Below, piece by piece: positions 1 through 64,000 of a stretch of DNA of 64,000 nt. Source of the DNA: Natronospirales bacterium. Lineage in GTDB: Bacteria; Pseudomonadota; Gammaproteobacteria; Natronospirales; REEB76. Within the stretch, counting starts at the first letter, position 1. The number at the start of each line of letters is the position of its first letter. Position numbers and translations under genes: made by a program. The notes under the pieces were generated by a model, which searched no databases, had not been told where the DNA came from, and saw nothing but the letters and a program-made list of their open reading frames with translations. The DNA lies in contig JAKAXB010000004.1 of the NCBI GenBank assembly GCA_021816765.1, forward strand, positions 62,001 through 126,000. Direction: 5' to 3'.

Positions 1-203
1 CCGCAAATCCAACAGGAGAGAACGACAAGGGCTTCAGTGCGCGGCATGTGTATCGTGGTGGTTATAAACAAAAGCACCATGACAATAATGGTCATCCAAG
101 TCATTTGCTGAAACGAGCGCAGAAAAAACAACCGCTTCCACCAGGGTTCCGCAAATTCCACTGGCTTTGTGCGATACGTTTGCTGTGCGTGGGTGTCTTG
201 CAA
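1..203. other. Window edge, no gene seen
   Basis: This stretch lies downstream of the minus-strand lipoprotein gene and is AT-richer than the rest of the window. I see no convincing reading frame, RNA or hairpin terminator. An open plus-strand frame starting at 48 runs into the antisense of the lipoprotein gene and looks like a shadow. Confidence 0.5.
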
Positions 204-1229
204 TCAGGGAACCCGCCTACGGTGCTGGGTCGGCGCCGGATCACCGCCGTTCTTGAGATAAGCCGCAAGCTGTGTTGCCTGTTTGGCGGCGGCGATGTCG
301 CCCAGCACCTTGTCTACTTGCGCCAGATTGTCCAAGTCACGCACCGAATGTGTGCGGTCGTACATTGACAACCGCACGTTGAGGGCACGCTGCAGCCAGT
401 CGCGTGCCGCATGCCAGTCCTGTTGCGCCATGAGCATGTCCGACCATTCTTCAAGAGTAGCGGCGATACCGGGGCGGTAATAGGCGGCGCGGTAAGTATT
501 CAGCGCGCTTGCATAAAGTGAAGCGGCTTGCAGGGTGTTGCCGCCCGCCCGCGCTGCCAGGGCTTCGAGCCGCTGATAGCGGGCATGGCTGAGCGCATCC
601 GTGTTGTGACCGAGGCTTGCCCCCAGTTTGCCCAGCCATTGGCTGGCGTCGGCTGATTTGAGGTCGAAGGCTGTCTGGGTGCGTGCAAACAGGGCGGCCT
701 GGCGAATGTCGGCGGGGGTGGCTGAGTTATTGAGCAGCGCGTCCAGCCCCGCGGCCGCTTGCCGGTTATCGCCTGCCTGCATGTCGGCATAGGTTTCAAG
801 CAAAGCCATGCGCGGTTCCAGCACGGCAAAGCCACCGTGCGCGGTAATCCTGCCGGCATCGCTGAGATAATCACGCGCGGCCGCGTATTCGCCCTGGCCG
901 AGAGCGCTGTCGGCGAGGTCAATCAGCGAATCCAGTTCGCCTGTACGAGCATCCACGCTGCGGTATTCGCCCAGTGTACGGCTGAAAAAGTTCCGCGCCT
1001 CCACGTAATTATCATTCCGGTAAGCCTGCATGCCGAGGGCCATGTTGCTGCGGGCATCCACCACCAACTGCGGCTGGCGCACGGGGCGGCTGCCGCAAGC
1101 CGTGAGCAGCAGTGCCAATATCACGCCAATGAAAATAGACAGATGGGAGTAGCCGTCCCGGCCGCGATTTCGGAGGGATTGTGGTAGGAACCATCGCTCC
1201 CACAATCGAATGCTGGTTATGTCAATCAT
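204..1229 (-). CDS. TPR-like lipoprotein of the MCE transporter operon
   Basis: Predicted 341-residue lipoprotein, last gene of a minus-strand operon after the MlaD-like gene, whose stop it overlaps by 8 nt. A lipobox LLTAC puts the acylated Cys at about residue 45, preceded by a hydrophobic stretch (residues 31-43). The rest is alpha-helical with alanine-rich TPR-like units (about 55-130 and 230-320). It is not a recognisable PqiC-type auxiliary lipoprotein. The N-terminal region of about 30 residues before the hydrophobic core is unusually long and is encoded by a copy of a dispersed repeat (1144-1204), so the true start is uncertain: no good ATG lies between the repeat and the lipobox. A role as a periplasmic accessory of the lipid transporter is inferred from position only. 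Confidence 0.7.
   Translation of the reverse strand: MIDITSIRLWERWFLPQSLRNRGRDGYSHLSIFIGVILALLLTACGSRPVRQPQLVVDARSNMALGMQAYRNDNYVEARNFFSRTLGEYRSVDARTGELDSLIDLADSALGQGEYAAARDYLSDAGRITAHGGFAVLEPRMALLETYADMQAGDNRQAAAGLDALLNNSATPADIRQAALFARTQTAFDLKSADASQWLGKLGASLGHNTDALSHARYQRLEALAARAGGNTLQAASLYASALNTYRAAYYRPGIAATLEEWSDMLMAQQDWHAARDWLQRALNVRLSMYDRTHSVRDLDNLAQVDKVLGDIAAAKQATQLAAYLKNGGDPAPTQHRRRVP
1144..1204. repeat. Dispersed repeat copy inside the lipoprotein 5' end
   Basis: A segment built around TAGCCGTCCCGGCCGCGAT, ended by GGGAG and CTCCCA inverted boxes. Related versions lie near 61267-61290, 63069-63095 and 63188-63218. Here it is read through as coding sequence at the start of the lipoprotein gene. 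Confidence 0.55.
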
Positions 1230-2232
1230 TGGGCGGGCGCACCGGTGTCAGGGTGCGTTTGGAAGGTTTGGGCACCGATGAGGATATGGGCCAGGTGTTC
1301 TGGATAGCCTGTAGAGTCTGGTCGGTGTCGTCGAGAATCTGGCGGGTGCGCACCACCATGTCCGGCAGTGCCTGCAATTGATAGTTCACCGTACCCATGG
1401 TGGTGTTGAGTTGTGTGACCAGCTTGCGGCTTTGGGCGATGAGCGCAGGAAGATCAGCGGATGCGGCGCTGGCATTGTCGAGCAGAGGCTGTATGGTCTT
1501 GAGGTTAGCCTGGGTTTCCCTGAGAGTGCCGGCCAGAGCCTGTATTGCGTTGGTGACGATAGCTGCGGTTTTCCTGTCATACAGCAGTTTGCCGGCGGCA
1601 CCCCGGCCGGAAGCCAGTTGGGTGCTGATGGCGTTGAGGTTGGTGCTTGCCACGGCAAGATTGTGCACCACGCTGCCCACTTCCTTGGGGTCGATCTGGC
1701 TGCTCACCGCGCCAATTTTGGCGAGCGTGACTTTCACATCCTGCAGTACCGGTACCACCTGCGCCATGATCTGGTTCAGCGACAGCGGTTCCGCCAGCGG
1801 GATGGTGGCGCCATTGGGGATGATGGGTTTGTCCGGTGAACCGGCGCTGATTTCGATGGTGGCGTTGCCCAGCAGCGACAGCTGGCTCAATTTCGCGCGG
1901 GAATCCTCGCGGATGAGCCGGTGATACTTCTCCAGGATCCTCATGGTGAGGGAAATACGATTGCCAGGTGTGATGCCGGTGGCGCTTACCGTGCCCACAT
2001 TGAGGCCCGATACCACTACGGGCGTACCGGTGTTGATGCCCTGGGCATTGTGAATGTAGGCGTGCAGGGTGAATTTACTTTCAAACAGGCGCGCAGTCTG
2101 CTGGTTGAACAACAGGGCGATGAACATCAGTGCGATGGCGATGAGCACAAACGCACCCACCAGCCGTTCGCGCGTCGTATAGGAGAGCCGGTGGATATAG
2201 TGCACCCGGTCCTGTGGATGGTTTTCGGGCAT
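1222..2232 (-). CDS. MlaD/MCE-family substrate-binding protein
   Basis: 336 residues. An N-terminal cytoplasmic segment is followed by one membrane helix (about residues 25-43) and a single MCE domain (about 48-135, with the typical GxPVVVSGLNVGTV-type strand). A long helical C-terminal part (about 150-320) may form the oligomeric channel or a coiled coil. Family knowledge: MCE proteins form hexameric rings in the periplasm that carry phospholipids for an MlaE/MlaF-type importer or exporter. The gene lies 13 nt behind the ATPase gene and overlaps the following lipoprotein gene, so the four genes form one operon. No MlaB (STAS) or MlaC gene is present here, so I do not assign the Mla name firmly. 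Confidence 0.88.
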   Translation of the reverse strand: MPENHPQDRVHYIHRLSYTTRERLVGAFVLIAIALMFIALLFNQQTARLFESKFTLHAYIHNAQGINTGTPVVVSGLNVGTVSATGITPGNRISLTMRILEKYHRLIREDSRAKLSQLSLLGNATIEISAGSPDKPIIPNGATIPLAEPLSLNQIMAQVVPVLQDVKVTLAKIGAVSSQIDPKEVGSVVHNLAVASTNLNAISTQLASGRGAAGKLLYDRKTAAIVTNAIQALAGTLRETQANLKTIQPLLDNASAASADLPALIAQSRKLVTQLNTTMGTVNYQLQALPDMVVRTRQILDDTDQTLQAIQNTWPISSSVPKPSKRTLTPVRPPND

Positions 2233-2245
2233 GCCGCTCTGTTCC

Positions 2246-2989
2246 CTACGCCGCCACGTCGAGGAAGGCGCGCACCTGTGGCAGCGGCGCTTTCATGAAT
2301 ACCTGCCAGCCGGAAAATCGCCACACGCCGTCGGCGTGAATGAATACAATGTCATCCGCATAATGTTTCACAAAACCCAGATGGTGCGTGGCCACAAAGA
2401 TCGTCATATTTCGCTCACGGGCGAGACGCCGGTAAATTTCCGCTTCCCGCCGGCGGTAAATATCATCCGCCATGTGAAATGGTTCGTCCAGAAACAGCAA
2501 TTGCGGTGACAACATGAGGCAGCGGGCAATGGCAAGCAATAAACACTGGTGTTGGCTCAGGTAGGCTGGCAGCACATCCGTGCTGCTCACATAACCCAGA
2601 AATTCCAGCGTCTCCTGCGCACGCATGCGAATTGCGTCGGGTGTGCCCAGGCGATGATAGAGCGCCGGCAGCATGACATTGTCGAGGGCATTCACCACCG
2701 ACAGCAGCGGTGCCCCCGCGGCGATAAAAGCGGCGCGACAGCGCAGCCGGCGCCAGGAGGGTGCGTCCAGAGTGCTGACGTCGGCATTGAGGATGTGCAG
2801 GCTGCCCGCCGCCGGCGCATCCACCCCGGCCAGAACACGCAGCCAGGTGGTTTTGCCACTCCCGCTCGGCCCCACCAGGCACACGATGCGTCCACGCAAT
2901 ACGTCCAGATCCAGACTGTGAGCACCCGCGGCGCCATCTGTGCCATAAGGACGCAGCCCTGCGGCGACGACGACCGTATCCGCACTCAC
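2246..2989 (-). CDS. ABC transporter ATPase, MlaF-like, degenerate signature
   Basis: 247 residues from a GTG that overlaps the permease stop (GTGA), which is better than a longer reading through the permease gene. Walker A GPSGSGKTT lies at about 40-48, Walker B LLFLDEP at 164-170 and the H-loop THH at about 202-204. The signature motif reads LSQHQ (144-148) instead of LSGGQ, which is unusual and may weaken ATP hydrolysis or alter dimer contacts. It would energise the MlaE-like permease at the inner membrane. Operon order: permease, ATPase, MCE protein, lipoprotein. Confidence 0.88.
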   Translation of the reverse strand: MSADTVVVAAGLRPYGTDGAAGAHSLDLDVLRGRIVCLVGPSGSGKTTWLRVLAGVDAPAAGSLHILNADVSTLDAPSWRRLRCRAAFIAAGAPLLSVVNALDNVMLPALYHRLGTPDAIRMRAQETLEFLGYVSSTDVLPAYLSQHQCLLLAIARCLMLSPQLLFLDEPFHMADDIYRRREAEIYRRLARERNMTIFVATHHLGFVKHYADDIVFIHADGVWRFSGWQVFMKAPLPQVRAFLDVAA

Positions 2990-3795
2990 TGTGAGAACAC
3001 GGCCAGCAAGCCGTCCACCATAAATACCAGTACCAGACTGGTGACGATGGCGCGCTGGGTCTGCTGTGGCAATTCCGTGGACGAGGCGCGCACGCGCAGG
3101 CCGTGAAAACACGCAGTGCTGGCGATAATGACGCCGAACAGCAGGTTCTTGAGCGCAAACACCACGAACTCCGAGGGTTCGGGGACTTCCGCCAGGCGCG
3201 CCAGCTGATGGGTGTACTGCACGGAAAAAATCATACCGTCGAGCAACACACCGCCGAACAGGGCGATAGCGGCGAAATAAATGGCAAGGGTGAATTGCGC
3301 CACCACCACACCAATGATGCGTGGCGTGACAAAGAATTCGTTCACATTGATGCCGAGCAGCATCAGCCCTTCCACTTCGCCGCGCAGTTTCATGGAACCC
3401 ATGTCCACAGCGATGGCGGAGCCGGAGCGGCCAATAAGCACAATCGCAGTGAGCAGCGGCGAAAGTTCCATACCGACGATGTCGGTGAGCATCGTTGCCA
3501 CGTCGTGCTCGCTGCCGAGCGCCTGTCCCAGGGACAGGATTTGCGAGGTGATGGACACACCCACGGCGATGGCGAGCAGACTGATAATAGGCAGCGCGTC
3601 CACACCGGTAAAGATGATCTGAGCAGTCAGTGTTTGCAGGGCGGCACGGTTGAAGAAACGCGCTCGTCCGCCCCATTCGCGTAGGGCGCGGATGATGAAA
3701 CCGGCAAGGTCCAGCAGATAGGCGCCGAGTGCAAGACTGCGCCGTCCCGTCCAACCGAGGACCGCGGTGAGCCTGCCGGTATCCGCGTCTGCCAT
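2986..3795 (-). CDS. MlaE-family ABC permease
   Basis: About 269 residues with five or so hydrophobic segments. It contains the MlaE core: an N-terminal amphipathic region, the GVDALPIISLLAIAVG segment and the conserved EVDG-type segment EVEGLMLLGIN. The ATG at 3795 is chosen because a purine-rich AGGGAAAGG precedes it; an earlier frame-open ATG at 3843 would add 16 residues of poor quality. It is the first gene of the lipid-transport operon. Family knowledge: MlaE homologues dimerise with two MlaF subunits and move glycerophospholipids between inner-membrane and periplasmic MCE rings. Confidence 0.88.
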   Translation of the reverse strand: MADADTGRLTAVLGWTGRRSLALGAYLLDLAGFIIRALREWGGRARFFNRAALQTLTAQIIFTGVDALPIISLLAIAVGVSITSQILSLGQALGSEHDVATMLTDIVGMELSPLLTAIVLIGRSGSAIAVDMGSMKLRGEVEGLMLLGINVNEFFVTPRIIGVVVAQFTLAIYFAAIALFGGVLLDGMIFSVQYTHQLARLAEVPEPSEFVVFALKNLLFGVIIASTACFHGLRVRASSTELPQQTQRAIVTSLVLVFMVDGLLAVFSQ

Positions 3796-3858
3796 GGGCC
3801 TACCTTTCCCTGAGCGGCAATAGCCTAGAAGAAGGCCGTACAACCTGCAATGACCCGG

Positions 3859-4542
3859 TCAGCGTTTCATGAACCCCAGGTTGTAAACCGCGTGACCCAG
3901 GCTCAGACCGCGACGCTCGAACTTGGTGGGCGGCCGCTCCGCCGGATGCGGGACGTAGCCGCCGCCGGACGCGGCATTGATAAAGTCGCTGCTTTGCGCC
4001 AGCACCGCCAGCATGTGCCCGGCATAGTCGGGCCAGTCGGTGGCGAGAAGAAAACGGCCGCCGGATTTCAGCTTGTACGCCACCAGGGCAACAAATTCCG
4101 GCTGCAGCAGGCGGCGCTTGTGATGGCGCTTCTTGGGCCAGGGATCGGGGAAATAGATCAGTACCGTGTCGAGGCTGGCATCCGGGACATTGTGATGCAG
4201 CACTTCTGCGGCGTCCGCACAAACCACGCGCACATTTTTGATCGGTTCTGCTTCGAGCGTCATGAGCAAGCGGCCGATGCCGGGGCGGTGCACCTCGACG
4301 CCGAGGAAATCCTCTTCAGGATGGGTACGCGCCAGTTCGGCGAGCGTTTCACCGTTGCCAAAACCTATTTCCAGCGTGCGTTTTGCGTTGCGGCCGAAAA
4401 TCCGGCTGAAATCAAACGCACCTTGCGCGGGATCGAGCCCGTATTTCGGCAGCAGCGTTTCCAGCGCGCGATTTTGTGCGGGCGTCCGGCGGCCTTCGCG
4501 GCGCACGAAACTGCGAATGCGGCGCGGTTCCGGTGGTGACAC
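3859..4542 (-). CDS. trmB: tRNA (guanine-N7-)-methyltransferase
   Basis: 227 residues from a GTG. The SAM-binding motif EIGFGNGE lies at about 58-65, the diagnostic YFPDPWPKKRHHKRR block at about 130-144, and the C-terminal TKFERRG motif is present. TrmB methylates G46 in the variable loop of tRNAs. It sits directly behind thiG, with 8 nt between the thiG stop and this GTG, in the common gammaproteobacterial order thiS-thiG-trmB. The open frame continues upstream of the GTG but that extension is unlike TrmB, so the start is approximate. Confidence 0.93.
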   Translation of the reverse strand: MSPPEPRRIRSFVRREGRRTPAQNRALETLLPKYGLDPAQGAFDFSRIFGRNAKRTLEIGFGNGETLAELARTHPEEDFLGVEVHRPGIGRLLMTLEAEPIKNVRVVCADAAEVLHHNVPDASLDTVLIYFPDPWPKKRHHKRRLLQPEFVALVAYKLKSGGRFLLATDWPDYAGHMLAVLAQSSDFINAASGGGYVPHPAERPPTKFERRGLSLGHAVYNLGFMKR

Positions 4543-4550
4543 TGGATGAG

Positions 4551-5360
4551 TCAGAAGAACAGCCCATCCACCGGAGAGGACGCCGATGCAAAGCGTTTTC
4601 TCGGGATGCGGCCAGCCATATATGCCTCGCGGCCCGCTTCCACGGCCTTCTTCATGGCCGCAGCCATGAGCAGTGGATTTTTTGCATGTGCCACGGCGGT
4701 GTTCATGAGCACGCCGTCGCAGCCCAACTCCATGGCGATGGCGGCATCGGAGGCGGTGCCGACGCCGGCGTCCACCAGGATCGGTACGCGCGCGTTCTCG
4801 ACGATGGTGAGGATGTTCCAGGGGTTGCGGATGCCGAGCCCGGAGCCGATGGGCGCGCCCAGCGGCATCACCGCCACGCAACCCAGTTCCTCAAGCCGTT
4901 TGGCGATGAGCGGATCGTCGGTGGTGTACACCATTACCTGAAAATTCTCCCGGATAAGTGTTTCCGCTGCCTTCAAGGTTTCGGTGACATTGGGGTAGAG
5001 CGTCTTCTCGTCCCCCAGCACTTCGAGTTTCACCAGGGGATGTCCGTCCAGCAGCTCGCGCGCAAGGTGGCAGGTGCGCACTGCGTCGTCCGCGTTATAA
5101 CAGCCGGCGGTGTTGGGCAAAATCGTATATTTGTGCGGCGGTAACACGTCCAGCAGATTAGGTTCATCCTTTTTCTGACCGACATTGGTACGGCGGATGG
5201 CGACGGTGACTATCTCTGCGCCGCTGGCTTCCACCGCGCGCCGGGTCTCGTCCAGGTCCTTATACTTTCCAGTGCCGATCAAAAGACGCGAACGATACCT
5301 GCGGCCGGCGACGATGAAAGTGTCGGTGCTGTCGGCTGGCTGTTTGCGTACGGTGTTCAT
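4551..5360 (-). CDS. thiG: Thiazole synthase ThiG
   Basis: 269 residues, family-typical length. ThiG condenses deoxyxylulose 5-phosphate, dehydroglycine and ThiS-thiocarboxylate sulfur to make the thiazole moiety of thiamine. Visible features are the LLIGTGKY start of the barrel, the Schiff-base lysine in VKLEV (about K111), the GAPIGSG phosphate loop and the [11 protein letters not shown] motif. It follows thiS in the same orientation after a 50 nt gap that contains a tandem heptamer repeat. No TPP riboswitch was recognised upstream of thiS. Confidence 0.96.
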
Positions 5361-5373
5361 CTATACTCCTGCC

Positions 5374-5401
5374 TGCGTGCTGCGTGCTGCGTGCTGCGTG
5401 C
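5374..5401. repeat. Tandem heptamer, four copies, between thiS and thiG
   Basis: TGCGTGC is repeated four times without interruption in the short gap between the thiS stop and the thiG start. Such a tract can change copy number by slippage and so alter the spacing of the two translation units. Confidence 0.9.
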
Positions 5402-5410
5402 TGGGGTGTT

Positions 5411-5611
5411 TCAACCGCCGCCGATGGCGTGCACGATTTCCACCTTGTCGCCGGACTTGAAACGGTACTCGGCGTGGCTGCTGCGCGGCACGATTTCGCC
5501 GTTCACTTCCAGGGCGATGCGCTTGCCGGTGAGCTCCAGACGCTGGATGAGTTCCCGGGCATTCAAGGTCTCCGGGAATTCAGTGGGGGTTCCGTTCAGC
5601 AGAATCTGCAT
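5411..5611 (-). CDS. thiS: Sulfur carrier protein ThiS
   Basis: 66 residues, typical ThiS length, with a ubiquitin-like fold and a C-terminal HAIGGG tail whose last glycine is adenylated and thiocarboxylated. It begins at MQILLNG; the open frame continues upstream only because it is antisense to the tRNA-Gly gene. It delivers sulfur to ThiG, encoded next. The gene starts 90 nt from the divergent tRNA-Gly gene. Confidence 0.95.
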   Translation of the reverse strand: MQILLNGTPTEFPETLNARELIQRLELTGKRIALEVNGEIVPRSSHAEYRFKSGDKVEIVHAIGGG

Positions 5612-5701
5612 GGGATATCCGCGTTCCGACGTAATCCATTTTACACCCCGCCCGCCCCGCACTTTGACAGGCGCCGGCCCGCGGCTAGAATGGGAGTCCG
5701 C

Positions 5702-5775
5702 GCGGGTGTAGTTCAATGGTAGAACTGCAGCTTCCCAAGCTGCTAACGTGGGTTCGATTCCCATCACCCGCTCCA
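5702..5775 (+). tRNA. tRNA-Gly (anticodon CCC)
   Basis: Cloverleaf with acceptor stem GCGGGTG/CACCCGC, D-arm AGTTCAATGGTAGAAC, anticodon stem GCAGC/GCTGC around loop TTCCCAA (anticodon CCC), T-arm GTGGGTTCGATTCCCAT, and an encoded CCA at 5773-5775. It closely resembles the E. coli glyU type. Its last 16 bases plus one following G recur 136 nt downstream. Confidence 0.95.
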
Positions 5776-5776
5776 G
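5760..5776 (+). repeat. tRNA-Gly 3' end direct repeat, copy 1
   Basis: The 17-mer CCCATCACCCGCTCCAG formed by the end of tRNA-Gly and one following base. It is repeated exactly at 5896-5912. Confidence 0.85.
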
Positions 5777-5822
5777 GTGTGTTGCAATGGGGCGCATGGA
5801 ATCGTCCCTGATGGGTTGACCA

Positions 5823-5844
5823 GCCCAGCCTTCCCTGGCTGGGC
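5823..5844 (+). terminator. Possible tRNA-Gly terminator hairpin
   Basis: GCCCAGCC and GGCTGGGC form a perfect 8-bp stem with a 6-base loop, 48 nt after tRNA-Gly. There is no strong T-run after it, so it may be a transcript-end hairpin or part of the repeat tract. Confidence 0.4.
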
Positions 5845-5856
5845 GTTCGACCGGGT

Positions 5857-5877
5857 CGAAATGCCATCGGCATTTCG
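5857..5877. repeat. ATGCC/GGCAT hairpin repeat, copy 1
   Basis: CGAAATGCC-ATC-GGCATTTCG is a perfect inverted repeat, preceded by GTTCGACCGGGT. Related hairpins with a similar left flank are at 5990-6010 and 19248-19269. Confidence 0.7.
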
Positions 5878-5895
5878 ATGTAAGCACCGGTCTCA

Positions 5896-5912
5896 CCCAT
5901 CACCCGCTCCAG
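5896..5912 (+). repeat. tRNA-Gly 3' end direct repeat, copy 2
   Basis: Exact second copy of the 17-mer ending tRNA-Gly. A degenerate third version (CACCATCTGCCCGCGCCAG) follows the next hairpin near 6035-6053. No integrase gene lies between the copies. Confidence 0.85.
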
Positions 5913-6327
5913 TTCCCTGACGCTTACTCATGGAGCCGGCGTCGGTGGGTTCGCCCGCCAGCCATGTTTGGTATGACGCTCGGACCGGCCGGAATGCCGT
6001 GGGCATTCCGCTGATGCTGATAAGCTTCTGCCTTCACCATCTGCCCGCGCCAGGATTCCTCTGCTCATCCCAATCCAGTCCCAGCCCGCACAATAAGGAC
6101 GTATCTGGTCTATGCTCAGGGACAGAGCCGTTCCTTTGCGGCGTCTCCGGTGCGGTGCGGAGTTTCTGCACGCCAGTCTGTGCGCCAGTCCGGTGGTGCC
6201 TAGGGACACTGCCTGGATGTGAAAGGCAGCGCCAATCCCGGCCCGCGCGGCGCGGTCGCCGGGGGCTCGCGGACTCACTTGCCTGAGACGCCAGTACGAC
6301 TAGAATCATCACGGGCGCCTGATTAAC
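5913..6327. other. Non-coding hairpin/repeat tract
   Basis: Between the tRNA-Gly region and the GGDEF gene I see no credible gene. Open frames exist on both strands but have repeat-like composition. The tract holds the second ATGCC/GGCAT hairpin at 5990-6010. Confidence 0.6.
5990..6010. repeat. ATGCC/GGCAT hairpin repeat, copy 2
   Basis: CGGAATGCC-GTG-GGCATTCCG is a perfect 9-bp stem with a 3-base loop, preceded by GACGCTCGGACCGGC. That left flank nearly matches the flank of the copy at 19248. Confidence 0.75.
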
Positions 6328-7629
6328 ATGCAGACCATGATTACACCAGAAACCGGCACGCCGGAATCGGACGAGAAACAGGAAGTGGCCAGACTGCTGG
6401 TGCGGCGGTCGTTCCTGCCGCATTTCTCCCGGCAATTGAAGCAGCTGTTTCTGCAGTCCTATTCCCATCATAACCGTCTGCGCATGCGCATTACCCTGGC
6501 GCTGGGCCTGGTTATCTACCTGCTGTGCGGTGGGGGCGATATTCTCCTCGGACCCGTGCCAACGGGGGCGGCCGGGCTGATCGGCTATGGGTTCACTGCA
6601 TCCGTTATTGCGGGAGCACTGTGCGCGGTGTTCTGGGTGAAGCGCGATATCGTGATGCAGTTCGTCTATGCGGTTGCGGCGCTGGCGGCAGGTGCGGGCA
6701 CGGTATGGCTGGCGCATAACTCTCCGCCGGGCGCCGTTCTCATTTATAGCCTGGGCGTGGTGGTCATCCTGTTTTACATCTACGTCATTTCCGGCATGCG
6801 CATCGGTTACGCGCTGCCAAGCGCCTTGCTGGTGACAGGCCTGTATCTGGCCGACGTGTTCATGTATCACCCGTTATCCATGGCCGCCTGGCATATGATC
6901 ATTGTGCAACTGGCTGTCACCAACCTGGTCGGCGCCTACGCCGGCTATCGGCTTGAGAAAGAAGCGCGGCGCAGTTTCCTGGATGGCAGGATGGTGAGAC
7001 TGCTGAATAATGAAATGATCGAGCTGGTGGGCGTGGATGAGCTGACCGGGCTCGCCAATCGCCGGCGCATGGATGAGTTCTATGTGAATACTTGGAACCG
7101 GGCGCAACGTGACAAGGCGGAACTGGCGCTGTTACTTATTGACGTGGATTGCCTCACGCTCTTGAATGATCATCTCGGCCGTCACATCGGCGACATATGT
7201 CTGCGCAAGCTCGGGGCCGTTATCCAGCACTGCCGACGGCGTCCCGGCGATCTCGCCGCCCGTTACGAGGGTGGGAAATTCCTGGTGCTCCTGTACAGCT
7301 GTAACGAGCGGCATGCCAGGGTGATCGCGGAACGTCTGCGCCGGGATATTGAGAGCCTGAACCTGATGAACCCAGCGTCCACCGTAGGCTGGACGGTAAC
7401 CGTGAGTATCGGTGTGCATGCCGTGGTGCCCAGCCGTTCCCAGAGCTCCGTGAGCGCATTGGCCGCCGCGGATACGCTACTGTACATGGCAAAGCAACGC
7501 GGCCGCAATCAAGTGCTGAGTGATAATGCCGCGCTGTCAGGCAAAACGGCGAGGGCGAGCGCGGCGGCGGAGCCGCAGCCGGTATCGGATAAAACCGTGA
7601 TTCTGCCGCGGACCAATACCGCGCCCTAG
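6328..7629 (+). CDS. Membrane protein with degenerate GGDEF domain
   Basis: 433 residues: about six predicted membrane helices (residues about 50-210), a short linker, then a GGDEF-type domain (about 230-395) starting at DELTGLANRRR. The A-site motif that should read RYGGDEF is RYEGGKF, so the metal-binding and catalytic acidic residues are lost. The first metal Asp region reads LLIDVDCLTLLND instead of the usual DIDxFKxIND. Diguanylate cyclase activity is therefore doubtful and the protein may be a GTP or c-di-GMP sensor or a relic. A disordered, alanine-rich tail follows. The gene stands alone, and start codons at 6328 and 6337 are both possible. Confidence 0.85.
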   Translation: MQTMITPETGTPESDEKQEVARLLVRRSFLPHFSRQLKQLFLQSYSHHNRLRMRITLALGLVIYLLCGGGDILLGPVPTGAAGLIGYGFTASVIAGALCAVFWVKRDIVMQFVYAVAALAAGAGTVWLAHNSPPGAVLIYSLGVVVILFYIYVISGMRIGYALPSALLVTGLYLADVFMYHPLSMAAWHMIIVQLAVTNLVGAYAGYRLEKEARRSFLDGRMVRLLNNEMIELVGVDELTGLANRRRMDEFYVNTWNRAQRDKAELALLLIDVDCLTLLNDHLGRHIGDICLRKLGAVIQHCRRRPGDLAARYEGGKFLVLLYSCNERHARVIAERLRRDIESLNLMNPASTVGWTVTVSIGVHAVVPSRSQSSVSALAAADTLLYMAKQRGRNQVLSDNAALSGKTARASAAAEPQPVSDKTVILPRTNTAP

Positions 7630-7935
7630 CCCGCCATTCAGGCAGGCGCGTGCGGCTGCCCGGCCCATGCCCAAGGCAAGTCACGCTCGCCGCCACAGAA
7701 CGCGTTGCATTATCGTTCCATGACTCTTGTGTTCAGGCGCACCGGTCGGTGTGTAGCCGTGTTTCGGTGTTTCCGGCTCACCGGGCGCAGGCACTTTGCA
7801 TGCCTTTCCCAGTCTCATAGTTGAAAGTGTCCGTGCCCCGGGGGATGACTTCCCCTGGCCGGCAGTTCAAACTGTCGGCCCGAGCAAGTGTCAAACCCGG
7901 TTACACTTGAGCCAATTCGACAACAGGGGTCCGTC
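7630..7935. other. Intergenic region, no gene seen
   Basis: About 300 nt between the GGDEF gene and the AsmA-like gene. I see no convincing gene or terminator. It presumably carries the promoter of the AsmA-mutY group. Confidence 0.4.
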
Positions 7936-10080
7936 ATGCCGACCAAGCCGAATCCAACCGCTAAACCTGCCGCTCCCGGCAAGCCTGCTCGGCCATCCGG
8001 CCGCAAGCCGCTCAAGATCATCGGCATGGTCATTGCGATCATCATCGTGTTGATCATCATCATTGCGATCGTGTTGCCTTTCATCATTAATCCCAACGAT
8101 TTCAAGCCGCGGATCGCGCGGCTGGCGAAGGACAAGACCGGCCGTGAGCTCAGTATTCCTGGCAATATCCGCCTGTCCATTTTCCCCTGGCTGGGTGCGG
8201 AGATCGGACCCATGTCTCTCAGCAACGCACCCGGTTTTGGCGGGACCCCCTTCGCCAGCATCAACGAAACCGACGTGCACGTGCGTTTCTGGCCATTGCT
8301 GCGCGGCAAGATCGAGGTGGATAGCGTAAAACTCGACGGCATGAATGTGGATATGGAACGCGACGCCGGCGGACGCAACAATTGGCAGGACCTGCTGGAT
8401 CACCTGCGCAGCAACATGTCCAGCGCACGGCAGCAAAATGGCGGTAGGCCCGGAGGCATTGAAAATCTGCAATTCAACATCACCGACAGCGGTCTGCGCT
8501 GGAGTGACGCGCAGAAGCACCAGCAATATACCATCAGCAATTTCAATGCGGACATGGCTGCTTTCACGCCCGGCAAACCGGTGCGGCTCAGTGTTGATTT
8601 CGATTTCACCGGCACCAATCCGCAGCTTGGCGGTCACGCGGCTTTCACCGGCACCGTCATTGCGAATCTGGCCCACAGGATATACACCACCGACAACGCC
8701 AAGCTGGATCTCGCCGCCAATGGCGACGCGGTGCCCGGGGGGCAGGTGAACGCGGAGTTCCTGTGGCAAAGTGCGGCGGTGAACCTGGACGCGGGCACGC
8801 TGGCGCTCAACGGTATGTCCGCCAGCGCTTACGGTCTCAATGCGCGGCTGGACGCGGAAGGCCAGGGCCTGTTCAAGAATCCGGATTTCACCGGCACCCT
8901 GAAACTTGCGCAATTCTCTCCGCGTGAGGTGCTACAGGCGCTCGGTCACGGCAATCTCGCCAATACACGTGATCCGCATACCCTGACCCGGGCGTCGGGC
9001 ACCCTGAATTTCGTCGCGTCCGCCGGCTCCGTTGCCCTGCAGAATATCGCCTTCAAGCTGGATGACACCACACTGACCGGTACGGCCGCCATCAAAAATT
9101 TCAGCAGCAGGGCACTGACCTTTAACCTCACCCTCGATCAGTTTGACGCCGACCGCTATCTGCCGCCGCAGAAACCGGCCACGCCGGCCCAGCCGCGTGA
9201 GCAGACCGATATAAACAAGATCAGCATTCCGCTGCGCACGCTGCGCCGCCTGAATCTCGACGGCCAATTGCATATCGGCCAGTTCACGCTGCTCAACACG
9301 CATACCAGCAACATGGACGTGACGCTGAGTGCACATAAAGGTCTGGTGCAGATGAACCCCCTGAGTGCGCAACTGTATGGCGGCACGCTCAGCGGCAACA
9401 TGCAGATTGATGCCACCAGTGATACGCCCATCGTCGTGGAAGACCTGACCCTGCAGAACGTGCAGGCAGGCGTGCTGGTGCAGGATCTTTTCAAGATGAA
9501 ACGTCTGAGCGGCACGGCCAGCCTGCATGTTGCCGCGCGCGCTCTCGGACCTACGGTGGGCGAGATCCGTCACACGCTCGAAGGGCGCATGAATTTCAGC
9601 TTCAAGAACGGCGCCATTGAAGGCATAAACATCTGGGATGCGGTGGCCCGTGCCTACGCGCTGGCGAAACACCAGCCCGCGCCGCCGCCCGCACCCAGGC
9701 GCACGGAGTTTGCCGACATGCATGGCAACGCCGTCATCAATCAGGGTGTGCTCTACAATCGCGACTTCGTTGCGTATCTGCCGTATCTGAACCTCACCGG
9801 CGAGGGCAAGCTGGATTTGGCGGAACTCACCCTGGATTACACTCTCCGGGGACATATCACCGGCATACCACGGTTGGGTACGCCGCAAAACCTGAGCGGC
9901 CTGGCCGGCGCCACCATCCCCCTGCGCATCAGCGGCACACTGTCGCATTTGCGCGTACGGCCGGACCTGGCGGGTGTGCTGCGTGAACGGGTGAACCGCG
10001 AACTCGACAAGAAAAAGATTCAGCTTGAAGGGAAGCTTAAAAACAGGTTGCAAGGTATCCTGCATGGGCCGCCAGGGTAG
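7936..10080 (+). CDS. AsmA-family protein
   Basis: About 714 residues. The ATG at 7936 has an AGGGG ribosome site; a GTG at 7888 in the same frame is less likely. A short proline/lysine-rich cytoplasmic N-terminus is followed by one membrane helix (about residues 32-53, IIGMVIAIIIVLIIIIAIVL) and the AsmA signature LPFIINPNDFKPRIARL. The remainder is a long beta-rich periplasmic domain ending in an AsmA_2-like C-terminal region. Family knowledge: AsmA-like proteins span the periplasm and act in outer-membrane lipid transport or assembly. It overlaps by one base with the next open frame and heads the run SRPBCC, mutY, yggX. Confidence 0.9.
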   Translation: MPTKPNPTAKPAAPGKPARPSGRKPLKIIGMVIAIIIVLIIIIAIVLPFIINPNDFKPRIARLAKDKTGRELSIPGNIRLSIFPWLGAEIGPMSLSNAPGFGGTPFASINETDVHVRFWPLLRGKIEVDSVKLDGMNVDMERDAGGRNNWQDLLDHLRSNMSSARQQNGGRPGGIENLQFNITDSGLRWSDAQKHQQYTISNFNADMAAFTPGKPVRLSVDFDFTGTNPQLGGHAAFTGTVIANLAHRIYTTDNAKLDLAANGDAVPGGQVNAEFLWQSAAVNLDAGTLALNGMSASAYGLNARLDAEGQGLFKNPDFTGTLKLAQFSPREVLQALGHGNLANTRDPHTLTRASGTLNFVASAGSVALQNIAFKLDDTTLTGTAAIKNFSSRALTFNLTLDQFDADRYLPPQKPATPAQPREQTDINKISIPLRTLRRLNLDGQLHIGQFTLLNTHTSNMDVTLSAHKGLVQMNPLSAQLYGGTLSGNMQIDATSDTPIVVEDLTLQNVQAGVLVQDLFKMKRLSGTASLHVAARALGPTVGEIRHTLEGRMNFSFKNGAIEGINIWDAVARAYALAKHQPAPPPAPRRTEFADMHGNAVINQGVLYNRDFVAYLPYLNLTGEGKLDLAELTLDYTLRGHITGIPRLGTPQNLSGLAGATIPLRISGTLSHLRVRPDLAGVLRERVNRELDKKKIQLEGKLKNRLQGILHGPPG

Positions 10081-10115
10081 TGTTGTGGCATGACAGCCAT
10101 CCGCGCGAGGATCGG

Positions 10116-10733
10116 GTGCGCCGCCTATATGTAAATGTAACGGTTCTTGCCGGGTTGTGGCTTGCCGGTAACGTGCAGGCCGCACAATTCTACTCACTCA
10201 GGGTTTCCCACGACGCCGGCCGCTATGAGGTGAGCGCCGATGTTTACCTGGCCGCGCCGCTGCCGGCGGTGTATCAGGTGCTCACTGATTACAACCATCT
10301 CACGCGCATTACCGGTGCCATCCGCCGGAGCCGTGTGGTCAGGCGCGTGGGTGCGCATACGGTGATAGTATTCGTCGAGACTCGCGCCTGCGCGCTGTTT
10401 TTCTGCCATAGTATCCGCCAGACCCAGCAGGTGACAGAGTTTCCACCCCGCGACATCATTGCCAAAACCATTGCCGCGAAAAGCAACGTCAAATCGGGCA
10501 ACTCCTCCTGGCATCTCTACCAGGACGGCGACGGCACGCGCATGCACTGGCAAATGACGCTGGCACCGGATTTCTGGGTGCCACCACTCATCGGTCCCGC
10601 GCTGGTGGAAGGCGAGTTGCGCGCGCAAGGCGAGTACACCGCGGAAGGCGTGGAAAAGCTCGCCCGTGAACGCGCGCATCTACCGCCGCTGAGAACCGCT
10701 GGCAGACATGACCGGCTCCCGCAATCCCGCTGA
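10116..10733 (+). CDS. Exported SRPBCC-fold protein
   Basis: About 205 residues from a GTG preceded by CGAGG; the open frame also allows 10080. An N-terminal signal peptide (RRLYVNVTVLAGLWLAGNVQA) would give a periplasmic protein. The body matches the polyketide cyclase/START-like SRPBCC pattern: a strand-rich start with AAPLPAVYQVLTDYNHLTRI, then alternating strands and a long C-terminal helix. It probably binds a hydrophobic ligand; the ligand is unknown. Its 3' end overlaps mutY by 26 nt. Confidence 0.75.
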   Translation: MRRLYVNVTVLAGLWLAGNVQAAQFYSLRVSHDAGRYEVSADVYLAAPLPAVYQVLTDYNHLTRITGAIRRSRVVRRVGAHTVIVFVETRACALFFCHSIRQTQQVTEFPPRDIIAKTIAAKSNVKSGNSSWHLYQDGDGTRMHWQMTLAPDFWVPPLIGPALVEGELRAQGEYTAEGVEKLARERAHLPPLRTAGRHDRLPQSR

Positions 10734-11790
10734 ACATCACTTCACCGCACGGCTGCTTGCCTGGTATCGGCGGCATGGCCGCAAGCATCTGCCTTGGCAG
10801 CGTGCCAGAACCGCCTACCGCGTATGGGTGTCGGAAATCATGCTGCAGCAGACCCGGGTGGCGAGCGTCATTCCCTATTACACGCGTTTCATGGAGCGCT
10901 TCCCCGGCATACTTGCACTTGCAGACGCGCCCCTGGATGAAGTGCTGCATCTGTGGTCAGGCCTGGGTTATTACGCCCGCGCGCGCAATCTTCATAAAGC
11001 GGCGCAGGTCATCCGCGATGACCATGACGGAGTGTTTCCCGCGGAATTTGAAAAAGTGGCGGCCTTGCCCGGCATCGGTCGTTCCACCGCCGGAGCCATC
11101 CTGGCGCTCGCCTGCAATCAGCGTCATGCGATTCTCGATGGCAATGTAAAGCGTGTGCTCGCGCGCTTCCATGCCGTGGCCGGCTGGCCGGGTGAAAAGC
11201 CGGTCGAGAAGAGACTCTGGAAACTTGCCGAGCGGCACACGCCGGACAGAAATATAGCCGCGTACACCCAGGCCATCATGGATCTGGGTGCGACCCTGTG
11301 CCTGCGCGGCACGCCCGCCTGTGCGCGATGTCCCCTGGCGGGAGACTGCCGTGCCCATGCGCGCGGCCGTGAAACGGCGTTTCCGGCACCGCATCCGCGC
11401 AAGGCATTGCCGGTGCGCCGCACGCGCATGCTGCTCATCATGCTCAGCGGAAACATTTTGCTGGAGCGGCGCCCGCCGGCCGGTATCTGGGGCGGTTTAT
11501 GGGGGTTCCCCGAGATGCCGGTGTCTGAAGATATATCCGACTGGTGCCGGCGGCGGTTTCACATGCACACCCTGGCGCTGCACACACGGCCGGTGCTGCG
11601 GCACAGCTTCAGCCACTTCCATCTGGAGATCGAGGCGGTAGAGGTGCGGGTTTCCGGCGCGGCGGGCATCGAGGATAATGCCGGCCTTGTATGGTATGAC
11701 ATGCAGGCACCGCGACGTCTGGGACTCGCGGCACCCGTCAGGCATTGGCTCAAGACAGTAAATACGGGATCAGGGGGAGAGTTCGGATGA
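10708..11790 (+). CDS. mutY: Adenine DNA glycosylase MutY
   Basis: 360 residues. It removes adenine mispaired with 8-oxoguanine. The catalytic Glu is in SEIMLQQTR (about E43), the helix-hairpin-helix [10 protein letters not shown] is at 120-129, and the catalytic Asp is in LDGNVKRVL (about D144). The [4Fe-4S] ligands C198-X6-C205-X2-C208-X5-C214 are all present. A MutT-like C-terminal domain (about 230-345) recognises oxoG. The stop overlaps the yggX start (ATGA), the usual gammaproteobacterial mutY-yggX pairing. Confidence 0.96.
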
Positions 11791-12056
11791 CGCGCATGGT
11801 CAAATGCGTCTTGCTGGGTGAGGAACTGGAAGGGCTGGAGCGGCCGCCTTATCCGGGCGATCTCGGTCAGCGCATTTTCGAGCAGGTATCAAAACAGGCC
11901 TGGCAGCAGTGGCTGCAACACCAGACCATGTTGATCAACGAATACCGCCTTTCCGTTATTGACCCCAAGGCGCGCAAATTCCTGGCGGAGGAAATGCAGA
12001 AATTCTTCTTCGGCGGCGGCGCGAGGAAACCCGAAGGTTATGTACCCGGCAAATAG
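11787..12056 (+). CDS. yggX: Fe(2+)-trafficking protein YggX
   Basis: 89 residues with family-typical sequence: RMVKCVLL at the start, [23 protein letters not shown], and the C-terminal VPGK. The ATG overlaps the mutY stop and follows a strong CAGGGGGAGA site. YggX helps protect or repair Fe-S clusters under oxidative stress, which fits coupling to the Fe-S enzyme MutY. It ends 12 nt from the convergent egtD stop. Confidence 0.95.
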
Positions 12057-12068
12057 GCCGGCAGTTTC

Positions 12069-13052
12069 TCATGCGGCGGTCAGATACTGCACGCTGAACC
12101 AGCGACGGTCATCCGTCCATACCTTCTCGACTTGCAAGCCTGCCTTGGCGGCAAGCACCTTGAAGCCCGCCAGGGTATGCTTGTAGCTGTATTCCGTGAC
12201 GATGGCTTCGTCTTCAAGAAAACTGAAAGAATCTCCGGCCAGCCGCACCAGTTGGTTGTCACAGCTTACCAGGTGCATCTCGATGCGGCCCGCGGCGGAG
12301 TTGTACACGGCACGATGGCGGAAGCCGTTCAAGTTGAAATCGGCATGCAATTCGCGGTTGATGCGCCGCAAAATATTCAGATTGAATTCCGCCGTGACGC
12401 CGGCCGTATCGCTGTAGGCGCGTTGCAGCACCGCTTCGTCTTTGCGCAGGTCCACACCGATGAGCAACGCTCCATTGGGCCCCGCCAAACGTCGCAGGCG
12501 TTTCAGCAGTTCCATCGCAGCCGCGGGCTCGAAATTGCCGATGGTGGAACCGGGGAAATAAATCACCGTGCGCTGTGCGGTACGGCGCGGTGCGGGAATG
12601 GCGAAGGACTGGCTGAAATCCGCGCATACCGGCAGCACTTCTAGTTCGGGATATACCTGGTTCAGGCAGTCGGCGGTTGTGACGAGGTGAGCCCGGGAAA
12701 TATCCACCGGCACGTAGGCGCTGGGGCGTACCAGGTGATCCAGCAGCAAACGGGTCTTGAGGCTGCTGCCGCTGCCCGGTTCCACCAACCGCACGCGCGC
12801 CCCCAGGGAGGCCGCCATATCGGTTGCCGACACTTCCATGATGCCAAGCTCGGTACGCGTCAGGTAATACTCGGGCAGCTCGCAGATGACGTCGAAGAGC
12901 CGTGAACCGCGGTCATCATAGAAATATTTGCAGGGCAGGGTCTTTTGCTGTGCGCGCAGGCCATCGAGGATTTCCTCGCGCATCTCGGCTGTGCGCGGAT
13001 GGTAGTCGTGCAAGGTGACGGACAGGGCCTGGGAAATGCGCACGTCATTCAT
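12069..13052 (-). CDS. egtD: L-histidine N(alpha)-methyltransferase EgtD
   Basis: 327 residues from the ATG that overlaps the egtB stop by 8 nt; a longer frame-open start exists inside egtB. EgtD trimethylates histidine to hercynine. Supporting features are the CKYFYDDRGSRLFDVICELPEYYLTRTE block, the SAM site VEPGSGSSLKTR, YFPGSTIGNF, and the C-terminal WFSVQYL ending. Together with egtB it forms a two-gene ergothioneine cassette; no egtA, egtC or egtE lies nearby. Confidence 0.94.
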   Translation of the reverse strand: MNDVRISQALSVTLHDYHPRTAEMREEILDGLRAQQKTLPCKYFYDDRGSRLFDVICELPEYYLTRTELGIMEVSATDMAASLGARVRLVEPGSGSSLKTRLLLDHLVRPSAYVPVDISRAHLVTTADCLNQVYPELEVLPVCADFSQSFAIPAPRRTAQRTVIYFPGSTIGNFEPAAAMELLKRLRRLAGPNGALLIGVDLRKDEAVLQRAYSDTAGVTAEFNLNILRRINRELHADFNLNGFRHRAVYNSAAGRIEMHLVSCDNQLVRLAGDSFSFLEDEAIVTEYSYKHTLAGFKVLAAKAGLQVEKVWTDDRRWFSVQYLTAA

Positions 13053-14364
13053 CCCTGGCGAGACGGATGCCCATGAACTGCCAGCGCGCATGGGGCGGGA
13101 AGAAATTGCGGTAACTCACGCGCAGGTGTGACAATGGCGTGGCGCAGGAGCCGCCGCGCAGCACCAGCTGGTTCACCATGAATTTTCCGTTATATTCTCC
13201 CAGCGAACCGGCGAGCGGCTTGAAGCCGGGATAGGCGTCATAGGCGCTGGCGGTCCACTCCCACACATCGCCGAACAACTGCCGCGGTTTATCGCCGTCA
13301 GCCTGTGCCGCCCGCGGATGAAACAACCCGCTTTCCATGAGGTTGCCCTCGATGGGGAATTGCGCCGCCAACGTCTCCCATTCCGCTTCCGTGGGCAGAC
13401 GCGCACCCGCCCAGCGGGCGTAAGCATCCGCTTCGTAGTAACTCACATGACACACGGGTGCATGGCAATCCATGTCCCGCATTCCGCCGAGGGTAAATTC
13501 CGCCGTCATGTCTTCGTTCCAGTAGAGGGGGCGGTTGCAGTTTTCCCGTTGCAGCATCGCCCAGCCATCCGCAAGCCATAGTTCCGCAGCACGGTAGCCG
13601 CCGGCACGGATGAATTCCCGGTATTCGCCATTGGTGACCAGGCGTGAGGCGATGGCATGGCGCCGCAGCGATACACGGTGACGCGGCGATTCATTGTCAA
13701 ACGCGAAGTCCTGGCCCCCGTAGCCGATAGGCTCCAGACCCTCGGGGCGGGGGATATATTTCAGCGGCGGCACCTTGCCCGTGGGTGGTGTGGGTAATTC
13801 ACGCCAGGCGGGCTTGAGTGGGTTCACCGACAATACATGCTTGATGTCGGTAAGGATCAGCTCCTGATGCTGCTGTTCGTGGTGCAGGCCGAGTGTGACC
13901 AGAAAGGCGAGTTTCTTGTCGGTGACATGCCTCTTGATGAGCGCGAGCATGTTCTCATCCACATATTTGCGGTAGTGCATAACCTCCGCCGTCACAGGAC
14001 GTGACAGCAAGCCCCGTTCCGCCCGCGGGTGCATGGCGCCGACGGTGTGGTAATAGGAGTTGAACAGATAGTTGAAGTCCCTGTTGAAGGACCGATAGCT
14101 CTCGCAGTGCGGCACCAGCAGGAAGTGCTCGAAAAACCAGGTGGTGTGGGCGAGATGCCATTTGCCGGGGCTTGCATCCGGCATGCTCTGCACCACCATA
14201 TCCTCGGGTGCGAGCGTGCGGCACAGGTCCGCGGTGACGGCGCGTACCTGTTGATACCATTGCGAAAGCATGCTGCCGTCAATGGCTTGGGCGGGCGCGG
14301 TTTGCGAGGCGGTCTGCATACGGGCGTGGGAGTGCGGGTCTTTTCCGAAGCCTAGTCGAGGCAT
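13045..14364 (-). CDS. egtB: Ergothioneine biosynthesis protein EgtB (sulfoxide synthase)
   Basis: 439 residues from 14364; an internal ATG at 14319 is an alternative. The N-terminal DinB-like helical domain carries the probable iron ligands in HLAHTTWFFEH and in HHEQQHQE (H162, H166). The C-terminal formylglycine-generating-enzyme-like domain (about 230-437) contains WEWTASAYDAYPGF and LRGGSCATP. EgtB joins hercynine to a cysteine-type thiol by iron- and oxygen-dependent C-S bond formation. It is followed by egtD with an 8-nt overlap, so the two are translationally coupled. Confidence 0.94.
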   Translation of the reverse strand: MPRLGFGKDPHSHARMQTASQTAPAQAIDGSMLSQWYQQVRAVTADLCRTLAPEDMVVQSMPDASPGKWHLAHTTWFFEHFLLVPHCESYRSFNRDFNYLFNSYYHTVGAMHPRAERGLLSRPVTAEVMHYRKYVDENMLALIKRHVTDKKLAFLVTLGLHHEQQHQELILTDIKHVLSVNPLKPAWRELPTPPTGKVPPLKYIPRPEGLEPIGYGGQDFAFDNESPRHRVSLRRHAIASRLVTNGEYREFIRAGGYRAAELWLADGWAMLQRENCNRPLYWNEDMTAEFTLGGMRDMDCHAPVCHVSYYEADAYARWAGARLPTEAEWETLAAQFPIEGNLMESGLFHPRAAQADGDKPRQLFGDVWEWTASAYDAYPGFKPLAGSLGEYNGKFMVNQLVLRGGSCATPLSHLRVSYRNFFPPHARWQFMGIRLARDE

Positions 14365-14684
14365 CCCGGCCTGTCAAAAAATCCCGTCAAACCCTTGACC
14401 CGTCGGCTGGTGGCCGCTTTAATAGCGTCCCTTTCAGATATCGCGGTCCGCCGGGCACGCAATGGGCAGAGCAGCGGGTGAGCTGGGGAATTTCCGCGAA
14501 GCACCGCTTCGCGCCCGGCGAACGACGTGCAGGGATACACAAGTGCCGTGGAAGGCAGGATGCCGGGAACGGCCGCGACGGCAGGCAGATTTTTGTTCCT
14601 GCAAAATCTGCACTTCCGCCATCCATGGCGGTCGGATGCCGGGGCTGGCAGGCACACCAGGGATGGTTTATGCAAATAGAATTT
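14365..14684. other. Hairpin-rich gap before tRNA-Phe
   Basis: No gene seen. It contains three perfect inverted repeats: CGCGAAGC-ACC-GCTTCGCG (14495-14513), GCAGATTTT and AAAATCTGC with a 9-base loop (14585-14611), and CCGCCAT-CC-ATGGCGG (14617-14632). Minus-strand open frames here are antisense to the tRNA and have no protein support. Confidence 0.6.
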
Positions 14685-14760
<76 letters not shown>

Positions 14761-14965
14761 TCCAAACCAATGACTTAGGGAATTGAACTTTGAAGCAATT
14801 CTTTGCCGTTTGGCATCGAATTACTTCACTTTACTGCTTGACAAGGAAATACTTCATTTTCAATTTGCTCGCGTAGCTCGGTAATTTGTCCGTCAACAGG
14901 TGATCAATGGGAGTACCCATCGGCATCGGGAACGCAGCGACTGTTCTAATTATCGCAGCGGGTCG

Positions 14966-15427
14966 TCAGTCCGCCGGGTTGTCACATGGATCAACAGGAG
15001 GAGGTTGATTTAACAAGAGCCAGTATATTCCCAATTGTTTGGCGGCCTGTAGAAATTCCTCGAAATTAACCGGCTTGCGCACATAGCTGTTAGCACCCAG
15101 GCTGTAGCTTTCGACAAGGTCCTTATCTTCTTTTGAAGAGGTTAGGATGACAACCGGTAACAATGCCGTACGCTTGTGCTTTCGTACGGTCTTCAAGACC
15201 TCAAGACCATCTACTTTAGGAAGTTTAAGATCCAGCAGTACTAACTGCGGCAATGGATTCCTATATTGCTTGCCACCCAGATTTTTATCGTGCAGGTAGG
15301 CGAGCGCTTCCACTCCATCACTTGCTATCACGACTTTGTTTGAAATATTGTTCTTCTCAAGCGCTCGGGTCGTCAGATCAATATCATCGGGATTATCCTC
15401 AACCAGCAGAATTACTTTTGTGCTCAT
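14966..15427 (-). CDS. Single-domain response regulator (Rcp1-like)
   Basis: 153 residues starting MSTKVILLVEDNPDD, a REC domain with acidic pocket E10-D11, phospho-acceptor D66 in LVLLDLKLP, Thr/Ser in ILTSS, and Lys in YVRKPV (about K118). There is no output domain. It overlaps the 3' end of the upstream kinase gene by 29 nt, so kinase and regulator are probably a cognate pair like phytochrome/Rcp1 systems. Codons are AT-richer than in neighbouring housekeeping genes. Confidence 0.93.
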   Translation of the reverse strand: MSTKVILLVEDNPDDIDLTTRALEKNNISNKVVIASDGVEALAYLHDKNLGGKQYRNPLPQLVLLDLKLPKVDGLEVLKTVRKHKRTALLPVVILTSSKEDKDLVESYSLGANSYVRKPVNFEEFLQAAKQLGIYWLLLNQPPPVDPCDNPAD

Positions 15428-16787
15428 GGTCTTCTCCAACCGAGAAATAGAAAGTAGCACCTTGGCCCACGGAACCTTCCGCCCAGATTTTACCTCCATG
15501 CATATGGATGATTCGCTGGACCGTAGCCAGTCCGATGCCGGTTCCTTCATACTCCGTCGCAGCATGCAACCGCTGGAATGCGCCGAAGAGCTTATGGGCA
15601 TACTGCATGTCAAAACCCGCTCCATTGTCACTGACAGCCAGTACATCCTGTCCGTTCATTGCCACCTTTTTAATCGTTACTACCGGGCTTTCAGTCTTGG
15701 ACGTGAACTTCCAGGCGTTTTCAAGCAGATTCTGCAATACTATTTTTAACAGTCCCGGATCCGCATACATCTGCAGTCCCTGTTCTATTTTTACCGTTAT
15801 CGTTCTTGACGGGCTCTTTTCGCGTAATTCTGTAACTAACTCCTCAGCTATTTCCGATGCGTCAACTTGCGTCCGGTGAACGGCACTCTTGGAGATCTTT
15901 GAAAGACTGAGCAAATCATCGATCAGGTGCCCCATCCGCTGGGTTGCCGAGCGTATTCGTGAGAGATACCTTTTCCCCTTCTCATCGAGCAACTGCGCAT
16001 AATCTTCCATGACAGCCTGGCTGAACCCATCGATGCCGCGAAGCGGCGCCCTCAAATCATGTGAAACGGAATAGGAAAAGGTTTCCAGTTCGCGATTGAT
16101 AGCCTCAAGCTGTGCTGTTCGCTCTTCCACTTTTTTTTCCAGTGTTTGATTCAACTCAAGTATCTTTTTCTGGGCGCATGCCCGTTCTGTCACGTCTGCT
16201 GCCATGACCAGGCGGGCTTTCTTGCCCTCCCACAACAGCTCATGTGAGACGATTTCCACATCGATGATCGTTCCGTCTTTTTTTCTATGCTTCCATATAC
16301 CCGCACTGTTTAGAGCCGACCGCTGTCCTGACATAAACATCTGCAGCCGCTCCGATTCCTCACGGTCACGAAGGTTCTGGATTGTCATAGCAAGGAATTC
16401 ATCCTGCGTGTACCCATAATTCTCAATGGCTGCGTGGTTAACCGTCAGGAACCGGAGGGATTCCAAGTCAAAAATCCACATCGGCATGGGATTTTTCTCA
16501 AAGATATTCTTGTAATCATGTTCAACTGACACTAGTTGCCTTTCCACCTCTTCGCTTCTCGTCTTGACACGCCGTAATTCGTCACGGGCCTGTCTTGCAG
16601 CCTTGATATTCCGATATGCTAAATCGATTGTGAGAAGTAGCGTGCCGATAAACAATGCCAGACTCGCGCTGGCAAGAGGTGTGCTGATGGGTTTATTGAT
16701 ATACAAAAGCAGGATGTGCAAGATGATCGCGAGCCCGATAATCAACAGGCATACGTACAGGATCCGGATGGCAGTTGGCGCCCTCAT
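15399..16787 (-). CDS. PAS-containing membrane histidine kinase
   Basis: 462 residues. Two membrane helices (about 8-30 and 38-56) have almost no periplasmic loop, followed by a short coiled coil, a PAS domain (about 90-200), a second coiled coil (about 205-235), HisKA with phospho-His H243 in YSVSHDLRAPLRG, and a HATPase_c domain with NLLENAWKF, DNGAGFD and GTGIGLA boxes. The lack of a sensory loop suggests intramembrane or cytosolic sensing through PAS. It overlaps the upstream REC-GGDEF-EAL gene by 4 nt and the downstream regulator gene, forming a three-gene signalling operon. Confidence 0.93.
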   Translation of the reverse strand: MRAPTAIRILYVCLLIIGLAIILHILLLYINKPISTPLASASLALFIGTLLLTIDLAYRNIKAARQARDELRRVKTRSEEVERQLVSVEHDYKNIFEKNPMPMWIFDLESLRFLTVNHAAIENYGYTQDEFLAMTIQNLRDREESERLQMFMSGQRSALNSAGIWKHRKKDGTIIDVEIVSHELLWEGKKARLVMAADVTERACAQKKILELNQTLEKKVEERTAQLEAINRELETFSYSVSHDLRAPLRGIDGFSQAVMEDYAQLLDEKGKRYLSRIRSATQRMGHLIDDLLSLSKISKSAVHRTQVDASEIAEELVTELREKSPSRTITVKIEQGLQMYADPGLLKIVLQNLLENAWKFTSKTESPVVTIKKVAMNGQDVLAVSDNGAGFDMQYAHKLFGAFQRLHAATEYEGTGIGLATVQRIIHMHGGKIWAEGSVGQGATFYFSVGEDHEHKSNSAG

Positions 16788-18490
16788 GTATTAGCCCCAG
16801 GTCTTCCTTTGAGCCACTGAGTCATAGGTTCTGGGTCAAGAGGTTTGCTGATGTAATAACCCTGCGCAAAACCGCATCCCAACTTTCGCAAAACATCGAG
16901 AGTACCTGATGTCTCAACACCTTCGGCAATAACCTTTTTGTTCATGCGTTTTGCAAAATCCAATATTGCGGTGACGATTGCTGCGTCATGCACGTCGGTC
17001 ACAATGTTTGAAATAAACATCCGATCAATTTTTATGATGTCTACTGGCAGTACTTTCAGATAGGCGAATGAAGATTGCCCTGCACCAAAATCATCGATTG
17101 CGATCCCGCACCCCCTTGAATGGATGTATTTAAGCACCTCGAGTGCCACCTCCGAGTCGGTCATTATTCCACTTTCGGTGATTTCAAATATCATCTTGCG
17201 CGGATTGATGTCCGCGTCTTCCAGGAGCGTGTCCAGGTCGGATATGAATCCGGGGTTCTGGATATTACGTATGGATAAGTTTATGGAAATATAGATATTC
17301 AACCCAGCCCCATGCCATTTTTTCCATTGCTGAGACGCTGCATTAGCGACCCATCTGGTTAACGGAATGATCAGATTAGAGTGTTCGGCGGCTTCCAGGA
17401 ACATGCCGGGGGGCAACAACCCGCGCGTCGGATGATTCCAGCGCACCAGCGCCTCCACGCCAGTCACTCCATTGCCTGCAATTTCGATGATCGGCTGGTA
17501 GTGAAGCACCAGTTTATCCTGTCGGATTGCATCCCTGAGTTCGCCAAGGAGAGCTGCATTCTCTGGACTTGTACGGTCATCTTTGCTCGAATAGAGGGCG
17601 TAGTCACGGTGCTTGCTGCGAGCGAGGTTTGCCGCGATGGTTGCATTACGTAATAGTTGATGTGCATCTTCCCCATGCTCTGGAAATGCTGCGATACCGA
17701 TTGCTACGTCGATGTGAATCAGTATGGGGTCCAATGAAAATGGTTCTTCGAACAGTGCTGTCAGGGTCTTACCCATCTCTTCATGAGGAAGTCCTTGCGT
17801 ACTTGTGTATAGCAAGGCCAGACTCTGGTCATTGATACGGGCGAATGAGTCTGGCGATCTCGAATGGGATCTGATGCGGTCTATTATCCGATTGATTAGT
17901 GCATTGAGATCCGCTGGTTGGGTTATTGCACGGATTTCATTGAACCGCTCGATTTCGATACTTACGAGCACGGCTGCCTTTCCTGCATGCGCGCACTTCC
18001 GCAATTGTGTGTCAACCTCCTCTATAAAATACTGTTGGTTGGGAAGCCGGGTAATGGGATCGTGATAGGCAAGAAACTCAAGGTATTCCATGAATTGTTT
18101 TCTATCGCGTCGAATCGAGACCTCACGGAGCTCCCGCCGTATCGCGGGCACGAGCCGATGTAGACGCCCCTTCATCACGTAATCATGCGCACCGGTCTTC
18201 ATTGCATCGACGGCAAGTTCTTCGCCCACTGTGCCGGAAACGAGTATGAAAGGAATATCGAGGCCCAACTCATGGAGGATTGCAAGACACTGGATGCCGT
18301 TAAATCCAGGCATGGAGTAATCTGAAATAACGAGATCCCATTGAAATCGGGTGAGCTGATCCCGCACATCGTGTTCAGCACTGACAAGTGCGTATTGCAG
18401 TTCAAAGCCGCCTTTCTCCAACTCGTGCAATACGAGATCGGCATCTATCTCAGCGTCTTCGACCAACAGCAGGCGAAGCGGGGTTGCCAT
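16784..18490 (-). CDS. REC-GGDEF-EAL response regulator, probable c-di-GMP phosphodiesterase
   Basis: 568 residues: a REC domain with phospho-acceptor D57 (VISDYSMPG), a GGDEF-like domain (about 140-305) whose active-site motif is degraded to INDQS (219-223), then an EAL domain (about 315-560). The EAL side retains EAL (346-348), the NLSIRN helix, EITES, DDFGAGQSS and EGVET, so hydrolysis of c-di-GMP is likely. It is the first gene of the operon and the natural phosphorylation target of the kinase encoded next. Confidence 0.92.
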   Translation of the reverse strand: MATPLRLLLVEDAEIDADLVLHELEKGGFELQYALVSAEHDVRDQLTRFQWDLVISDYSMPGFNGIQCLAILHELGLDIPFILVSGTVGEELAVDAMKTGAHDYVMKGRLHRLVPAIRRELREVSIRRDRKQFMEYLEFLAYHDPITRLPNQQYFIEEVDTQLRKCAHAGKAAVLVSIEIERFNEIRAITQPADLNALINRIIDRIRSHSRSPDSFARINDQSLALLYTSTQGLPHEEMGKTLTALFEEPFSLDPILIHIDVAIGIAAFPEHGEDAHQLLRNATIAANLARSKHRDYALYSSKDDRTSPENAALLGELRDAIRQDKLVLHYQPIIEIAGNGVTGVEALVRWNHPTRGLLPPGMFLEAAEHSNLIIPLTRWVANAASQQWKKWHGAGLNIYISINLSIRNIQNPGFISDLDTLLEDADINPRKMIFEITESGIMTDSEVALEVLKYIHSRGCGIAIDDFGAGQSSFAYLKVLPVDIIKIDRMFISNIVTDVHDAAIVTAILDFAKRMNKKVIAEGVETSGTLDVLRKLGCGFAQGYYISKPLDPEPMTQWLKGRPGANT

Positions 18491-18538
18491 GGTATGTGCG
18501 TGTAACGGGAAGGCAATACCCGGATCAATTTATACTGG

Positions 18539-18633
18539 CAGGCTGTTGAAAAGCAGCTTGATAAACACCACAGGGATGTTCCGTACCGATAGCGGGTTGC
18601 AAAAGGCCATGGATGACCTTTTTCAACAAACTG
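18539..18633. repeat. Small inverted-repeat element
   Basis: CAGGCTGTTGAAAA at the left is mirrored by TTTTCAACAAACTG at the right, with imperfect internal positions, bounding about 95 nt. The ends resemble terminal repeats of insertion sequences, but no transposase lies inside. It could be a MITE-like relic or a long hairpin. Confidence 0.4.
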
Positions 18634-18791
18634 CTGGACCAGAGCTCATTGCAGATATAACAAGATTGATCCTGAAAACGATGGTTATAAGCAGCCGATG
18701 CACGCATAATATCTCCTTTCCTTGGTTATTAGCCGTGTGATGCTACCCCGGCCAATATCTGAAGCAGCGATATCAGGAATTGCGCATAGGT

Positions 18792-19130
18792 TTAAGTGTA
18801 GTTCCAAATGCGAACTATGCAAGTGTTCGGGCTAATCCAAATATTGATCCCGAGAAAGCCGTGCACAAGCGCGCACGGCGGTGAATACCTCTGCGGATTC
18901 CGATCCATGCCGGGCCAGTCGGAGTTGAGGCGGGATAACCCGCGACCGCAGTGTCTTTTGCCCCTGCGCGTGGAGGTTGGTGCGAGGGCACGGAAACAGT
19001 TGTCCTTGCGGATTGCATGGTCACCTCCTTGTGATGGGCAATATCTCTGACTATTTAGCAACTTGAAAAGTACCGCCTGCGCGCATACGCGGCGCCGCTT
19101 CAATTCCTCGCCGCTGCCGATTGGTCTCAT
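18792..19130 (-). pseudogene. Possible transposase remnant (IS630-type N-terminus)
   Basis: A 112-codon frame starts at an ATG with a perfect GGAGGTGCCCC site. Its first residues (MRPIGSGEELKRRRVCAQAV) resemble the N-terminal helix-turn-helix start of IS630-type transposases. After about 25 residues the similarity ends and the rest is not recognisable. Inside the same span a second, shorter frame (18815-19018) also has a strong ribosome site (AAGGAGGTGACC). I regard this as debris of an inserted element; a functional small protein is not excluded. Confidence 0.35.
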
Positions 19131-19370
19131 GGGGCACCTCCGGAAGTCAGTATTGGACATTATTCCTACAAGTGTCAGTAAACGACACACTAACCATCCG
19201 TGGCGGGCTGTCCAGCCAATACATCCATGTACTGACGCTCGGCCGGAGCAAGATGCCCTGGCATCTTGCCTGAAAGCGCCGGCTACACTTGCCTGGCCAC
19301 CCAATACGTCTTCGCATCACGTTTACTGCAAAGTGCGCAAATAATTTGGCGGCGTCGTGCCCCGGAATGA
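19131..19370. other. Intergenic debris before fabV
   Basis: Holds a GTGTC...GACAC inverted repeat around 19176-19192, possibly an insertion-sequence end, and the third ATGCC/GGCAT hairpin. No gene seen. Confidence 0.4.
19248..19269. repeat. ATGCC/GGCAT hairpin repeat, copy 3
   Basis: GCAAGATGCC-CT-GGCATCTTGC is a perfect 10-bp stem. The left flank GACGCTCGGCCGGA nearly equals that of the copy at 5990-6010, showing a dispersed family rather than chance palindromes. Confidence 0.75.
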
Positions 19371-20576
19371 TCAAAGCTCGATACAGTCAAATTTTGTACC
19401 GGTGCTTACGTCAGTTTCATAGTTGACGTCTTGCCTTGCAAAGCCGAACAGCTGCAGAAAATCCCGCTTGTATGCCGCGTAGTCGGTGATCTCGAAGAGG
19501 TTTTTGCCGGTGACTCTTGGCCATAATTCCTTGCAGTCCTGTTGCACGTCATCGCGCAGCTCCCGATCGTCCAGCCGTAGGCGGCCCCGTGCATCCGTTA
19601 CAGGCGGCCGGGCATCTTCCCGATAGAGATATTCGCGAAACAGGCGATTCTGCTGCTCAATTGTGTTCTCGTGCAGTCCCCTCTCTTTCATTATGCGGAA
19701 CACCAGGGAGACATACAGAGGTATGGCCGGAATGGCCGCGCTCGCCTGGGTGACGGTGGATTTCATTATCGCAACATGCGCGTTCAGGCCCTGTGCCGCG
19801 AATCGCTTGCGCAACTCCGCTGCGGTATTCTCGAGATGCTGTTTGGCGCGACCCAGAGTTCCGTGCCAGTAGATGGGCCAGGTGATCTCCGTGCCGATGT
19901 AGCTGAAAGCAACGGTTTTTGCGTTTTTAGCCAGGACTCCGGCCTTGCTTAACGCCTCTATCCAGAGGGCCCAATCCTCCCCTCCCATGACCGTGACGGT
20001 GTCGCGGATCTCCTGTTGCGTTGCGGGTTCGACGGAAACGTCAACGAGCATGTCCCGATCGGTATCAATCGTTTTCCCAGTATAGGCCGCGCCAATCGGC
20101 TTCAGCGAGGAGCGTATGATTTCTCCCGTATCCGGCAGGCGACGCACGGGGGATGCCAACGAATAGACAACAAGATCAACCTGACCACCCATTTCCCGCT
20201 TGATCAAATCTATTGCGCGGGCGCGCGCTTCATGCGAAAAGGCATCGCCATTGACGGACCTGCTCTGCAGGCCGGCCTGCCCGGCGAACTTGTCGAATGC
20301 CGCCGAGTTATACCAGCCTGCACTGCCCGCCTTGGTGTCCCTGCCGGGTTTCTCGAAGAACACGCCGAGGGTCGCAGCGCCGAACCCGAAGGCCGCCGTG
20401 ATCCGGGCGGCCAGACCGTAACCCGTGGATGCGCCGATTATCAACGCACACCTCGGTCCATCCGTGCGCGTACCCATGGCCTGCGTGGAGTTGATCTGTT
20501 CGAGCACGTTCAACTCGCATCCGATCGGATGCGCCGTTGTGCAGATGAAATGCCAAACCTTGGGCCTGATGATCAC
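19371..20576 (-). CDS. fabV: Enoyl-[ACP] reductase FabV
   Basis: 401 residues from a GTG giving the family-typical start [20 protein letters not shown]; an ATG at 20609 would add 11 residues. FabV reduces enoyl-ACP with NADH and is known for triclosan insensitivity. The nucleotide loop [11 protein letters not shown] lies at about 48-58, and the catalytic Y-X8-K is Y236/K245 in [12 protein letters not shown]. It is encoded downstream of the MipA and halogenase genes on the same strand but separated by more than 110 nt, so co-transcription is uncertain. It could serve general fatty-acid synthesis rather than the polyene pathway, which keeps its double bonds. Confidence 0.94.
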
Positions 20577-20692
20577 GAGGATTACTCTTGGCGCAGCCGG
20601 GTGGTTCATTCTAACTGACGCGCCCCAGGAAAGAGCCCGTCTTTGACCGCTTGCACGAAAGCCACGATCCAGGCCCTGTCAAACGGCACGGC

Positions 20693-21559
20693 TCAATTGG
20701 CGCTGCGCTTGAAAATCCAGGCGACCATGATGCCGAATGCCAGGCCATGGGTGCGGCTCACCAGCGGGCTGTTGAGGAAGCTCGCGCCGGCCAGGTTTGT
20801 GTAGCTGATGAATGAGCCGTACACCATATTTCCGCGGTGCAGACTACCGCCCACTGACAGCGTGTAACCGCCGTAGCCCCCGGGAGCGGTGTAGGTGGGA
20901 CGCTCCGGGTTGGCGTACTGCGGCGCCACGCCATAGATGTACTGGAAATAACCCTGACTGGCATAGAGCGCCGAGACGCCGGTCTGGATGTTGAACGCAT
21001 GATCGCCTTCCCCGATTTGATACGCGAGTTCCAGGCGCGGCGCGAATACGAAACCGCGGTGGTGCAGGCTGAGCGCGTGGGCGCTGACCGCCACGCGCAG
21101 CGGTAGCACCAAGTCCAATCGGGTACCGCCCGCGTCATTGCCCCAAACGTGATAGCGCAATGCCGGACCGGCTTCACCGATCCAGTCAAGATCCGGCATG
21201 CCCTGGCGTTCCCGGTCACGCGAGGAGCGAACCGCTACGGCGCCGGCGAAGTCCACATCCAGGGAGAGTCGGTGACCGGACAGCAATTTACCGCGCACCT
21301 GTTCGTGGTTTACGTCCAGATAGCGGCTGTGATAGACGACATAGGGGAAGGGCAGGAGCAGCGTGCTGTATTCGGCTGCGCCGGGATAATCGGGAAACCG
21401 CACGCCGCCCACTCCGACACCGATTTCAAGTTGGGATACCGCCTGCCCGGAAGCATGGGCCGCAATCGGTGCCAGCGCACACAATATGAAAAAAAGATGT
21501 GTGATACAAAAGAAAGGAGTTGAACGAACCGCATTGATCTCGAGCGGCCATGCATGCAT
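20693..21559 (-). CDS. MipA/OmpV-family outer-membrane protein
   Basis: 288 residues with an N-terminal signal sequence (hydrophobic stretch about 15-35, ending AHASG). It continues with the family pattern of amphipathic strands: GVGGVRFPDYPGAAEY near the mature N-terminus, LPFPYVVYHSRYLDV, and a C-terminal strand ending in an aromatic/basic tail. Members form outer-membrane beta-barrels or scaffolds. The start codon directly follows the halogenase stop, so the two are coupled. Its presence beside a pigment cluster may relate to outer-membrane anchoring or export; this is inference. Confidence 0.8.
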   Translation of the reverse strand: MHAWPLEINAVRSTPFFCITHLFFILCALAPIAAHASGQAVSQLEIGVGVGGVRFPDYPGAAEYSTLLLPFPYVVYHSRYLDVNHEQVRGKLLSGHRLSLDVDFAGAVAVRSSRDRERQGMPDLDWIGEAGPALRYHVWGNDAGGTRLDLVLPLRVAVSAHALSLHHRGFVFAPRLELAYQIGEGDHAFNIQTGVSALYASQGYFQYIYGVAPQYANPERPTYTAPGGYGGYTLSVGGSLHRGNMVYGSFISYTNLAGASFLNSPLVSRTHGLAFGIMVAWIFKRSAN

Positions 21560-22909
21560 CTAGGCCGGATCCACCGGCGTGGTGCCGCCGCTGAAATTCG
21601 CTTTCGCCTGCGCCAGCCGGTAACGGCGTTCGGCATTCCAGCGCCGCAGATTGCGCAGTGCGGTCCAGGCATAGATCAGGCGAAAGAACTGCAGTCGCCA
21701 GCGTACCTTGAGTGAATCGAACAAATCGCCGGCCAGCATCGAGGTCACGCCTTGTTCGACCTTCAGGATATTGTGCGGATTGCGGAAGATATGCTGCATC
21801 ACCGGCGAGTTGAAACGGTAGATGAAGAAGGCGAAGCGGCGCATGCCGGCGCGCAGGCGCTTTTCCAGGCGCTGTTGCAGCAGCGCTTCGTGTGCCGGTT
21901 CACGCAGCGCGGCGTTAACCACCATGGCGGTCTGTTCGGCTCCGCTCATGGCGAGATATACGCCCGAGGAAAATACCGGGTCCAGAAACGCAAAGGCATC
22001 GCCTACCAGCATCCACCCCGGGCCGCCGATGGTGCTGGCGTCATAGGAATAATTGCCGGTGACGCGCACCTCGTCGCCGATCAGGGTGGCCCGGCTGAGC
22101 CGTCCCCAGAGCGCGGGGTTGAGTTTGAGCGTATCAAACAGGAACTCGCGGGTGCATCCGCGACGCTGCTTCAGATAATCCGGGCGGCACACCGCGCCGA
22201 CACTCATCACTCCATCCGGCAAGGGTATCATCCACATCCAGCCGTGCTCGAAATTGTAGATACTGATATTGCCGGCATCATTGCCGGGACGGTACACGGC
22301 GCCGCGGAAATGGCCGAAGATCGCCGCACTCTGGTGTTCGGTATTTCTGCGTTTGAGCCTTTTCCGGCCGGCAAGAAAGGCATCACGGCCGCTGGCATCG
22401 AGCACATAGCGCGCTTGCACCCGGTACGTGCGCCCACCGTCAACAACGCGCACCTCGGCGACTGAATCACGCGGCCCGCGCTGCTCTACCGTCATTACCT
22501 CTGCACCCTCACGCGCATCCACGCCCTGCGCACGCGCATGTTCGAACAGCATCCGGTCAAAATCCTGCCGCCAGACCTGGAATGCGTGCGGTGGACTATT
22601 ACCCAGTGCACGTGCGAACGCGTAGACGTTGTAACCTCGTGCATTGTCAGCTTCAAAATCGGCGCCCGGCTTGTACACGCCGAGTGCGCGCACCTTGTCC
22701 AGCACACCCAGGCGCTCCAGCACCGGCAGGTTCATGGGCAGCAGCGATTCACCGATGTGAAAGCGCGGATGGCGCGCCTTTTCCAGTTGCATGACCGACC
22801 ACCCGTGCCTGGCCAGCAGCGCCGATGCCGCACTGCCGCCGGGACCGCCGCCGATCACCAGCACATCGCAGCGCTCGTCGGATACGTTAGTGGGCTGCTC
22901 GTGGCTCAT
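21560..22909 (-). CDS. Flavin-dependent halogenase-type oxidoreductase
   Basis: 449 residues from the ATG at 22909. The FAD dinucleotide motif GGGPGGSAAS lies near the N-terminus (20-29), and the GESLLP motif follows. Two hallmarks of flavin halogenases are seen: WMWMIP (224-229, WxWxIP) and FLDPVFSSG (308-316, FxDPxFSSG). Such enzymes chlorinate or brominate aromatic rings using FADH2 supplied by a reductase. The gene is divergent from the aryl polyene cluster, so aryl-ring halogenation of the polyene (as known for brominated xanthomonadins) is plausible. A non-halogenating monooxygenase or dehydrogenase relative cannot be excluded from motifs alone. Confidence 0.82.
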   Translation of the reverse strand: MSHEQPTNVSDERCDVLVIGGGPGGSAASALLARHGWSVMQLEKARHPRFHIGESLLPMNLPVLERLGVLDKVRALGVYKPGADFEADNARGYNVYAFARALGNSPPHAFQVWRQDFDRMLFEHARAQGVDAREGAEVMTVEQRGPRDSVAEVRVVDGGRTYRVQARYVLDASGRDAFLAGRKRLKRRNTEHQSAAIFGHFRGAVYRPGNDAGNISIYNFEHGWMWMIPLPDGVMSVGAVCRPDYLKQRRGCTREFLFDTLKLNPALWGRLSRATLIGDEVRVTGNYSYDASTIGGPGWMLVGDAFAFLDPVFSSGVYLAMSGAEQTAMVVNAALREPAHEALLQQRLEKRLRAGMRRFAFFIYRFNSPVMQHIFRNPHNILKVEQGVTSMLAGDLFDSLKVRWRLQFFRLIYAWTALRNLRRWNAERRYRLAQAKANFSGGTTPVDPA

Positions 22910-23119
22910 ATCCCGCCCCGAATGCAGAGCAAAGGTACAGGAAGCGCCGCCGGTTCCCACCCCGCGTACGATTCCTTCCCTCCATGAATCTGATATCGTT
23001 GTTTTGGGATAAACAGCATAAAAGGCGCATCAGCGTTCCTCTGCCCCAACCATCGGTACTACCCTAACGCAGCCCGTCAAATTCCGGATTATAGAAACCA
23101 CATATTATGGTATTACGGC

Positions 23120-23851
23120 ATGGCTCACACCATTGAACTATACTCCTGCCGGGTTACCGCCACTGACCTTCCGCGGTTGGAAACACGTTACCTTCCCTGT
23201 CTGCACACCGAAGAGCAGGCGCGTTACCGGCGGTTTACCTCTGCGCGGCGCGGACTGGAATGGCTGGCCGGGCGTGCGCTGGCATTGGAAGCGCTGCCGC
23301 TGGTTCTTGGTCAGGTCAACGAACCCGCGCTGCGCACGGGTAGCAGCGGAAATATCGTTTATCAGGATGCGCCCGTAGAACTGAGTCTGAGTCACAGCCG
23401 CGGCTTGTTTGCCATGACTATCGCGACGGTTCCAACGGGAGTGGATGTGGAACGCGTGTGCATGCGTTCCGTTGTCGCGTATGCCCGACAGGTATTTACC
23501 TCCACTGAGGCTGCGCATATTGAGCAGGTGGCCATGTCCGAACGGCCCCGCGTGTTTTGCCGGTACTGGACGCTCAAGGAAGCCGTCTGCAAAGCGGCGG
23601 GACTTTCCATCTGGGAAGGCCTGGCTGCGGCACAATTTTCTCTGCAGTCGGCACCGGCCTTCACCGGGACTGTTGAACCGCTGGCGGGTCCCTGGCGGTT
23701 CTGGTTCGCGGGCATCAAGCCTCACTGGCAACTGGCAGTCGTGGTTCACGCGGCGCTGCCCGCAGGGGCATTCACCGCCTGGCGCATCGCGCTGCCGGGT
23801 TCGCGAGAGCACTTGGAGTTGGATGCGCTCAGCAGTTTTGCAAGCGGGTAA
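23120..23851 (+). CDS. 4'-phosphopantetheinyl transferase (Sfp type)
   Basis: 243 residues. The two diagnostic motifs are GVDVE (about 107-111) and WTLKEAVCKA (about 150-159), with the acidic Mg2+ ligands present. It converts apo-ACPs to holo form using coenzyme A. As first gene of the rightward cluster it should activate the two dedicated ACPs encoded at 26.6-27.2 kb. The ATG at 23120 follows an AT-rich stretch that probably contains the cluster promoter, divergent from the halogenase gene. Confidence 0.93.
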   Translation: MAHTIELYSCRVTATDLPRLETRYLPCLHTEEQARYRRFTSARRGLEWLAGRALALEALPLVLGQVNEPALRTGSSGNIVYQDAPVELSLSHSRGLFAMTIATVPTGVDVERVCMRSVVAYARQVFTSTEAAHIEQVAMSERPRVFCRYWTLKEAVCKAAGLSIWEGLAAAQFSLQSAPAFTGTVEPLAGPWRFWFAGIKPHWQLAVVVHAALPAGAFTAWRIALPGSREHLELDALSSFASG

Positions 23852-23961
23852 CACGGAAAGGTCTCGCGTGCGCAGCCCGGGGGAAGCTGCCGGCGTAATG
23901 ACGGTCAACCGGGTTATGCCACAATGCCCCGCTGTATCATCGCAGGCGGGTGAGGAAGCAA

Positions 23962-24699
23962 GTGACTGAGGGAATGGAAGGATTTTCCATTGACCGCTGG
24001 TCTGCCTGGGCTCCGGGTGTCCAGGATCTGCCGGCGTGGCGCGCCTGGATCCGGGGGGAACGGTTCGCCGCGCCGGACCAGCCACCCGATGTGAGCTTTC
24101 TGCCGGCGCTGCTGCGCCGGCGCCTGGATCGCGTCGGCCGCATGGCCCTGCATGTGGCTTGGCATTGCGCCGAGGGCCAGGCAGACGTGCCGCTGGTGTT
24201 CGCTTCGCGCCATGGTTCTCTTGCCCGCACGGTGGAATTGCTGGACGGCCTGGCCCGGGATGAACCGCTCTCTCCCGCGGCGTTCAGCTTGTCGGTGCAC
24301 AACGGCGCGGCAGGTCTGTTTTCCATCGCCCGCGCCGACAGGAGCCCGGCCACTGCCTTGGCGGCCGGTTCCGGGACCCTGGCGGCGGCGCTGCTGGAAG
24401 GCGTCGGCATGCTGACGGAGGGCACCCGTGCGGTGCTGGTCGTTTACGCAGACGAAACCCCGCCGCCGCAATACCAGGTCTATGTGGAACCGGATCAACC
24501 GGTCTTTGCATTGGGAATGTTGCTGACCGCTGCGCATGGCAAACCACCGCGGTACCGGCTGACGCCGGTGCGGGGCGCAGTGCCGGCGCTGCGCCCGGAA
24601 GTGGCGCTCATGGAATTCCTGCTGGAAGATGCAGCCGTGGCCAGGCTGGATGCGGGTAAGCCCGGCTGGCAACTGGAGCGGGTGGGCTGCCATGCTTGA
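23962..24699 (+). CDS. apeC: Ketosynthase chain-length factor (ApeC-like)
   Basis: About 245 residues from a GTG with AGGAAG upstream. It matches the short beta-ketoacyl synthase-like family of aryl polyene clusters, with SLSVHNGAAGLFSIA replacing the active-site Cys region. No catalytic Cys is seen, so it should act as chain-length factor and pair with the condensing ketosynthase encoded at 36.7 kb, as known for ApeO/ApeC. It overlaps the PAP2 gene by 8 nt. A decayed copy of its last 70 codons lies at 25665-25874. Confidence 0.86.
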   Translation: MTEGMEGFSIDRWSAWAPGVQDLPAWRAWIRGERFAAPDQPPDVSFLPALLRRRLDRVGRMALHVAWHCAEGQADVPLVFASRHGSLARTVELLDGLARDEPLSPAAFSLSVHNGAAGLFSIARADRSPATALAAGSGTLAAALLEGVGMLTEGTRAVLVVYADETPPPQYQVYVEPDQPVFALGMLLTAAHGKPPRYRLTPVRGAVPALRPEVALMEFLLEDAAVARLDAGKPGWQLERVGCHA

Positions 24700-25456
24700 T
24701 GGAGCCGAACCATTGGACCCGCGCCGCCGGGAATCCATGCCGCCGCCGATTCAGGCGCGCGGCGGCCCGGACCCGACTGCACCCGGCCACAAGACCAGCT
24801 GGTTGCAGCAGGCTGCTTTCAGACTCAAACCCCATTGGCTGCTCAAGCTGCTGGGTACCACGGGCTACATGACATTGTTCATGCTGGGCTATTTCTGGCT
24901 GCTGAGACATCCGCTGTTTCCGGTAACGGTCATGCCATTGACCGGCCTTGACCAGCTGATCGGCTTCCAGCCCTGGAGTATCTGGCTGTACGCCTCTTTG
25001 TGGCTGTACATCTCACTGGTACCCATGCTGCTCGACATCCGATGTGAATTGGTCCCTTACCTCAGCGCGGTCACAGTCCTGAGCCTGACAGGTTTCGCGA
25101 TTTTCTTTTTCTGGCCCACGGCCATCCCCAGGCCGGATATAAATTGGGCGCGGTATCCTTGCGTTGCTTTTCTGAAATCGGTGGATGCCTCGGGGAATGC
25201 CTGTCCCTCGTTGCATGTAGCGTTTGCGGTGCTGACCGGCATGTGGTTGCACCGCCTGCTCAGGCAGATGGGCGCGCCCGTCATGCTGCGCGTGCTCAAT
25301 GCCTGCTGGTGTGCGGGGATTGTCTATTCCACTCTGGCCCTCAAACAGCATGTGGCGCTCGATATGGAGGCGGGTGCGATATTGGGTGCGGGGGTGGCGG
25401 CATTGCACCTGTTTGTTCTCCCCTGGCCGCGCATCCCGCACGGCGAGCATGAATAA
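24692..25456 (+). CDS. PAP2-superfamily membrane phosphatase
   Basis: 254 residues, about six membrane helices. PAP2 motifs of the Aur1/PAP2_3 type are CPSLHVAF (about residue 170) and KQHVALDMEAGAILG with catalytic His and Asp. It would dephosphorylate or transfer a lipid (pyro)phosphate headgroup at the inner membrane. Its start overlaps the chain-length-factor gene (CATGCTTGATGG). PAP2 is not a standard member of this position in aryl polyene clusters. The gene sits exactly between the intact and decayed copies of the chain-length factor, which suggests insertion here. Confidence 0.85.
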   Translation: MLDGAEPLDPRRRESMPPPIQARGGPDPTAPGHKTSWLQQAAFRLKPHWLLKLLGTTGYMTLFMLGYFWLLRHPLFPVTVMPLTGLDQLIGFQPWSIWLYASLWLYISLVPMLLDIRCELVPYLSAVTVLSLTGFAIFFFWPTAIPRPDINWARYPCVAFLKSVDASGNACPSLHVAFAVLTGMWLHRLLRQMGAPVMLRVLNACWCAGIVYSTLALKQHVALDMEAGAILGAGVAALHLFVLPWPRIPHGEHE

Positions 25457-25664
25457 GGCGGATCGCCGCTCGCGCGGCCCGAAGCCCGGCACAAACCCCA
25501 CAAATACACGTTATCTCTTGCGATGCACCAAAATTGGACATTAAAATGTCGCGCCCGTGATCGAGCAGGCGTATGCCCCGGTCAATTCATGAAAAACGGG
25601 TGTTCGGTTTGAATTAAGAAAGCCAAGGGGATTCAGCCCGACTGTGTGACTACACTCCCTATTT
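25457..25664. other. AT-richer spacer after the PAP2 gene
   Basis: About 200 nt of unusually AT-rich sequence within an otherwise gapless operon. No gene seen. It may carry a secondary promoter for the downstream acyltransferase-ACP genes or be the scar of the rearrangement. Confidence 0.4.
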
Positions 25665-25874
25665 ATGGAACCGCGTGCACCGACCTGCGCATTGTGAGTG
25701 CGGCTGAGCGCTTCGCATGACAAACACTCCGGGTGCCGGCCGGCGCCGGGAAGCGCGGCCCCGAAGGCGCACGCGGAGGTGGCGCTCCTGGTCCTGGGGG
25801 TGGAAGATGCGCCTGTGGCGGACGCGGCGGCTGAGCCCGGCTGGCAGCGGGAGCGGGTGGGCAGACATGCTTAA
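25665..25874 (+). pseudogene. Decayed 3' end of a second chain-length-factor gene
   Basis: Read in the frame ending at TAA 25872-25874, this stretch matches the C-terminus of the intact factor at 23962-24699 along its whole length. MEPRAPTCAL-stop-VRLSASHDK aligns with VEPDQPVFALGMLLTAAHGK, and the end AEPGWQRERVGRHA aligns with GKPGWQLERVGCHA. EVAL and VEDAPVA also align with EVAL and LEDAAVA. A TGA replaces the GGA glycine codon. The stop overlaps the acyltransferase ATG just as the intact copy overlaps the PAP2 ATG. There is no start and no 5' part. Confidence 0.85.
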
Positions 25875-26661
25875 GAAGTTGGCCTATGGGTACCGTGCCT
25901 TGGGTACCGGGTTTTGTTTCGCCGGTTTTGGGGTGGGCTGCGTGGCGGTGGGCCTTACGCTGCTGCCCGTCATTCTGCTGTGGCCCGGCAACGCGGCTGT
26001 ACGCCGGCGACGGGTGCGCCGTCTGGTGAGCTTGGCCTTCAGGGTGCTGCTGGCGGCCATCCGCGGGCTGGGACTCGGGCGGGTGGAGGTGGAAGGCCGG
26101 GAATGGCTGAAGCACGCTGCCGGCCGGCTGGTGCTGGCCACCCATCCGAATTATCTGGATGCCGTGGTGCTGCTTTCCCTTTTGCCCATGGCGGATTGTG
26201 TGATAAAAAGCGGCCTGTGGCGCAACCCGTTCACGCGCGCATTCGTGATAGCGGCTGGCTACATAAGTAATAGTAATGAGGATCCGGTGGCGGCGATCGA
26301 AACCTGCATCCGGGCGGTACACGGCGGCCAGACGCTGGTGCTGTTCCCGGAAGGTACCCGCTCGACGCCAGGGGAACCGCTGCGCTTCCGGCGCGGCGCG
26401 GCACAAATCGCGGTGCGCGGCGATCTCGAAATCCTGCCGGTGGTCATGCACTGTTCACCGCCCGCGCTGCTCAAGACCACCAAGTGGTACCAGGTGCCGG
26501 AGCGCGCCTGGGTGTTGCATGTGAAAATCTTTCCACCGCGCTGCGTGAGCGATTTCGTGCCGCAGGTGTCCTTGCCGCCGGGAATAGCGGTGCGCCGCGC
26601 CACCCGCGCCCTGCAAAATTTCTTTCAGGAGCAGATCACACAGTATGAACACGCTTATTGA
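25867..26661 (+). CDS. Lysophospholipid acyltransferase-family protein
   Basis: 264 residues from the ATG at 25867; the longer open frame starting at 25717 runs through the pseudogene in a wrong frame. It has one or two N-terminal membrane helices, then the PlsC-type acyltransferase motifs H93-X4-D98 in THPNYLDAVV and FPEGTRSTPG. In aryl polyene clusters a PlsC-like enzyme sits at this position and probably acylates a glycerol- or sugar-lipid anchor for the polyene. It overlaps the first ACP gene by 17 nt. Confidence 0.88.
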   Translation: MLKKLAYGYRALGTGFCFAGFGVGCVAVGLTLLPVILLWPGNAAVRRRRVRRLVSLAFRVLLAAIRGLGLGRVEVEGREWLKHAAGRLVLATHPNYLDAVVLLSLLPMADCVIKSGLWRNPFTRAFVIAAGYISNSNEDPVAAIETCIRAVHGGQTLVLFPEGTRSTPGEPLRFRRGAAQIAVRGDLEILPVVMHCSPPALLKTTKWYQVPERAWVLHVKIFPPRCVSDFVPQVSLPPGIAVRRATRALQNFFQEQITQYEHAY

Positions 26662-26905
26662 CGAGCTGAAGCAGCTCATCATCAACGCACTGGATCTGGA
26701 GGACGTGACTCCGGCGGACATTGATCCGCACGCGCCCCTGTTCGGCGACGGCCTGGGACTCGATTCCATTGACGCCCTGGAACTGGGAGTCGCTGTCCAG
26801 AAACGTTATCACATCACCCTGGATTCCACCTCCGCTGAAACCCGCCAGCATTTTTATTCAGTGGCGAATCTGGCGAAATTCATTTCGGCGCAGCAAGCAT
26901 CCTGA
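26645..26905 (+). CDS. apeE: Acyl carrier protein 1 of the aryl polyene system
   Basis: 86 residues. The phosphopantetheine site is S41 in GLGLDSIDALELG. It is acidic and helical as expected for an ACP, slightly longer than the second carrier. It should hold starter or growing polyene acyl chains after activation by the PPTase encoded at 23.1 kb. It lies between the acyltransferase and second ACP genes. Confidence 0.93.
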   Translation: MNTLIDELKQLIINALDLEDVTPADIDPHAPLFGDGLGLDSIDALELGVAVQKRYHITLDSTSAETRQHFYSVANLAKFISAQQAS

Positions 26906-26916
26906 GAGACTTATCC

Positions 26917-27168
26917 ATGGATACCGAAGATGTTTTTCAGAAACTCAAGAGCACCCTGGTGGAACAGTTCGAACTGGACCCGGCGAAGATTGTGCCCGGA
27001 GCTCGACTGTATGAGGACCTGGATCTGGACAGCATTGATGCGGTGGATCTGGTGATCAAGCTGCAGGAGATCACCGGCCGCAAGGTGAGCCCGGAGGATT
27101 TTAAAGGCGTGCGCACAGTGGGGGATATCCAGCACGTCATAGAGAAGCTGATCGCCGCTCCGCAATGA
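26917..27168 (+). CDS. apeF: Acyl carrier protein 2 of the aryl polyene system
   Basis: 83 residues with pantetheine Ser at about S39 in EDLDLDSIDAVDLV. Two non-identical ACPs in tandem are a hallmark of aryl polyene clusters and may separate priming from elongation. Its stop overlaps the next gene (ATGA). Confidence 0.93.
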   Translation: MDTEDVFQKLKSTLVEQFELDPAKIVPGARLYEDLDLDSIDAVDLVIKLQEITGRKVSPEDFKGVRTVGDIQHVIEKLIAAPQ

Positions 27169-27743
27169 CGCGTTCGGTCGCACCTGTGCTGATTGTCGCC
27201 GGGCTGCTCGCCTATCCGCTGGTTATTTATTTCGCTGCCGGCCGTGTGGCACCCAGGATACTCATGGCGGGCGCGCTGACGCTGTTGGCGCTGCGCGTGC
27301 TGTTCAAGGCCTGGCGAAAATCCCGGCGCCCGTGGAGCCGGCTTTGTCTTGCCGCCGTCCTGCTTGCGGGCGCCATCGCGGCAGGGTTCAGCCACGGCCT
27401 TAGCCTGGAGCGAGTGCGGCTGTATCCGGTGGCAATTGATGCGGCTTTTTTCCTGGTGTTTTTTATCTCCTTGTTCACGCGCGCGCCGCTGGTGGAGCGC
27501 ATCGCCCGCGCCAGCGACCCTGAGCTTGGTCCCGATGCCATCCTTTATACCCGGCGCGTCACCTGGGTGTGGAGTGGCGTGCTGCTGGCCAACACCCTGA
27601 TCGCGCTGTATACGGCGCTGCACGCGTCCATGGCCGCTTGGACCCTGTACAACGGATTGCTGTCCTACCTGCTGATCGGGACGGTATTCCTGGCGGAATA
27701 CCTGATTCGTCGTCGGGTACGCCGCATCCGGACGCATCCATGA
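27165..27743 (+). CDS. COG4648-type membrane protein of aryl polyene cluster
   Basis: 192 residues with about five or six predicted membrane helices and no catalytic motif visible. Position (between ACP 2 and the acyl-ACP ligase) and the motif-like segment LFTRAPLVERIARASDPEL match the conserved uncharacterised membrane protein of aryl polyene clusters. The role is unknown; an inner-membrane platform or a transporter component is possible. It overlaps neighbours on both sides by 4 nt. Confidence 0.8.
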   Translation: MTRSVAPVLIVAGLLAYPLVIYFAAGRVAPRILMAGALTLLALRVLFKAWRKSRRPWSRLCLAAVLLAGAIAAGFSHGLSLERVRLYPVAIDAAFFLVFFISLFTRAPLVERIARASDPELGPDAILYTRRVTWVWSGVLLANTLIALYTALHASMAAWTLYNGLLSYLLIGTVFLAEYLIRRRVRRIRTHP

Positions 27744-29131
27744 ATGCACCGGATCAAGTCAATTCGTTTGCCGATCAGAGACACAAGGTTTCCAACACTC
27801 AACAAAAAGTGATCGCCCGCGGTGAGAGCGGCGACCTGCTGGCCGGCGAATTCCAGCGACGCGTGGCCGGCGTCGCCGGCTGTTTGTTGCAACGTCCCGA
27901 GCAGCGCTGGGCCCTGGTGTGTGATGACACCCCGTGGTTCGCGGCGGGTTTCCTGGCACTGGCTCAGGCCCGCAAGACCCTGATCCTCCCGCAGACAGGC
28001 GGACCGGAGAGCGCAGCGGAGGCGCAAGCGGCAGCGGTGCTCACGGACCAGCCGGCGCGGTTTCCGTCATTTGCCAGCGTGGATGTGACTGCCGTACCTG
28101 ATGAAGCAGGCGCGCCGGTCAGTACGGACCTGGACGATGCACTCCCCGTCGAGCTCTACACCTCAGGTTCCACCGGTCGGCCCAAGCGCGTGGACAAACT
28201 ACTTGGGCAATTGCGTGTCGAGGTGACGGCGCTGGAAGCCCGCTGGGGACAAGCGCTCGGCGACGCGCTGGTGCTTGGCAGCGTGCCGCATCATCATTTA
28301 TACGGGTTGCTGTTCCGCGTTTTGTGGCCCCTGTGGGCGGGCCGCCCGTTGTATGCGCCTGTTTGTGCGCAAGCGCATGAATTCAAGGCGGCAGCCAGGC
28401 GGTTCGGACGTTGTCTGATAGTCAGCAGTCCGGCCTTCCTGACCCGGGTTACGGATTTCGCCATGCTGCAACCGCCGGATGCATTCGCGGCCCTGTTCAG
28501 TTCCGGCGCGCCGCTGCCGGCCGCCACGGCCGCGAAAATCGCAGGCGAAATGGGACGCGCGGCCATCGAGGTGTACGGCAGCACCGAAACCGGCGGCATC
28601 GCCTGGCGCACCTGGGAACCCGATAAGGGCCAAACTGCATGGCAACCCTTTGCGGAGGTGGAGACGGCCTTGCTGGGGGCCACTCCCGGACTTTTGCGAG
28701 TGCGCTCACCCTGGACCTGGAAGGCCGATTGGATGGACACCGGTGATCTGGCGCAAATGCTGCCGCAGCGGCGTTTCCTGCTCTGCGGCCGGGCCGACAG
28801 CGTGCTGAAAGTGGAAGACAAGCGTGTCTCGCTTGCGGAAATGGAGCAGCGTCTTGTTGCCCATGGGCTCGTGAGTGAAGCACGCCTGCTGGTACTGAAG
28901 GACAAACGCAGTTCGGTGGGTGCGGTAGTGGTGCTGAGCGCCGCTGGGCGCCGCCAACTGGGGCAGACCGGAACGCGGGGCGTGCGCAAGGCGCTCAGGG
29001 ACGGGCTGCGCGCCTGGTATGACCCGGTGCTGGTGCCGCGCAAATGGCGCTTCCTGGAAGCCATGCCGGACAATGCCATGGGCAAGATCGAACAGGCGGG
29101 ACTGCAAGCGCTGTTCACGGAGCGGCGTTGA
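27740..29131 (+). CDS. apeH: Acyl/aryl adenylate-forming ligase (ApeH-like)
   Basis: 463 residues. AMP-binding motifs are YTSGSTGRPKRVDK, YGSTETGGIAWR, DTGDL and a C-terminal GRADSVLKVEDKRVSL block with the adenylation Lys near NAMGKIEQ. It should activate the aromatic starter acid produced by the ammonia lyase and load it on an ACP. It begins in an ATGA overlap with the membrane-protein gene and ends in a TGATG overlap with the dehydratase. Confidence 0.9.
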   Translation: MNAPDQVNSFADQRHKVSNTQQKVIARGESGDLLAGEFQRRVAGVAGCLLQRPEQRWALVCDDTPWFAAGFLALAQARKTLILPQTGGPESAAEAQAAAVLTDQPARFPSFASVDVTAVPDEAGAPVSTDLDDALPVELYTSGSTGRPKRVDKLLGQLRVEVTALEARWGQALGDALVLGSVPHHHLYGLLFRVLWPLWAGRPLYAPVCAQAHEFKAAARRFGRCLIVSSPAFLTRVTDFAMLQPPDAFAALFSSGAPLPAATAAKIAGEMGRAAIEVYGSTETGGIAWRTWEPDKGQTAWQPFAEVETALLGATPGLLRVRSPWTWKADWMDTGDLAQMLPQRRFLLCGRADSVLKVEDKRVSLAEMEQRLVAHGLVSEARLLVLKDKRSSVGAVVVLSAAGRRQLGQTGTRGVRKALRDGLRAWYDPVLVPRKWRFLEAMPDNAMGKIEQAGLQALFTERR

Positions 29132-29478
29132 TGGAACTCCCGGCGGTGCTGCATCGGCACGTGGCGGGCGACAGCGCCCGCGTGGAACTGGACGTGCATG
29201 CCGATCTCAAGTGGTTCGCGGGCCATTTCCCCGGACACCCCATCCTGCCCGGCGTGGTACAGCTCGCCTGGGCGGTGCATTTTTCCCGGGAGATCTTCGG
29301 CTACGGTCCCGGCGTGAGCGTCCTGGAGCAGCTCAAGTTCAAGCGACCCATCGGGCCCGGCCGTCACGTCACCCTGCTGCTGGTGCGGCGCCCCGCTGAC
29401 ATGGCTGTGAGTTTCGAGTACCGTGATGCGCACACCAGCTTCGCCTCAGGCAGCTTGAGGTTTAAGCCATCCGCATGA
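29131..29478 (+). CDS. apeI: Hot-dog dehydratase 1 (ApeI-like, FabZ family)
   Basis: 115 residues with the FabZ-type active-site block WFAGHFPGHPILPGVVQL (His at about 32 and 36). It dehydrates 3-hydroxyacyl-ACP during polyene growth. Known aryl polyene dehydratases work as a heterodimer with a second subunit, here probably the protein encoded at 37.8 kb. It starts at the TGATG junction with the ligase gene; upstream in-frame codons belong to the ligase shadow. Confidence 0.9.
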   Translation: MELPAVLHRHVAGDSARVELDVHADLKWFAGHFPGHPILPGVVQLAWAVHFSREIFGYGPGVSVLEQLKFKRPIGPGRHVTLLLVRRPADMAVSFEYRDAHTSFASGSLRFKPSA

Positions 29479-31220
29479 ACTTCAAGGCCTGTGCCGTCAT
29501 CCCCGTTTACAACCATCCTGCCTGTCTTGCGCAGATTGCCGCGCGCTTGCGTGCCTGCGGCCTGGCGTGCATCTTCGTGGACGATGGCAGTGATGTGACC
29601 ACCAGGACGGTTCTGCGCAACATCGCTTCATCTGAAAACGGCATGGAATGCCTGACACTGCCAGACAACCAGGGCAAGGGTGCCGCGGTGCTCGCCGGGC
29701 TTGAGCGCGCCGCCCAGCGTGGCTACAGCCATGCCTTGCAAGTGGACGCCGACGGCCAGCATGATCTGGACGACGTGCCGGCGCTGCTCAAGCTGGCCGA
29801 GACCCATTTTGAAAAACTCATATCCGGCCTGCCGGTATTCGACAGTTCGGCGCCGCGCGCGCGCTTTTACGGGCGCTACCTCACCCATATTCTGGTGTGG
29901 ATCGAAACCTTGTCGCTGCGATTGCGGGATTCCATGTGCGGCTTCCGCGTCTATCCACTCGCACCCACGCTGGCACTGGCACACAGTGTGAAACTCGGGC
30001 GGCGCATGCAATTCGATTCCGAGGTGATGGTGCGATTGTACTGGTGCGGCGTGGAAAGCGTGTTCCTGCCCACGCGCGTGCGGTATCCAAAAGACGGTGT
30101 CTCCCATTTCCGGTACTGCACCGATAACCTGCGCATGGTCCGGATGCACCTGCGCCTGTTCCTCGGCATGCTGCCGCGTATCCCCATGCTGTTGCGCCGC
30201 AAACTTGCACAGCGCCGGGCGCGTCACTGGGCGCAATTGCACGAGCGCGGCAGCGTATTGGGTATCCGCATCCTCGGCGCGGTATATGCCCGGTTCGGCC
30301 GCCGCGCCAGTCACGTGCTGCTGATGCCCGTGGTCATTTATTTCCTTATCACCCATCCTGTGGCGCGGCGCGCTTCGCGCCAGTTTCTGGCGGCGGTGCA
30401 GCCTTATGCGGGCGCTCTCGCCACAAGCGACGCGCGTCCCACCTGGCGCAACAGTTTCCGGCATTTCTGGCGCTTCGCCGTCGCCAATCTGGACATGCTG
30501 GTGGCCTGGCGCAGGCCGGGGCAGGTGACGGTGCATTTTCCGGCACGCGATCAACTGGTGACTGCCGTGAACCGCAGTCAGGGGGTGCTGCTCATCAGCG
30601 CGCACCTGGGCAATCTGGAAGTCACGCGCGCGCTGGCTACCCGGGAGCTGGGCCTGAAAGTGAACGCCCTCGTGTACACCCGGCATGCGTACAAATCCAA
30701 TACGGTGCTGGATGAAGCCAGCGAGGCTTACAACCTGCGGCTGATCCAGGTGCAGGAACTGGGACCCGATACGGCGGTGATGCTGCGGGAGAAAGTGTCC
30801 GCCGGCGAGCTGGTGGCGATCGTGGGCGACCGCACGCCGGTGTCCACCGCGAGCCCGGTGGTGCAAGCGGATTTTCTCGGCCGGCCGGCGCCGTTCGCGG
30901 TGGGGCCGTACGTGCTGGCGCACGTGCTGGAATGCCCGGTGTATCTTTTTTTCTGTATCGCCGAAGGCGGCGGTTACACTATCCACTTGGAGCCCTTTGC
31001 GGAACGCATCCATTTGCCGCGCCGCGGCAGCGAGGCGGCCCTGCAGGAATGGGCGGGTCGTTACGCCGCCCGCCTGGCGGATTACGCCGCGCGTTTTCCG
31101 CTGCAGTGGTACAACTTCTATGATTTCTGGGCGGACCGTGGTCCGGCCGCAACCCGCCCGCGCGGCGTCAGTGACTCCAAAATGGATACCCATGGACAAG
31201 GCTCGCAAACACTCGCCTGA
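29475..31220 (+). CDS. Fused glycosyltransferase 2 / LpxL-like acyltransferase
   Basis: 581 residues with two enzymes. Residues about 1-240 are a GT-A family 2 domain (AVIPVYNHPACLAQI, FVDDGSD, QVDADGQHD), with membrane-associated basic helices near 225-300. Residues about 315-570 form a lipid A acyltransferase-like domain with HLGNLE (H-X4-D/E type) and a GDRTPVS loop. This fusion is typical of aryl polyene clusters and is thought to build the lipid/sugar anchor. It overlaps the ammonia lyase gene by 29 nt. Confidence 0.9.
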   Translation: MNFKACAVIPVYNHPACLAQIAARLRACGLACIFVDDGSDVTTRTVLRNIASSENGMECLTLPDNQGKGAAVLAGLERAAQRGYSHALQVDADGQHDLDDVPALLKLAETHFEKLISGLPVFDSSAPRARFYGRYLTHILVWIETLSLRLRDSMCGFRVYPLAPTLALAHSVKLGRRMQFDSEVMVRLYWCGVESVFLPTRVRYPKDGVSHFRYCTDNLRMVRMHLRLFLGMLPRIPMLLRRKLAQRRARHWAQLHERGSVLGIRILGAVYARFGRRASHVLLMPVVIYFLITHPVARRASRQFLAAVQPYAGALATSDARPTWRNSFRHFWRFAVANLDMLVAWRRPGQVTVHFPARDQLVTAVNRSQGVLLISAHLGNLEVTRALATRELGLKVNALVYTRHAYKSNTVLDEASEAYNLRLIQVQELGPDTAVMLREKVSAGELVAIVGDRTPVSTASPVVQADFLGRPAPFAVGPYVLAHVLECPVYLFFCIAEGGGYTIHLEPFAERIHLPRRGSEAALQEWAGRYAARLADYAARFPLQWYNFYDFWADRGPAATRPRGVSDSKMDTHGQGSQTLA

Positions 31221-32766
31221 ACCCGGCGCCCTGACGGTGGGCGGACGGCCACTGAGCATCGCCGATGTCTGCGCCGTGGCGCGCGGCGCGTCTCCTGGCT
31301 TGAACGCCGCACCCGCATTCCGCCAGCGCATTGACGCCGGTGCGCGCATGCTTGCCGGGTACATCGCCGCGGGCCGGCCGATATACGGCGTGAGCACCGG
31401 CTACGGCGATTCCTGCACCGTCAGTATTCCGCCACAGGCGCTGGAAGAACTGCCGGTGCACCTCATTCATTATCACGGCTGCGGTCTGGGCCGGCATTTC
31501 GATGAGCCCGCTGCCGCCGCTGTCCTGATGACGCGCTTGGCGTCACTGGCCGCCGGATTTTCCGGTGTGCGCTTCGAAGTGTTGCAGCAACTGCAGGCAT
31601 TTTTGCAGCGGCGCATCATTCCGCTGATACCCGAGGAAGGCTCGGTGGGTGCCAGCGGCGATCTCACGCCGCTGTCTTACGTGGCCGCCGCGCTCATGGG
31701 TGAACGGCAGGTGTATTTCCGCGGACGCGTGTGTACCGCCGCGGAAGCGCTCGGGGAAACCGGCCTCCAACCTCTGACGTTCCGGCCCAAGGAAGGCCTG
31801 GCGCTCATGAACGGCACCTCGGTCATGACGGCGCTGGCTTGTCTCGCCTGGGAGCGGGCCGAATACCTGACGCGCCTGGCAAGCCGCATCACCGCCATGG
31901 CGAGCCTCGCCATGGACGGCAACCGGGAGCATTTCGCGCCGGGCCTGTTCGCCGCCAAACCCCATGCGGGCCAGCGGCAGGTGGCGGCGTGGATTTACGC
32001 CGATCTGGCCGTGGGCCGCAGGGAGCGGAACAGCGGCGTGCAGGACCGCTACTCCATCCGCTGCGCACCTCACGTGATCGGGGTGCTGGCTGACGCGCTC
32101 GGCTGGATGCGGCGCGACATCGAGACCGAACTCAACAGTGCCAACGACAATCCCATCATTGATCCGGACAGCGGCGCCGTCTATCACGGCGGACATTTCT
32201 ACGGCGGGCACATCGCTTTCGTGGCCGATTGCCTGAAGACCGCCGTCGCCAACATCGCCGACCTGCTGGACCGGCAACTGGCGCTGCTGGTGGACAGCCG
32301 CTTCAGCAACGGCCTGCCGCGCAATCTTTCCGGTGCCCGCGGTGAACGCGCCCATCTCAACCACGGTTTCAAGGCGGTACAGATCGCGGTCTCCGCCTGG
32401 ACCGCGGAGGCGCTCAAACTCACCATGCCGGCAAGCGTGTTCTCGCGCTCCACCGAATGCCACAACCAGGACAAGGTGAGCATGGGCACCATCGCCGCCC
32501 GCGACGCCATCCGGGTGCTGGAACTCACCGAGCAGGTGGCCGCCGCCTGTCTGGCCGCGGTTTGCCAGGCGCTGGAAATCCGCCGGCGCCTGCTGTCGCT
32601 ACCCGCCGGCCAGCCGGGAGAATCCATCCGTGCCACGCAGCAGGAGGTGCTGACGCTGTGCCCGTTCGTGGAGGAGGACCGGCCGCTGGAAAACGAGTTG
32701 CGCAGCCTGTGTGCGGCCATTCAGCAGCGCCGCTGGCCGCTGTATGGGGAGGAAGCGCCAGGATGA
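31192..32766 (+). CDS. MIO-type aromatic amino acid ammonia lyase
   Basis: 524 residues of the HAL/PAL/TAL family. The prosthetic-group triad A154-S155-G156 lies in GSVGASGDLTPL, the catalytic Tyr is in IYGVSTGYGD (about Y65), and later signature blocks NSANDNPIID, QDRYSIRCAPHVIG and QDKVSMGT are intact. It should deaminate tyrosine or phenylalanine to a cinnamate-type starter. The selectivity pair (SH in HAL, HL in TAL, FL in PAL) reads Y94-H95 here, so the substrate is uncertain. The ATG at 31192 is chosen by length and the position of the first conserved strand. Confidence 0.88.
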   Translation: MDKARKHSPEPGALTVGGRPLSIADVCAVARGASPGLNAAPAFRQRIDAGARMLAGYIAAGRPIYGVSTGYGDSCTVSIPPQALEELPVHLIHYHGCGLGRHFDEPAAAAVLMTRLASLAAGFSGVRFEVLQQLQAFLQRRIIPLIPEEGSVGASGDLTPLSYVAAALMGERQVYFRGRVCTAAEALGETGLQPLTFRPKEGLALMNGTSVMTALACLAWERAEYLTRLASRITAMASLAMDGNREHFAPGLFAAKPHAGQRQVAAWIYADLAVGRRERNSGVQDRYSIRCAPHVIGVLADALGWMRRDIETELNSANDNPIIDPDSGAVYHGGHFYGGHIAFVADCLKTAVANIADLLDRQLALLVDSRFSNGLPRNLSGARGERAHLNHGFKAVQIAVSAWTAEALKLTMPASVFSRSTECHNQDKVSMGTIAARDAIRVLELTEQVAAACLAAVCQALEIRRRLLSLPAGQPGESIRATQQEVLTLCPFVEEDRPLENELRSLCAAIQQRRWPLYGEEAPG

Positions 32767-33182
32767 AAAAAGCGCTGCTGTGCGCCGAAGTGGAGATGGA
32801 AGTCCCATTCCAGGACGTGGACGCCATGCAGGTAGTCTGGCACGGAAATTATTTCCGCTACTTCGAGGCGGCCCGCAGCCAGCTCCTGCGCATGATTGAT
32901 TACGATTATGCCGAGATGCGCGCCTCGAATTACCTGTGGCCCATCATCGAGACCCGCGTGCGTTTCGTACAGGCGGTGCAGTATCGCCAGCAAATTGTGG
33001 TGAGCGCCACGCTCATGGAATGGGAAAACCGTCTCAGGATTGATTACCTGATCCGCGACGCGCGCACCGGCGCGCGGCTTACCACCGGCCACACCATCCA
33101 GTGCGCGGTGGATGCCCAAACGCACGAACTGCAACTGGTCAGTCCCGCGCCGCTCCTGGAACGTCTCAAGGCCTATCTATGA
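32763..33182 (+). CDS. Acyl-CoA/ACP thioesterase (4HBT fold)
   Basis: 139 residues with the YbgC/4HBT start FQDVDAMQVVWHGNYFRYFEAAR (the catalytic Asp is in DVDAM). It is expected to release or proofread acyl chains from the ACPs. Its gene overlaps both the lyase stop and the LolA-like start by 4 nt, typical of the aryl polyene operon. Confidence 0.9.
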   Translation: MKKALLCAEVEMEVPFQDVDAMQVVWHGNYFRYFEAARSQLLRMIDYDYAEMRASNYLWPIIETRVRFVQAVQYRQQIVVSATLMEWENRLRIDYLIRDARTGARLTTGHTIQCAVDAQTHELQLVSPAPLLERLKAYL

Positions 33183-33772
33183 GCCGCATGCAACCCACGG
33201 CTGCCTGTGTATATGCTGCAATCCTGCTGCTCGCCGCCGCTTTCCCGGCAGCGGCGGCCACAGGCGCCGCCGCCACTCTGCCCAAGGCGCCGGAATCCTT
33301 CCGTGCCCGCTTCATCGAGACCCGCACGCTGCCCGGCTTCGATCAGCCGCTGGTATCCCGCGGCAACGTGACTTTCAGCCGCACCCGCGGCGTCATCTGG
33401 GAAGTGACCGCGCCCTATCACTATGTTTTCAGGATGGGTCCCGCCGACGCCGAAGAGCAGATGCCCGACGGCTCGGTGCGGCATCTGGACGCGGAACACG
33501 CTCCCTGGCTTGCCGTGGTGCGGCATATTTTCACCAGCGCCCTGACGGGCAACATTTCCGAGCTGAGACGTTATTTTCACGTGCAGGTGACGGTGCTCCG
33601 GGTCGGCCGCCGCATCGAACTCACCCCCAAGCCCGGTCCCATGGCCAAGGCCATCAACCATATCAGCGTCACCGAGGCGGGCACGCCCCGGTCCCTGCGC
33701 ATGGATGAAGCTTCCGGCGGTCGCATCGTCATCCGTTTCCTGGACGCAAAAGCCGCTGCGGAGACGCCGTGA
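33179..33772 (+). CDS. LolA-like periplasmic carrier
   Basis: 197 residues with an N-terminal signal peptide (hydrophobic about 8-28, AAFPAAAATG). The mature part resembles LolA-type single-domain lipoprotein carriers: FRARFIETRTLPGFDQPLVSRG, VTFSRTRGVIWEVTAPYHYVF. It probably carries the lipid-anchored polyene between inner and outer membrane with the RND exporter encoded next. It overlaps the exporter start (GTGA). Confidence 0.87.
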   Translation: MSRMQPTAACVYAAILLLAAAFPAAAATGAAATLPKAPESFRARFIETRTLPGFDQPLVSRGNVTFSRTRGVIWEVTAPYHYVFRMGPADAEEQMPDGSVRHLDAEHAPWLAVVRHIFTSALTGNISELRRYFHVQVTVLRVGRRIELTPKPGPMAKAINHISVTEAGTPRSLRMDEASGGRIVIRFLDAKAAAETP

Positions 33773-36081
33773 GTGCACGGGCCGCGACGCTCCTCAAACC
33801 GCTGATCTGGATTGTTGTGCTGACACTGCTGTGCCTGTTCGCCGCCCTGCGGCTGAATCTGCGGCAACCGGTGGATACCAATCTTCTGGATCTGTTGCCG
33901 GCGGCGCAGCAATCACCGCTGCTGGACGCGGCCACGGAGCGCACCCAGGGAGCCTTCTTGCGGGAGTTGCTGCTGGTGGTAAGCGCCGCAGATTACTCGC
34001 AGGCGCGGCGCGGCGCAAAGGCCGCGCAAACCGCGCTCGCCGCGGCGGGCCTGCCGCTCGCGGATCCGGCGCGGAGCGTCCAGGCATTGATCGGCCTGTA
34101 TCGCCGGCATCGTTACGCTTTCCTGACCACCGCGGACCGGCAGCAGCTCAATAAAAATCCGGTCAGCGCCTTCACCAATGACGTGGCCGGTGAGTTTGCC
34201 AATCCGGCCGGCATGGTAGGGGTATTCGGCACCGATCCCGGCGGTTATCTCGGCCGCTTTCTCATGGGTCTGCCGCAGCCTTATGCAAATTTCACGCCTG
34301 ACGGCGCGTTCCTGTCGGCGCAGCGCAACGGGAAAAATTACTTTCTGTTGCGCGCCGCGCTTCCGGAAGCGGCCCTGGGGGAGCGGGGTGCGGCACAGGC
34401 AGCGGGTGCGGTGGCGGCGGCACGCGCCGCGGTTCAGCGGAGTTGCCCGAATTGCACGCTGCTGGCCACCGGCGCGGCGCTGTTCTCAGCCGCGGCCCAG
34501 AACGAAGCCCGGCAGGAAGTGTTCTGGCTCACCGCGGTCTCCATGCTGTTCATCGTGCTGCTGATCCTGCTGGTGTTCCGCAGTCTGCGGCCGCTGATCC
34601 TGGGCGTGCTGTCCGTGGGCGCAGGCGTGCTGGCGGGCGCCGCCGCGGTGGTGATCGGTTTCGGTTCGGTGCACATCCTGACGCTGGTGTGCGGCACCAC
34701 GCTGCTGGGGATCGCCATTGATTATGCCTTTTTGTATTTCGCCGAACACTGGTTCGGCGGCGGTCTGGCGCAACACACGCTCAAATCGGTACTGCCGGGT
34801 CTGACCATGGGGCTCATCACCGGCGTCATTGCCTTCGCCTTCCTGCTGCTGGCCGGTTTTCCGGCGCTCACGCAGATCGCCGTATTTTCCGTGGCCGGGC
34901 TGGTGATGTCGTACGCCACGGTGGTGTTGCTGTTTCCGTTGGCACTGCGCAGACGCCCCGCGGTCCGGTTTGCGACGCTGTTGCAATTCCCGCAACGGCT
35001 GCTGGTGCTGGCCTGCCGGCGCACCCGCTGGCGTTACCTGGTGCCGCTGATCCTGCTTATGTTGTCCATCCCGGGGTGGTTGCGGTTGCACACCAGCGAC
35101 GCTGTGCGCGAGTTGCAGAATTTTCCCAAGCCCCTGCTCAACGCCGATCAGGATGTTCGCACGCTGCTGGGACAGACACCGCCGCCGGGTTTCTTTCTGA
35201 TTGAAGGCGCGAATATCCAGCAGGCTTTGCAACGGGAAGAGACCTTGTTCCAAATCACGGCCGCCGCATTTCCCGGCGCGGTGGCATTGGGACTGTCACG
35301 CTTCCTGCCTTCCGAATCGAGGCAGCAGGTGAACCTGGATACCTGGGCGACGGTCTATCGTGATCCCGCGGCACTCCAGCGGGCGTTCGCACACATCGGC
35401 CTGCCTCCCGAATACGTGAATACCCTGGAAGCCGGCTGGAAACACAATCCGCACACCCCGCTGACGTCGCAGGCTCTTTTGGCGGCGGAACCGGACCTGG
35501 GCCAGTTCGTGGTACGCGCGGGTAACCACCTGGCGCTGATCGCCACCCTGATGGCGTCACTCAGCACAGTTCCGCAATTGCAAAACGCCGCGGCACAGGT
35601 ACCCGGCGTGAGTTTCGTGGCGCCGTTGCAGCGCCTCACCGACACGTTCCGGCAGATCCGCTGGCGCGCCACCTGGCTGGTGGTGGCGGGGTATGTGCTG
35701 ATCTCGCTGCTGCTCATCTGGCGGTACGGACGGCGCGATACCCTGCGCATGTTGTATCCGCCGCTCTTGTCCCTGGCGGTGACACTCGGAGCGCTTGGCT
35801 GGTTGCAGGTGCCGGTGAACATTTTCGTGATCGTCGGCCTGATCCTGGTGCTGGGAGTGGGCCGGGATTACACCGTGTTCCTGCGGGAAGGCGCCCGCTC
35901 GCCTGCCACGGCCCTGGGGGTGACACTGGCGGCGCTCGCCACCCTGTGCTCATTCGGCATGCTGGCCTTCAGTGCCATTCCCGTGCTGCATGCCTTTGGT
36001 CTCGCCACGCTTATCGGTATCCTGGCGAGCTATCTGAGCGCGCCCCTTTCCATTGCGCCGCACACAAGGGAAGCGGCATGA
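33769..36081 (+). CDS. RND/MMPL-family exporter
   Basis: 770 residues from GTG, with about 12 predicted membrane helices arranged as TM1 + periplasmic loop + TM2-6 + TM7 + loop + TM8-12. It is shorter than drug RND pumps and lacks the extended porter domains, as in MMPL-type pigment or lipid exporters. Located between LolA-like and DUF3261 lipoprotein genes, it would extract the finished aryl polyene lipid from the inner membrane. Confidence 0.9.
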   Translation: MSARAATLLKPLIWIVVLTLLCLFAALRLNLRQPVDTNLLDLLPAAQQSPLLDAATERTQGAFLRELLLVVSAADYSQARRGAKAAQTALAAAGLPLADPARSVQALIGLYRRHRYAFLTTADRQQLNKNPVSAFTNDVAGEFANPAGMVGVFGTDPGGYLGRFLMGLPQPYANFTPDGAFLSAQRNGKNYFLLRAALPEAALGERGAAQAAGAVAAARAAVQRSCPNCTLLATGAALFSAAAQNEARQEVFWLTAVSMLFIVLLILLVFRSLRPLILGVLSVGAGVLAGAAAVVIGFGSVHILTLVCGTTLLGIAIDYAFLYFAEHWFGGGLAQHTLKSVLPGLTMGLITGVIAFAFLLLAGFPALTQIAVFSVAGLVMSYATVVLLFPLALRRRPAVRFATLLQFPQRLLVLACRRTRWRYLVPLILLMLSIPGWLRLHTSDAVRELQNFPKPLLNADQDVRTLLGQTPPPGFFLIEGANIQQALQREETLFQITAAAFPGAVALGLSRFLPSESRQQVNLDTWATVYRDPAALQRAFAHIGLPPEYVNTLEAGWKHNPHTPLTSQALLAAEPDLGQFVVRAGNHLALIATLMASLSTVPQLQNAAAQVPGVSFVAPLQRLTDTFRQIRWRATWLVVAGYVLISLLLIWRYGRRDTLRMLYPPLLSLAVTLGALGWLQVPVNIFVIVGLILVLGVGRDYTVFLREGARSPATALGVTLAALATLCSFGMLAFSAIPVLHAFGLATLIGILASYLSAPLSIAPHTREAA

Positions 36082-36653
36082 GCATGCAGGCCGGGCCAGC
36101 CGCTTTGGCGCTGAGCATGCTGTTCGCGGCCGGCTGTGCCAGTGTGCCTCCGGCCGGTTGCGTGGCTTTCGGCCGTGGGGGGCAGCTCTGTCTGCTGGCG
36201 CCGGCGCAATTGCCGGCGCTGGACGGCGTCCACCTGGTCACCATTGATCACGACGGCACGCAGCAGACGTTCATCGGCCAATTGCACATTGATGCACATA
36301 TCATCCGCCTGGCAGGCAGCAGTCTCCTCGGTCCCGGCCTGTTTACCGTCAGCTACGACGGCCACACACTGCACAGCGCGCCGGCCAACGGACCACAGCG
36401 CGCCGACATGCTCATCGTCATGCTGGAACTGGTGGCGGCCCGGCAACGGGTATTGCAACCGGCATTGCGCGGTATGCGGCTGACACAAACCACGGCCGCG
36501 GGCGGCAAGCGGGTGCGTGAACTCTTCGCGGGGGGTCGCCTGGTGGCGCATATCGAGATAAGCGCCGGGCCGCTGAGGCAGGCCACCATCCGCCTCGACA
36601 TTCCGCCGGCGCATCTGTCCGTATTGATGCAACCGCTGGCATCACGGCCCTGA
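36078..36653 (+). CDS. DUF3261-type outer-membrane lipoprotein
   Basis: 191 residues. Lipobox LFAAGC gives an acylated Cys at about residue 20; AAGGGAAG precedes the ATG. It matches by order and appearance the small lipoprotein of aryl polyene clusters that would receive the pigment at the outer membrane (LolB-like role, inference). It starts in an ATGA overlap with the exporter and ends in TGATG with the ketosynthase. Confidence 0.82.
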   Translation: MSMQAGPAALALSMLFAAGCASVPPAGCVAFGRGGQLCLLAPAQLPALDGVHLVTIDHDGTQQTFIGQLHIDAHIIRLAGSSLLGPGLFTVSYDGHTLHSAPANGPQRADMLIVMLELVAARQRVLQPALRGMRLTQTTAAGGKRVRELFAGGRLVAHIEISAGPLRQATIRLDIPPAHLSVLMQPLASRP

Positions 36654-37831
36654 TGCGCACCTATCTGCACACGCTCGGCATCATCAATGCGCTGGGCAGC
36701 GGCGCGCAGGCGGTGCGCGCCGGGCTGCACGCCGCCTCTCTCTCGGGCATGGTGACGCGTGACGGTCTGGTGCCGGGGCGGAAGGTGTGGGTTGCCGCGG
36801 TAAACGAGGCATTGCCGGACATCCTGCCGGCGCTCGCGGCGGCGTACGCCAGCCGCAACAATCGCCTGCTGCAGGCGTCTGTGGATCAGATACGTCCGCA
36901 GATTGACGCGGCCATCAGCCGCTTCGGCTCCGGGCGCGTCGGCATCGTGCTGGGCACCAGCACCGCGGGCATTCTGGAAGGCGAACAGGCGGTCAGGCGA
37001 CGCCGCGAGCAGGGCGAATTCCCGCGCGATTTCGATTATCGGCAGCAGGAGATCAGCAGCCCTTCGGAATATCTCAAACGTGCGTTCGGCATCACCGGCC
37101 CGGCCTGGACCGTGTCCACCGCCTGCACCTCCAGCGCCAAGGCCTTCGCCGCGGCGCGCCGGCTGCTGCACATGAACGCATGCGACGCGGTAATCGTGGG
37201 CGGCGCGGATTCCCTGTGCCGGCTCACGCTCAACGGCTTCACGGCGCTGGAGTCGGTGGCACGACAGGTCTGCAATCCCTTCAGCCGCAACCGCGACGGC
37301 ATCACGCTCGGCGAAGGCGCGGCCGTGTTCCTATTGTCGCGGGAGCCGGGACCGGTGTGTCTGCTGGGCGTGGGAGAATCCTCCGACGCCTATCACATCT
37401 CGGGGCCGGATCCGGAAGGCCGGGGTGCGGAAATCGCCATGCGCGCGGCGCTCACGGACGCGGGTGTGGCTGCCGGCGAGGTGGATTACCTCAATCTCCA
37501 CGGCACCGGTACTCTGCAAAACGATCTGATGGAAAGCCACGCGGTGGCGCGCGTATTCGGCACGGATTTGTCCTGCAGTTCCACCAAACCGCTGGTGGGG
37601 CATATGCTGGGCGCGGCCGGCGCCACCGAGCTGGCCTTTTGCTGGTTGTTGCTCACGGAACACGCTGCGCGCACGCATCTGCCACCCCATGTATGGGACG
37701 GCGAACGGGATCCGGCGCTGGCTCCCCTCAATCTGTGCGGGCAGGATGACCCGCCGCGCGACTGCCATATCATGGCCAGCAACTCGTTTGCTTTCGGCGG
37801 CAGCAATACCACATTGATAGTGGGGACTTGA
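36653..37831 (+). CDS. apeO: Condensing ketosynthase (ApeO-like)
   Basis: 392 residues of the FabF-like family. The catalytic triad is C158 (STACTSSAKAF), H283 (NLHGTGT) and H317 (VGHMLGAAGATE). It is expected to form the heterodimer with the chain-length factor encoded at 24.0 kb and elongate the polyene. Separation of KS and CLF genes by 12 kb is normal for this cluster type. It ends in an overlap with the second dehydratase. Confidence 0.93.
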   Translation: MRTYLHTLGIINALGSGAQAVRAGLHAASLSGMVTRDGLVPGRKVWVAAVNEALPDILPALAAAYASRNNRLLQASVDQIRPQIDAAISRFGSGRVGIVLGTSTAGILEGEQAVRRRREQGEFPRDFDYRQQEISSPSEYLKRAFGITGPAWTVSTACTSSAKAFAAARRLLHMNACDAVIVGGADSLCRLTLNGFTALESVARQVCNPFSRNRDGITLGEGAAVFLLSREPGPVCLLGVGESSDAYHISGPDPEGRGAEIAMRAALTDAGVAAGEVDYLNLHGTGTLQNDLMESHAVARVFGTDLSCSSTKPLVGHMLGAAGATELAFCWLLLTEHAARTHLPPHVWDGERDPALAPLNLCGQDDPPRDCHIMASNSFAFGGSNTTLIVGT

Positions 37832-38280
37832 ACGTGGCGGAAGCATTGCCGACTGTCGCGGAGTTGCTACCCCTTGCCGGTAGCGCAATTCTGCTGGATG
37901 AGTTGCGGGCGGAAACCGCCCACGGCGTGATTGCCGTGGCCCGCATCGGCCGCAGCCACCCCTTCTTTTCCGTCGAACAGCGGGGTGTGCCCAGTTGGGT
38001 GGGCATCGAACTCATGGCCCAGACCATCGGTCTGCACGCCGGCCTGGTGGCGCGCCGGGAAAACCGGCCGCCGCAGGTGGGGTATCTCCTGGGCACACGG
38101 CGCTATGCGCCCGAGACGCCGCATTTTTCAGACGGTGCACAATTGGAGATTCGTGCCGAGCGGCTGTATCTGGATGCCTCCGGCCTGGGGGCTTACGATT
38201 GCACCATTGTCAGCAACGGCTCGGTGCTGGCGCATGCCACCATCACCGTGTTTCAAACTGCAGCAGAGGTGGACCCGTGA
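37828..38280 (+). CDS. apeP: Hot-dog dehydratase 2 (ApeP-like)
   Basis: 150 residues counted from TTG; a GTG at 37834 is an equally good start. FabA/FabZ-like hot-dog fold with conserved GSAILLDEL, HPFFSVEQRGVPSWVGIELMAQ and a C-terminal FQTAAEVDP. Family knowledge indicates that it pairs with the other dehydratase subunit (29131-29478). It lies between the ketosynthase and ketoreductase genes. Confidence 0.88.
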   Translation: MNVAEALPTVAELLPLAGSAILLDELRAETAHGVIAVARIGRSHPFFSVEQRGVPSWVGIELMAQTIGLHAGLVARRENRPPQVGYLLGTRRYAPETPHFSDGAQLEIRAERLYLDASGLGAYDCTIVSNGSVLAHATITVFQTAAEVDP

Positions 38281-39008
38281 GTACCGCGAAACGTGTGCTG
38301 GTGACCGGTGCGAGCCGCGGCATCGGCCGGGCCATTGCCTTGAAGCTGGCGCAAGACGGTTTCGCCGTCACGGTGCATTGCCACCGCAGCGTGGAAAAGG
38401 CCGAAACCGTGGCCGCGCAGATACGTGCCGCGGGCGCCGCCGCCGCCACACTCGCTTTCGATATCGCGGATCGCGCTCAAGCGAGTACCGCGCTGGAACA
38501 GGATATGGCCGCCCACGGTCCGTATTGGGGCGTGGTGTGCAATGCCGGCATCGCCGCCGACCATGTCTTTCCCGCCATGCCCGCCGAAGACTGGGAACGG
38601 GTCATCGGCACCAACCTGGGCGGTTTCTACAATGTGCTGCAGCCGCTCGTCATGCCCATGGTGCGTCTGCATCAGGGCGGTCGCGTGGTCACGCTGGCGT
38701 CCCTGTCGGGCCTCATGGGCAATCGCGGCCAGGTGAATTACAGCGCCTCCAAGGCCGGCATCATCGGCGCCAGCAAGGCCCTGGCGGTGGAACTGGCGAG
38801 CCGCCAGATCACCGTGAACTGCGTGGCGCCGGGCCTGATCGAGACCGACATGACCGGCGGCTTGCCGCTGGAAGACCTGCTCAAACAGATTCCCATGGGA
38901 CGCGCGGGTCAACCCGAGGAAGTGGCGGCGCTGGTGGGCTTCCTGTTTTCCGACGGCGCCGCCTACATCACCCGCCAGGTGTTTTCCGTGAACGGAGGCA
39001 TGTTGTGA
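38277..39008 (+). CDS. apeQ: 3-ketoacyl-ACP reductase (ApeQ/FabG-like)
   Basis: 243 residues from GTG (GTGA overlap). Short-chain dehydrogenase with NADPH loop TGASRGIG, CNAGI, and catalytic S142, Y155, K159 in NYSASKAG. It reduces the 3-keto group in each polyene elongation cycle. It ends in a TGATG overlap with the final ketosynthase. Confidence 0.93.
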   Translation: MSTAKRVLVTGASRGIGRAIALKLAQDGFAVTVHCHRSVEKAETVAAQIRAAGAAAATLAFDIADRAQASTALEQDMAAHGPYWGVVCNAGIAADHVFPAMPAEDWERVIGTNLGGFYNVLQPLVMPMVRLHQGGRVVTLASLSGLMGNRGQVNYSASKAGIIGASKALAVELASRQITVNCVAPGLIETDMTGGLPLEDLLKQIPMGRAGQPEEVAALVGFLFSDGAAYITRQVFSVNGGML

Positions 39009-40246
39009 TGCGGCGCGTGGTGGTGACCGGCATGGGCGGTTTGACTGCACTCGGCCACGACTGGCCAAGCATCGGCGAGAACTTGCGCGCGCGCCGTTCC
39101 GGTGTGCGCCACATGCAGGAATGGGAGCGCTACGCGGATCTCAATACACGCTTGGCCGCTCCCGTGGCGGCGTTTGAACTTCCGCCCCACTACAACCGCA
39201 AAACCATGCGCAGCATGGGACCGGTCGCGCTCATGTCCACCCGTGCTACGGAGCTCGCGCTGCAGGACGCGGGTCTGCTCAAGCATCCGGTGCTCACCTC
39301 CGGTCAGACCGGTATCGCGTATGGCGCCTGCTCCGGCAGCGCGGAAGCGGTGGTGGCCTTCGGCCGCATGGCCACCACCGGCAACCTGCGTGGCATCACG
39401 TCCAGTACCTATGTACAGATGATGAGTCACACCGGCGCGGTGAATATCAGTCTGTTCTTCGGCATTACCGGACGCATCATCCCGACCAGCAGCGCCTGCA
39501 CTTCCGGCAGCCAGGCCATCGGTTTCGCTTTCGAGACCCTCAGGCATGGGCGGCAGACGGTGATGATCGCCGGCGGCGGCGAGGAGCTGAGCGTCGGACC
39601 ATCCGCCGTGTTCGACACCCTGTTTGCCACCAGCACCCGCAACGACGCGCCTCACACCACACCGCGGCCCTTCGACCGCGACCGCGACGGGCTGGTGGTG
39701 GGCGAGGGCGCCGCCACCCTGATCCTCGAGGAACTGGAGCACGCCCGGCAGCGCGGTGCGCGCATCTACGCGGAAGTGCTGGGCTTCGGCAGCAATGCCG
39801 ATGGTTCCCATATCACCCAGCCCCGGGTCGAGACCATGGCCATCGCCATACAACTGGCGCTTGAGGATGCCGGATTGGGGCCCGCCGACATCGGCTACGT
39901 CAACGCCCACGGCACCGGCACGGATCGCGGCGATATCGCCGAATCCGTCGCCACTCACAATGTCCTCGGCAAGCGCGTGCCCATCAGCTCGCTCAAGAGT
40001 TATTTCGGCCATACGCTGGGGGCCTGCGGTTCCCTGGAAGCCTGGCTCAGCATCGAGATGATGCGGGAGAACTGGTTTGCGCCCACCATCCACCTGGACA
40101 ACCTGGATCCGGCCTGTGCCGAACTGGATTACCTCACTGATGGCGGCCGCCGCTTCGAGGCGGAGCACATCATGAGTAACAACTTCGCCTTTGGCGGCAT
40201 CAACACCAGTCTCATCTTTCGCCGTTGGAACGGCGCCGGCGCCTGA
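39008..40246 (+). CDS. apeR: Second ketosynthase (ApeR-like)
   Basis: 412 residues, FabF-like, with C164 in TSSACTSGSQA, H301 in NAHGTGT and H335 in FGHTLGACGS. This complete KS is distinct from the condensing enzyme encoded at 36.7 kb and is probably used for starter extension or early cycles. It is the last gene of the cluster; only 5 nt separate its stop from the convergent deacetylase stop, with no visible terminator. Confidence 0.92.
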   Translation: MRRVVVTGMGGLTALGHDWPSIGENLRARRSGVRHMQEWERYADLNTRLAAPVAAFELPPHYNRKTMRSMGPVALMSTRATELALQDAGLLKHPVLTSGQTGIAYGACSGSAEAVVAFGRMATTGNLRGITSSTYVQMMSHTGAVNISLFFGITGRIIPTSSACTSGSQAIGFAFETLRHGRQTVMIAGGGEELSVGPSAVFDTLFATSTRNDAPHTTPRPFDRDRDGLVVGEGAATLILEELEHARQRGARIYAEVLGFGSNADGSHITQPRVETMAIAIQLALEDAGLGPADIGYVNAHGTGTDRGDIAESVATHNVLGKRVPISSLKSYFGHTLGACGSLEAWLSIEMMRENWFAPTIHLDNLDPACAELDYLTDGGRRFEAEHIMSNNFAFGGINTSLIFRRWNGAGA

Positions 40247-40251
40247 ACGCG

Positions 40252-41007
40252 CTACATGTATTCGTAAAGCGCACTGGCGTTCTTGATAAAGCGGGCGAAT
40301 GGCAGGCGGAAGCGCCGTTCATAAAACAATGTGCCGGGATGGGGCGGCTGCGTGTAATCCCGGTTTTCCGGCACCCGCCGGTAGGCTTGATAGCCGCGTA
40401 ACAGCAACTGCACGATTGACCCCGGCAGCAGGGCGAGAAACGTCGTGCGCTGGGTTTTATAACCGCGTGCCAGGGTGAGCGCCCGGAACGCGTGCATGCG
40501 GTTCAGGGAGGTCGCCAATATGTCCCCGTTGCCGTTCATGAACCGCATGACACCGGCTGATCCCGGCCGCTTGCGTGCGGCGTTATAGGCCGGGAATTCG
40601 TAGAGTTGTTGCCGCAAATTCCGTGCGCGTGCGAATGCCACACCAATCATGTGGCTCGCATCGTGGTCCGGATGACCGCCTTCCCACGCCATCACGTAGA
40701 TGCGGTCAATGGGGATGGTATCCATGAGAGCACAAAGGCTCCGGTAGCCATCCACTATCCGTTCGGGAAGCCGGCAATCAAAAATGTTTTTCTCGTAGCC
40801 GGTCGCGAATATGTCCGCGGGATTGACCCCCAGCCCGGTCAATACTTTCGTGCTTTCTGCAATACGCGTTTTTGAGTCGGCGCCATATAGGCTGCCATGG
40901 GTAAGATAAACGACAAAAATATGGTTACCCAGCTGCAGTTCCTCACTGATACGCAGCGAGCAAAAGTATTCATCGTCATTATGCGCAAGCAACAGTAAAA
41001 CGTTCAC
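40252..41007 (-). CDS. PIG-L/LmbE-family deacetylase
   Basis: About 251 residues from GTG 41007, which places the first strand VNVLLLLAHNDDE at the N-terminus as usual for the family; ATGs upstream (to 41070) are alternatives. The zinc motif AHPDDE is AHNDDE here, and a second motif GGHPDHDAS is intact. Members de-N-acetylate sugars such as GlcNAc-lipids. It is tail-to-tail with the aryl polyene cluster and could modify a sugar headgroup, but no link is proven. Confidence 0.82.
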   Translation of the reverse strand: MNVLLLLAHNDDEYFCSLRISEELQLGNHIFVVYLTHGSLYGADSKTRIAESTKVLTGLGVNPADIFATGYEKNIFDCRLPERIVDGYRSLCALMDTIPIDRIYVMAWEGGHPDHDASHMIGVAFARARNLRQQLYEFPAYNAARKRPGSAGVMRFMNGNGDILATSLNRMHAFRALTLARGYKTQRTTFLALLPGSIVQLLLRGYQAYRRVPENRDYTQPPHPGTLFYERRFRLPFARFIKNASALYEYM

Positions 41008-41138
41008 GCCGCATCGTCCCCAATCCTGAATTTGCATCCACCGCGATAAACCGTGGGTTACCTGCAGCATCGGGTGAATGGGTTAATATAGCATCCATCT
41101 TGTACGCAAACGCTGGAACCATCCGGCGGCGAAACAGA

Positions 41139-41762
41139 ATGATGTGGAAAAAACAATTGGCGCTGTACGCAGCGTTGCTGATGACACTGATTGCGTCAAT
41201 GCCGGCACTGGCGCGTCACCCGTATCGCTTCGTCCTTTCCGAATCCTGTACTCGGCCGCATCCGCCCCAAACCAGCGTCACGCTTGCCCAGGTGCGGGCT
41301 ACCGTGAACTTCTCGCCGGGCGGGCGCGGTGAGGCACTGATCCTGAAGGCGGTCCGCGCGACGCGGCATACGATCCTGGTGCAGGCCTACAGTTTCAGCG
41401 ACCGGCGCATCCTGGCCGCGTTGGGGGAAGCCAGGTCGCGGGGTGTGGACGTGCGGGTGATTCTCGACAAGACGGATACCGAGAGTTACGAACATCGCAA
41501 ACCGGTGGCGGCGATCCTCACCGCGGAGGGCATCCCCGTGTGGATCGACAATGCGGTACGCATTGCGCATAACAAGGTAATGATTATTGACGGCACCGAC
41601 CTCATCACCGGTTCCTACAATTTCACCTATGCGGCGGCCTACCACAACGCCGAGAACCTGCTTTACATCCGTAACGCCGCCGCCCTGGCCCATGCCTATG
41701 TTGCCAACTGGAATTGGCGGCTGAGCTGCGCGCAAGCCTACGCCGGCCGGCCGGTGAGGTGA
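41139..41762 (+). CDS. Exported phospholipase D-like phosphodiesterase
   Basis: About 207 residues with a signal peptide (KKQLALYAALLMTLIASMPALA) and a single HKD-type motif HNKVMIIDGTDLITGSYNFT (H-x-K-x4-D). One motif suggests a dimeric Nuc-type endonuclease or phosphodiesterase in the periplasm. The ATG at 41139 or 41142 is more likely than the TTG at 41100. The gene is divergent from the deacetylase gene. Confidence 0.87.
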   Translation: MMWKKQLALYAALLMTLIASMPALARHPYRFVLSESCTRPHPPQTSVTLAQVRATVNFSPGGRGEALILKAVRATRHTILVQAYSFSDRRILAALGEARSRGVDVRVILDKTDTESYEHRKPVAAILTAEGIPVWIDNAVRIAHNKVMIIDGTDLITGSYNFTYAAAYHNAENLLYIRNAAALAHAYVANWNWRLSCAQAYAGRPVR

Positions 41763-41980
41763 GGGCCGGGGCCTGTGGCCGCGGGCAGATTTCCCCGTCT
41801 GTACTAAGCTGTTTGCAGGGAGTTGAGAACGGCCTGACGGCACGGGAGGAACGGTGCTATGGTTGTGCCGGTGGGTTTCCAACATCGTCCGCTCCTGTGC
41901 GGCGGCTTCGCCCCATGCCCGCATCGGTTGCGGTCCATGGCGCTCTGCCGGTCCGTCGGGTGACGGGCCTGCGACGGTAA

Positions 41981-42514
41981 ATGGACGCCGCGACCTTCGC
42001 CACCGTGCTGACGCTTCTCGATAACGGTCGGGCGGAGATTGCGGGGGTGGGGGCGTTCTGGGGGCAGGCGGGACGGGTGCGGTTGCCGGGCGTGACGGCA
42101 GCGGTGCTGACTGTGCCTGTGACCCTGCACCTGGAAGGGGAACTTGACAGTATCGTGTATGCGCAACTGCTCGCAGGGCCGGGGCTCAGGCAAGCACGAC
42201 GCCGCGCCGATCTGGCCGTTGCCTGGAGCCGGGGCCGCGCACGCGAACGGCGTGCGCGGGCGGGCGTCAACAGCTTTGCCATCCCGGATCTGGCGCTTTA
42301 CTGGCAGGGCGGGACCCGCGAAAAAGAGGCCGCGCAACTCGCCGTGGAGTTCGCCAGTGTGCTGGCGGAGGAATTTCCCGATCCGGTGGCGGAACTGCTG
42401 CGGTATTTCAGCACCGATTTGGACACCCTCGTCACGCAGCTGGCGGAAGCGGACTATCACCAGGCGGGCACCACGCTGCCCTCGGGTACGGAAAAGCACA
42501 GGGGGCACCACTGA
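41981..42514 (+). CDS. Hypothetical protein
   Basis: 177 residues, not recognised. Sequence is protein-like: a valine/glycine-rich beta half (about 1-60), a basic patch RRRADLAVAWSRGRARERRARAG, then an amphipathic helical half (about 105-160). The antisense frame is rich in His, Arg and Gln and looks like a shadow. The ribosome site is weak. It stands alone between the PLD-like gene and a convergent membrane-protein gene. Confidence 0.45.
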   Translation: MDAATFATVLTLLDNGRAEIAGVGAFWGQAGRVRLPGVTAAVLTVPVTLHLEGELDSIVYAQLLAGPGLRQARRRADLAVAWSRGRARERRARAGVNSFAIPDLALYWQGGTREKEAAQLAVEFASVLAEEFPDPVAELLRYFSTDLDTLVTQLAEADYHQAGTTLPSGTEKHRGHH

Positions 42515-42568
42515 CGGGTCGCCGGGATTGTTTCCAGCGTTGTGAACAGACAGTGCGGGGCGCGCGTA

Positions 42569-43453
42569 TCAGCTGGCGCACATTTGCGCCAGGGTGTACG
42601 CGGCCACGTAAATGGATTGCGGTACGCCGTTGATCTCGAAAGCCCGGTATTTGAATCCCGTCTTGCCCTTGTTCAGTACGAACTGGAACACGGCGGTGGC
42701 CGACTTGCCCTGATAGGTGACAACACCGCTGACGTTCACGAAGTCCGTGCCGCCGGAGCCGGCCCCGGCCTGCCAGTGCGGCGACGCGAAGAATCCGTTC
42801 ACTTCCTGTTCCACGGTTTTACCCTCACAGTTGTCCAGATGCGCGCTCTTTACCAGGCGGATGTCGCCCGCATCCGGTATCCAGCGCGGATCGGCCTTGA
42901 GCATTACCGCGTTGTTTTGCAGTTGCGCCGCGGGTTGCACCGGCATTTTGCCGTAGCCGGTGACGGTAATGACGCCGGCGAGAATGGCGCCGCCCAGGAA
43001 CAGCGCTTCCACGATGAGAGCAGCGATGAGCCAGTTGCCGAGTTTGAAACGCTGCCGCCCGTGGAGATAGGCGGGATAACCCACAGGCCACAGCAGGGCC
43101 ACGAATCCAAGCCAGCTGAACATGGGTTTGAGCGGGCTGCCGCCGCTCCACGCGGCCGGTGACTGGAAGATTTCGCCGGCGGCGAAACCCGCGGTGATGA
43201 GCGCCGTGAGCGCCAGCAGCCACACGAATCCGCTGACGGAATGGGCGGCAAATGCCGTGATGAAAAGCCCCACTATGGCGATCAGCGGTATGGTCAGGAG
43301 AAACACCCCGTAATCCGCTCCCGGCATGTCCGAGGACAGCAATTTGCGTGGCGCGGGTGGATTCAGGGGGACAGCGCAATGTACGCAGCACGCCGCTTCG
43401 GGAGTTTGTTTTCCGCAGGCGGGGCAAATCTTCGTTGTGCTGTTATGCGCCAT
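42569..43453 (-). CDS. Zinc-ribbon membrane protein
   Basis: About 294 residues. An N-terminal zinc ribbon (CPACGK...CCVHC, about residues 9-28) is followed by five or so membrane helices (about 50-175) and a C-terminal soluble domain with VMLKADPRWIPDAG and a conserved-looking beta sheet. No enzymatic motif seen. It starts in overlap with the stop of the FecR-domain gene, so the two are co-transcribed. Confidence 0.75.
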   Translation of the reverse strand: MAHNSTTKICPACGKQTPEAACCVHCAVPLNPPAPRKLLSSDMPGADYGVFLLTIPLIAIVGLFITAFAAHSVSGFVWLLALTALITAGFAAGEIFQSPAAWSGGSPLKPMFSWLGFVALLWPVGYPAYLHGRQRFKLGNWLIAALIVEALFLGGAILAGVITVTGYGKMPVQPAAQLQNNAVMLKADPRWIPDAGDIRLVKSAHLDNCEGKTVEQEVNGFFASPHWQAGAGSGGTDFVNVSGVVTYQGKSATAVFQFVLNKGKTGFKYRAFEINGVPQSIYVAAYTLAQMCAS

Positions 43454-44577
43454 CACCGGTGCCGCCTGTAGTGACGACGGTGTACAGGTTTCTTTTTCCT
43501 TTTGAGCGGCGCGCGCGGATGCCGCTGAATACGGCGCACTTGTCTGGACGCGCGTAGCGGATTCTCAGGCCGCCTCAGTCCTCGCGCAAATGGGTGCGGC
43601 GGGCGTCTGCGCGGCTGTGCCCGTGGACGATGCGGGTAGGGATGTCGCAACCCGCGCGAGTGTTCCCGGGCGATGTGCTGCCAACGCTGCCGTCGCCGTT
43701 GCTGGACGCGGTGGAAATTGCGTGTATCGCGGGCGCGATAGCGCGCCGGCAGGCGCATATGCCGCAAGGCACGCGGCGCATGCCGCAGACGCCGGAACCG
43801 GGCGGTACGGCTGGCGATGTAACCAAAATGGCCTGCGGTGGCGATGCGTTCACCCGCCTGGTTCCTGATCGCAATGGCGCCCGTGCCCACGCCGGTGTAC
43901 AGGCCCTTTTCGCCCTGCGGGCAATGGCTGGTGCAGTAGCGTACCTCGTAGCCGGTGCCACGGATGCCGATGGTGGCCACCGGCGTTTCCACCGCGTAAT
44001 CCTGATGATCCACATGGCCGATAAAACCGCTGATGGCGCGAAAACCACCCTTGATGAGGCGGAAGAAGGCGTTTTCCTGTTCTGCCTGCGGCGGTGCCGC
44101 GGAAGCGGGGGGCAGGGCAGGCGCCGGTTGCAGGGCGGTGGGTGGTGGCACGGGCGAGGCCGACCGCGCGGATGGCGCCGCCTGGGTGTAGGTCACCGGT
44201 TCCGCGGGCGGTGCCAGGGCGAAACCGTGGGCGGCGGGGTTGAAGTGGTAAGTCTGAATCTGGAAATCGGTGCCCGGGCGCAGCAGCATGCGGCCGCCGT
44301 CTTCGAAGTCCAGATCGGCATAGCCGTCGTCGCCGGTGACGAGGGTGTCGCCGGAGTAAATCGGATCGCCATCATGCAACACGCGCGTAGCGCCGTCGGC
44401 GGCGGTGGCCATCACCGAGCCTACGGCCAGCACCGTACTGCCGGCCCGTTCCGGCTGGGCGGCGATGCGGGTCGGCGCGGCGGCATGGATCATGCCCTGT
44501 CCCCAGGCGGCACCCAACAAGCCCGCGCCGGTCAGGGCAAGCGCTGCCGACGCAAGGTGCATGGGGCATTTGCGCAT
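43453..44577 (-). CDS. FecR-domain periplasmic protein with very basic C-terminal tail
   Basis: 374 residues. An N-terminal signal segment (about 8-25), then a FecR domain (about 45-255) with GDTLVTGDDGYADLDFEDGGRMLLRPGTD and TIGIRGTGYEVRYC, and a proline/alanine-rich linker (about 125-170). The last 115 or so residues are dominated by Arg and His and end in KRKKKPVHRRHYRRHR. This tail reads continuously and uses the same codon style, but could follow an old frameshift; the normal FecR ending is not seen in other frames. A binder of anionic polymers is possible. Transcribed with the zinc-ribbon gene. Confidence 0.75.
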   Translation of the reverse strand: MRKCPMHLASAALALTGAGLLGAAWGQGMIHAAAPTRIAAQPERAGSTVLAVGSVMATAADGATRVLHDGDPIYSGDTLVTGDDGYADLDFEDGGRMLLRPGTDFQIQTYHFNPAAHGFALAPPAEPVTYTQAAPSARSASPVPPPTALQPAPALPPASAAPPQAEQENAFFRLIKGGFRAISGFIGHVDHQDYAVETPVATIGIRGTGYEVRYCTSHCPQGEKGLYTGVGTGAIAIRNQAGERIATAGHFGYIASRTARFRRLRHAPRALRHMRLPARYRARDTRNFHRVQQRRRQRWQHIAREHSRGLRHPYPHRPRAQPRRRPPHPFARGLRRPENPLRASRQVRRIQRHPRAPLKRKKKPVHRRHYRRHR

Positions 44578-44635
44578 GACCTACCTCTAATCATGTCGCC
44601 CGTGAGCGGCTCCCGGTTCGAGCCTCACGAGTACG

Positions 44636-44670
44636 CATAAGAAAGCCGGATGGAAATGCTCCCATCCGGC
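44636..44670 (-). terminator. Rho-independent terminator of the 44.7 kb lipoprotein gene
   Basis: Stem GCCGGATGG/CCATCCGGC (44645-44653 and 44662-44670) with an 8-base loop; on the minus strand it is followed by TTTCTTATG. It lies between the lipoprotein stop and the FecR-domain gene start. Confidence 0.75.
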
Positions 44671-44718
44671 CTTCGATAACGCATGCCGGGCGGCGGCGCT
44701 GACGCGCCTCACCCGCCG

Positions 44719-45210
44719 TCACTTCAATTGATCCACCACCTTCATGGCCGGTACGGACAGGAATGTGTCCGGATTCTGCGGATCATTGCTCACCGGCAGC
44801 GTGCCGCACATGAGCTGCGAGAGCGTGGTCTTGCCGTCAATACCCGGCTGGGGACTGCCGCCGATGTCGTATTTCAGCACCCGGCCGCGGGCATTCCATT
44901 CCTTGGGCAGGTCGCGGGCATTGGGGCGCACTTCCACGGTCACTTCGATCCACTTGTTCCAGCCCCAGGTTTCGGTGTGATAGTTGTAGGGGTTGCCGCC
45001 GTTCGAGGCGATGATGGCATGCCAGTTCATCAGGTCATAGGAATTCTGGTTGAGGCCGGTGCAGGCATCAACCAGCTGTTTCACCGCCGCCCGGACCGTG
45101 GCGGTGTTGTCCGGCGGTGTGCCGGGCTGCAGGGTGACGGCATTCTCCGGGGTCTTGGAACAGGCGGCAACCAGCAGGGCGGCGAGGAATGCGATCATCA
45201 ATTTTTTCAT
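44719..45210 (-). CDS. Hypothetical lipoprotein
   Basis: 163 residues. Signal MKKLMIAFLAALLVAAC gives acylated Cys17 (lipobox LVAAC). The mature part has WHAIIASNGG, WGWNKWIEVTVEVRPN and SVPAMKVVDQ segments; two further Cys may form a disulfide. Family not recognised. It is followed by a good terminator and starts 80 nt from the DedA stop. Confidence 0.8.
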   Translation of the reverse strand: MKKLMIAFLAALLVAACSKTPENAVTLQPGTPPDNTATVRAAVKQLVDACTGLNQNSYDLMNWHAIIASNGGNPYNYHTETWGWNKWIEVTVEVRPNARDLPKEWNARGRVLKYDIGGSPQPGIDGKTTLSQLMCGTLPVSNDPQNPDTFLSVPAMKVVDQLK

Positions 45211-45291
45211 GGTGTAACGTTTCCCGGGCAGATGCTGGTGAAAGTATAGCTCAGGAAAGCCGGCCCGTAGCCGTCCGTGGATCCACTGAGG

Positions 45292-45915
45292 TTATTCCTG
45301 CCGGCTGCGCCAATGGCGGCGTAAAAAGTACAACAGCAGCAGCACCAGCACAACCACGAGCGCCACGATGAAATACAGGCTGGCCTTGTCAAAATACTGC
45401 GCGTACATGCGCAAATGCCGGCCCAGGCGGAAAGTGCCCAGGCCCCACAGGCTTACCCATAACAGCGCACCGCCGGCATTGAACAGCAGGAAACGCCGAA
45501 ATGGCATCTCGGCGGTGCCGGCCACGATGCCGTTCACCTGCCGCAGCACCTCGAAGAAGCGCGCGAAAGTCACGAACCAGCCGCCGTAGCGGGCGAATTT
45601 CTCCTGCATGCGCTGAACTTCCCGTGCGCCGACGCCCACGTACCTGCCGACCCGCAGGATCAGCCGGTGGCCGCCCTTGATCCCGATCCAGTAGCCGAGG
45701 CTGTCACCGCTGACGGCGGCAAAAAATGCCGTAGCCAGCACCAGCGTGATATCGAGCTTGCCGTGTACCGCCAACACCGCGGAGGCGATGAGCAGCGTCT
45801 GCCCCGGCGCGGGTATGCCGAAGCTCTCGATGAAAATGACAAGGAACAGCAGCGGGTAGCCGTAATGCGCGAGATACGGTTCGAGGGATCGCAGGGAGTC
45901 GTGCCAGAGGCCCAT
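45292..45915 (-). CDS. DedA-family membrane protein
   Basis: 207 residues with the DedA pattern: ESFGIPAPGQTLLIASAVLA near the N-terminus, GDSLGYWIGIKGG, then RFFEVLRQVNGIVAGTAEMPFRRFLLFNAGGALLWV, and a C-terminal basic tail after the last membrane helix. DedA proteins belong to the membrane scramblase/flippase-like superfamily (undecaprenyl phosphate recycling has been shown for some). Stands alone. Confidence 0.92.
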   Translation of the reverse strand: MGLWHDSLRSLEPYLAHYGYPLLFLVIFIESFGIPAPGQTLLIASAVLAVHGKLDITLVLATAFFAAVSGDSLGYWIGIKGGHRLILRVGRYVGVGAREVQRMQEKFARYGGWFVTFARFFEVLRQVNGIVAGTAEMPFRRFLLFNAGGALLWVSLWGLGTFRLGRHLRMYAQYFDKASLYFIVALVVVLVLLLLYFLRRHWRSRQE

Positions 45916-45996
45916 CAGCGTCGCGGATTTTCCGGTGGAATGGGGGGCATGGTAGCAGATGCGGTACCCTCGACCGCACGCGGTACGGGTCCTGGA

Positions 45997-48012
45997 TCAG
46001 TTCACTTTATCCGATGCCGGCGGTTTGATGACGCGCGCCTGGCTCGTGATCAGTTGCTCACAGGCGTCCGCATCCAGCGGTTCGCTCAACAGGAAACCCT
46101 GGATAAGCTCGCAGTTTTGTGTCTGCAGCCACTTGAGCTGCGCCTCGTTTTCCACGCCTTCCGCCACCACGCGGATGCCGAGTGAATTGGCGAGTTGTAT
46201 GGTGGCGCGCGCCACCGCCGCGTCCTCACGGCTGATGGCCACGTCGCGCACGAAACTCTGGTCCAGTTTCAATACATCGATGGGAAAGCGCCTGAGATAG
46301 CCCAGTGAGGAATTGCCAGTGCCGAAATCATCCAGTGCCAGACGGATGCCCATGCCGCGCAGTTTTCGCAACTCGTCCAGATTTCTGTCCTCGTTGGCAA
46401 GCGCCACGCTCTCGGTGATTTCCAGCAACAGCGCCTGTGCCGGGAGGCCGCTTTCGCCGAGGATGCGTCCCACGGTGCTGGCCAGATTCGCCACGGCGAA
46501 CTGGCGTGCCGACAGGTTCACCGCCATGTGGAATTCGGCGCCGTAGATGCCGCGCCAGTGCACCGCCTGCTTGCAGGCCTCGCGCAGCACCCATTCGCCG
46601 ATGGGGATGATGAGGCCGGTTTCCTCGGCCAGCGGGATGAATTCCGTGGGCGGCACCAGGCCGAACTCGCGGCTGTGCCAGCGCAGCAGTGCTTCCAGGC
46701 CCATGAGCCGGCCGTTCAGCAGGTCAAATAGCGGCTGATAGTGCAGTACCAGTTCGCCGCGGGTCAGCGCCTTGCGCAATTCCACCTCGTGCTTCAGTCG
46801 TCGCAGTGCCGCCTCGTGCATGTCCGGAGTAAAAAACTGGTAGCTGTTGCGACCGAGACGCTTGGCGCGATACAGCGCCGTATCAGCGTTGGCGAGCAGG
46901 CTCTTGGCATCGGGACTGTCCGCCGCCAGCAGTGTGATGCCCACGCTGCAGGTGACGCGTAATTCCGTCTCGTTGAGCAGCAGAGGGCGCGCGATGGTGC
47001 CCAGGATGCGTTCGGCCAATGCGCCGATGTTCTCGCGTTCCATCACGTGTTCCACCAGCACGATGAATTCATCACCGGACAGACGCGCCACCGTGTCGCG
47101 ATCGGCAACGCAGCGTTTGAGCCGCTGTGCCACGCGCTTCAGCACCTCATCACCGGTCTGGTGACCCAGTGAATCATTGATATGCTTGAAACGGTCCAGA
47201 TCCATGAACAGCACCGCCAGCCGCACATCGCCGCGGCGCGCGCGGGTGATGGCGTTAGCCAGTTTCTGCTCGAACAAGGTGCGGTTAGGCAGGCCGGTGA
47301 GGGAATCATAGTTGGCGAGCTGCACCAGTTGTTCTTCGGCGCGCTTGCGGTCGCTCATCTCGGTGCGCAATTCGTCGGCGATATCCGCGAAAGCAAAACG
47401 GGTGCCGAGTTGTTCCACCAGACGTTTGTGCATGCCAATGGACATGCGCACCAGCAGTGCCACCATGACACAAATCAGCACCGCGGCGGTCAGGTGAATT
47501 TCCTGGAATTCAAGCGCCAGCCGCACGATCAGCGGCAACGCCGCCACGAACAGGAAGGTGAAATAGCCCTTGAGGCAGGGTGCGAGCGCGGGCATGGCTA
47601 CCGCACAAGCCGCCATGATGACGATGGTGAGGAACATCTGGTGCGCCACGTCGCCGGGCGGAAACAGCAGCGCGCCCGCAAGTCCCCAGCCGGCAGCGAC
47701 GAGCGTATTGCCCGTCAGGAAGCGCCGTTCCCACAGGGGAGCATGGATGCTCTCGATGGGACGGTGACGGAAACGGCGATTCAGGAGACCACGACTGATC
47801 TCCACCGCCATCATGTAGAAGAGCCATACCACCAGGGTGATGTGGTCCAGCGAGGTACGCCAGAACAACCCCACCAAGAGCGCTGCGACGATGAGCCCCG
47901 CAAGATGGGTACCGCGGGTGTTGTGAAACAGAAGATTGGTAAGCTCCGCCTTGACCTGCAGGCCGACATTACGGCTGGGTACCAGCGTATCCGCCAGGGT
48001 GGCAATCGCCAT
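45997..48012 (-). CDS. Membrane GGDEF-EAL c-di-GMP enzyme
   Basis: 671 residues from an ATG with GGGAGG five bases upstream. Five or six N-terminal membrane helices (about 25-190), a GGDEF domain (about 225-395) with RLSGDEFIVLVEH and DLDRFKHINDSLGHQTGD, and an EAL domain (about 405-660) with GLEALLRWHS, ITESVALAN, DDFGTGNSSLGYL and EGVENEAQL. Both active sites look near canonical, so it could be bifunctional, with the EAL side most clearly intact. Divergent from the next GGDEF gene. Confidence 0.93.
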   Translation of the reverse strand: MAIATLADTLVPSRNVGLQVKAELTNLLFHNTRGTHLAGLIVAALLVGLFWRTSLDHITLVVWLFYMMAVEISRGLLNRRFRHRPIESIHAPLWERRFLTGNTLVAAGWGLAGALLFPPGDVAHQMFLTIVIMAACAVAMPALAPCLKGYFTFLFVAALPLIVRLALEFQEIHLTAAVLICVMVALLVRMSIGMHKRLVEQLGTRFAFADIADELRTEMSDRKRAEEQLVQLANYDSLTGLPNRTLFEQKLANAITRARRGDVRLAVLFMDLDRFKHINDSLGHQTGDEVLKRVAQRLKRCVADRDTVARLSGDEFIVLVEHVMERENIGALAERILGTIARPLLLNETELRVTCSVGITLLAADSPDAKSLLANADTALYRAKRLGRNSYQFFTPDMHEAALRRLKHEVELRKALTRGELVLHYQPLFDLLNGRLMGLEALLRWHSREFGLVPPTEFIPLAEETGLIIPIGEWVLREACKQAVHWRGIYGAEFHMAVNLSARQFAVANLASTVGRILGESGLPAQALLLEITESVALANEDRNLDELRKLRGMGIRLALDDFGTGNSSLGYLRRFPIDVLKLDQSFVRDVAISREDAAVARATIQLANSLGIRVVAEGVENEAQLKWLQTQNCELIQGFLLSEPLDADACEQLITSQARVIKPPASDKVN

Positions 48013-48039
48013 CAAGCCTCCCGGTCACCCTTCAAGCCC

Positions 48040-48062
48040 AGCCTGCCGCGGGCTGGCAGGCT
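48040..48062. repeat. Inverted repeat in the divergent intergenic region
   Basis: AGCCTGCC and GGCAGGCT form an 8-bp stem 28 nt upstream of the GGDEF-EAL start. It may be a hairpin in the 5' leader or a repeat copy. Confidence 0.4.
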
Positions 48063-48242
48063 ACCTTATGTCGAGTAGCGCCGCGCGCAAGTGTGCAGAG
48101 TCGGCGCCTGCCTGTCCAGTAGGGGCGAAACAGATGAAACCGTGGGTCAACGGTGCGATTATGCCGACCGCTGGGCTTGTGACCAGAATATGTAAAGGTT
48201 CATTATTGGCAACTTTGGGAATCATGGGCAGGGAGGTTGGTT

Positions 48243-49526
48243 TTGGGGGGTAGTCGTCCGATAAGCGCGAACCTGCTGATGTACTTTGGCCTCGGCAGCC
48301 AGTTGGTCGCCACCATTCTGCTGGTCGTGCTGTTTGTACTGCTGCGTCGGCACGCCGGCCGGCGGCCGTATTTCCAGGCCTGGAGCAACGCCTGGATGGC
48401 ATTCGCTGCGGCGCTTGCCGCGCTGGTGCTGCGCTTCAATGTGCTGCCGGACGTTTTCGCGTCTGCCACCGGGTCCGCCGGGTGGGTCCGGGTCTGCTAT
48501 TTCCTCTATCAGTTCGGCAAGCTCGCCTTCCTGCTGCTGTTGCTGCGCGGCACGCTCCTGTATTTGCGCGGCATCACACGCCAGCCCCTGGTCCTGGTGA
48601 TCGGGTTGTGGACCGCCGCGGGTGCCATCGCCGCAGGCTCCGTGGTGTTTTCGTCCACCCTGCAGGCCGTCCTGTTCTGGCAGGGTCTGTGTAATGTGAC
48701 GGTGTATGCGTTTTGTGCGGTGGCCCTGCTGACGCTGCCCGTGCCCCGCCGCAGCCTGGGCACGCGTACCACCGGCACGGTTCTCGCCGCCACCCTGGTG
48801 CTGTGGCTGGCTTACCTGGTCGCGCTGCTGGATGCCGTGATGCCAGAGTCGAACCTCAATCCGGATCTGCACATGCTGCTGTCCGGCCCCAACAGTTATC
48901 TGGATCTCATTTTCTCCATGCTGCTGGCCTTCGGCATGGTGTTGGTGCTGTTCGAAGACACACGCCGCGAGATTGACACGGCACACCAGGAGTTGCGTGT
49001 CGCCCACGAACAACTGTTGCGCGAGTCTTATCTCGACGCACTCACCGGCGCCTACAACCGGCGTGCCTTCACCGAAGGCACGGGCCTTGAGGATGCCAGG
49101 GGCAGCTTCGGCGCACTGGTGGTGTTCGACATGGACAACCTCAAGAACGTGAACGACGTGTACGGCCACAAACACGGCGACGCGCTGCTCAAGCACTTCG
49201 CCTCGGTGTTGCGTGCAAGTTTGCGACCCTCCGACAAGCTCTATCGTCTGGGCGGGGACGAATTCCTGGTGGTCATGCCGCGCGCCATGGCCAGGATCGC
49301 GGGTCCGCGCATGCGGGAGATCATCGCCACCGCGCCGTCTCTCAGGGAGGCGGACAGCGGCGCACTCATCAAATTGCGGGCCAGCATCGGCGCTGCGGAT
49401 TTCGCCAGCGTGGAGGATATCGAAATCGCGCTCCACGAAGCGGACCGTTCCATGTATGCCAACAAGCGCGCCGGCAAGAACGAACACACTCCCCCCGAGG
49501 CGGGCGGGGCGTCGAACGGGGGTTGA
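48243..49526 (+). CDS. Membrane diguanylate cyclase (GGDEF)
   Basis: About 427 residues; TTG 48243 has GGGAGG at good spacing, ATG 48279 is an alternative. Seven or so N-terminal membrane helices (about 12-230) resembling a 7TM sensor, a short coiled coil, and a GGDEF domain (about 270-415) with YLDALTGAYNRRAF, FDMDNLKNVNDVYGHKHGD and canonical RLGGDEFLVVM. Likely an active cyclase, opposing the neighbouring GGDEF-EAL protein. Proline-rich C-terminal tail. Confidence 0.92.
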   Translation: MGGSRPISANLLMYFGLGSQLVATILLVVLFVLLRRHAGRRPYFQAWSNAWMAFAAALAALVLRFNVLPDVFASATGSAGWVRVCYFLYQFGKLAFLLLLLRGTLLYLRGITRQPLVLVIGLWTAAGAIAAGSVVFSSTLQAVLFWQGLCNVTVYAFCAVALLTLPVPRRSLGTRTTGTVLAATLVLWLAYLVALLDAVMPESNLNPDLHMLLSGPNSYLDLIFSMLLAFGMVLVLFEDTRREIDTAHQELRVAHEQLLRESYLDALTGAYNRRAFTEGTGLEDARGSFGALVVFDMDNLKNVNDVYGHKHGDALLKHFASVLRASLRPSDKLYRLGGDEFLVVMPRAMARIAGPRMREIIATAPSLREADSGALIKLRASIGAADFASVEDIEIALHEADRSMYANKRAGKNEHTPPEAGGASNGG

Positions 49527-49803
49527 GCGCCGCGCCGACCGACGGCACCCATCCGGCTCGCTCCCATGCGTGAACCTCTGCAGCAACATCTGTCGCTGCG
49601 CCGCCGGGCCATGCTGAGCATGCTCACCGCGGTGACACGGGCCGTGGAGGCCGGGGTATGCATCATGAACAAAATACCGCCAGCCGCACGGCTGGCAGGA
49701 AGTTGCTGCAATCTGCTACAGTCCCGCGGCAACCGATTTGGGGATATATGCACAGGGCATGAACATGCTTTGCGATACTCAATCCAAATCAAGGAGTACT
49801 TGA
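49527..49803. other. Intergenic region with inverted repeat
   Basis: No firm gene. GCCAGCCG-CA-CGGCTGGC (49679-49696) is a perfect 8-bp palindromic hairpin; it lacks a T-run. A short frame starting at 49566 has no similarity that I recognise. Confidence 0.4.
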
Positions 49804-50259
49804 GTGAAATATTTCATCTCTTTTGCCGCTGCCATGACACTATGCCTGCCCGCCGTCTGCCGGGCAGGGAATTTCCAGGTGCAGCCGGGATTGTGGAAAA
49901 TCGTTGTGGCCTTCAGCATGCCGGCCATGCCGCTGCACATCCCGCCCCAGACCGTGCGCAAATGCATCACACCCGCGCAAGCCGCGCGCGGCTTGCAGCA
50001 AATGATGCATCCACAGGGGAGTCCCGGTGCGCGGCAGGTATGCAAGCTCACTTCCGTCACCACCCATGGACAGCGCGTGGAATTCCGGGGCAGCTGCAGC
50101 ATGCCGCAGGGGAACACCGGCTTCAACGGCTACATGAATTACGACAGCCCGATTCACTTTCATGGACAGGTAAGCACCTCGACAGACATGGCAGGCCATG
50201 TGCTGCAGATGAACGAGGAGATGCAGGGCCGGCGCGTGGCAGCGGTCTGCCCCCGTTGA
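49804..50259 (+). CDS. DUF3617-type exported protein
   Basis: 151 residues with a signal peptide (MKYFISFAAAMTLCLPAVCRAG) and the DUF3617 pattern QPGLWKIVVAFSMPAMPLHIPPQT...KCITP, four or more Cys likely forming disulfides, and a C-terminal NEEMQGRRVAAVCPR. Function unknown; small periplasmic protein. AAGGAG lies upstream of the ATG. Confidence 0.85.
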   Translation: MKYFISFAAAMTLCLPAVCRAGNFQVQPGLWKIVVAFSMPAMPLHIPPQTVRKCITPAQAARGLQQMMHPQGSPGARQVCKLTSVTTHGQRVEFRGSCSMPQGNTGFNGYMNYDSPIHFHGQVSTSTDMAGHVLQMNEEMQGRRVAAVCPR

Positions 50260-50575
50260 GGGTGTGCGCCCGGCCCGGCGGTGTCCACAGGCCGCCTGCC
50301 CCGGCGGTGGAGCCGGGACTCGCCAGACTTTTCTTTTTACTACAAAGTGAAACAGGACGTTGAGCGACCCCGCCGGCCTGTCTGCCCGCCAGGCAGGTTC
50401 AGTCAGGCGGAGCGGTATAATCACCCATCCCGGTCTGCCGCCAGGCAGACCGAGGCGGCTTAGGTCATGGTGGCCGGGCTTCTTTAAAGTGCAGGTGGAA
50501 TATGAATGTTGAGCGCCGTTGCCGAAACGGAACGCGGAGGGGCGCGGCGCCCGCGAATCCGCTGCGGGAGACATT
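50260..50575. other. Intergenic region with two related hairpins
   Basis: No gene seen. It contains TCTGCC(C)GCCAGGCAG cores at 50381-50396 and 50434-50448; the second sits in the perfect hairpin CGGTCTGCC-GCCA-GGCAGACCG (50431-50452). The downstream part should hold the promoter of the oxidoreductase operon. Confidence 0.5.
50431..50452. repeat. REP-like hairpin
   Basis: CGGTCTGCC and GGCAGACCG form a perfect 9-bp stem around GCCA. A partial second copy with the same core lies 50 nt upstream. Confidence 0.65.
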
Positions 50576-52384
50576 GTGAAGCCAACGGATATTTCCGACC
50601 CCGACTACTTTCATCGGGTGGTGGATTGCCAATGGGCCTGCCCGGCGCACACCGATGTTCCCCAGTACATCCGCCTCATCGCCCAGGGCCGTTTCGCCGA
50701 CGCCTACATGCTCAACCGGGAATCCAACGTGTTCCCCGGCATCCTCGGGAGGGTCTGCGACCGTCCCTGCGAACCCGCCTGCCGCCGCGGCCGCGTGGAT
50801 GAGAAGCCGGTGGCCATCTGCCGGTTGAAGCGCGTGGCTGCCGACCTGAAAGGCGACATCACACAACGCCTGCCGCCGATACCCGGACAGAAGAACGGCA
50901 AACGCATCGCCTGCATCGGTGCCGGTTGTGCTTCGCTCACGGTCGCCAATGATCTGCTGCCGCTGGGTTATGAAGTGGTGATGTTCGAAAAACAGCACGA
51001 GCCCGGCGGTCTGATGCGCACCAACATCCCCGCCTTCCGCCTGCCGGCGGAGGTGCTCGGCGAAGAAATCCGCCTGATCACCGACATGGGCGTGGATCTG
51101 CGCCTGAACGCGCCCATTGCCAGCATGAAGTCGTTGCTGGCGCAGGGCTTTGACGCGGTGTTCGTGGGCAGCGGCGCGCCGCGCGGCAAGAACCTGGAGA
51201 TTCCCGGCCGCTACGACGATGCCGCGCACGTGCACATCGGCATTGACTGGCTGGAATCCGTGGCCTTCGGCCACATCAACGCCATCGGCCGGCAGGTGCT
51301 CATCATCGGCGCCGGCAATACCGCCATGGACTGCTGCCGCTCCTCGCTGCGCCTCGGCGCAGCGGACGTGAAAGTCATGGCGCGCAAGCCGCTCACCCTG
51401 CTCAAGGCATCCGATTGGGAAATGGAGGAGGCCCTGGAGGAGAGCGTGGAAATCATCCAGTGCCACGCACCCAGGGAATTCGTGATCGAGAACGGCCGTA
51501 TCCGCGGCATGAATTTCGAGCGGCTGGAATACCACGAGGAAGACGGCAAGCTGCAGTCGAGGAAACTCGGCGAGAAATTTTTCCCCGCCGACGACATCAT
51601 TCTCGCCATCGGCCAGGAGAACGCCTTTCCCTGGATCGAGCGCGACATTGGCCTGGAATTCGACCAGTGGGACGTGCCGCTGGTGGACAAGAAGACCATG
51701 CAAAGCACGCGCCCGGGGGTGTTCTTCGGCGGCGATGCGGCCTTCGGGCCGGAGAACATCATCTGGGCGGTGGAACACGGCCACCAGGCGGCCATCTCCA
51801 TCCACAAATATTGTCATGGCGAGGACGTCGGCGTGCGCCCGCCGTTCGCCGTGAACCTCACCAGCACCAAGATGGGCATCCACGAGTGGAGCTACAGCAA
51901 CAGCTTCGATACCTCGGTGCGGCGGCTGGTGCCGCATGTGAGCCTCAAGGAACGCTTCAAGAAGATCAGCATCGAGGTGGAGCTGGGGTTCACCGCGGAA
52001 CAGACCCAGGTGGAGGTGGAGCGCTGCCTCAACTGTGACATCCAGACGGTGTTCTTCGCGCCGAAGTGCATCGAATGCGATGCCTGCATAGACGTGTGTC
52101 CCACCGCCTGCCTCACCATCACCCACAACGGCGAAGAGGACGACCTGCGCGCCCGCCTCAAGGCGCCGGCGGACAACCGCAAGCAGCCGCTGTTCGTTTC
52201 GGAATCCCTGAAGCAGACCGGCCGGGTGATGGTGAAGGATGAGGACCAATGCGTGCACTGCGGCCTGTGCGCGGAACGCTGCCCCACCGCCGCCTGGGAT
52301 ATGCAGAAGTCTTCCGTGAAGATTCCCTACGCCAGCGATGAATTGGCCGGCACGGCGCAACCGCCCCAGCGCCGGCGCGCGTGA
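50576..52384 (+). CDS. GltD-like FAD/NAD(P) oxidoreductase with C-terminal ferredoxin domain
   Basis: 602 residues from a GTG with GGGAG upstream. Order: an N-terminal Fe-S binding helical domain as in glutamate synthase small subunit (Cys at about 17, 21, 58, 62, 66), an FAD motif CIGAGCASLTVAN, an NAD(P) motif IIGAGNTAMDCC, and a C-terminal part with CLNC, CIECDACIDVCP and CVHCGLCAERCP clusters for two [4Fe-4S]. It probably passes electrons between NAD(P)H and the thiamine-dependent oxidoreductase encoded next, with which it overlaps by 4 nt. It is not the ammonia-channel glutamate synthase, since no GltB is present. Confidence 0.88.
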   Translation: MKPTDISDPDYFHRVVDCQWACPAHTDVPQYIRLIAQGRFADAYMLNRESNVFPGILGRVCDRPCEPACRRGRVDEKPVAICRLKRVAADLKGDITQRLPPIPGQKNGKRIACIGAGCASLTVANDLLPLGYEVVMFEKQHEPGGLMRTNIPAFRLPAEVLGEEIRLITDMGVDLRLNAPIASMKSLLAQGFDAVFVGSGAPRGKNLEIPGRYDDAAHVHIGIDWLESVAFGHINAIGRQVLIIGAGNTAMDCCRSSLRLGAADVKVMARKPLTLLKASDWEMEEALEESVEIIQCHAPREFVIENGRIRGMNFERLEYHEEDGKLQSRKLGEKFFPADDIILAIGQENAFPWIERDIGLEFDQWDVPLVDKKTMQSTRPGVFFGGDAAFGPENIIWAVEHGHQAAISIHKYCHGEDVGVRPPFAVNLTSTKMGIHEWSYSNSFDTSVRRLVPHVSLKERFKKISIEVELGFTAEQTQVEVERCLNCDIQTVFFAPKCIECDACIDVCPTACLTITHNGEEDDLRARLKAPADNRKQPLFVSESLKQTGRVMVKDEDQCVHCGLCAERCPTAAWDMQKSSVKIPYASDELAGTAQPPQRRRA

Positions 52385-54195
52385 ACCCCATGAATACGCG
52401 TAGCAACGACTTTGTCATCAAGATCGCCAACGTCAACGGCACCGGTTCGGCGAGCGCCAACGGCCTGCTGATGAAGGCCATCTTCCGCATGGGCATCCCG
52501 GTGGTGGGCAAGAACTTCTTTCCCTCCAACATCCAGGGCCTGCCCACCTGGTTCGAGATCCGCGTAAGCCGCGAAGGCTATCTCGCCCGTTCCGGCCGCG
52601 TGGACATCATGGTGGCCATGAACGCCCAGACCTATGCGCGCGATCTGGCGGATGTCAGTCCCGGCGGCTACCTGCTCTACGATTCCACCTGGCCGCGGGA
52701 CAAACAGCTCACGCGCGACGATGTTACCCTCATCGGCATTCCCCTGGCGCAGATGGTGAACGAGCAGTTCGAAAACATCCGCGCGCGCATCCTCATGAAG
52801 AACGTGTGTTATCTCGGGGCGCTGGCGGCGCTCCTCGATCTCGACATGCGGGTGCTGGAGGAACTGCTCAAGGAAACCTTCGCCGACAAGCAGAAACTCG
52901 TCGCCGGCAACCTCAAGGCCATCGAGCTCGGCTACCAGTATGCGAAACAGCATTGCGACTGTCCGCTGCCGCTCAGGCTCGAGCCCATGAACGCCACCGC
53001 CGGCCACATCATGGTGGACGGCAACACCCTGGCGGCGCTCGGCTGTGTGTACGCCGGCGCCACCGTCGGTGCCTGGTATCCCATCACGCCGTCCACCTCG
53101 CTCATGGACGCCTTCAAGGAATTCTGCGAGCGTTACCGCGTGGACCCCGAGACCGGCAAGCAGCGTTACTGCATCGTGCAGGCGGAGGATGAGCTGGCCG
53201 CCATCGGCATGGTACTGGGCGCCGGCTGGAACGGCGCGCGCGCCTTCACGCCCACCAGCGGTCCCGGCCTTTCGCTCATGAATGAATTCATCGGTTTCGC
53301 CTACTACGCGGAAATCCCGGCAGTGATTTTCGACGTGCAGCGCGTGGGTCCCTCCACCGGCATGCCCACGCGCACCCAGCAGGCGGACCTGCTGTTTGCC
53401 GCCTATGCCTCCCACGGCGATACCCGCCACGTGCTGCTGTTCCCGGCGGATCCGGCCGAGTGCTTCCACATGGCGGTGGCGGCCTTTGATCTCGCCGAGC
53501 GCCTGCAAACGCCGGTGATGGTGCTCTCCGACCTGGACATCGGCATGAACGACTGGATGGTGCCGAAGCTGAGCTGGGATGAAGACTACGTGCCGGACCG
53601 CGGCAAGGTGTATTCACAGGAACAATTGCGGGACATGCGGGTGTTCCACCGCTACACGGACAGCGACGGCGACGGCATCGCCTATCGCAGCCTGCCCGGC
53701 GTGCATCCCGGGGGCGCGTATTTCACTCGGGGTTCCGGCCACAACCGCCGCGGCGCCTACACCGAGGATGCGGACGAATACCAGGACGTGCTGGATCGCC
53801 TGCGGCACAAGCACGACACCGCGAAAGCATTGGTGCCGGCGCCGGTGGTACACAGCAAAAAGGGCGTGAAGACCGGCATCGTCTCCATCGGCAGTTGCGA
53901 CGCCGCGGTGCGCGAGGCGCTCGACATCCTTGCCCGCGAAGGCACCGAGGTGAATTATCTCAGGGTGCGGGGTTTCCCCTTCAACCGCGAGGTGGAGGAA
54001 TTTGTCGAGCGGCACGAACACCTCTTCGTGGTGGAGCAGAATCGCGACGCCCAGTTGAAAGCATTATTGCTGCTGGAGACCAATGTGGAGCGGCGCAAAC
54101 TCACTTCCATTCTGCACTACGGCGGCATGCCCATGGATTCGCGCTGCATCGTCAGCGGCATCAGTGAAGCGCTCGCCAAAGGAGCCGCAGCATGA
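52381..54195 (+). CDS. 2-oxoacid:acceptor oxidoreductase, fused gamma-alpha subunit
   Basis: 604 residues from GTG; ATG 52390 is an alternative. Residues about 10-190 are the gamma domain (KIANVNGTGSASANGLL), and about 205-600 the alpha domain with PITPSTSLMDAF, TPTSGPGLSLMNEF and a C-terminal SIGSCDAAVREALDIL. Together with the beta subunit it oxidatively decarboxylates a 2-oxoacid (2-oxoglutarate or pyruvate most likely) to the acyl-CoA. The substrate cannot be read from motifs. Confidence 0.9.
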   Translation: MNPMNTRSNDFVIKIANVNGTGSASANGLLMKAIFRMGIPVVGKNFFPSNIQGLPTWFEIRVSREGYLARSGRVDIMVAMNAQTYARDLADVSPGGYLLYDSTWPRDKQLTRDDVTLIGIPLAQMVNEQFENIRARILMKNVCYLGALAALLDLDMRVLEELLKETFADKQKLVAGNLKAIELGYQYAKQHCDCPLPLRLEPMNATAGHIMVDGNTLAALGCVYAGATVGAWYPITPSTSLMDAFKEFCERYRVDPETGKQRYCIVQAEDELAAIGMVLGAGWNGARAFTPTSGPGLSLMNEFIGFAYYAEIPAVIFDVQRVGPSTGMPTRTQQADLLFAAYASHGDTRHVLLFPADPAECFHMAVAAFDLAERLQTPVMVLSDLDIGMNDWMVPKLSWDEDYVPDRGKVYSQEQLRDMRVFHRYTDSDGDGIAYRSLPGVHPGGAYFTRGSGHNRRGAYTEDADEYQDVLDRLRHKHDTAKALVPAPVVHSKKGVKTGIVSIGSCDAAVREALDILAREGTEVNYLRVRGFPFNREVEEFVERHEHLFVVEQNRDAQLKALLLLETNVERRKLTSILHYGGMPMDSRCIVSGISEALAKGAAA

Positions 54196-55247
54196 GCTTC
54201 ATGCAGAAACCCAGGGTCATCCACTCCAAACTGCCGAAGAACGAGCTCGGCCTCACCACCCGCGACTACGAAGGCAGCATGTCCACGTTGTGCGCCGGCT
54301 GCGGCCACGATTCCATCACCGCGGCGCTCATCCAGGCTTTCTGGGAGCTGAACATTGAACCGTACAAGGTTGCCAAGATGAGCGGCATCGGCTGCTCGTC
54401 CAAGACACCCGCGTATTTCCTGGAGGAGGCTCATGGCATCAACGCCGTGCATGGGCGCATGCCGTCCATCGCCACCGGCGCCAATGCCGCCGACCGCAAC
54501 CTGTATTACCTCGGCGTGTCCGGCGACGGCGACTCGCTGTCCATCGGCTTCGGCCAGTTCGCCCACGCCCTGCGTCGCAACATCAACATGCTCTACATCA
54601 TCGAGAACAACGGCGTCTATGGCCTCACCAAGGGCCAGTTCTCGGCTTCCGCGGACGTGGGCAGCAAGGCCAAGAAGGGCGAGGTGAACCAGCAGCCGCC
54701 CATTGACCCGGTGATCGCCGCGCTCACGCTCGGCGGCAGTTTCGTGGCGCGCAGTTTCTCCGGCGACAAGGGTCAGCTGGTGCCGCTCATCAAGGCCGGC
54801 ATCATGCACAACGGTTTTGCGCTTCTGGACGTGCTCTCGCCCTGCGTGACCTTCAACGATCACGAGGACTCCACCAAGAGCTACGCCCATACCCGCCAGT
54901 TCTACCACCCGGCGGTGCATGCCGACTTCGTGCCGCAGAAAAAACCCATCCGCGCCGCCTATGAGAATGGCGAGGCCATGCCGGTGGAACTGCACGACGG
55001 CAGCACCGTGGTGCTGCGCAAGGTGTCGAAGGATTACAACCCCACCAACCGCGCCCACGCCTACAGTTACCTGCACGAACACCAGAAGCGCGGCGAGATC
55101 GTCACCGGGCTCCTATATATAGATGAAGATCAGCGCGAGATGCACGACATCAGCAACACCGTAAGCGAAGCGCTGCGCGACCTGCCGTATGCGGAACTCT
55201 GTCCCGGCAGCGCCGCCCTGGAGGAAATCCAGAATCTCTATCGTTGA
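54192..55247 (+). CDS. 2-oxoacid:acceptor oxidoreductase beta subunit (TPP-binding)
   Basis: 351 residues, ATG overlapping the alpha stop. Cluster ligands lie in LCAGCGHDS, TPP/Mg2+ motif GDGDSLSIGFGQF, and ENNGVYGLTKGQ. A third Cys in SGIGCSSKTP is typical of the family. The beta subunit binds TPP and one [4Fe-4S] cluster. Last gene of the operon; no clear terminator follows. Confidence 0.93.
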   Translation: MSFMQKPRVIHSKLPKNELGLTTRDYEGSMSTLCAGCGHDSITAALIQAFWELNIEPYKVAKMSGIGCSSKTPAYFLEEAHGINAVHGRMPSIATGANAADRNLYYLGVSGDGDSLSIGFGQFAHALRRNINMLYIIENNGVYGLTKGQFSASADVGSKAKKGEVNQQPPIDPVIAALTLGGSFVARSFSGDKGQLVPLIKAGIMHNGFALLDVLSPCVTFNDHEDSTKSYAHTRQFYHPAVHADFVPQKKPIRAAYENGEAMPVELHDGSTVVLRKVSKDYNPTNRAHAYSYLHEHQKRGEIVTGLLYIDEDQREMHDISNTVSEALRDLPYAELCPGSAALEEIQNLYR

Positions 55248-55340
55248 CGGAGACGGATTTCCGCGCCGACGGACAAGAGAAAACGACTACACAAGCCTCC
55301 CCTTCTCATCCAGCAATATGCGTTCAATCACTGCTGTTTC

Positions 55341-55395
55341 GGTAGAGCACAGATTTGAAGAACCTGGTGTCGATGGTTCAATTCCATCTCTGCGC
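55341..55395 (+). pseudogene. Truncated tRNA-Phe-like remnant
   Basis: Shares GGTAGAGCA, TGAA, GTGTCG, TGGTTC and ATTCC in the same order and spacing as the intact tRNA-Phe at 14685-14760. The T-arm GATGG-TTCAATT-CCATC is perfect, but the anticodon stem has a mismatch, and the 5' acceptor and D-stem half are missing. No partner for the 3' acceptor TCTGCGC lies upstream. Confidence 0.65.
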
Positions 55396-55652
55396 TGCAC
55401 GCGGCCCTCGAACGCAAGCAATTTGTGCTCCCTGACGACCGGAACGACGTCTCTATCGTGCAGGCGGTGCTCGCCATCGGCCGTAGTCTTCGGCTGGGGG
55501 TCATTGCCGGGGGTGTGGAAACGCGGGAACAGCTTGCGTTTCTGCGTGCGCAGGGGTGCCCAGTCATGCAAGGGTATCTCTTCAGCCGGCCGTTACTGGC
55601 TGACGCGCTGACGCAGATGCTGAAACAAAAACGCGAATTGATGTGGCGATGA
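55392..55652 (+). pseudogene. EAL-domain remnant with internal deletion
   Basis: In one open frame the start ALHAALERKQFVL resembles the beginning of an EAL domain (normally followed by HYQP), and it joins directly to DDRNDVSIVQAVLAIGRSLRLGVIAGGVETREQL...QGYLFSRPL, the end of an EAL domain. The catalytic middle (EAL motif, about 150 residues) is missing, and EGVET is altered to GGVET. It cannot be a phosphodiesterase. Confidence 0.7.
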
Positions 55653-55841
55653 GAACCCGTCATTTTGGGTGATGATGGGTGCGTATACGGAAGCCACAGT
55701 GAACGTCAACAACGCTCCGCTAAACAACGGGTCACCTCACTAAGTGTTACATACAAGGGGCCGAAGGAGGACATCTCGCCGATGCAACTATCTCCGTACC
55801 CGTGAACGAAGGTGCCAGAAATTCAATTCACGCTCAGCGCG
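55653..55841. other. Debris between remnants
   Basis: No gene recognised. AT-richer and bounded by relics on both sides. Confidence 0.4.
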
Positions 55842-55958
55842 TCAACACCATTGTTCGATTAAGAGTTCCGCCAACTGCACGCTATTCAGCGCTCCCCCTT
55901 TTCGAAGGTTATCTGCCACCACCCACAAATCCAGCCCCAGTCTCTTCCAATAAATCAG
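55842..55958 (-). pseudogene. C-terminal fragment of aspartate-semialdehyde dehydrogenase
   Basis: The minus-strand frame ending at TGA 55842-55844 reads KRLGLDLWVVADNLRKGG then ALNSVQLAELLIEQ. This matches the conserved end of ASADH (LWVVADNLRKGAALNAVQIAELL type). Only about 38 residues remain and no start is present; it abuts the toxin stop codon. Confidence 0.6.
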
Positions 55959-55959
55959 A

Positions 55960-56247
55960 TTATTCGGCGTCAGAAGCCGCATCGTGACTCGCGTGCCAGA
56001 CGCGGAGAACTTCTATAACGTCGTCTTTCACACGGTAGATGAGACGATAAGGCGTGCGGCCGATCACCCATTCGCGCGTACCGGGACGATAACCCGCTCT
56101 GCCAATATGAGGATTATCGCCAAGCTGCTTACCTCCATCTCACACGCGCTGACCAATCAGTTGTGCGGCATGCGGATTGTCTTTGGCGATGTAGGTCTGC
56201 GCTTCTATGAGATCAGCTAAGGCGGGGTGCGTCCATCTAACTCTCAA
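55960..56247 (-). pseudogene. ParE/RelE-family toxin with in-frame TGA
   Basis: A TTG-started frame (MRVRWTHPALADLIEAQTYI...) continues through one TGA at codon 36 (56140-56142) into GKQLGDNPHIGRAGYRPG, WVIGRTPYRLIYRV and VLRVWHASHD, the complete ParE pattern of about 95 codons. CGA to TGA is a plausible single transition. The start lies inside the end of the antitoxin gene, the normal order for this type II pair. Confidence 0.8.
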
Positions 56248-56446
56248 CGTTTACGCCCCATTTCTTGAAGGCGCCTTTCACTTCGTCATCGCTCGCGAAT
56301 GCGCCACGGTCCGCCGCCGCGATGCCGATTTCAACGGCTCTGCAGAAGCGTGCTTCCTCAATGACATCGTCCCAGGTGGCGTCTTTGGGCAGTTGATCCG
56401 CCAGATGGTGGACCTTCTCGCGGATGTTGTCGGGGGTAGTGGCCAT
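56237..56446 (-). CDS. Type II antitoxin of ParE pair
   Basis: 69 residues from MATTPDNIREKV; the frame is open upstream to 56515. The DATWDDVIEEARFCRAVEIGIAAADRGAFASDDEVKGAFKKWG pattern is typical of small antitoxins adjoining ParE toxins. Intact, although the toxin gene it overlaps has a premature stop. Confidence 0.78.
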   Translation of the reverse strand: MATTPDNIREKVHHLADQLPKDATWDDVIEEARFCRAVEIGIAAADRGAFASDDEVKGAFKKWGVNVES

Positions 56447-56628
56447 AGGTTGGGCTCCGGGGACTAACCAACTGGATTCTAAACCCCCTCCCGGGCTTCT
56501 TCCATTCTCTGTCACTGTTCACGGCGGGAAGGAACCAGGAATTTCTTTCCGTGAGGGAGGAAACCCCCGCTACAATTGCGTAAGCGGTTTAGCGGTGGGA
56601 AAGTTCATTTTCCGTCTGCGCGGCATCG

Positions 56629-56925
56629 CTAGCCTTGCTTCGTTTCGGGGTGCTTCGCCTCCAGGCGTCTTGCAGGCAAAGGAGGTACGGGTAGCCGGAA
56701 GTATAGATGCCAATATCGCCATGAGCGTATGTCGAACACGCCAGGCGGAGCATCCAGGAGCGTGCCCAGAAATGCCTCTTGCCCATATTCCGCCAGCATG
56801 ACCTGGACATCGGCCAACGCGCCGTAAGCCATGGTCTGTGCCAGCAGCCGGCGCCGGTTGGCCAATGCCTCCCCGGGAGTTTTCCACCACATCATGCGGC
56901 GCGCCACGTGCTCCAGGGCGCTCAT
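56629..56925 (-). CDS. Small partner of the AbiEii-type nucleotidyltransferase
   Basis: 98 residues, start overlapping the stop of the nucleotidyltransferase gene (ATGA). Helical, starting MSALEHVARRMMWWKTPGEAL and including APPGVFDIRSWRYWH near residue 75. This type of protein is usually found next to DUF1814-family nucleotidyltransferases and is a candidate antitoxin or cofactor. It is not AbiEi: no winged-helix regulator domain seen. Confidence 0.7.
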   Translation of the reverse strand: MSALEHVARRMMWWKTPGEALANRRRLLAQTMAYGALADVQVMLAEYGQEAFLGTLLDAPPGVFDIRSWRYWHLYFRLPVPPLPARRLEAKHPETKQG

Positions 56926-57638
56926 GGCTTGAGACCGATTTGCATCGCAAAACCTTCCGTCCGGTCGCCTGCGGCGTCCAACGGGCATCGGGCCGCAGAT
57001 ACCGGGGCAAGCGTGCCGATATTCACCCGCGCGGCCTGGTTTTCCAGCAGCTTGCGATCCTCAACGGTCAATCTGGACACGTCGCCTTCTTCAAAGTAAA
57101 CAAGCGCCTTCAGCGATACCATTGGATTGAAGTTCGCGCCATAAATAGTCATGGCGGCGCTCAGCGCGTCTGAAAGCGTGATGCCGTGTCTGAAAATAGC
57201 GGCGAGATCGAGGTAGTCTTTCAGTTCGGCGCGGTCCTGCACCACCTTCACTTTTGTTCCAGCCAGATCCAGCAGCGAGGCGATACGCATGCCGTTATCA
57301 CGACTCGTGACGGGTGATGCCGCACGCGCGAGGTCGAGTCCGCCGAAGAAGGACAACTTCACGTCACCCATTGTGCCAGGCTTCAGTACCACGAGCGTGT
57401 CGGCGGCGGCCTGGAGAACCTCCGCATCCCGCAGAAGGCTATAGTCGGTACGCAACCCGCCGGGTTGGAAGTGGCGGGTAGTGAAAAAATCAAAATCCAC
57501 GGATTGCCGATGTCCGAGATGGAGCGCCAGTCCGGTTCCGCCGTACAGAATGAATCCGTTCCTGATCTCCCCGAGAGTGGGCCATAGGGCGCGTTGGGCT
57601 TGGGGCAATGTGCTCAGATGAAGTGGGCTGTCAGCCAT
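56922..57638 (-). CDS. AbiEii/DUF1814-family nucleotidyltransferase
   Basis: 238 residues. Nucleotidyltransferase core with ILYGGTGLALHLGHR and SVDFDFFT (GG-x9-DxD type), then DLAGTKVKVVQDRAELKDYLDL, the conserved DUF1814 K/D block. These enzymes act as toxins in abortive-infection type IV TA systems by modifying RNA or protein with nucleotides. AGGGAG lies 7 nt upstream of the ATG. Intact in sequence, followed by the 98-residue partner. Confidence 0.86.
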   Translation of the reverse strand: MADSPLHLSTLPQAQRALWPTLGEIRNGFILYGGTGLALHLGHRQSVDFDFFTTRHFQPGGLRTDYSLLRDAEVLQAAADTLVVLKPGTMGDVKLSFFGGLDLARAASPVTSRDNGMRIASLLDLAGTKVKVVQDRAELKDYLDLAAIFRHGITLSDALSAAMTIYGANFNPMVSLKALVYFEEGDVSRLTVEDRKLLENQAARVNIGTLAPVSAARCPLDAAGDRTEGFAMQIGLKP

Positions 57639-57946
57639 GCCGACGCTCCCTGCAAACTCGATGTACTGTAGTCGCCAACAGGTTCATGGTCAACACGAAA
57701 ATCCGGACACGCATGACATTCCCGCGGTGTTCCGGGACCGGTCTTGATGACAATTTTCCCACCGCCTGATCCGCGACGCGAGTGACGTATGCCATGACGT
57801 CGAGGCGCGCGGAAACGAGACACGCCGAAAACCGCCCGCTTGACCTGCGAATGGCCGTGACCGTACGAAAGCCGGTACCTCCCTCCCGGGGCAATGGATG
57901 CAATCCCCGGTCGGGCAGTTTGCAAGGTTCCAGCTCATGTATTACG
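57639..57946. other. Intergenic region between divergent TA-type modules
   Basis: No gene seen. It should hold promoters for the leftward nucleotidyltransferase gene and the rightward RHH antitoxin gene. Confidence 0.4.
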
Positions 57947-57959
57947 CATGTCTTACATG
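57947..57959. promoter_or_regulatory. Probable operator of the RHH/PIN module
   Basis: CATGT-CTT-ACATG is a perfect inverted repeat that covers the antitoxin start codon; a related CATGTATTACGCATG lies just upstream. Ribbon-helix-helix antitoxins commonly autorepress at such palindromes. Confidence 0.5.
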
Positions 57960-58172
57960 AGTACGATCACCATTCGTTTGGACAAATCCCTGGCAACACT
58001 GCTGGCGCGTGTCAACCGGCAGAGCGGGCGCAATCGCAGCGACGTGGTACGTGAGGCCCTGCGCCGCCAGCTTGCCATTCAGTCCTTCAAGGAGTTGCGC
58101 AAACGCGCCGCTCCCTTCGCGGAGGCGGCGGGCTGCCTTACTGATGAGGACGTATTCCGGGACGTCTCGTGA
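57957..58172 (+). CDS. Ribbon-helix-helix (CopG-type) antitoxin
   Basis: 71 residues, MSTITIRLDKSLATLLARVNRQSGRNRSDVVREALRRQL being a full RHH fold, followed by a C-terminal toxin-binding tail. ATG 57957 or 57948. Stop overlaps the PIN toxin start (GTGA). Confidence 0.88.
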   Translation: MSTITIRLDKSLATLLARVNRQSGRNRSDVVREALRRQLAIQSFKELRKRAAPFAEAAGCLTDEDVFRDVS

Positions 58173-58574
58173 GGATATTCCTCGACACCAACGTCCTGGT
58201 CAGCGCCTTCACGACCCGCGGTCTCTGTGCCGACCTGCTGCGGTTGGTGCTAGCCGGGCATGAACCGTTGAGCGGCGAGATAATCCTGCAGGAACTGCGG
58301 CGCGTGCTGGACGAACGTTTCCGGGTTCCCCGCCCGATCACGGGCGACATCTTCAGAGTTGCTGCGCAATCAGGCTGTCGTCGTTGCCAAACCCGATTCG
58401 CCCGCGAGTGCAGGGGTGCGTGATCCGGATGACGAATGGGTGATTGCCTCTGCGCTGGCCGGACGGGCCGATGTCCTGATAATAGGTGACAAAGCCTTGC
58501 TCGCTCTGAAACACGTTGCCGGCATGCCGATTCATGATCCGCGGAGTTTCTGGCAGTACCCGAAGAAGACCTGA
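58169..58574 (+). pseudogene. PIN-domain toxin, frameshifted
   Basis: Starts MRIFLDTNVLVSAF with active-site Asp6, continues in frame to about 58350, then the frame changes. The second frame encodes LLRNQAVVVAKPDSPASAGV, DPDDEWVIASAL and GDKALLALK, the rest of the PIN fold. Removing one T of the TT at 58352-58353 (ATCTTCAGAG to ATCTCAGAG) would restore one continuous PIN protein of about 134 residues. Either a real mutation or a sequencing error. Confidence 0.82.
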
Positions 58575-58655
58575 GTTGATAAAATCCCGCGCGCATGCCG
58601 CTGCGATTCGCGGTCAATGGCCCCCACTCATCCTGCAGCCGAATCCCGCCATCCC

Positions 58656-59852
58656 ATGAAAACCCACTCCATGACCGGCGCCGAGCGCCGCGCCGCCCTC
58701 TCGCTTGCGGGCATCTTCTCCCTGCGCATGCTGGGGCTGTTCATGATCTACCCGGTGTTTGCGCTGTACGCGCGCACCCTGCCGGACGCTACGCCCTTCA
58801 CCATCGGACTGGCACTGGGCGTCTATGGACTCACCCAGGCGATTCTGCAGATTCCCTTCGGCTTTCTTTCCGACCGCTTCGGACGCAAGCGCATCATCGC
58901 CCTGGGGCTGGTGCTGTTTGCCGCCGGCAGCGTGCTGGCGGCGCTCTCCCATTCGATTGACGGCATCATCGTCGGGCGGCTGCTGCAGGGCACGGGCGCG
59001 GTGGGCTCGGCGGTGCTGGCGCTGGCGGCGGATCTGACGCGCGAGCAGCACCGCACCAAGGCCATGGCCATCATCGGCATGACCATCGGGCTGGCCTTCG
59101 CGCTCGCCCTGGTGACCGGTCCGGTGCTGAATTCCCTCATCGGTGTGCCCGGCATCTTCTGGCTCACGGCGGCACTGGCGCTCGCCGGCATCGGCGTACT
59201 CTTCGGCCTCGTGCCCCGTCCGGCACGCAGCCCGCCGCAGGAAGATGCCGAGGCGGTGCCGGCGCTCTTCCGCCGCGTGCTCAGCGACCGCGAACTGCTG
59301 CGCCTGGATTTCGGTATCTTTGTGCAGCATGCCATCCTCACGGCGAGTTTCCTGAGCGTGCCCCTGGTGCTGCGTACCGCCGGGGTACAGACCCAGGATC
59401 AGTGGTTCGTTTATCTTCCGGTGCTGGCGCTCTCGGTGCTGTTCATGGTGCCGTGCATCATCATCGCCGAGCGGCGCGGACGCATGAAACCGGTGTTTCT
59501 GGGCGGTGTGGCGGCGCTTGCCGTGGCGGAGCTGCTGTTGTTTGCCGGCCACGCCCACCTGCCGGTGGTGCTGCTGGCGCTCACGCTGTTTTTCACCGGC
59601 TTCAACCTGCTGGAATCCATGCTGCCTTCGATCATCTCGCGGGTGGCGCCGCCCCACGCCAAGGGCACGGCCCTCGGCGTGTATTCCTCCGCGCAGTTCT
59701 TCGGCATCTTTATCGGCGGCGCGCTGGGGGGTGCCGTGCAGGGGTGGCTGGGGTTTGCGGACGCGTTTGGCTTTTCGGCGCTGCTTGCCGTGCTCTGGTT
59801 GCTGGTGGCGGTTGCCATGCGGCCCCTCCCGCAGCGTGGTGCCGCACGCTGA
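58656..59852 (+). CDS. MFS transporter (YajR-like)
   Basis: About 398 residues from ATG 58656 (ATG 58617 is possible). Twelve predicted helices, start RRAALSLAGIFSLRMLGLFMIYPVFALYA and the MFS signature GFLSDRFGRKRII between helices 2 and 3. It lacks the extra C-terminal domain of E. coli YajR. Substrate unknown. Confidence 0.9.
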   Translation: MKTHSMTGAERRAALSLAGIFSLRMLGLFMIYPVFALYARTLPDATPFTIGLALGVYGLTQAILQIPFGFLSDRFGRKRIIALGLVLFAAGSVLAALSHSIDGIIVGRLLQGTGAVGSAVLALAADLTREQHRTKAMAIIGMTIGLAFALALVTGPVLNSLIGVPGIFWLTAALALAGIGVLFGLVPRPARSPPQEDAEAVPALFRRVLSDRELLRLDFGIFVQHAILTASFLSVPLVLRTAGVQTQDQWFVYLPVLALSVLFMVPCIIIAERRGRMKPVFLGGVAALAVAELLLFAGHAHLPVVLLALTLFFTGFNLLESMLPSIISRVAPPHAKGTALGVYSSAQFFGIFIGGALGGAVQGWLGFADAFGFSALLAVLWLLVAVAMRPLPQRGAAR

Positions 59853-59955
59853 CGGCCAAGAAGCCGCGGTCGGCAGCCCGGGGGCTTGCAGCAACGGCCT
59901 ATTCGCGATGCATTGTGGGTGACAGCGGCGGTCCTTGCCGTGATTCTGTCGGCCG

Positions 59956-61161
59956 GTGGCAATCCCTCTTGCGATCGCTCGTCCCCTGGCAAAGGAGCTG
60001 GCCCACCACCTGATCGGGCCGCGCCGTTTTATCCAAGTGGTCACTGGTCCCTGACAGGTGGGTAAGACCACGCTGGTGCAACAGGTGGTAGAGCGCTCGC
60101 GCCTGATCGCGCACTTCGCCAGCGCCGATGAACCCGCGCTGCGCGGTCGCGATTGGGTCGAGCAGCAGTGGGAAGCGGCGCGCCTTGCCGCGCGCAACGC
60201 GGGCAAAGCCGGTACCGTGCTGGTGCTTGACGAGATCCCAAAAATCCCCGGCTGGTCGGAAACGGTCAAACGGCTGTGGGACGAGGACACCCGCGCCCGG
60301 CGTCCGCTCAAGGTGGTGCTGCTTGGTTCCGCGCCGCTGCTCATCGCGCGCGGGTTGACCGAGAGTCTGGCCGGACGGTTCGAGGTGCTGCACCTGCCGC
60401 ACTGGTCGTATGCGGAAATGCGCACCGCCTTCGGCTGGTCGCTGGAGCAGTACCTGTTCTATGGGGGATATCCGGGTGCGGCACCGCTGGTAGGGGAGCC
60501 CGCGCGCTGGACGCGCTACATTGCCGATTCGCTCATTGAGACCACGATTTCGCGGGACGTATTGTTACTCACGCGCGTGGACAAACCGGCGCTGCTGCGC
60601 AGACTGTTTCTGCTCAGTTGCCACTACTCCGGCCAAGTGCTTTCCTACACCAAGATGCTCGGGCAGTTGCAGGATGCGGGTAATGCCACCACGCTGGCAC
60701 ACTATCTGGAGCTGCTTGCCGGCGCAGGGATGGTGATGGGGCTGCAGAAATACGCCGGAGACGCCGCCCGCCAGCGGGGCTCAAGCCCTAAATTGCAGGT
60801 ACTGAACACGGCACTCATGACGGCGCAGTCGGGACTCAGGCTCGAACAAGCGCGCGCCGACCGGGAGTTCTGGGGGCGGCTCACCGAGTCGGCCGTCGGA
60901 GTGCATCTCGGCAACGCCGCGACGCGCGGCGTTGCCGAGATATTTTACTGGCGCGAGCGAAACCGCGAAGTGGACTTCGTGGTGCGCGCGGGCCGTGCGG
61001 TGGCCGCGATTGAAGTGAAAAGCAGCCGTGCGCATGGCGCCTTTCCGGGCATGGCGGCGTTCACTGAGGCATTCAGGCCCAGCCGCAAGCTCCTCGTGGG
61101 TACGGGTGGCATACCACTGGAGGAATTCCTCGCGCAGCCGGTTAAGCACTGGGTTAGGTAG
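59956..61161 (+). pseudogene. AAA ATPase with DUF4143, nonsense mutation in Walker A
   Basis: From GTG 59956 the frame reads VAIPLAIARPLAKELAHHLI...VVTGP, then TGA at 60052-60054 where family members have Arg, then QVGKTTLVQQVV. The P-loop GPRQVGKTT is thus split. Downstream the protein is complete: LVLDEIPKIPGWSE (Walker B), LLGSAPLLIARGLTESLAGR, and a C-terminal DUF4143/nuclease-like domain (NREVDFVV...AIEVKSS). Reinitiation at GTG 60058 would lack the first part of Walker A. Confidence 0.82.
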
Positions 61162-61189
61162 GCGGCCGTCTGGAGGATGTATGGTTTAT

Positions 61190-61290
61190 AAGCGGCGATA
61201 TCCGCCGCGAGGATTCAAGCATCGCGGTGGGGACCACCACTCCCACAAAAAACATGCATTCCAGCCGGGGTCGAGGTAGCCGTCCCCGGA
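61190..61290. repeat. Dispersed repeat cluster, minus orientation
   Basis: The reverse complement of about 61190-61246 contains GTGGGAGTGGTGGTCCCC, then the CGCGATGCTTGAATCCT segment, matching the copy at 63230-63276. A fragment related to the 1144-1204 repeat (GGTAGCCGTCCCCGGA) follows at 61275-61290. Confidence 0.7.
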
Positions 61291-61451
61291 TACCATCACG
61301 TTCGAACTCAGGCACACTGCGCGTCAGGGTCACGACAGCCGGATTTTCCGGATACCTTTATGCAAAAACCGGTCCTACATCATGCTGGCAACCCGCGCGG
61401 AGGCGCGGACAAAACCGCCGACATCCTGGAAACACGCGCAGAGGTTCACGC

Positions 61452-62141
61452 TTGAGATGGCATGGCGTCACGGAATTTCGCACGGCGGCGGCGACCGCAG
61501 GGGCGGTTCTTGGCATCGCCTGCGGCGTACTGCTGGTATCGGGATGCGCCACTCCTCATTCTACCGGCGGTCCGGCCGTGTACCGGCGTGGCGCGCGTTT
61601 GACGCACGCAACCTCCGACGAGTCCCTTTGGGTTTTCGATGCCGGGTGGCACACGGGATTGGTGTTGTCGCGGGCCGAGATGGGGCCATCGCTTGCCGGT
61701 GTGTTGCGACGCTCGCCCAAGGCGCGCTACTTCGTATGGGGTTGGGGTAACCGCCAGTACTACATGGCCGCCCGGCCGACGAGTGCCATGGGACTGGCCG
61801 CACTTTTTCCCTCCCGCAGCGTGGTATTGGTCCAGGCCTGTCGTCACAAACCGCCGCTGTGTTTCTCCCCAGGAATACACCTGCGCGTCTTGACGGTTTC
61901 CCGCGGCGGCATCAGCCGTCTGGACGACTACCTGGCGCACTCTTTGCAGAAGGGTGCGCACGGGAATCTGCAGCCCATGGCCCCCGGACCGTATCCCCAC
62001 AGCGAATTCTTCGCCTCCGGGCTGTCCTATGACGCGTTTCATACCTGCAACACCTGGACGGCCGAGGCGCTCCAGGCAGCCGGTCTCCCGGTTTTCTCCG
62101 GCGGGGTCGTTTTTGCCGGTCAAGTGTGGCACCAGCTATAG
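61452..62141 (+). CDS. DUF2459 lipoprotein
   Basis: About 229 residues from TTG with AGAGG upstream. Lipobox LLVSGC (acylated Cys near 30). Typical DUF2459 (TIGR02117-like) features: DAGWHTGLVLSRAEMG, YFVWGWGNRQYY and HTCNTWTAEALQAAGLPV with a nearby Cys. Function of the family unknown; probably an outer-membrane or periplasmic hydrolase-like protein. Lies between repeat cluster and PIN module. Confidence 0.85.
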   Translation: MRWHGVTEFRTAAATAGAVLGIACGVLLVSGCATPHSTGGPAVYRRGARLTHATSDESLWVFDAGWHTGLVLSRAEMGPSLAGVLRRSPKARYFVWGWGNRQYYMAARPTSAMGLAALFPSRSVVLVQACRHKPPLCFSPGIHLRVLTVSRGGISRLDDYLAHSLQKGAHGNLQPMAPGPYPHSEFFASGLSYDAFHTCNTWTAEALQAAGLPVFSGGVVFAGQVWHQL

Positions 62142-62249
62142 ATGAAATTTCCGGGATACAGCGCCGTCTCCAGCCGGGCGAATTTATTCGTCCTAACCGG
62201 CGGACAGAGCATCGGATTGGTCGGCAACGGCCGCCGGTCTCATGCCGGC

Positions 62250-62675
62250 CTACACCCTGACGGGTAGGGATCGCCTCAAGAGATCAATGAATTCACGTGG
62301 CGTCATTACCGGGACATCTGCGCGACTGGTTTGCGGGTAGTGCGCGATATTCCCGGTCACCAGGATGGCGCCCAGCGCATGGGCTGTGGCGATAAATACC
62401 TCGTCATCCTGATCCGGCATCGGATAGGGCCACGGCAATGCAGCTACTTCCCTGCCGTACTTTTCCACCGCATCGAGGATTTGGGTGACCCGTGCTTGAT
62501 GGAGGGCGAGATGGGGTCGCGCAAGGACATCCCGGTATTCGGCAAGTATTCTTGGCTCGGTCCCAAGGCCAAGGCTGCGATTTAGCGCCAGATCCAGTAT
62601 CTGTCCGGATGGACCCGACTCCGAAAGGATGCCCGACACCAGCATGTTGGTGTCGAGAACAATCAAGCGGGTCAA
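62250..62675 (-). CDS. PIN-domain toxin (VapC-like)
   Basis: 141 residues, LIVLDTNMLVSGIL start with Asp, an acidic cluster in MPDQDDEVFIATAHAL, and GNIAHYP near the end. PIN toxins cleave RNA. Frame intact, start overlapping the antitoxin stop (ATGA). Confidence 0.87.
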   Translation of the reverse strand: MTRLIVLDTNMLVSGILSESGPSGQILDLALNRSLGLGTEPRILAEYRDVLARPHLALHQARVTQILDAVEKYGREVAALPWPYPMPDQDDEVFIATAHALGAILVTGNIAHYPQTSRADVPVMTPREFIDLLRRSLPVRV

Positions 62676-62980
62676 ACGGAACCGTCTTTTGTGCGGCCGC
62701 GTTTGTGCTGACGTGCATCTCGAATCATGGCGTCAATCTGCTCCGGTGTGAGCCGATCAAGGCCGCGTGTGCGGGCATCCCGGCGCACCTTCCGCAATGC
62801 CACCCGCGCACGCGCCAAACGAACAGCCTGGAGTGTTTCATCCAGCGTGCTGCCGTCCACGGACAGTATGATTGCAACAGGCCGGCCGTTCGAGGTCAAT
62901 ATCACTTCGCCCTCGGCGGCAAGATCCTCTTGCACCGCACCGGGTCGGTTTCTGAGATCTCGAACGGTGATGATTTTCAT
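62672..62980 (-). CDS. Phd/YefM-type antitoxin
   Basis: 102 residues. N-terminal Phd fold MKIITVRDLRNRPGAVQEDL, GEVILTSNGRPVAIIL, then a helical basic toxin-binding C-terminus. Precedes the PIN toxin gene; both intact, in contrast to the broken modules 4-6 kb upstream. Confidence 0.88.
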   Translation of the reverse strand: MKIITVRDLRNRPGAVQEDLAAEGEVILTSNGRPVAIILSVDGSTLDETLQAVRLARARVALRKVRRDARTRGLDRLTPEQIDAMIRDARQHKRGRTKDGSV

Positions 62981-62990
62981 GGTTAAGAAG

Positions 62991-63000
62991 TGTAGCTACA
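62991..63000. promoter_or_regulatory. Probable operator upstream of the Phd antitoxin gene
   Basis: TGTAGCTACA is a perfect palindrome followed by TTTGTAGCA, a second half-site, 11-27 nt upstream of the antitoxin ATG. Typical arrangement for Phd autoregulation. Confidence 0.45.
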
Positions 63001-63453
63001 TTTGTAGCACGATAGTGTGCTGCATAATGGCCCGCGGCGGGGGCTGCAACTCGCCGTGAGGATTTGAGAATCGCGGCCGGGATGGCTGCCCCGTAGGATG
63101 AAATACCGGTGGAAACGTAGCCCGGGGAAGCGGCACCAGCGCGGGTGGCGATCCCTGCCACAGTTTCTTTACTGTCAATTGACGAGGAACGATCGCGGTC
63201 GGGGCGGCCACTCCCGCGGGAGAAGCGTGGTGGGAGTGGCGGTTTCCGCCACGATGCTTGAACCCTGCTCTGCGGAGGCCCATACCACCCGGGAAAAATT
63301 TGGCATTTCCCGCCGGTACGGGCGATCCCCGTGTGACCACGGCGGCATGAGCCCTTACAATGGCTGCCTCCCGCCAGAGAGACCCGGCGCGGGAATACAA
63401 CATTGGCCGCTGTGATCCTGCATGATTAAGATTATTCGGGGCCAGGGAGCGAT
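63001..63453. repeat. Repeat-rich intergenic region
   Basis: No gene seen. Contains two relatives of the 1144-1204 repeat (63069-63095 and 63188-63218, both inverted) and a GTGGGAGTGG repeat (63230-63276) that mirrors 61190-61246. Fragments are arranged head to head around the DUF2459 gene and PIN module. Confidence 0.6.
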
Positions 63454-64000
63454 ATGCGGTCCACGTTTGCAGAAGAAATTGTCGAGGGCAAACGCTTCGA
63501 GTTCGGCAAGAACTGGGCACTGTTTCTCAGGAATCTCAATGCTGAGCGTATTGAGATCGCGAGGCACTCACTCCAGTCAATGCTGGGCCTGGATTCCTTG
63601 GCGGGTAAAGTCTTTATTGACGTGGGCTGCGGCAGCGGGCTGTTTTCACTGGCCGCGCGCCAGTTGGGCGCGCGGGTGCATACTTTTGATTACGATCCGC
63701 AATCTGTCGCTTGCGCCCGGTACTTGAAGGAGAAGTTTTTCCCGCAGGATAGCCAGTGGGCTATCGGACAGGGATCCGTACTAGATCAGGCATACCTCGG
63801 CACGCTTGGGCAGAACGACGTGGTGTATTCGTGGGGCGTGTTGCACCACACTGGCGCCATGTGGGAGGCACTCGCTAACGTGGCGCTGCTGGTCAAGCCC
63901 GGGGGACAGTTGTTCATCGCCATCTACAACGACCAAGGCTGGATAAGCCGCTATTGGAAGTTCATGAAAAGCCAATATAATCAGGGTGCGTTGCGGAAAT
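63454..64000 (+). CDS. Class I SAM-dependent methyltransferase (cut by window end)
   Basis: At least 182 residues from ATG with AGGGAG upstream. The SAM motif FIDVGCGSGLFSLAARQLGA is at about 54-73, with post-motif acidic residue FDYD, and a VVYSWGVLHHT motif follows. Resembles small-molecule/ubiquinone-type methyltransferases. Substrate unknown; the C-terminus lies outside the window. Confidence 0.88.
   Translation, partial: MRSTFAEEIVEGKRFEFGKNWALFLRNLNAERIEIARHSLQSMLGLDSLAGKVFIDVGCGSGLFSLAARQLGARVHTFDYDPQSVACARYLKEKFFPQDSQWAIGQGSVLDQAYLGTLGQNDVVYSWGVLHHTGAMWEALANVALLVKPGGQLFIAIYNDQGWISRYWKFMKSQYNQGALRK

Follow-up and report, generated by a model that had tools for sequence, protein, structure and literature searches.

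Gene content around the chain-length factor

The window, meaning the whole stretch of 64,000 nucleotides that was analysed, contains an aryl polyene cluster at positions 19371-37831. The features of this cluster that concern us here are the following.

23120 to 23851, plus strand: phosphopantetheinyl transferase gene (ACPS Pfam match), between the FAD gene and PAP2 and adjoining the intact factor
23950 to 24699, plus strand: intact chain-length factor gene, predicted ApeC-type (PF13723), probably a relocated copy
24692 to 25456, plus strand: PAP2-superfamily membrane phosphatase gene (PF01569)
25517 to 25548, plus strand: promoter-like element CTTGC-N18-AYTARAATG, directly upstream of the remnant region and the sole match in the window
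25549 to 25866, plus strand: putative leader, proposed from a comparison of distances, holding the remnant and the ribosome-binding region of the acyltransferase gene
25665 to 25874, plus strand: decayed 3' end of an ApeC-type chain-length factor gene, probably the old copy, identified by alignment, genome search and orthologous remnants
25867 to 26661, plus strand: ApeD-type acyltransferase gene (PF01553), its start overlapping the final codons of the remnant

The gene at 23950-24699 is predicted to encode an ApeC-type chain-length factor, based on its matches to PF13723 (208 bits, E 1.7e-61) and to ApeC in 6QSP chain B (E 3.3e-19). In Acinetobacter baumannii, ApeC is the half-size chain-length factor of the ketosynthase ApeO-ApeC (PMC8358021). 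Like the ApeC of the solved ApeO-ApeC pair of Xenorhabdus doucetiae (6QSP), the intact copy in the window is half-size, belongs to PF13723 and lies in an aryl polyene cluster. In contrast to these systems, the window keeps a second, decayed copy at the usual site before the acyltransferase gene, and the working copy is found upstream of PAP2. The dN/dS of the intact factor against the related genome G008 is 0.25, indicating purifying selection; that of the acyltransferase is 0.15.

The acyltransferase and two ACPs that place the factor in an aryl polyene cluster were identified by Pfam. The remaining cluster genes were read from the list of open reading frames; their order is conserved in relatives and matches Table 1 of PMC8253772. 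In the apeA-R cluster of E. coli CFT073, apeC is located directly before the acyltransferase gene apeD (PMC8253772). The two clusters share a backbone encoding the factor, a lysophospholipid acyltransferase, two carrier proteins, a membrane protein, a ligase, a dehydratase, a glycosyltransferase/acyltransferase, a thioesterase, LolA, an RND transporter and a ketosynthase. They differ in that PAP2 and the remnant lie between the intact factor of the window and its acyltransferase, and in that the window cluster additionally has lyase, FAD-dependent and PAP2 genes.

The comparison covered 11 further members of the family, of which ten belong to the genus of the window and one to a different genus. 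Nine of these have the cluster, and the factor was not found in the other two (G001 and G007). The phosphopantetheinyl transferase gene has an equivalent position in genomes G008 and G010 and is missing from this spot in G009 and in G250, a genome from another family. Its placement here on the plus strand is seen only in the clade of the window; five further relatives (G002 to G006) have a transferase relative (32-44%) either nearby on the opposite strand or on another contig.

The start of the acyltransferase gene is conserved among relatives. No stop interrupts its reading frame within the remnant as far back as an ATG at 25717, and automatic annotation may thus call a protein of 314 residues (25717-26661). 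We take 25867 as the likely start, since G008 has a stop in the upstream extension. It should be noted that the start of PAP2 is also uncertain (24692-24770). The ATG at 24692, which overlaps the stop of the factor, may have come from an acyltransferase start by copying; G008 has no ATG matching 24692, and its PAP2 starts further in.

Homology and lesions of the remnant

The sequence-only reading of this locus described the segment before the acyltransferase gene as the end of a second chain-length factor, with one TGA and no 5' end, and proposed aligning 24480-24699 with 25665-25874. The alignment is significant and bears out the description. In brief, 214 bases are aligned between 25665-25874 and 24484-24698 at a DNA identity of about 67-71%, and the score of 131 compares with a maximum of 30 among approximately 1,900 random segments of the window under identical scoring. 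With a second scoring scheme the remnant and intact copy scored 84 versus 24. The PF13723-type homology is far above these chance controls. The remnant can be read in one frame corresponding to residues 179-249, approximately, of the intact factor, with a single TGA at intact residue 189 and the 5' part missing. An independent six-frame search of the genome recovered the remnant with an E value of 2e-9, covering residues 175-249 with one TGA. As was also claimed, both factor copies end in CATGCTT, which overlaps the ATG of the following gene.

A longer remnant is found at the equivalent site in the sister species G008, covering residues 144-249, approximately, at 47%, with one TGA and one TAA (E 2e-15). 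In G010, likewise a sister species, the final 22 codons of the remnant are located at a contig end, before the acyltransferase gene. The stops are found at residue 189 in the window, at residues 166 and 189/190 in G008 and at residue 237 in G010, and these different positions indicate that they arose separately. The gene order of G008 is that of the window: the FAD gene on the minus strand, phosphopantetheinyl transferase, factor, PAP2, remnant and acyltransferase. The cluster of G010 is split over contigs: the transferase and the beginning of the factor are on one, and the acyltransferase, preceded by the last part of the remnant, is on another; no PAP2 was seen in G010. The rearranged state is common to at least three species of the window lineage. 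Homology to the factor is here combined with disabling lesions, namely a 5' deletion and stops that differ between the three species. We therefore consider it likely that 25665-25874 is a pseudogene fragment marking the ancestral site of the aryl polyene chain-length factor, an assessment made jointly with the history of duplication, relocation and decay given below.

Where the remnant can be aligned between the two usable sequences, those of the window and G008, identity is 66%, close to the 61% of synonymous sites and the 65% of one spacer, and the remnant thus looks neutral. Its last 35 bases or so are well conserved. Together with the location of the segment, which follows a conserved promoter-like element and precedes the acyltransferase gene, this conservation would agree with the segment being a regulatory RNA or functional leader that resembles the factor incidentally or as a by-product. 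We regard this as highly improbable, because the likeness is strong and collinear, change outside the end with the acyltransferase start proceeds at about the synonymous rate, and the segment differs greatly in length between species.

Gene order in relatives and the promoter-like element

In four relatives, G009, G002, G003 and G011, PAP2 is followed by an intact factor and the acyltransferase, with no remnant. The same order is probable for G005, where it runs across a contig break. In genomes G004 and G006, PAP2 is located away from the factor, indicating that PAP2 tends to accompany these clusters even outside the factor operon. The PAP2 relatives of these two genomes are approximately 65-71% identical, and that of G004 lies near an enoyl-reductase-like gene and a ketosynthase gene. 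The overlap CATGCT between factor and acyltransferase is common to G009 and G006.

These gene orders, and apeC-apeD of E. coli (PMC8253772), support the earlier proposal that the ancestral order was factor followed by acyltransferase. The same proposal held that a block carrying a diverged factor and PAP2 was inserted or replaced the old factor. It was right in that the remnant represents the old factor, but not with regard to PAP2. The proposed check was whether relatives lack PAP2 at this site; in G009, G002, G003 and G011 it immediately precedes the factor. As the remnant occupies the factor's ancestral site and PAP2 is already upstream in those four genomes, no insertion of PAP2 is needed. 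PAP2 appears to be resident here, and its status as an insert is not supported.

The element CTTGC-N18-AYTARAATG matches the window once, against 0 matches expected, and occurs once each in G008, G009, G002, G003 and G005; in every case the factor or the remnant comes directly after it. Because the motif was drawn up by visual inspection of the very regions in question, its uniqueness in the window is a check against chance rather than an independent prediction. In the window it resembles a sigma-70 promoter (TTGCGA-18-TAAAAT), and judging from this likeness we suggest that it has promoter activity. That the window retains the motif in front of the remnant indicates that the remnant holds the old position of the factor.

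In G009 the first intact gene after the motif is the factor, which begins 76 nt beyond the motif's end. In the window (319 nt) and G008 (436 nt) the corresponding gene is the acyltransferase. Compared with the leader of G009, the stretch between motif and remnant gave a suggestive match in the window (P 0.003) and no significant homology in G008 (P 0.31). A tiny open reading frame, MKNGCSV, follows the promoter-like element at 25589-25612. The open reading frame MKTGIWLEI before the factor in G009 resembles it; the form is not kept in G008.

The promoter-like element persists, as do the last codons of the remnant, whose sequence coincides in part with the ribosome-binding region and start of the acyltransferase gene. 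The fragment thus probably lives on as the leader of the acyltransferase operon. One could go further and suppose that the decayed factor was kept as a regulatory leader, which would uncouple the acyltransferase from translation of the factor while retaining the old promoter. We find this quite unlikely; if true, the factor and the remaining pathway would be separately controlled units.

Origin of the intact copy and history of the locus

At the DNA level, the tails of both remnants, from the window and G008, are nearest to the intact factor of their own clade. They scored 86 and 93 against the factor of the window, 56 and 76 against that of G008, 10 and 15 against that of G250, and at most 27 against the resident factors of other family members. 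This fits a duplication inside the lineage of the cluster and speaks against a foreign origin of the intact factor with respect to the remnant. The CATGCTT tail of the intact factor also points to an origin beside an acyltransferase start, as G009 and G006 have CATGCT where these two genes overlap. The 25-35 nt that follow the intact factor in the window and G008 weakly echo the acyltransferase start in register (P 0.0005-0.006). The echo after the new factor is not significant by free, unanchored local alignment, and none is significant after the factor of G250. A tree of chain-length factors, which the sequence-only reading had called for, was built; it leaves the short decayed remnants unplaced, and a grouping of the remnants with the resident factors of other species is not rejected (p-AU 0.13).

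G250 is the closest genome outside the clade with respect to the acyltransferase (78%), factor (61%), PAP2 (72%) and FAD gene (76%). Its RpoB is only 74% identical, versus 88-93% inside the genus, a comparison from which G002 was excluded, and the acyltransferases of other members of the family are 53-57% identical to that of the window. In the acyltransferase tree, the window groups with G008, G010 and G250 (support 100/99). Judged from these sequence identities, the aryl polyene cluster has most likely moved between families, in either direction. In G250 an SDR-FAD-factor-PAP2 unit is separate from the acyltransferase operon, and the factor is found only upstream of PAP2. We searched for a vestige of the factor before the acyltransferase of G250 and found none above chance (P 0.26).

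This arrangement could suggest that a foreign block of FAD, factor and PAP2 genes, for example from the G250 lineage, entered ahead of a resident promoter-factor-acyltransferase operon, whose own factor then decayed. The PAP2 of the window is closer to that of G250 (72%) than to that of G009 (66%), and genomes G004 and G006 make an ancestor without an adjacent PAP2 conceivable. We nevertheless hold such an insertion to be unlikely. In G009, G002, G003 and G011 the factor already has PAP2 as its immediate upstream neighbour, the remnant is nearer to the supposed incoming factor than to any resident factor of the genus, and the acyltransferase is likewise nearest to its G250 counterpart, so that the closeness of PAP2 is not special.

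The direction of copying could also have been the reverse, the factor upstream of PAP2 being the older and a partial, never functional copy being placed later before the acyltransferase. The order in G250 could be read this way, as could the finding that the remnant is closer to the factor of the window than the factor of G250 is. This direction is very unlikely, given that the remnant follows the promoter-like element found ahead of the factor elsewhere in the genus and retains the ancestral overlap with the acyltransferase. Moreover, the longer remnant of G008 indicates progressive loss, and factor-acyltransferase is the order in other relatives and in apeC-apeD of E. coli (PMC8253772).

Based on these observations, we think that the clade's own factor was probably duplicated and relocated and that its original decayed, rather than being replaced by a foreign gene. 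The ancestral order would have been PAP2, promoter, factor, acyltransferase and carrier proteins. A second copy of the factor would then have been placed upstream of PAP2, beside or jointly with the phosphopantetheinyl transferase gene and adjoining the divergent FAD gene, by duplication rather than by another route of copying. With two factors present, the downstream copy would have been free to decay, and the upstream copy would have retained its function under purifying selection. The old copy would have lost its 5' part and gained stops separately in each species. The promoter-like element and the end overlapping the acyltransferase would have persisted, the fragment probably as a leader. 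Some observations run counter to this history: the trees do not place the remnants, the echo of the acyltransferase start is weak, and G250 differs. The FAD-factor-PAP2 order of G250 fits a relocation that preceded the separation of G250, whereas at the DNA level the remnant is nearer to the factor of the window than the factor of G250 is. To reconcile the two, gene conversion or fast change in G250 is needed.

The event is real and represents ordinary gene turnover. With other cases in which a gene was relocated by duplication and its original decayed, the window shares an intact duplicate, a decayed original and species-specific lesions; nothing fundamental differs, and the detail particular to the window is the promoter-like element kept before the remnant. 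The earlier suggestion that polyene chain length may have changed finds no support in our analysis. The locus corrects the tempting reading of an inserted PAP2 and cautions against deducing new chemistry from a remnant. It offers a clear example, drawn from comparison of genomes, of rearrangement in aryl polyene clusters, which form a very widespread family in bacteria, by a route in which a gene is copied into a new operon, the original is lost and the promoter-like element stays.
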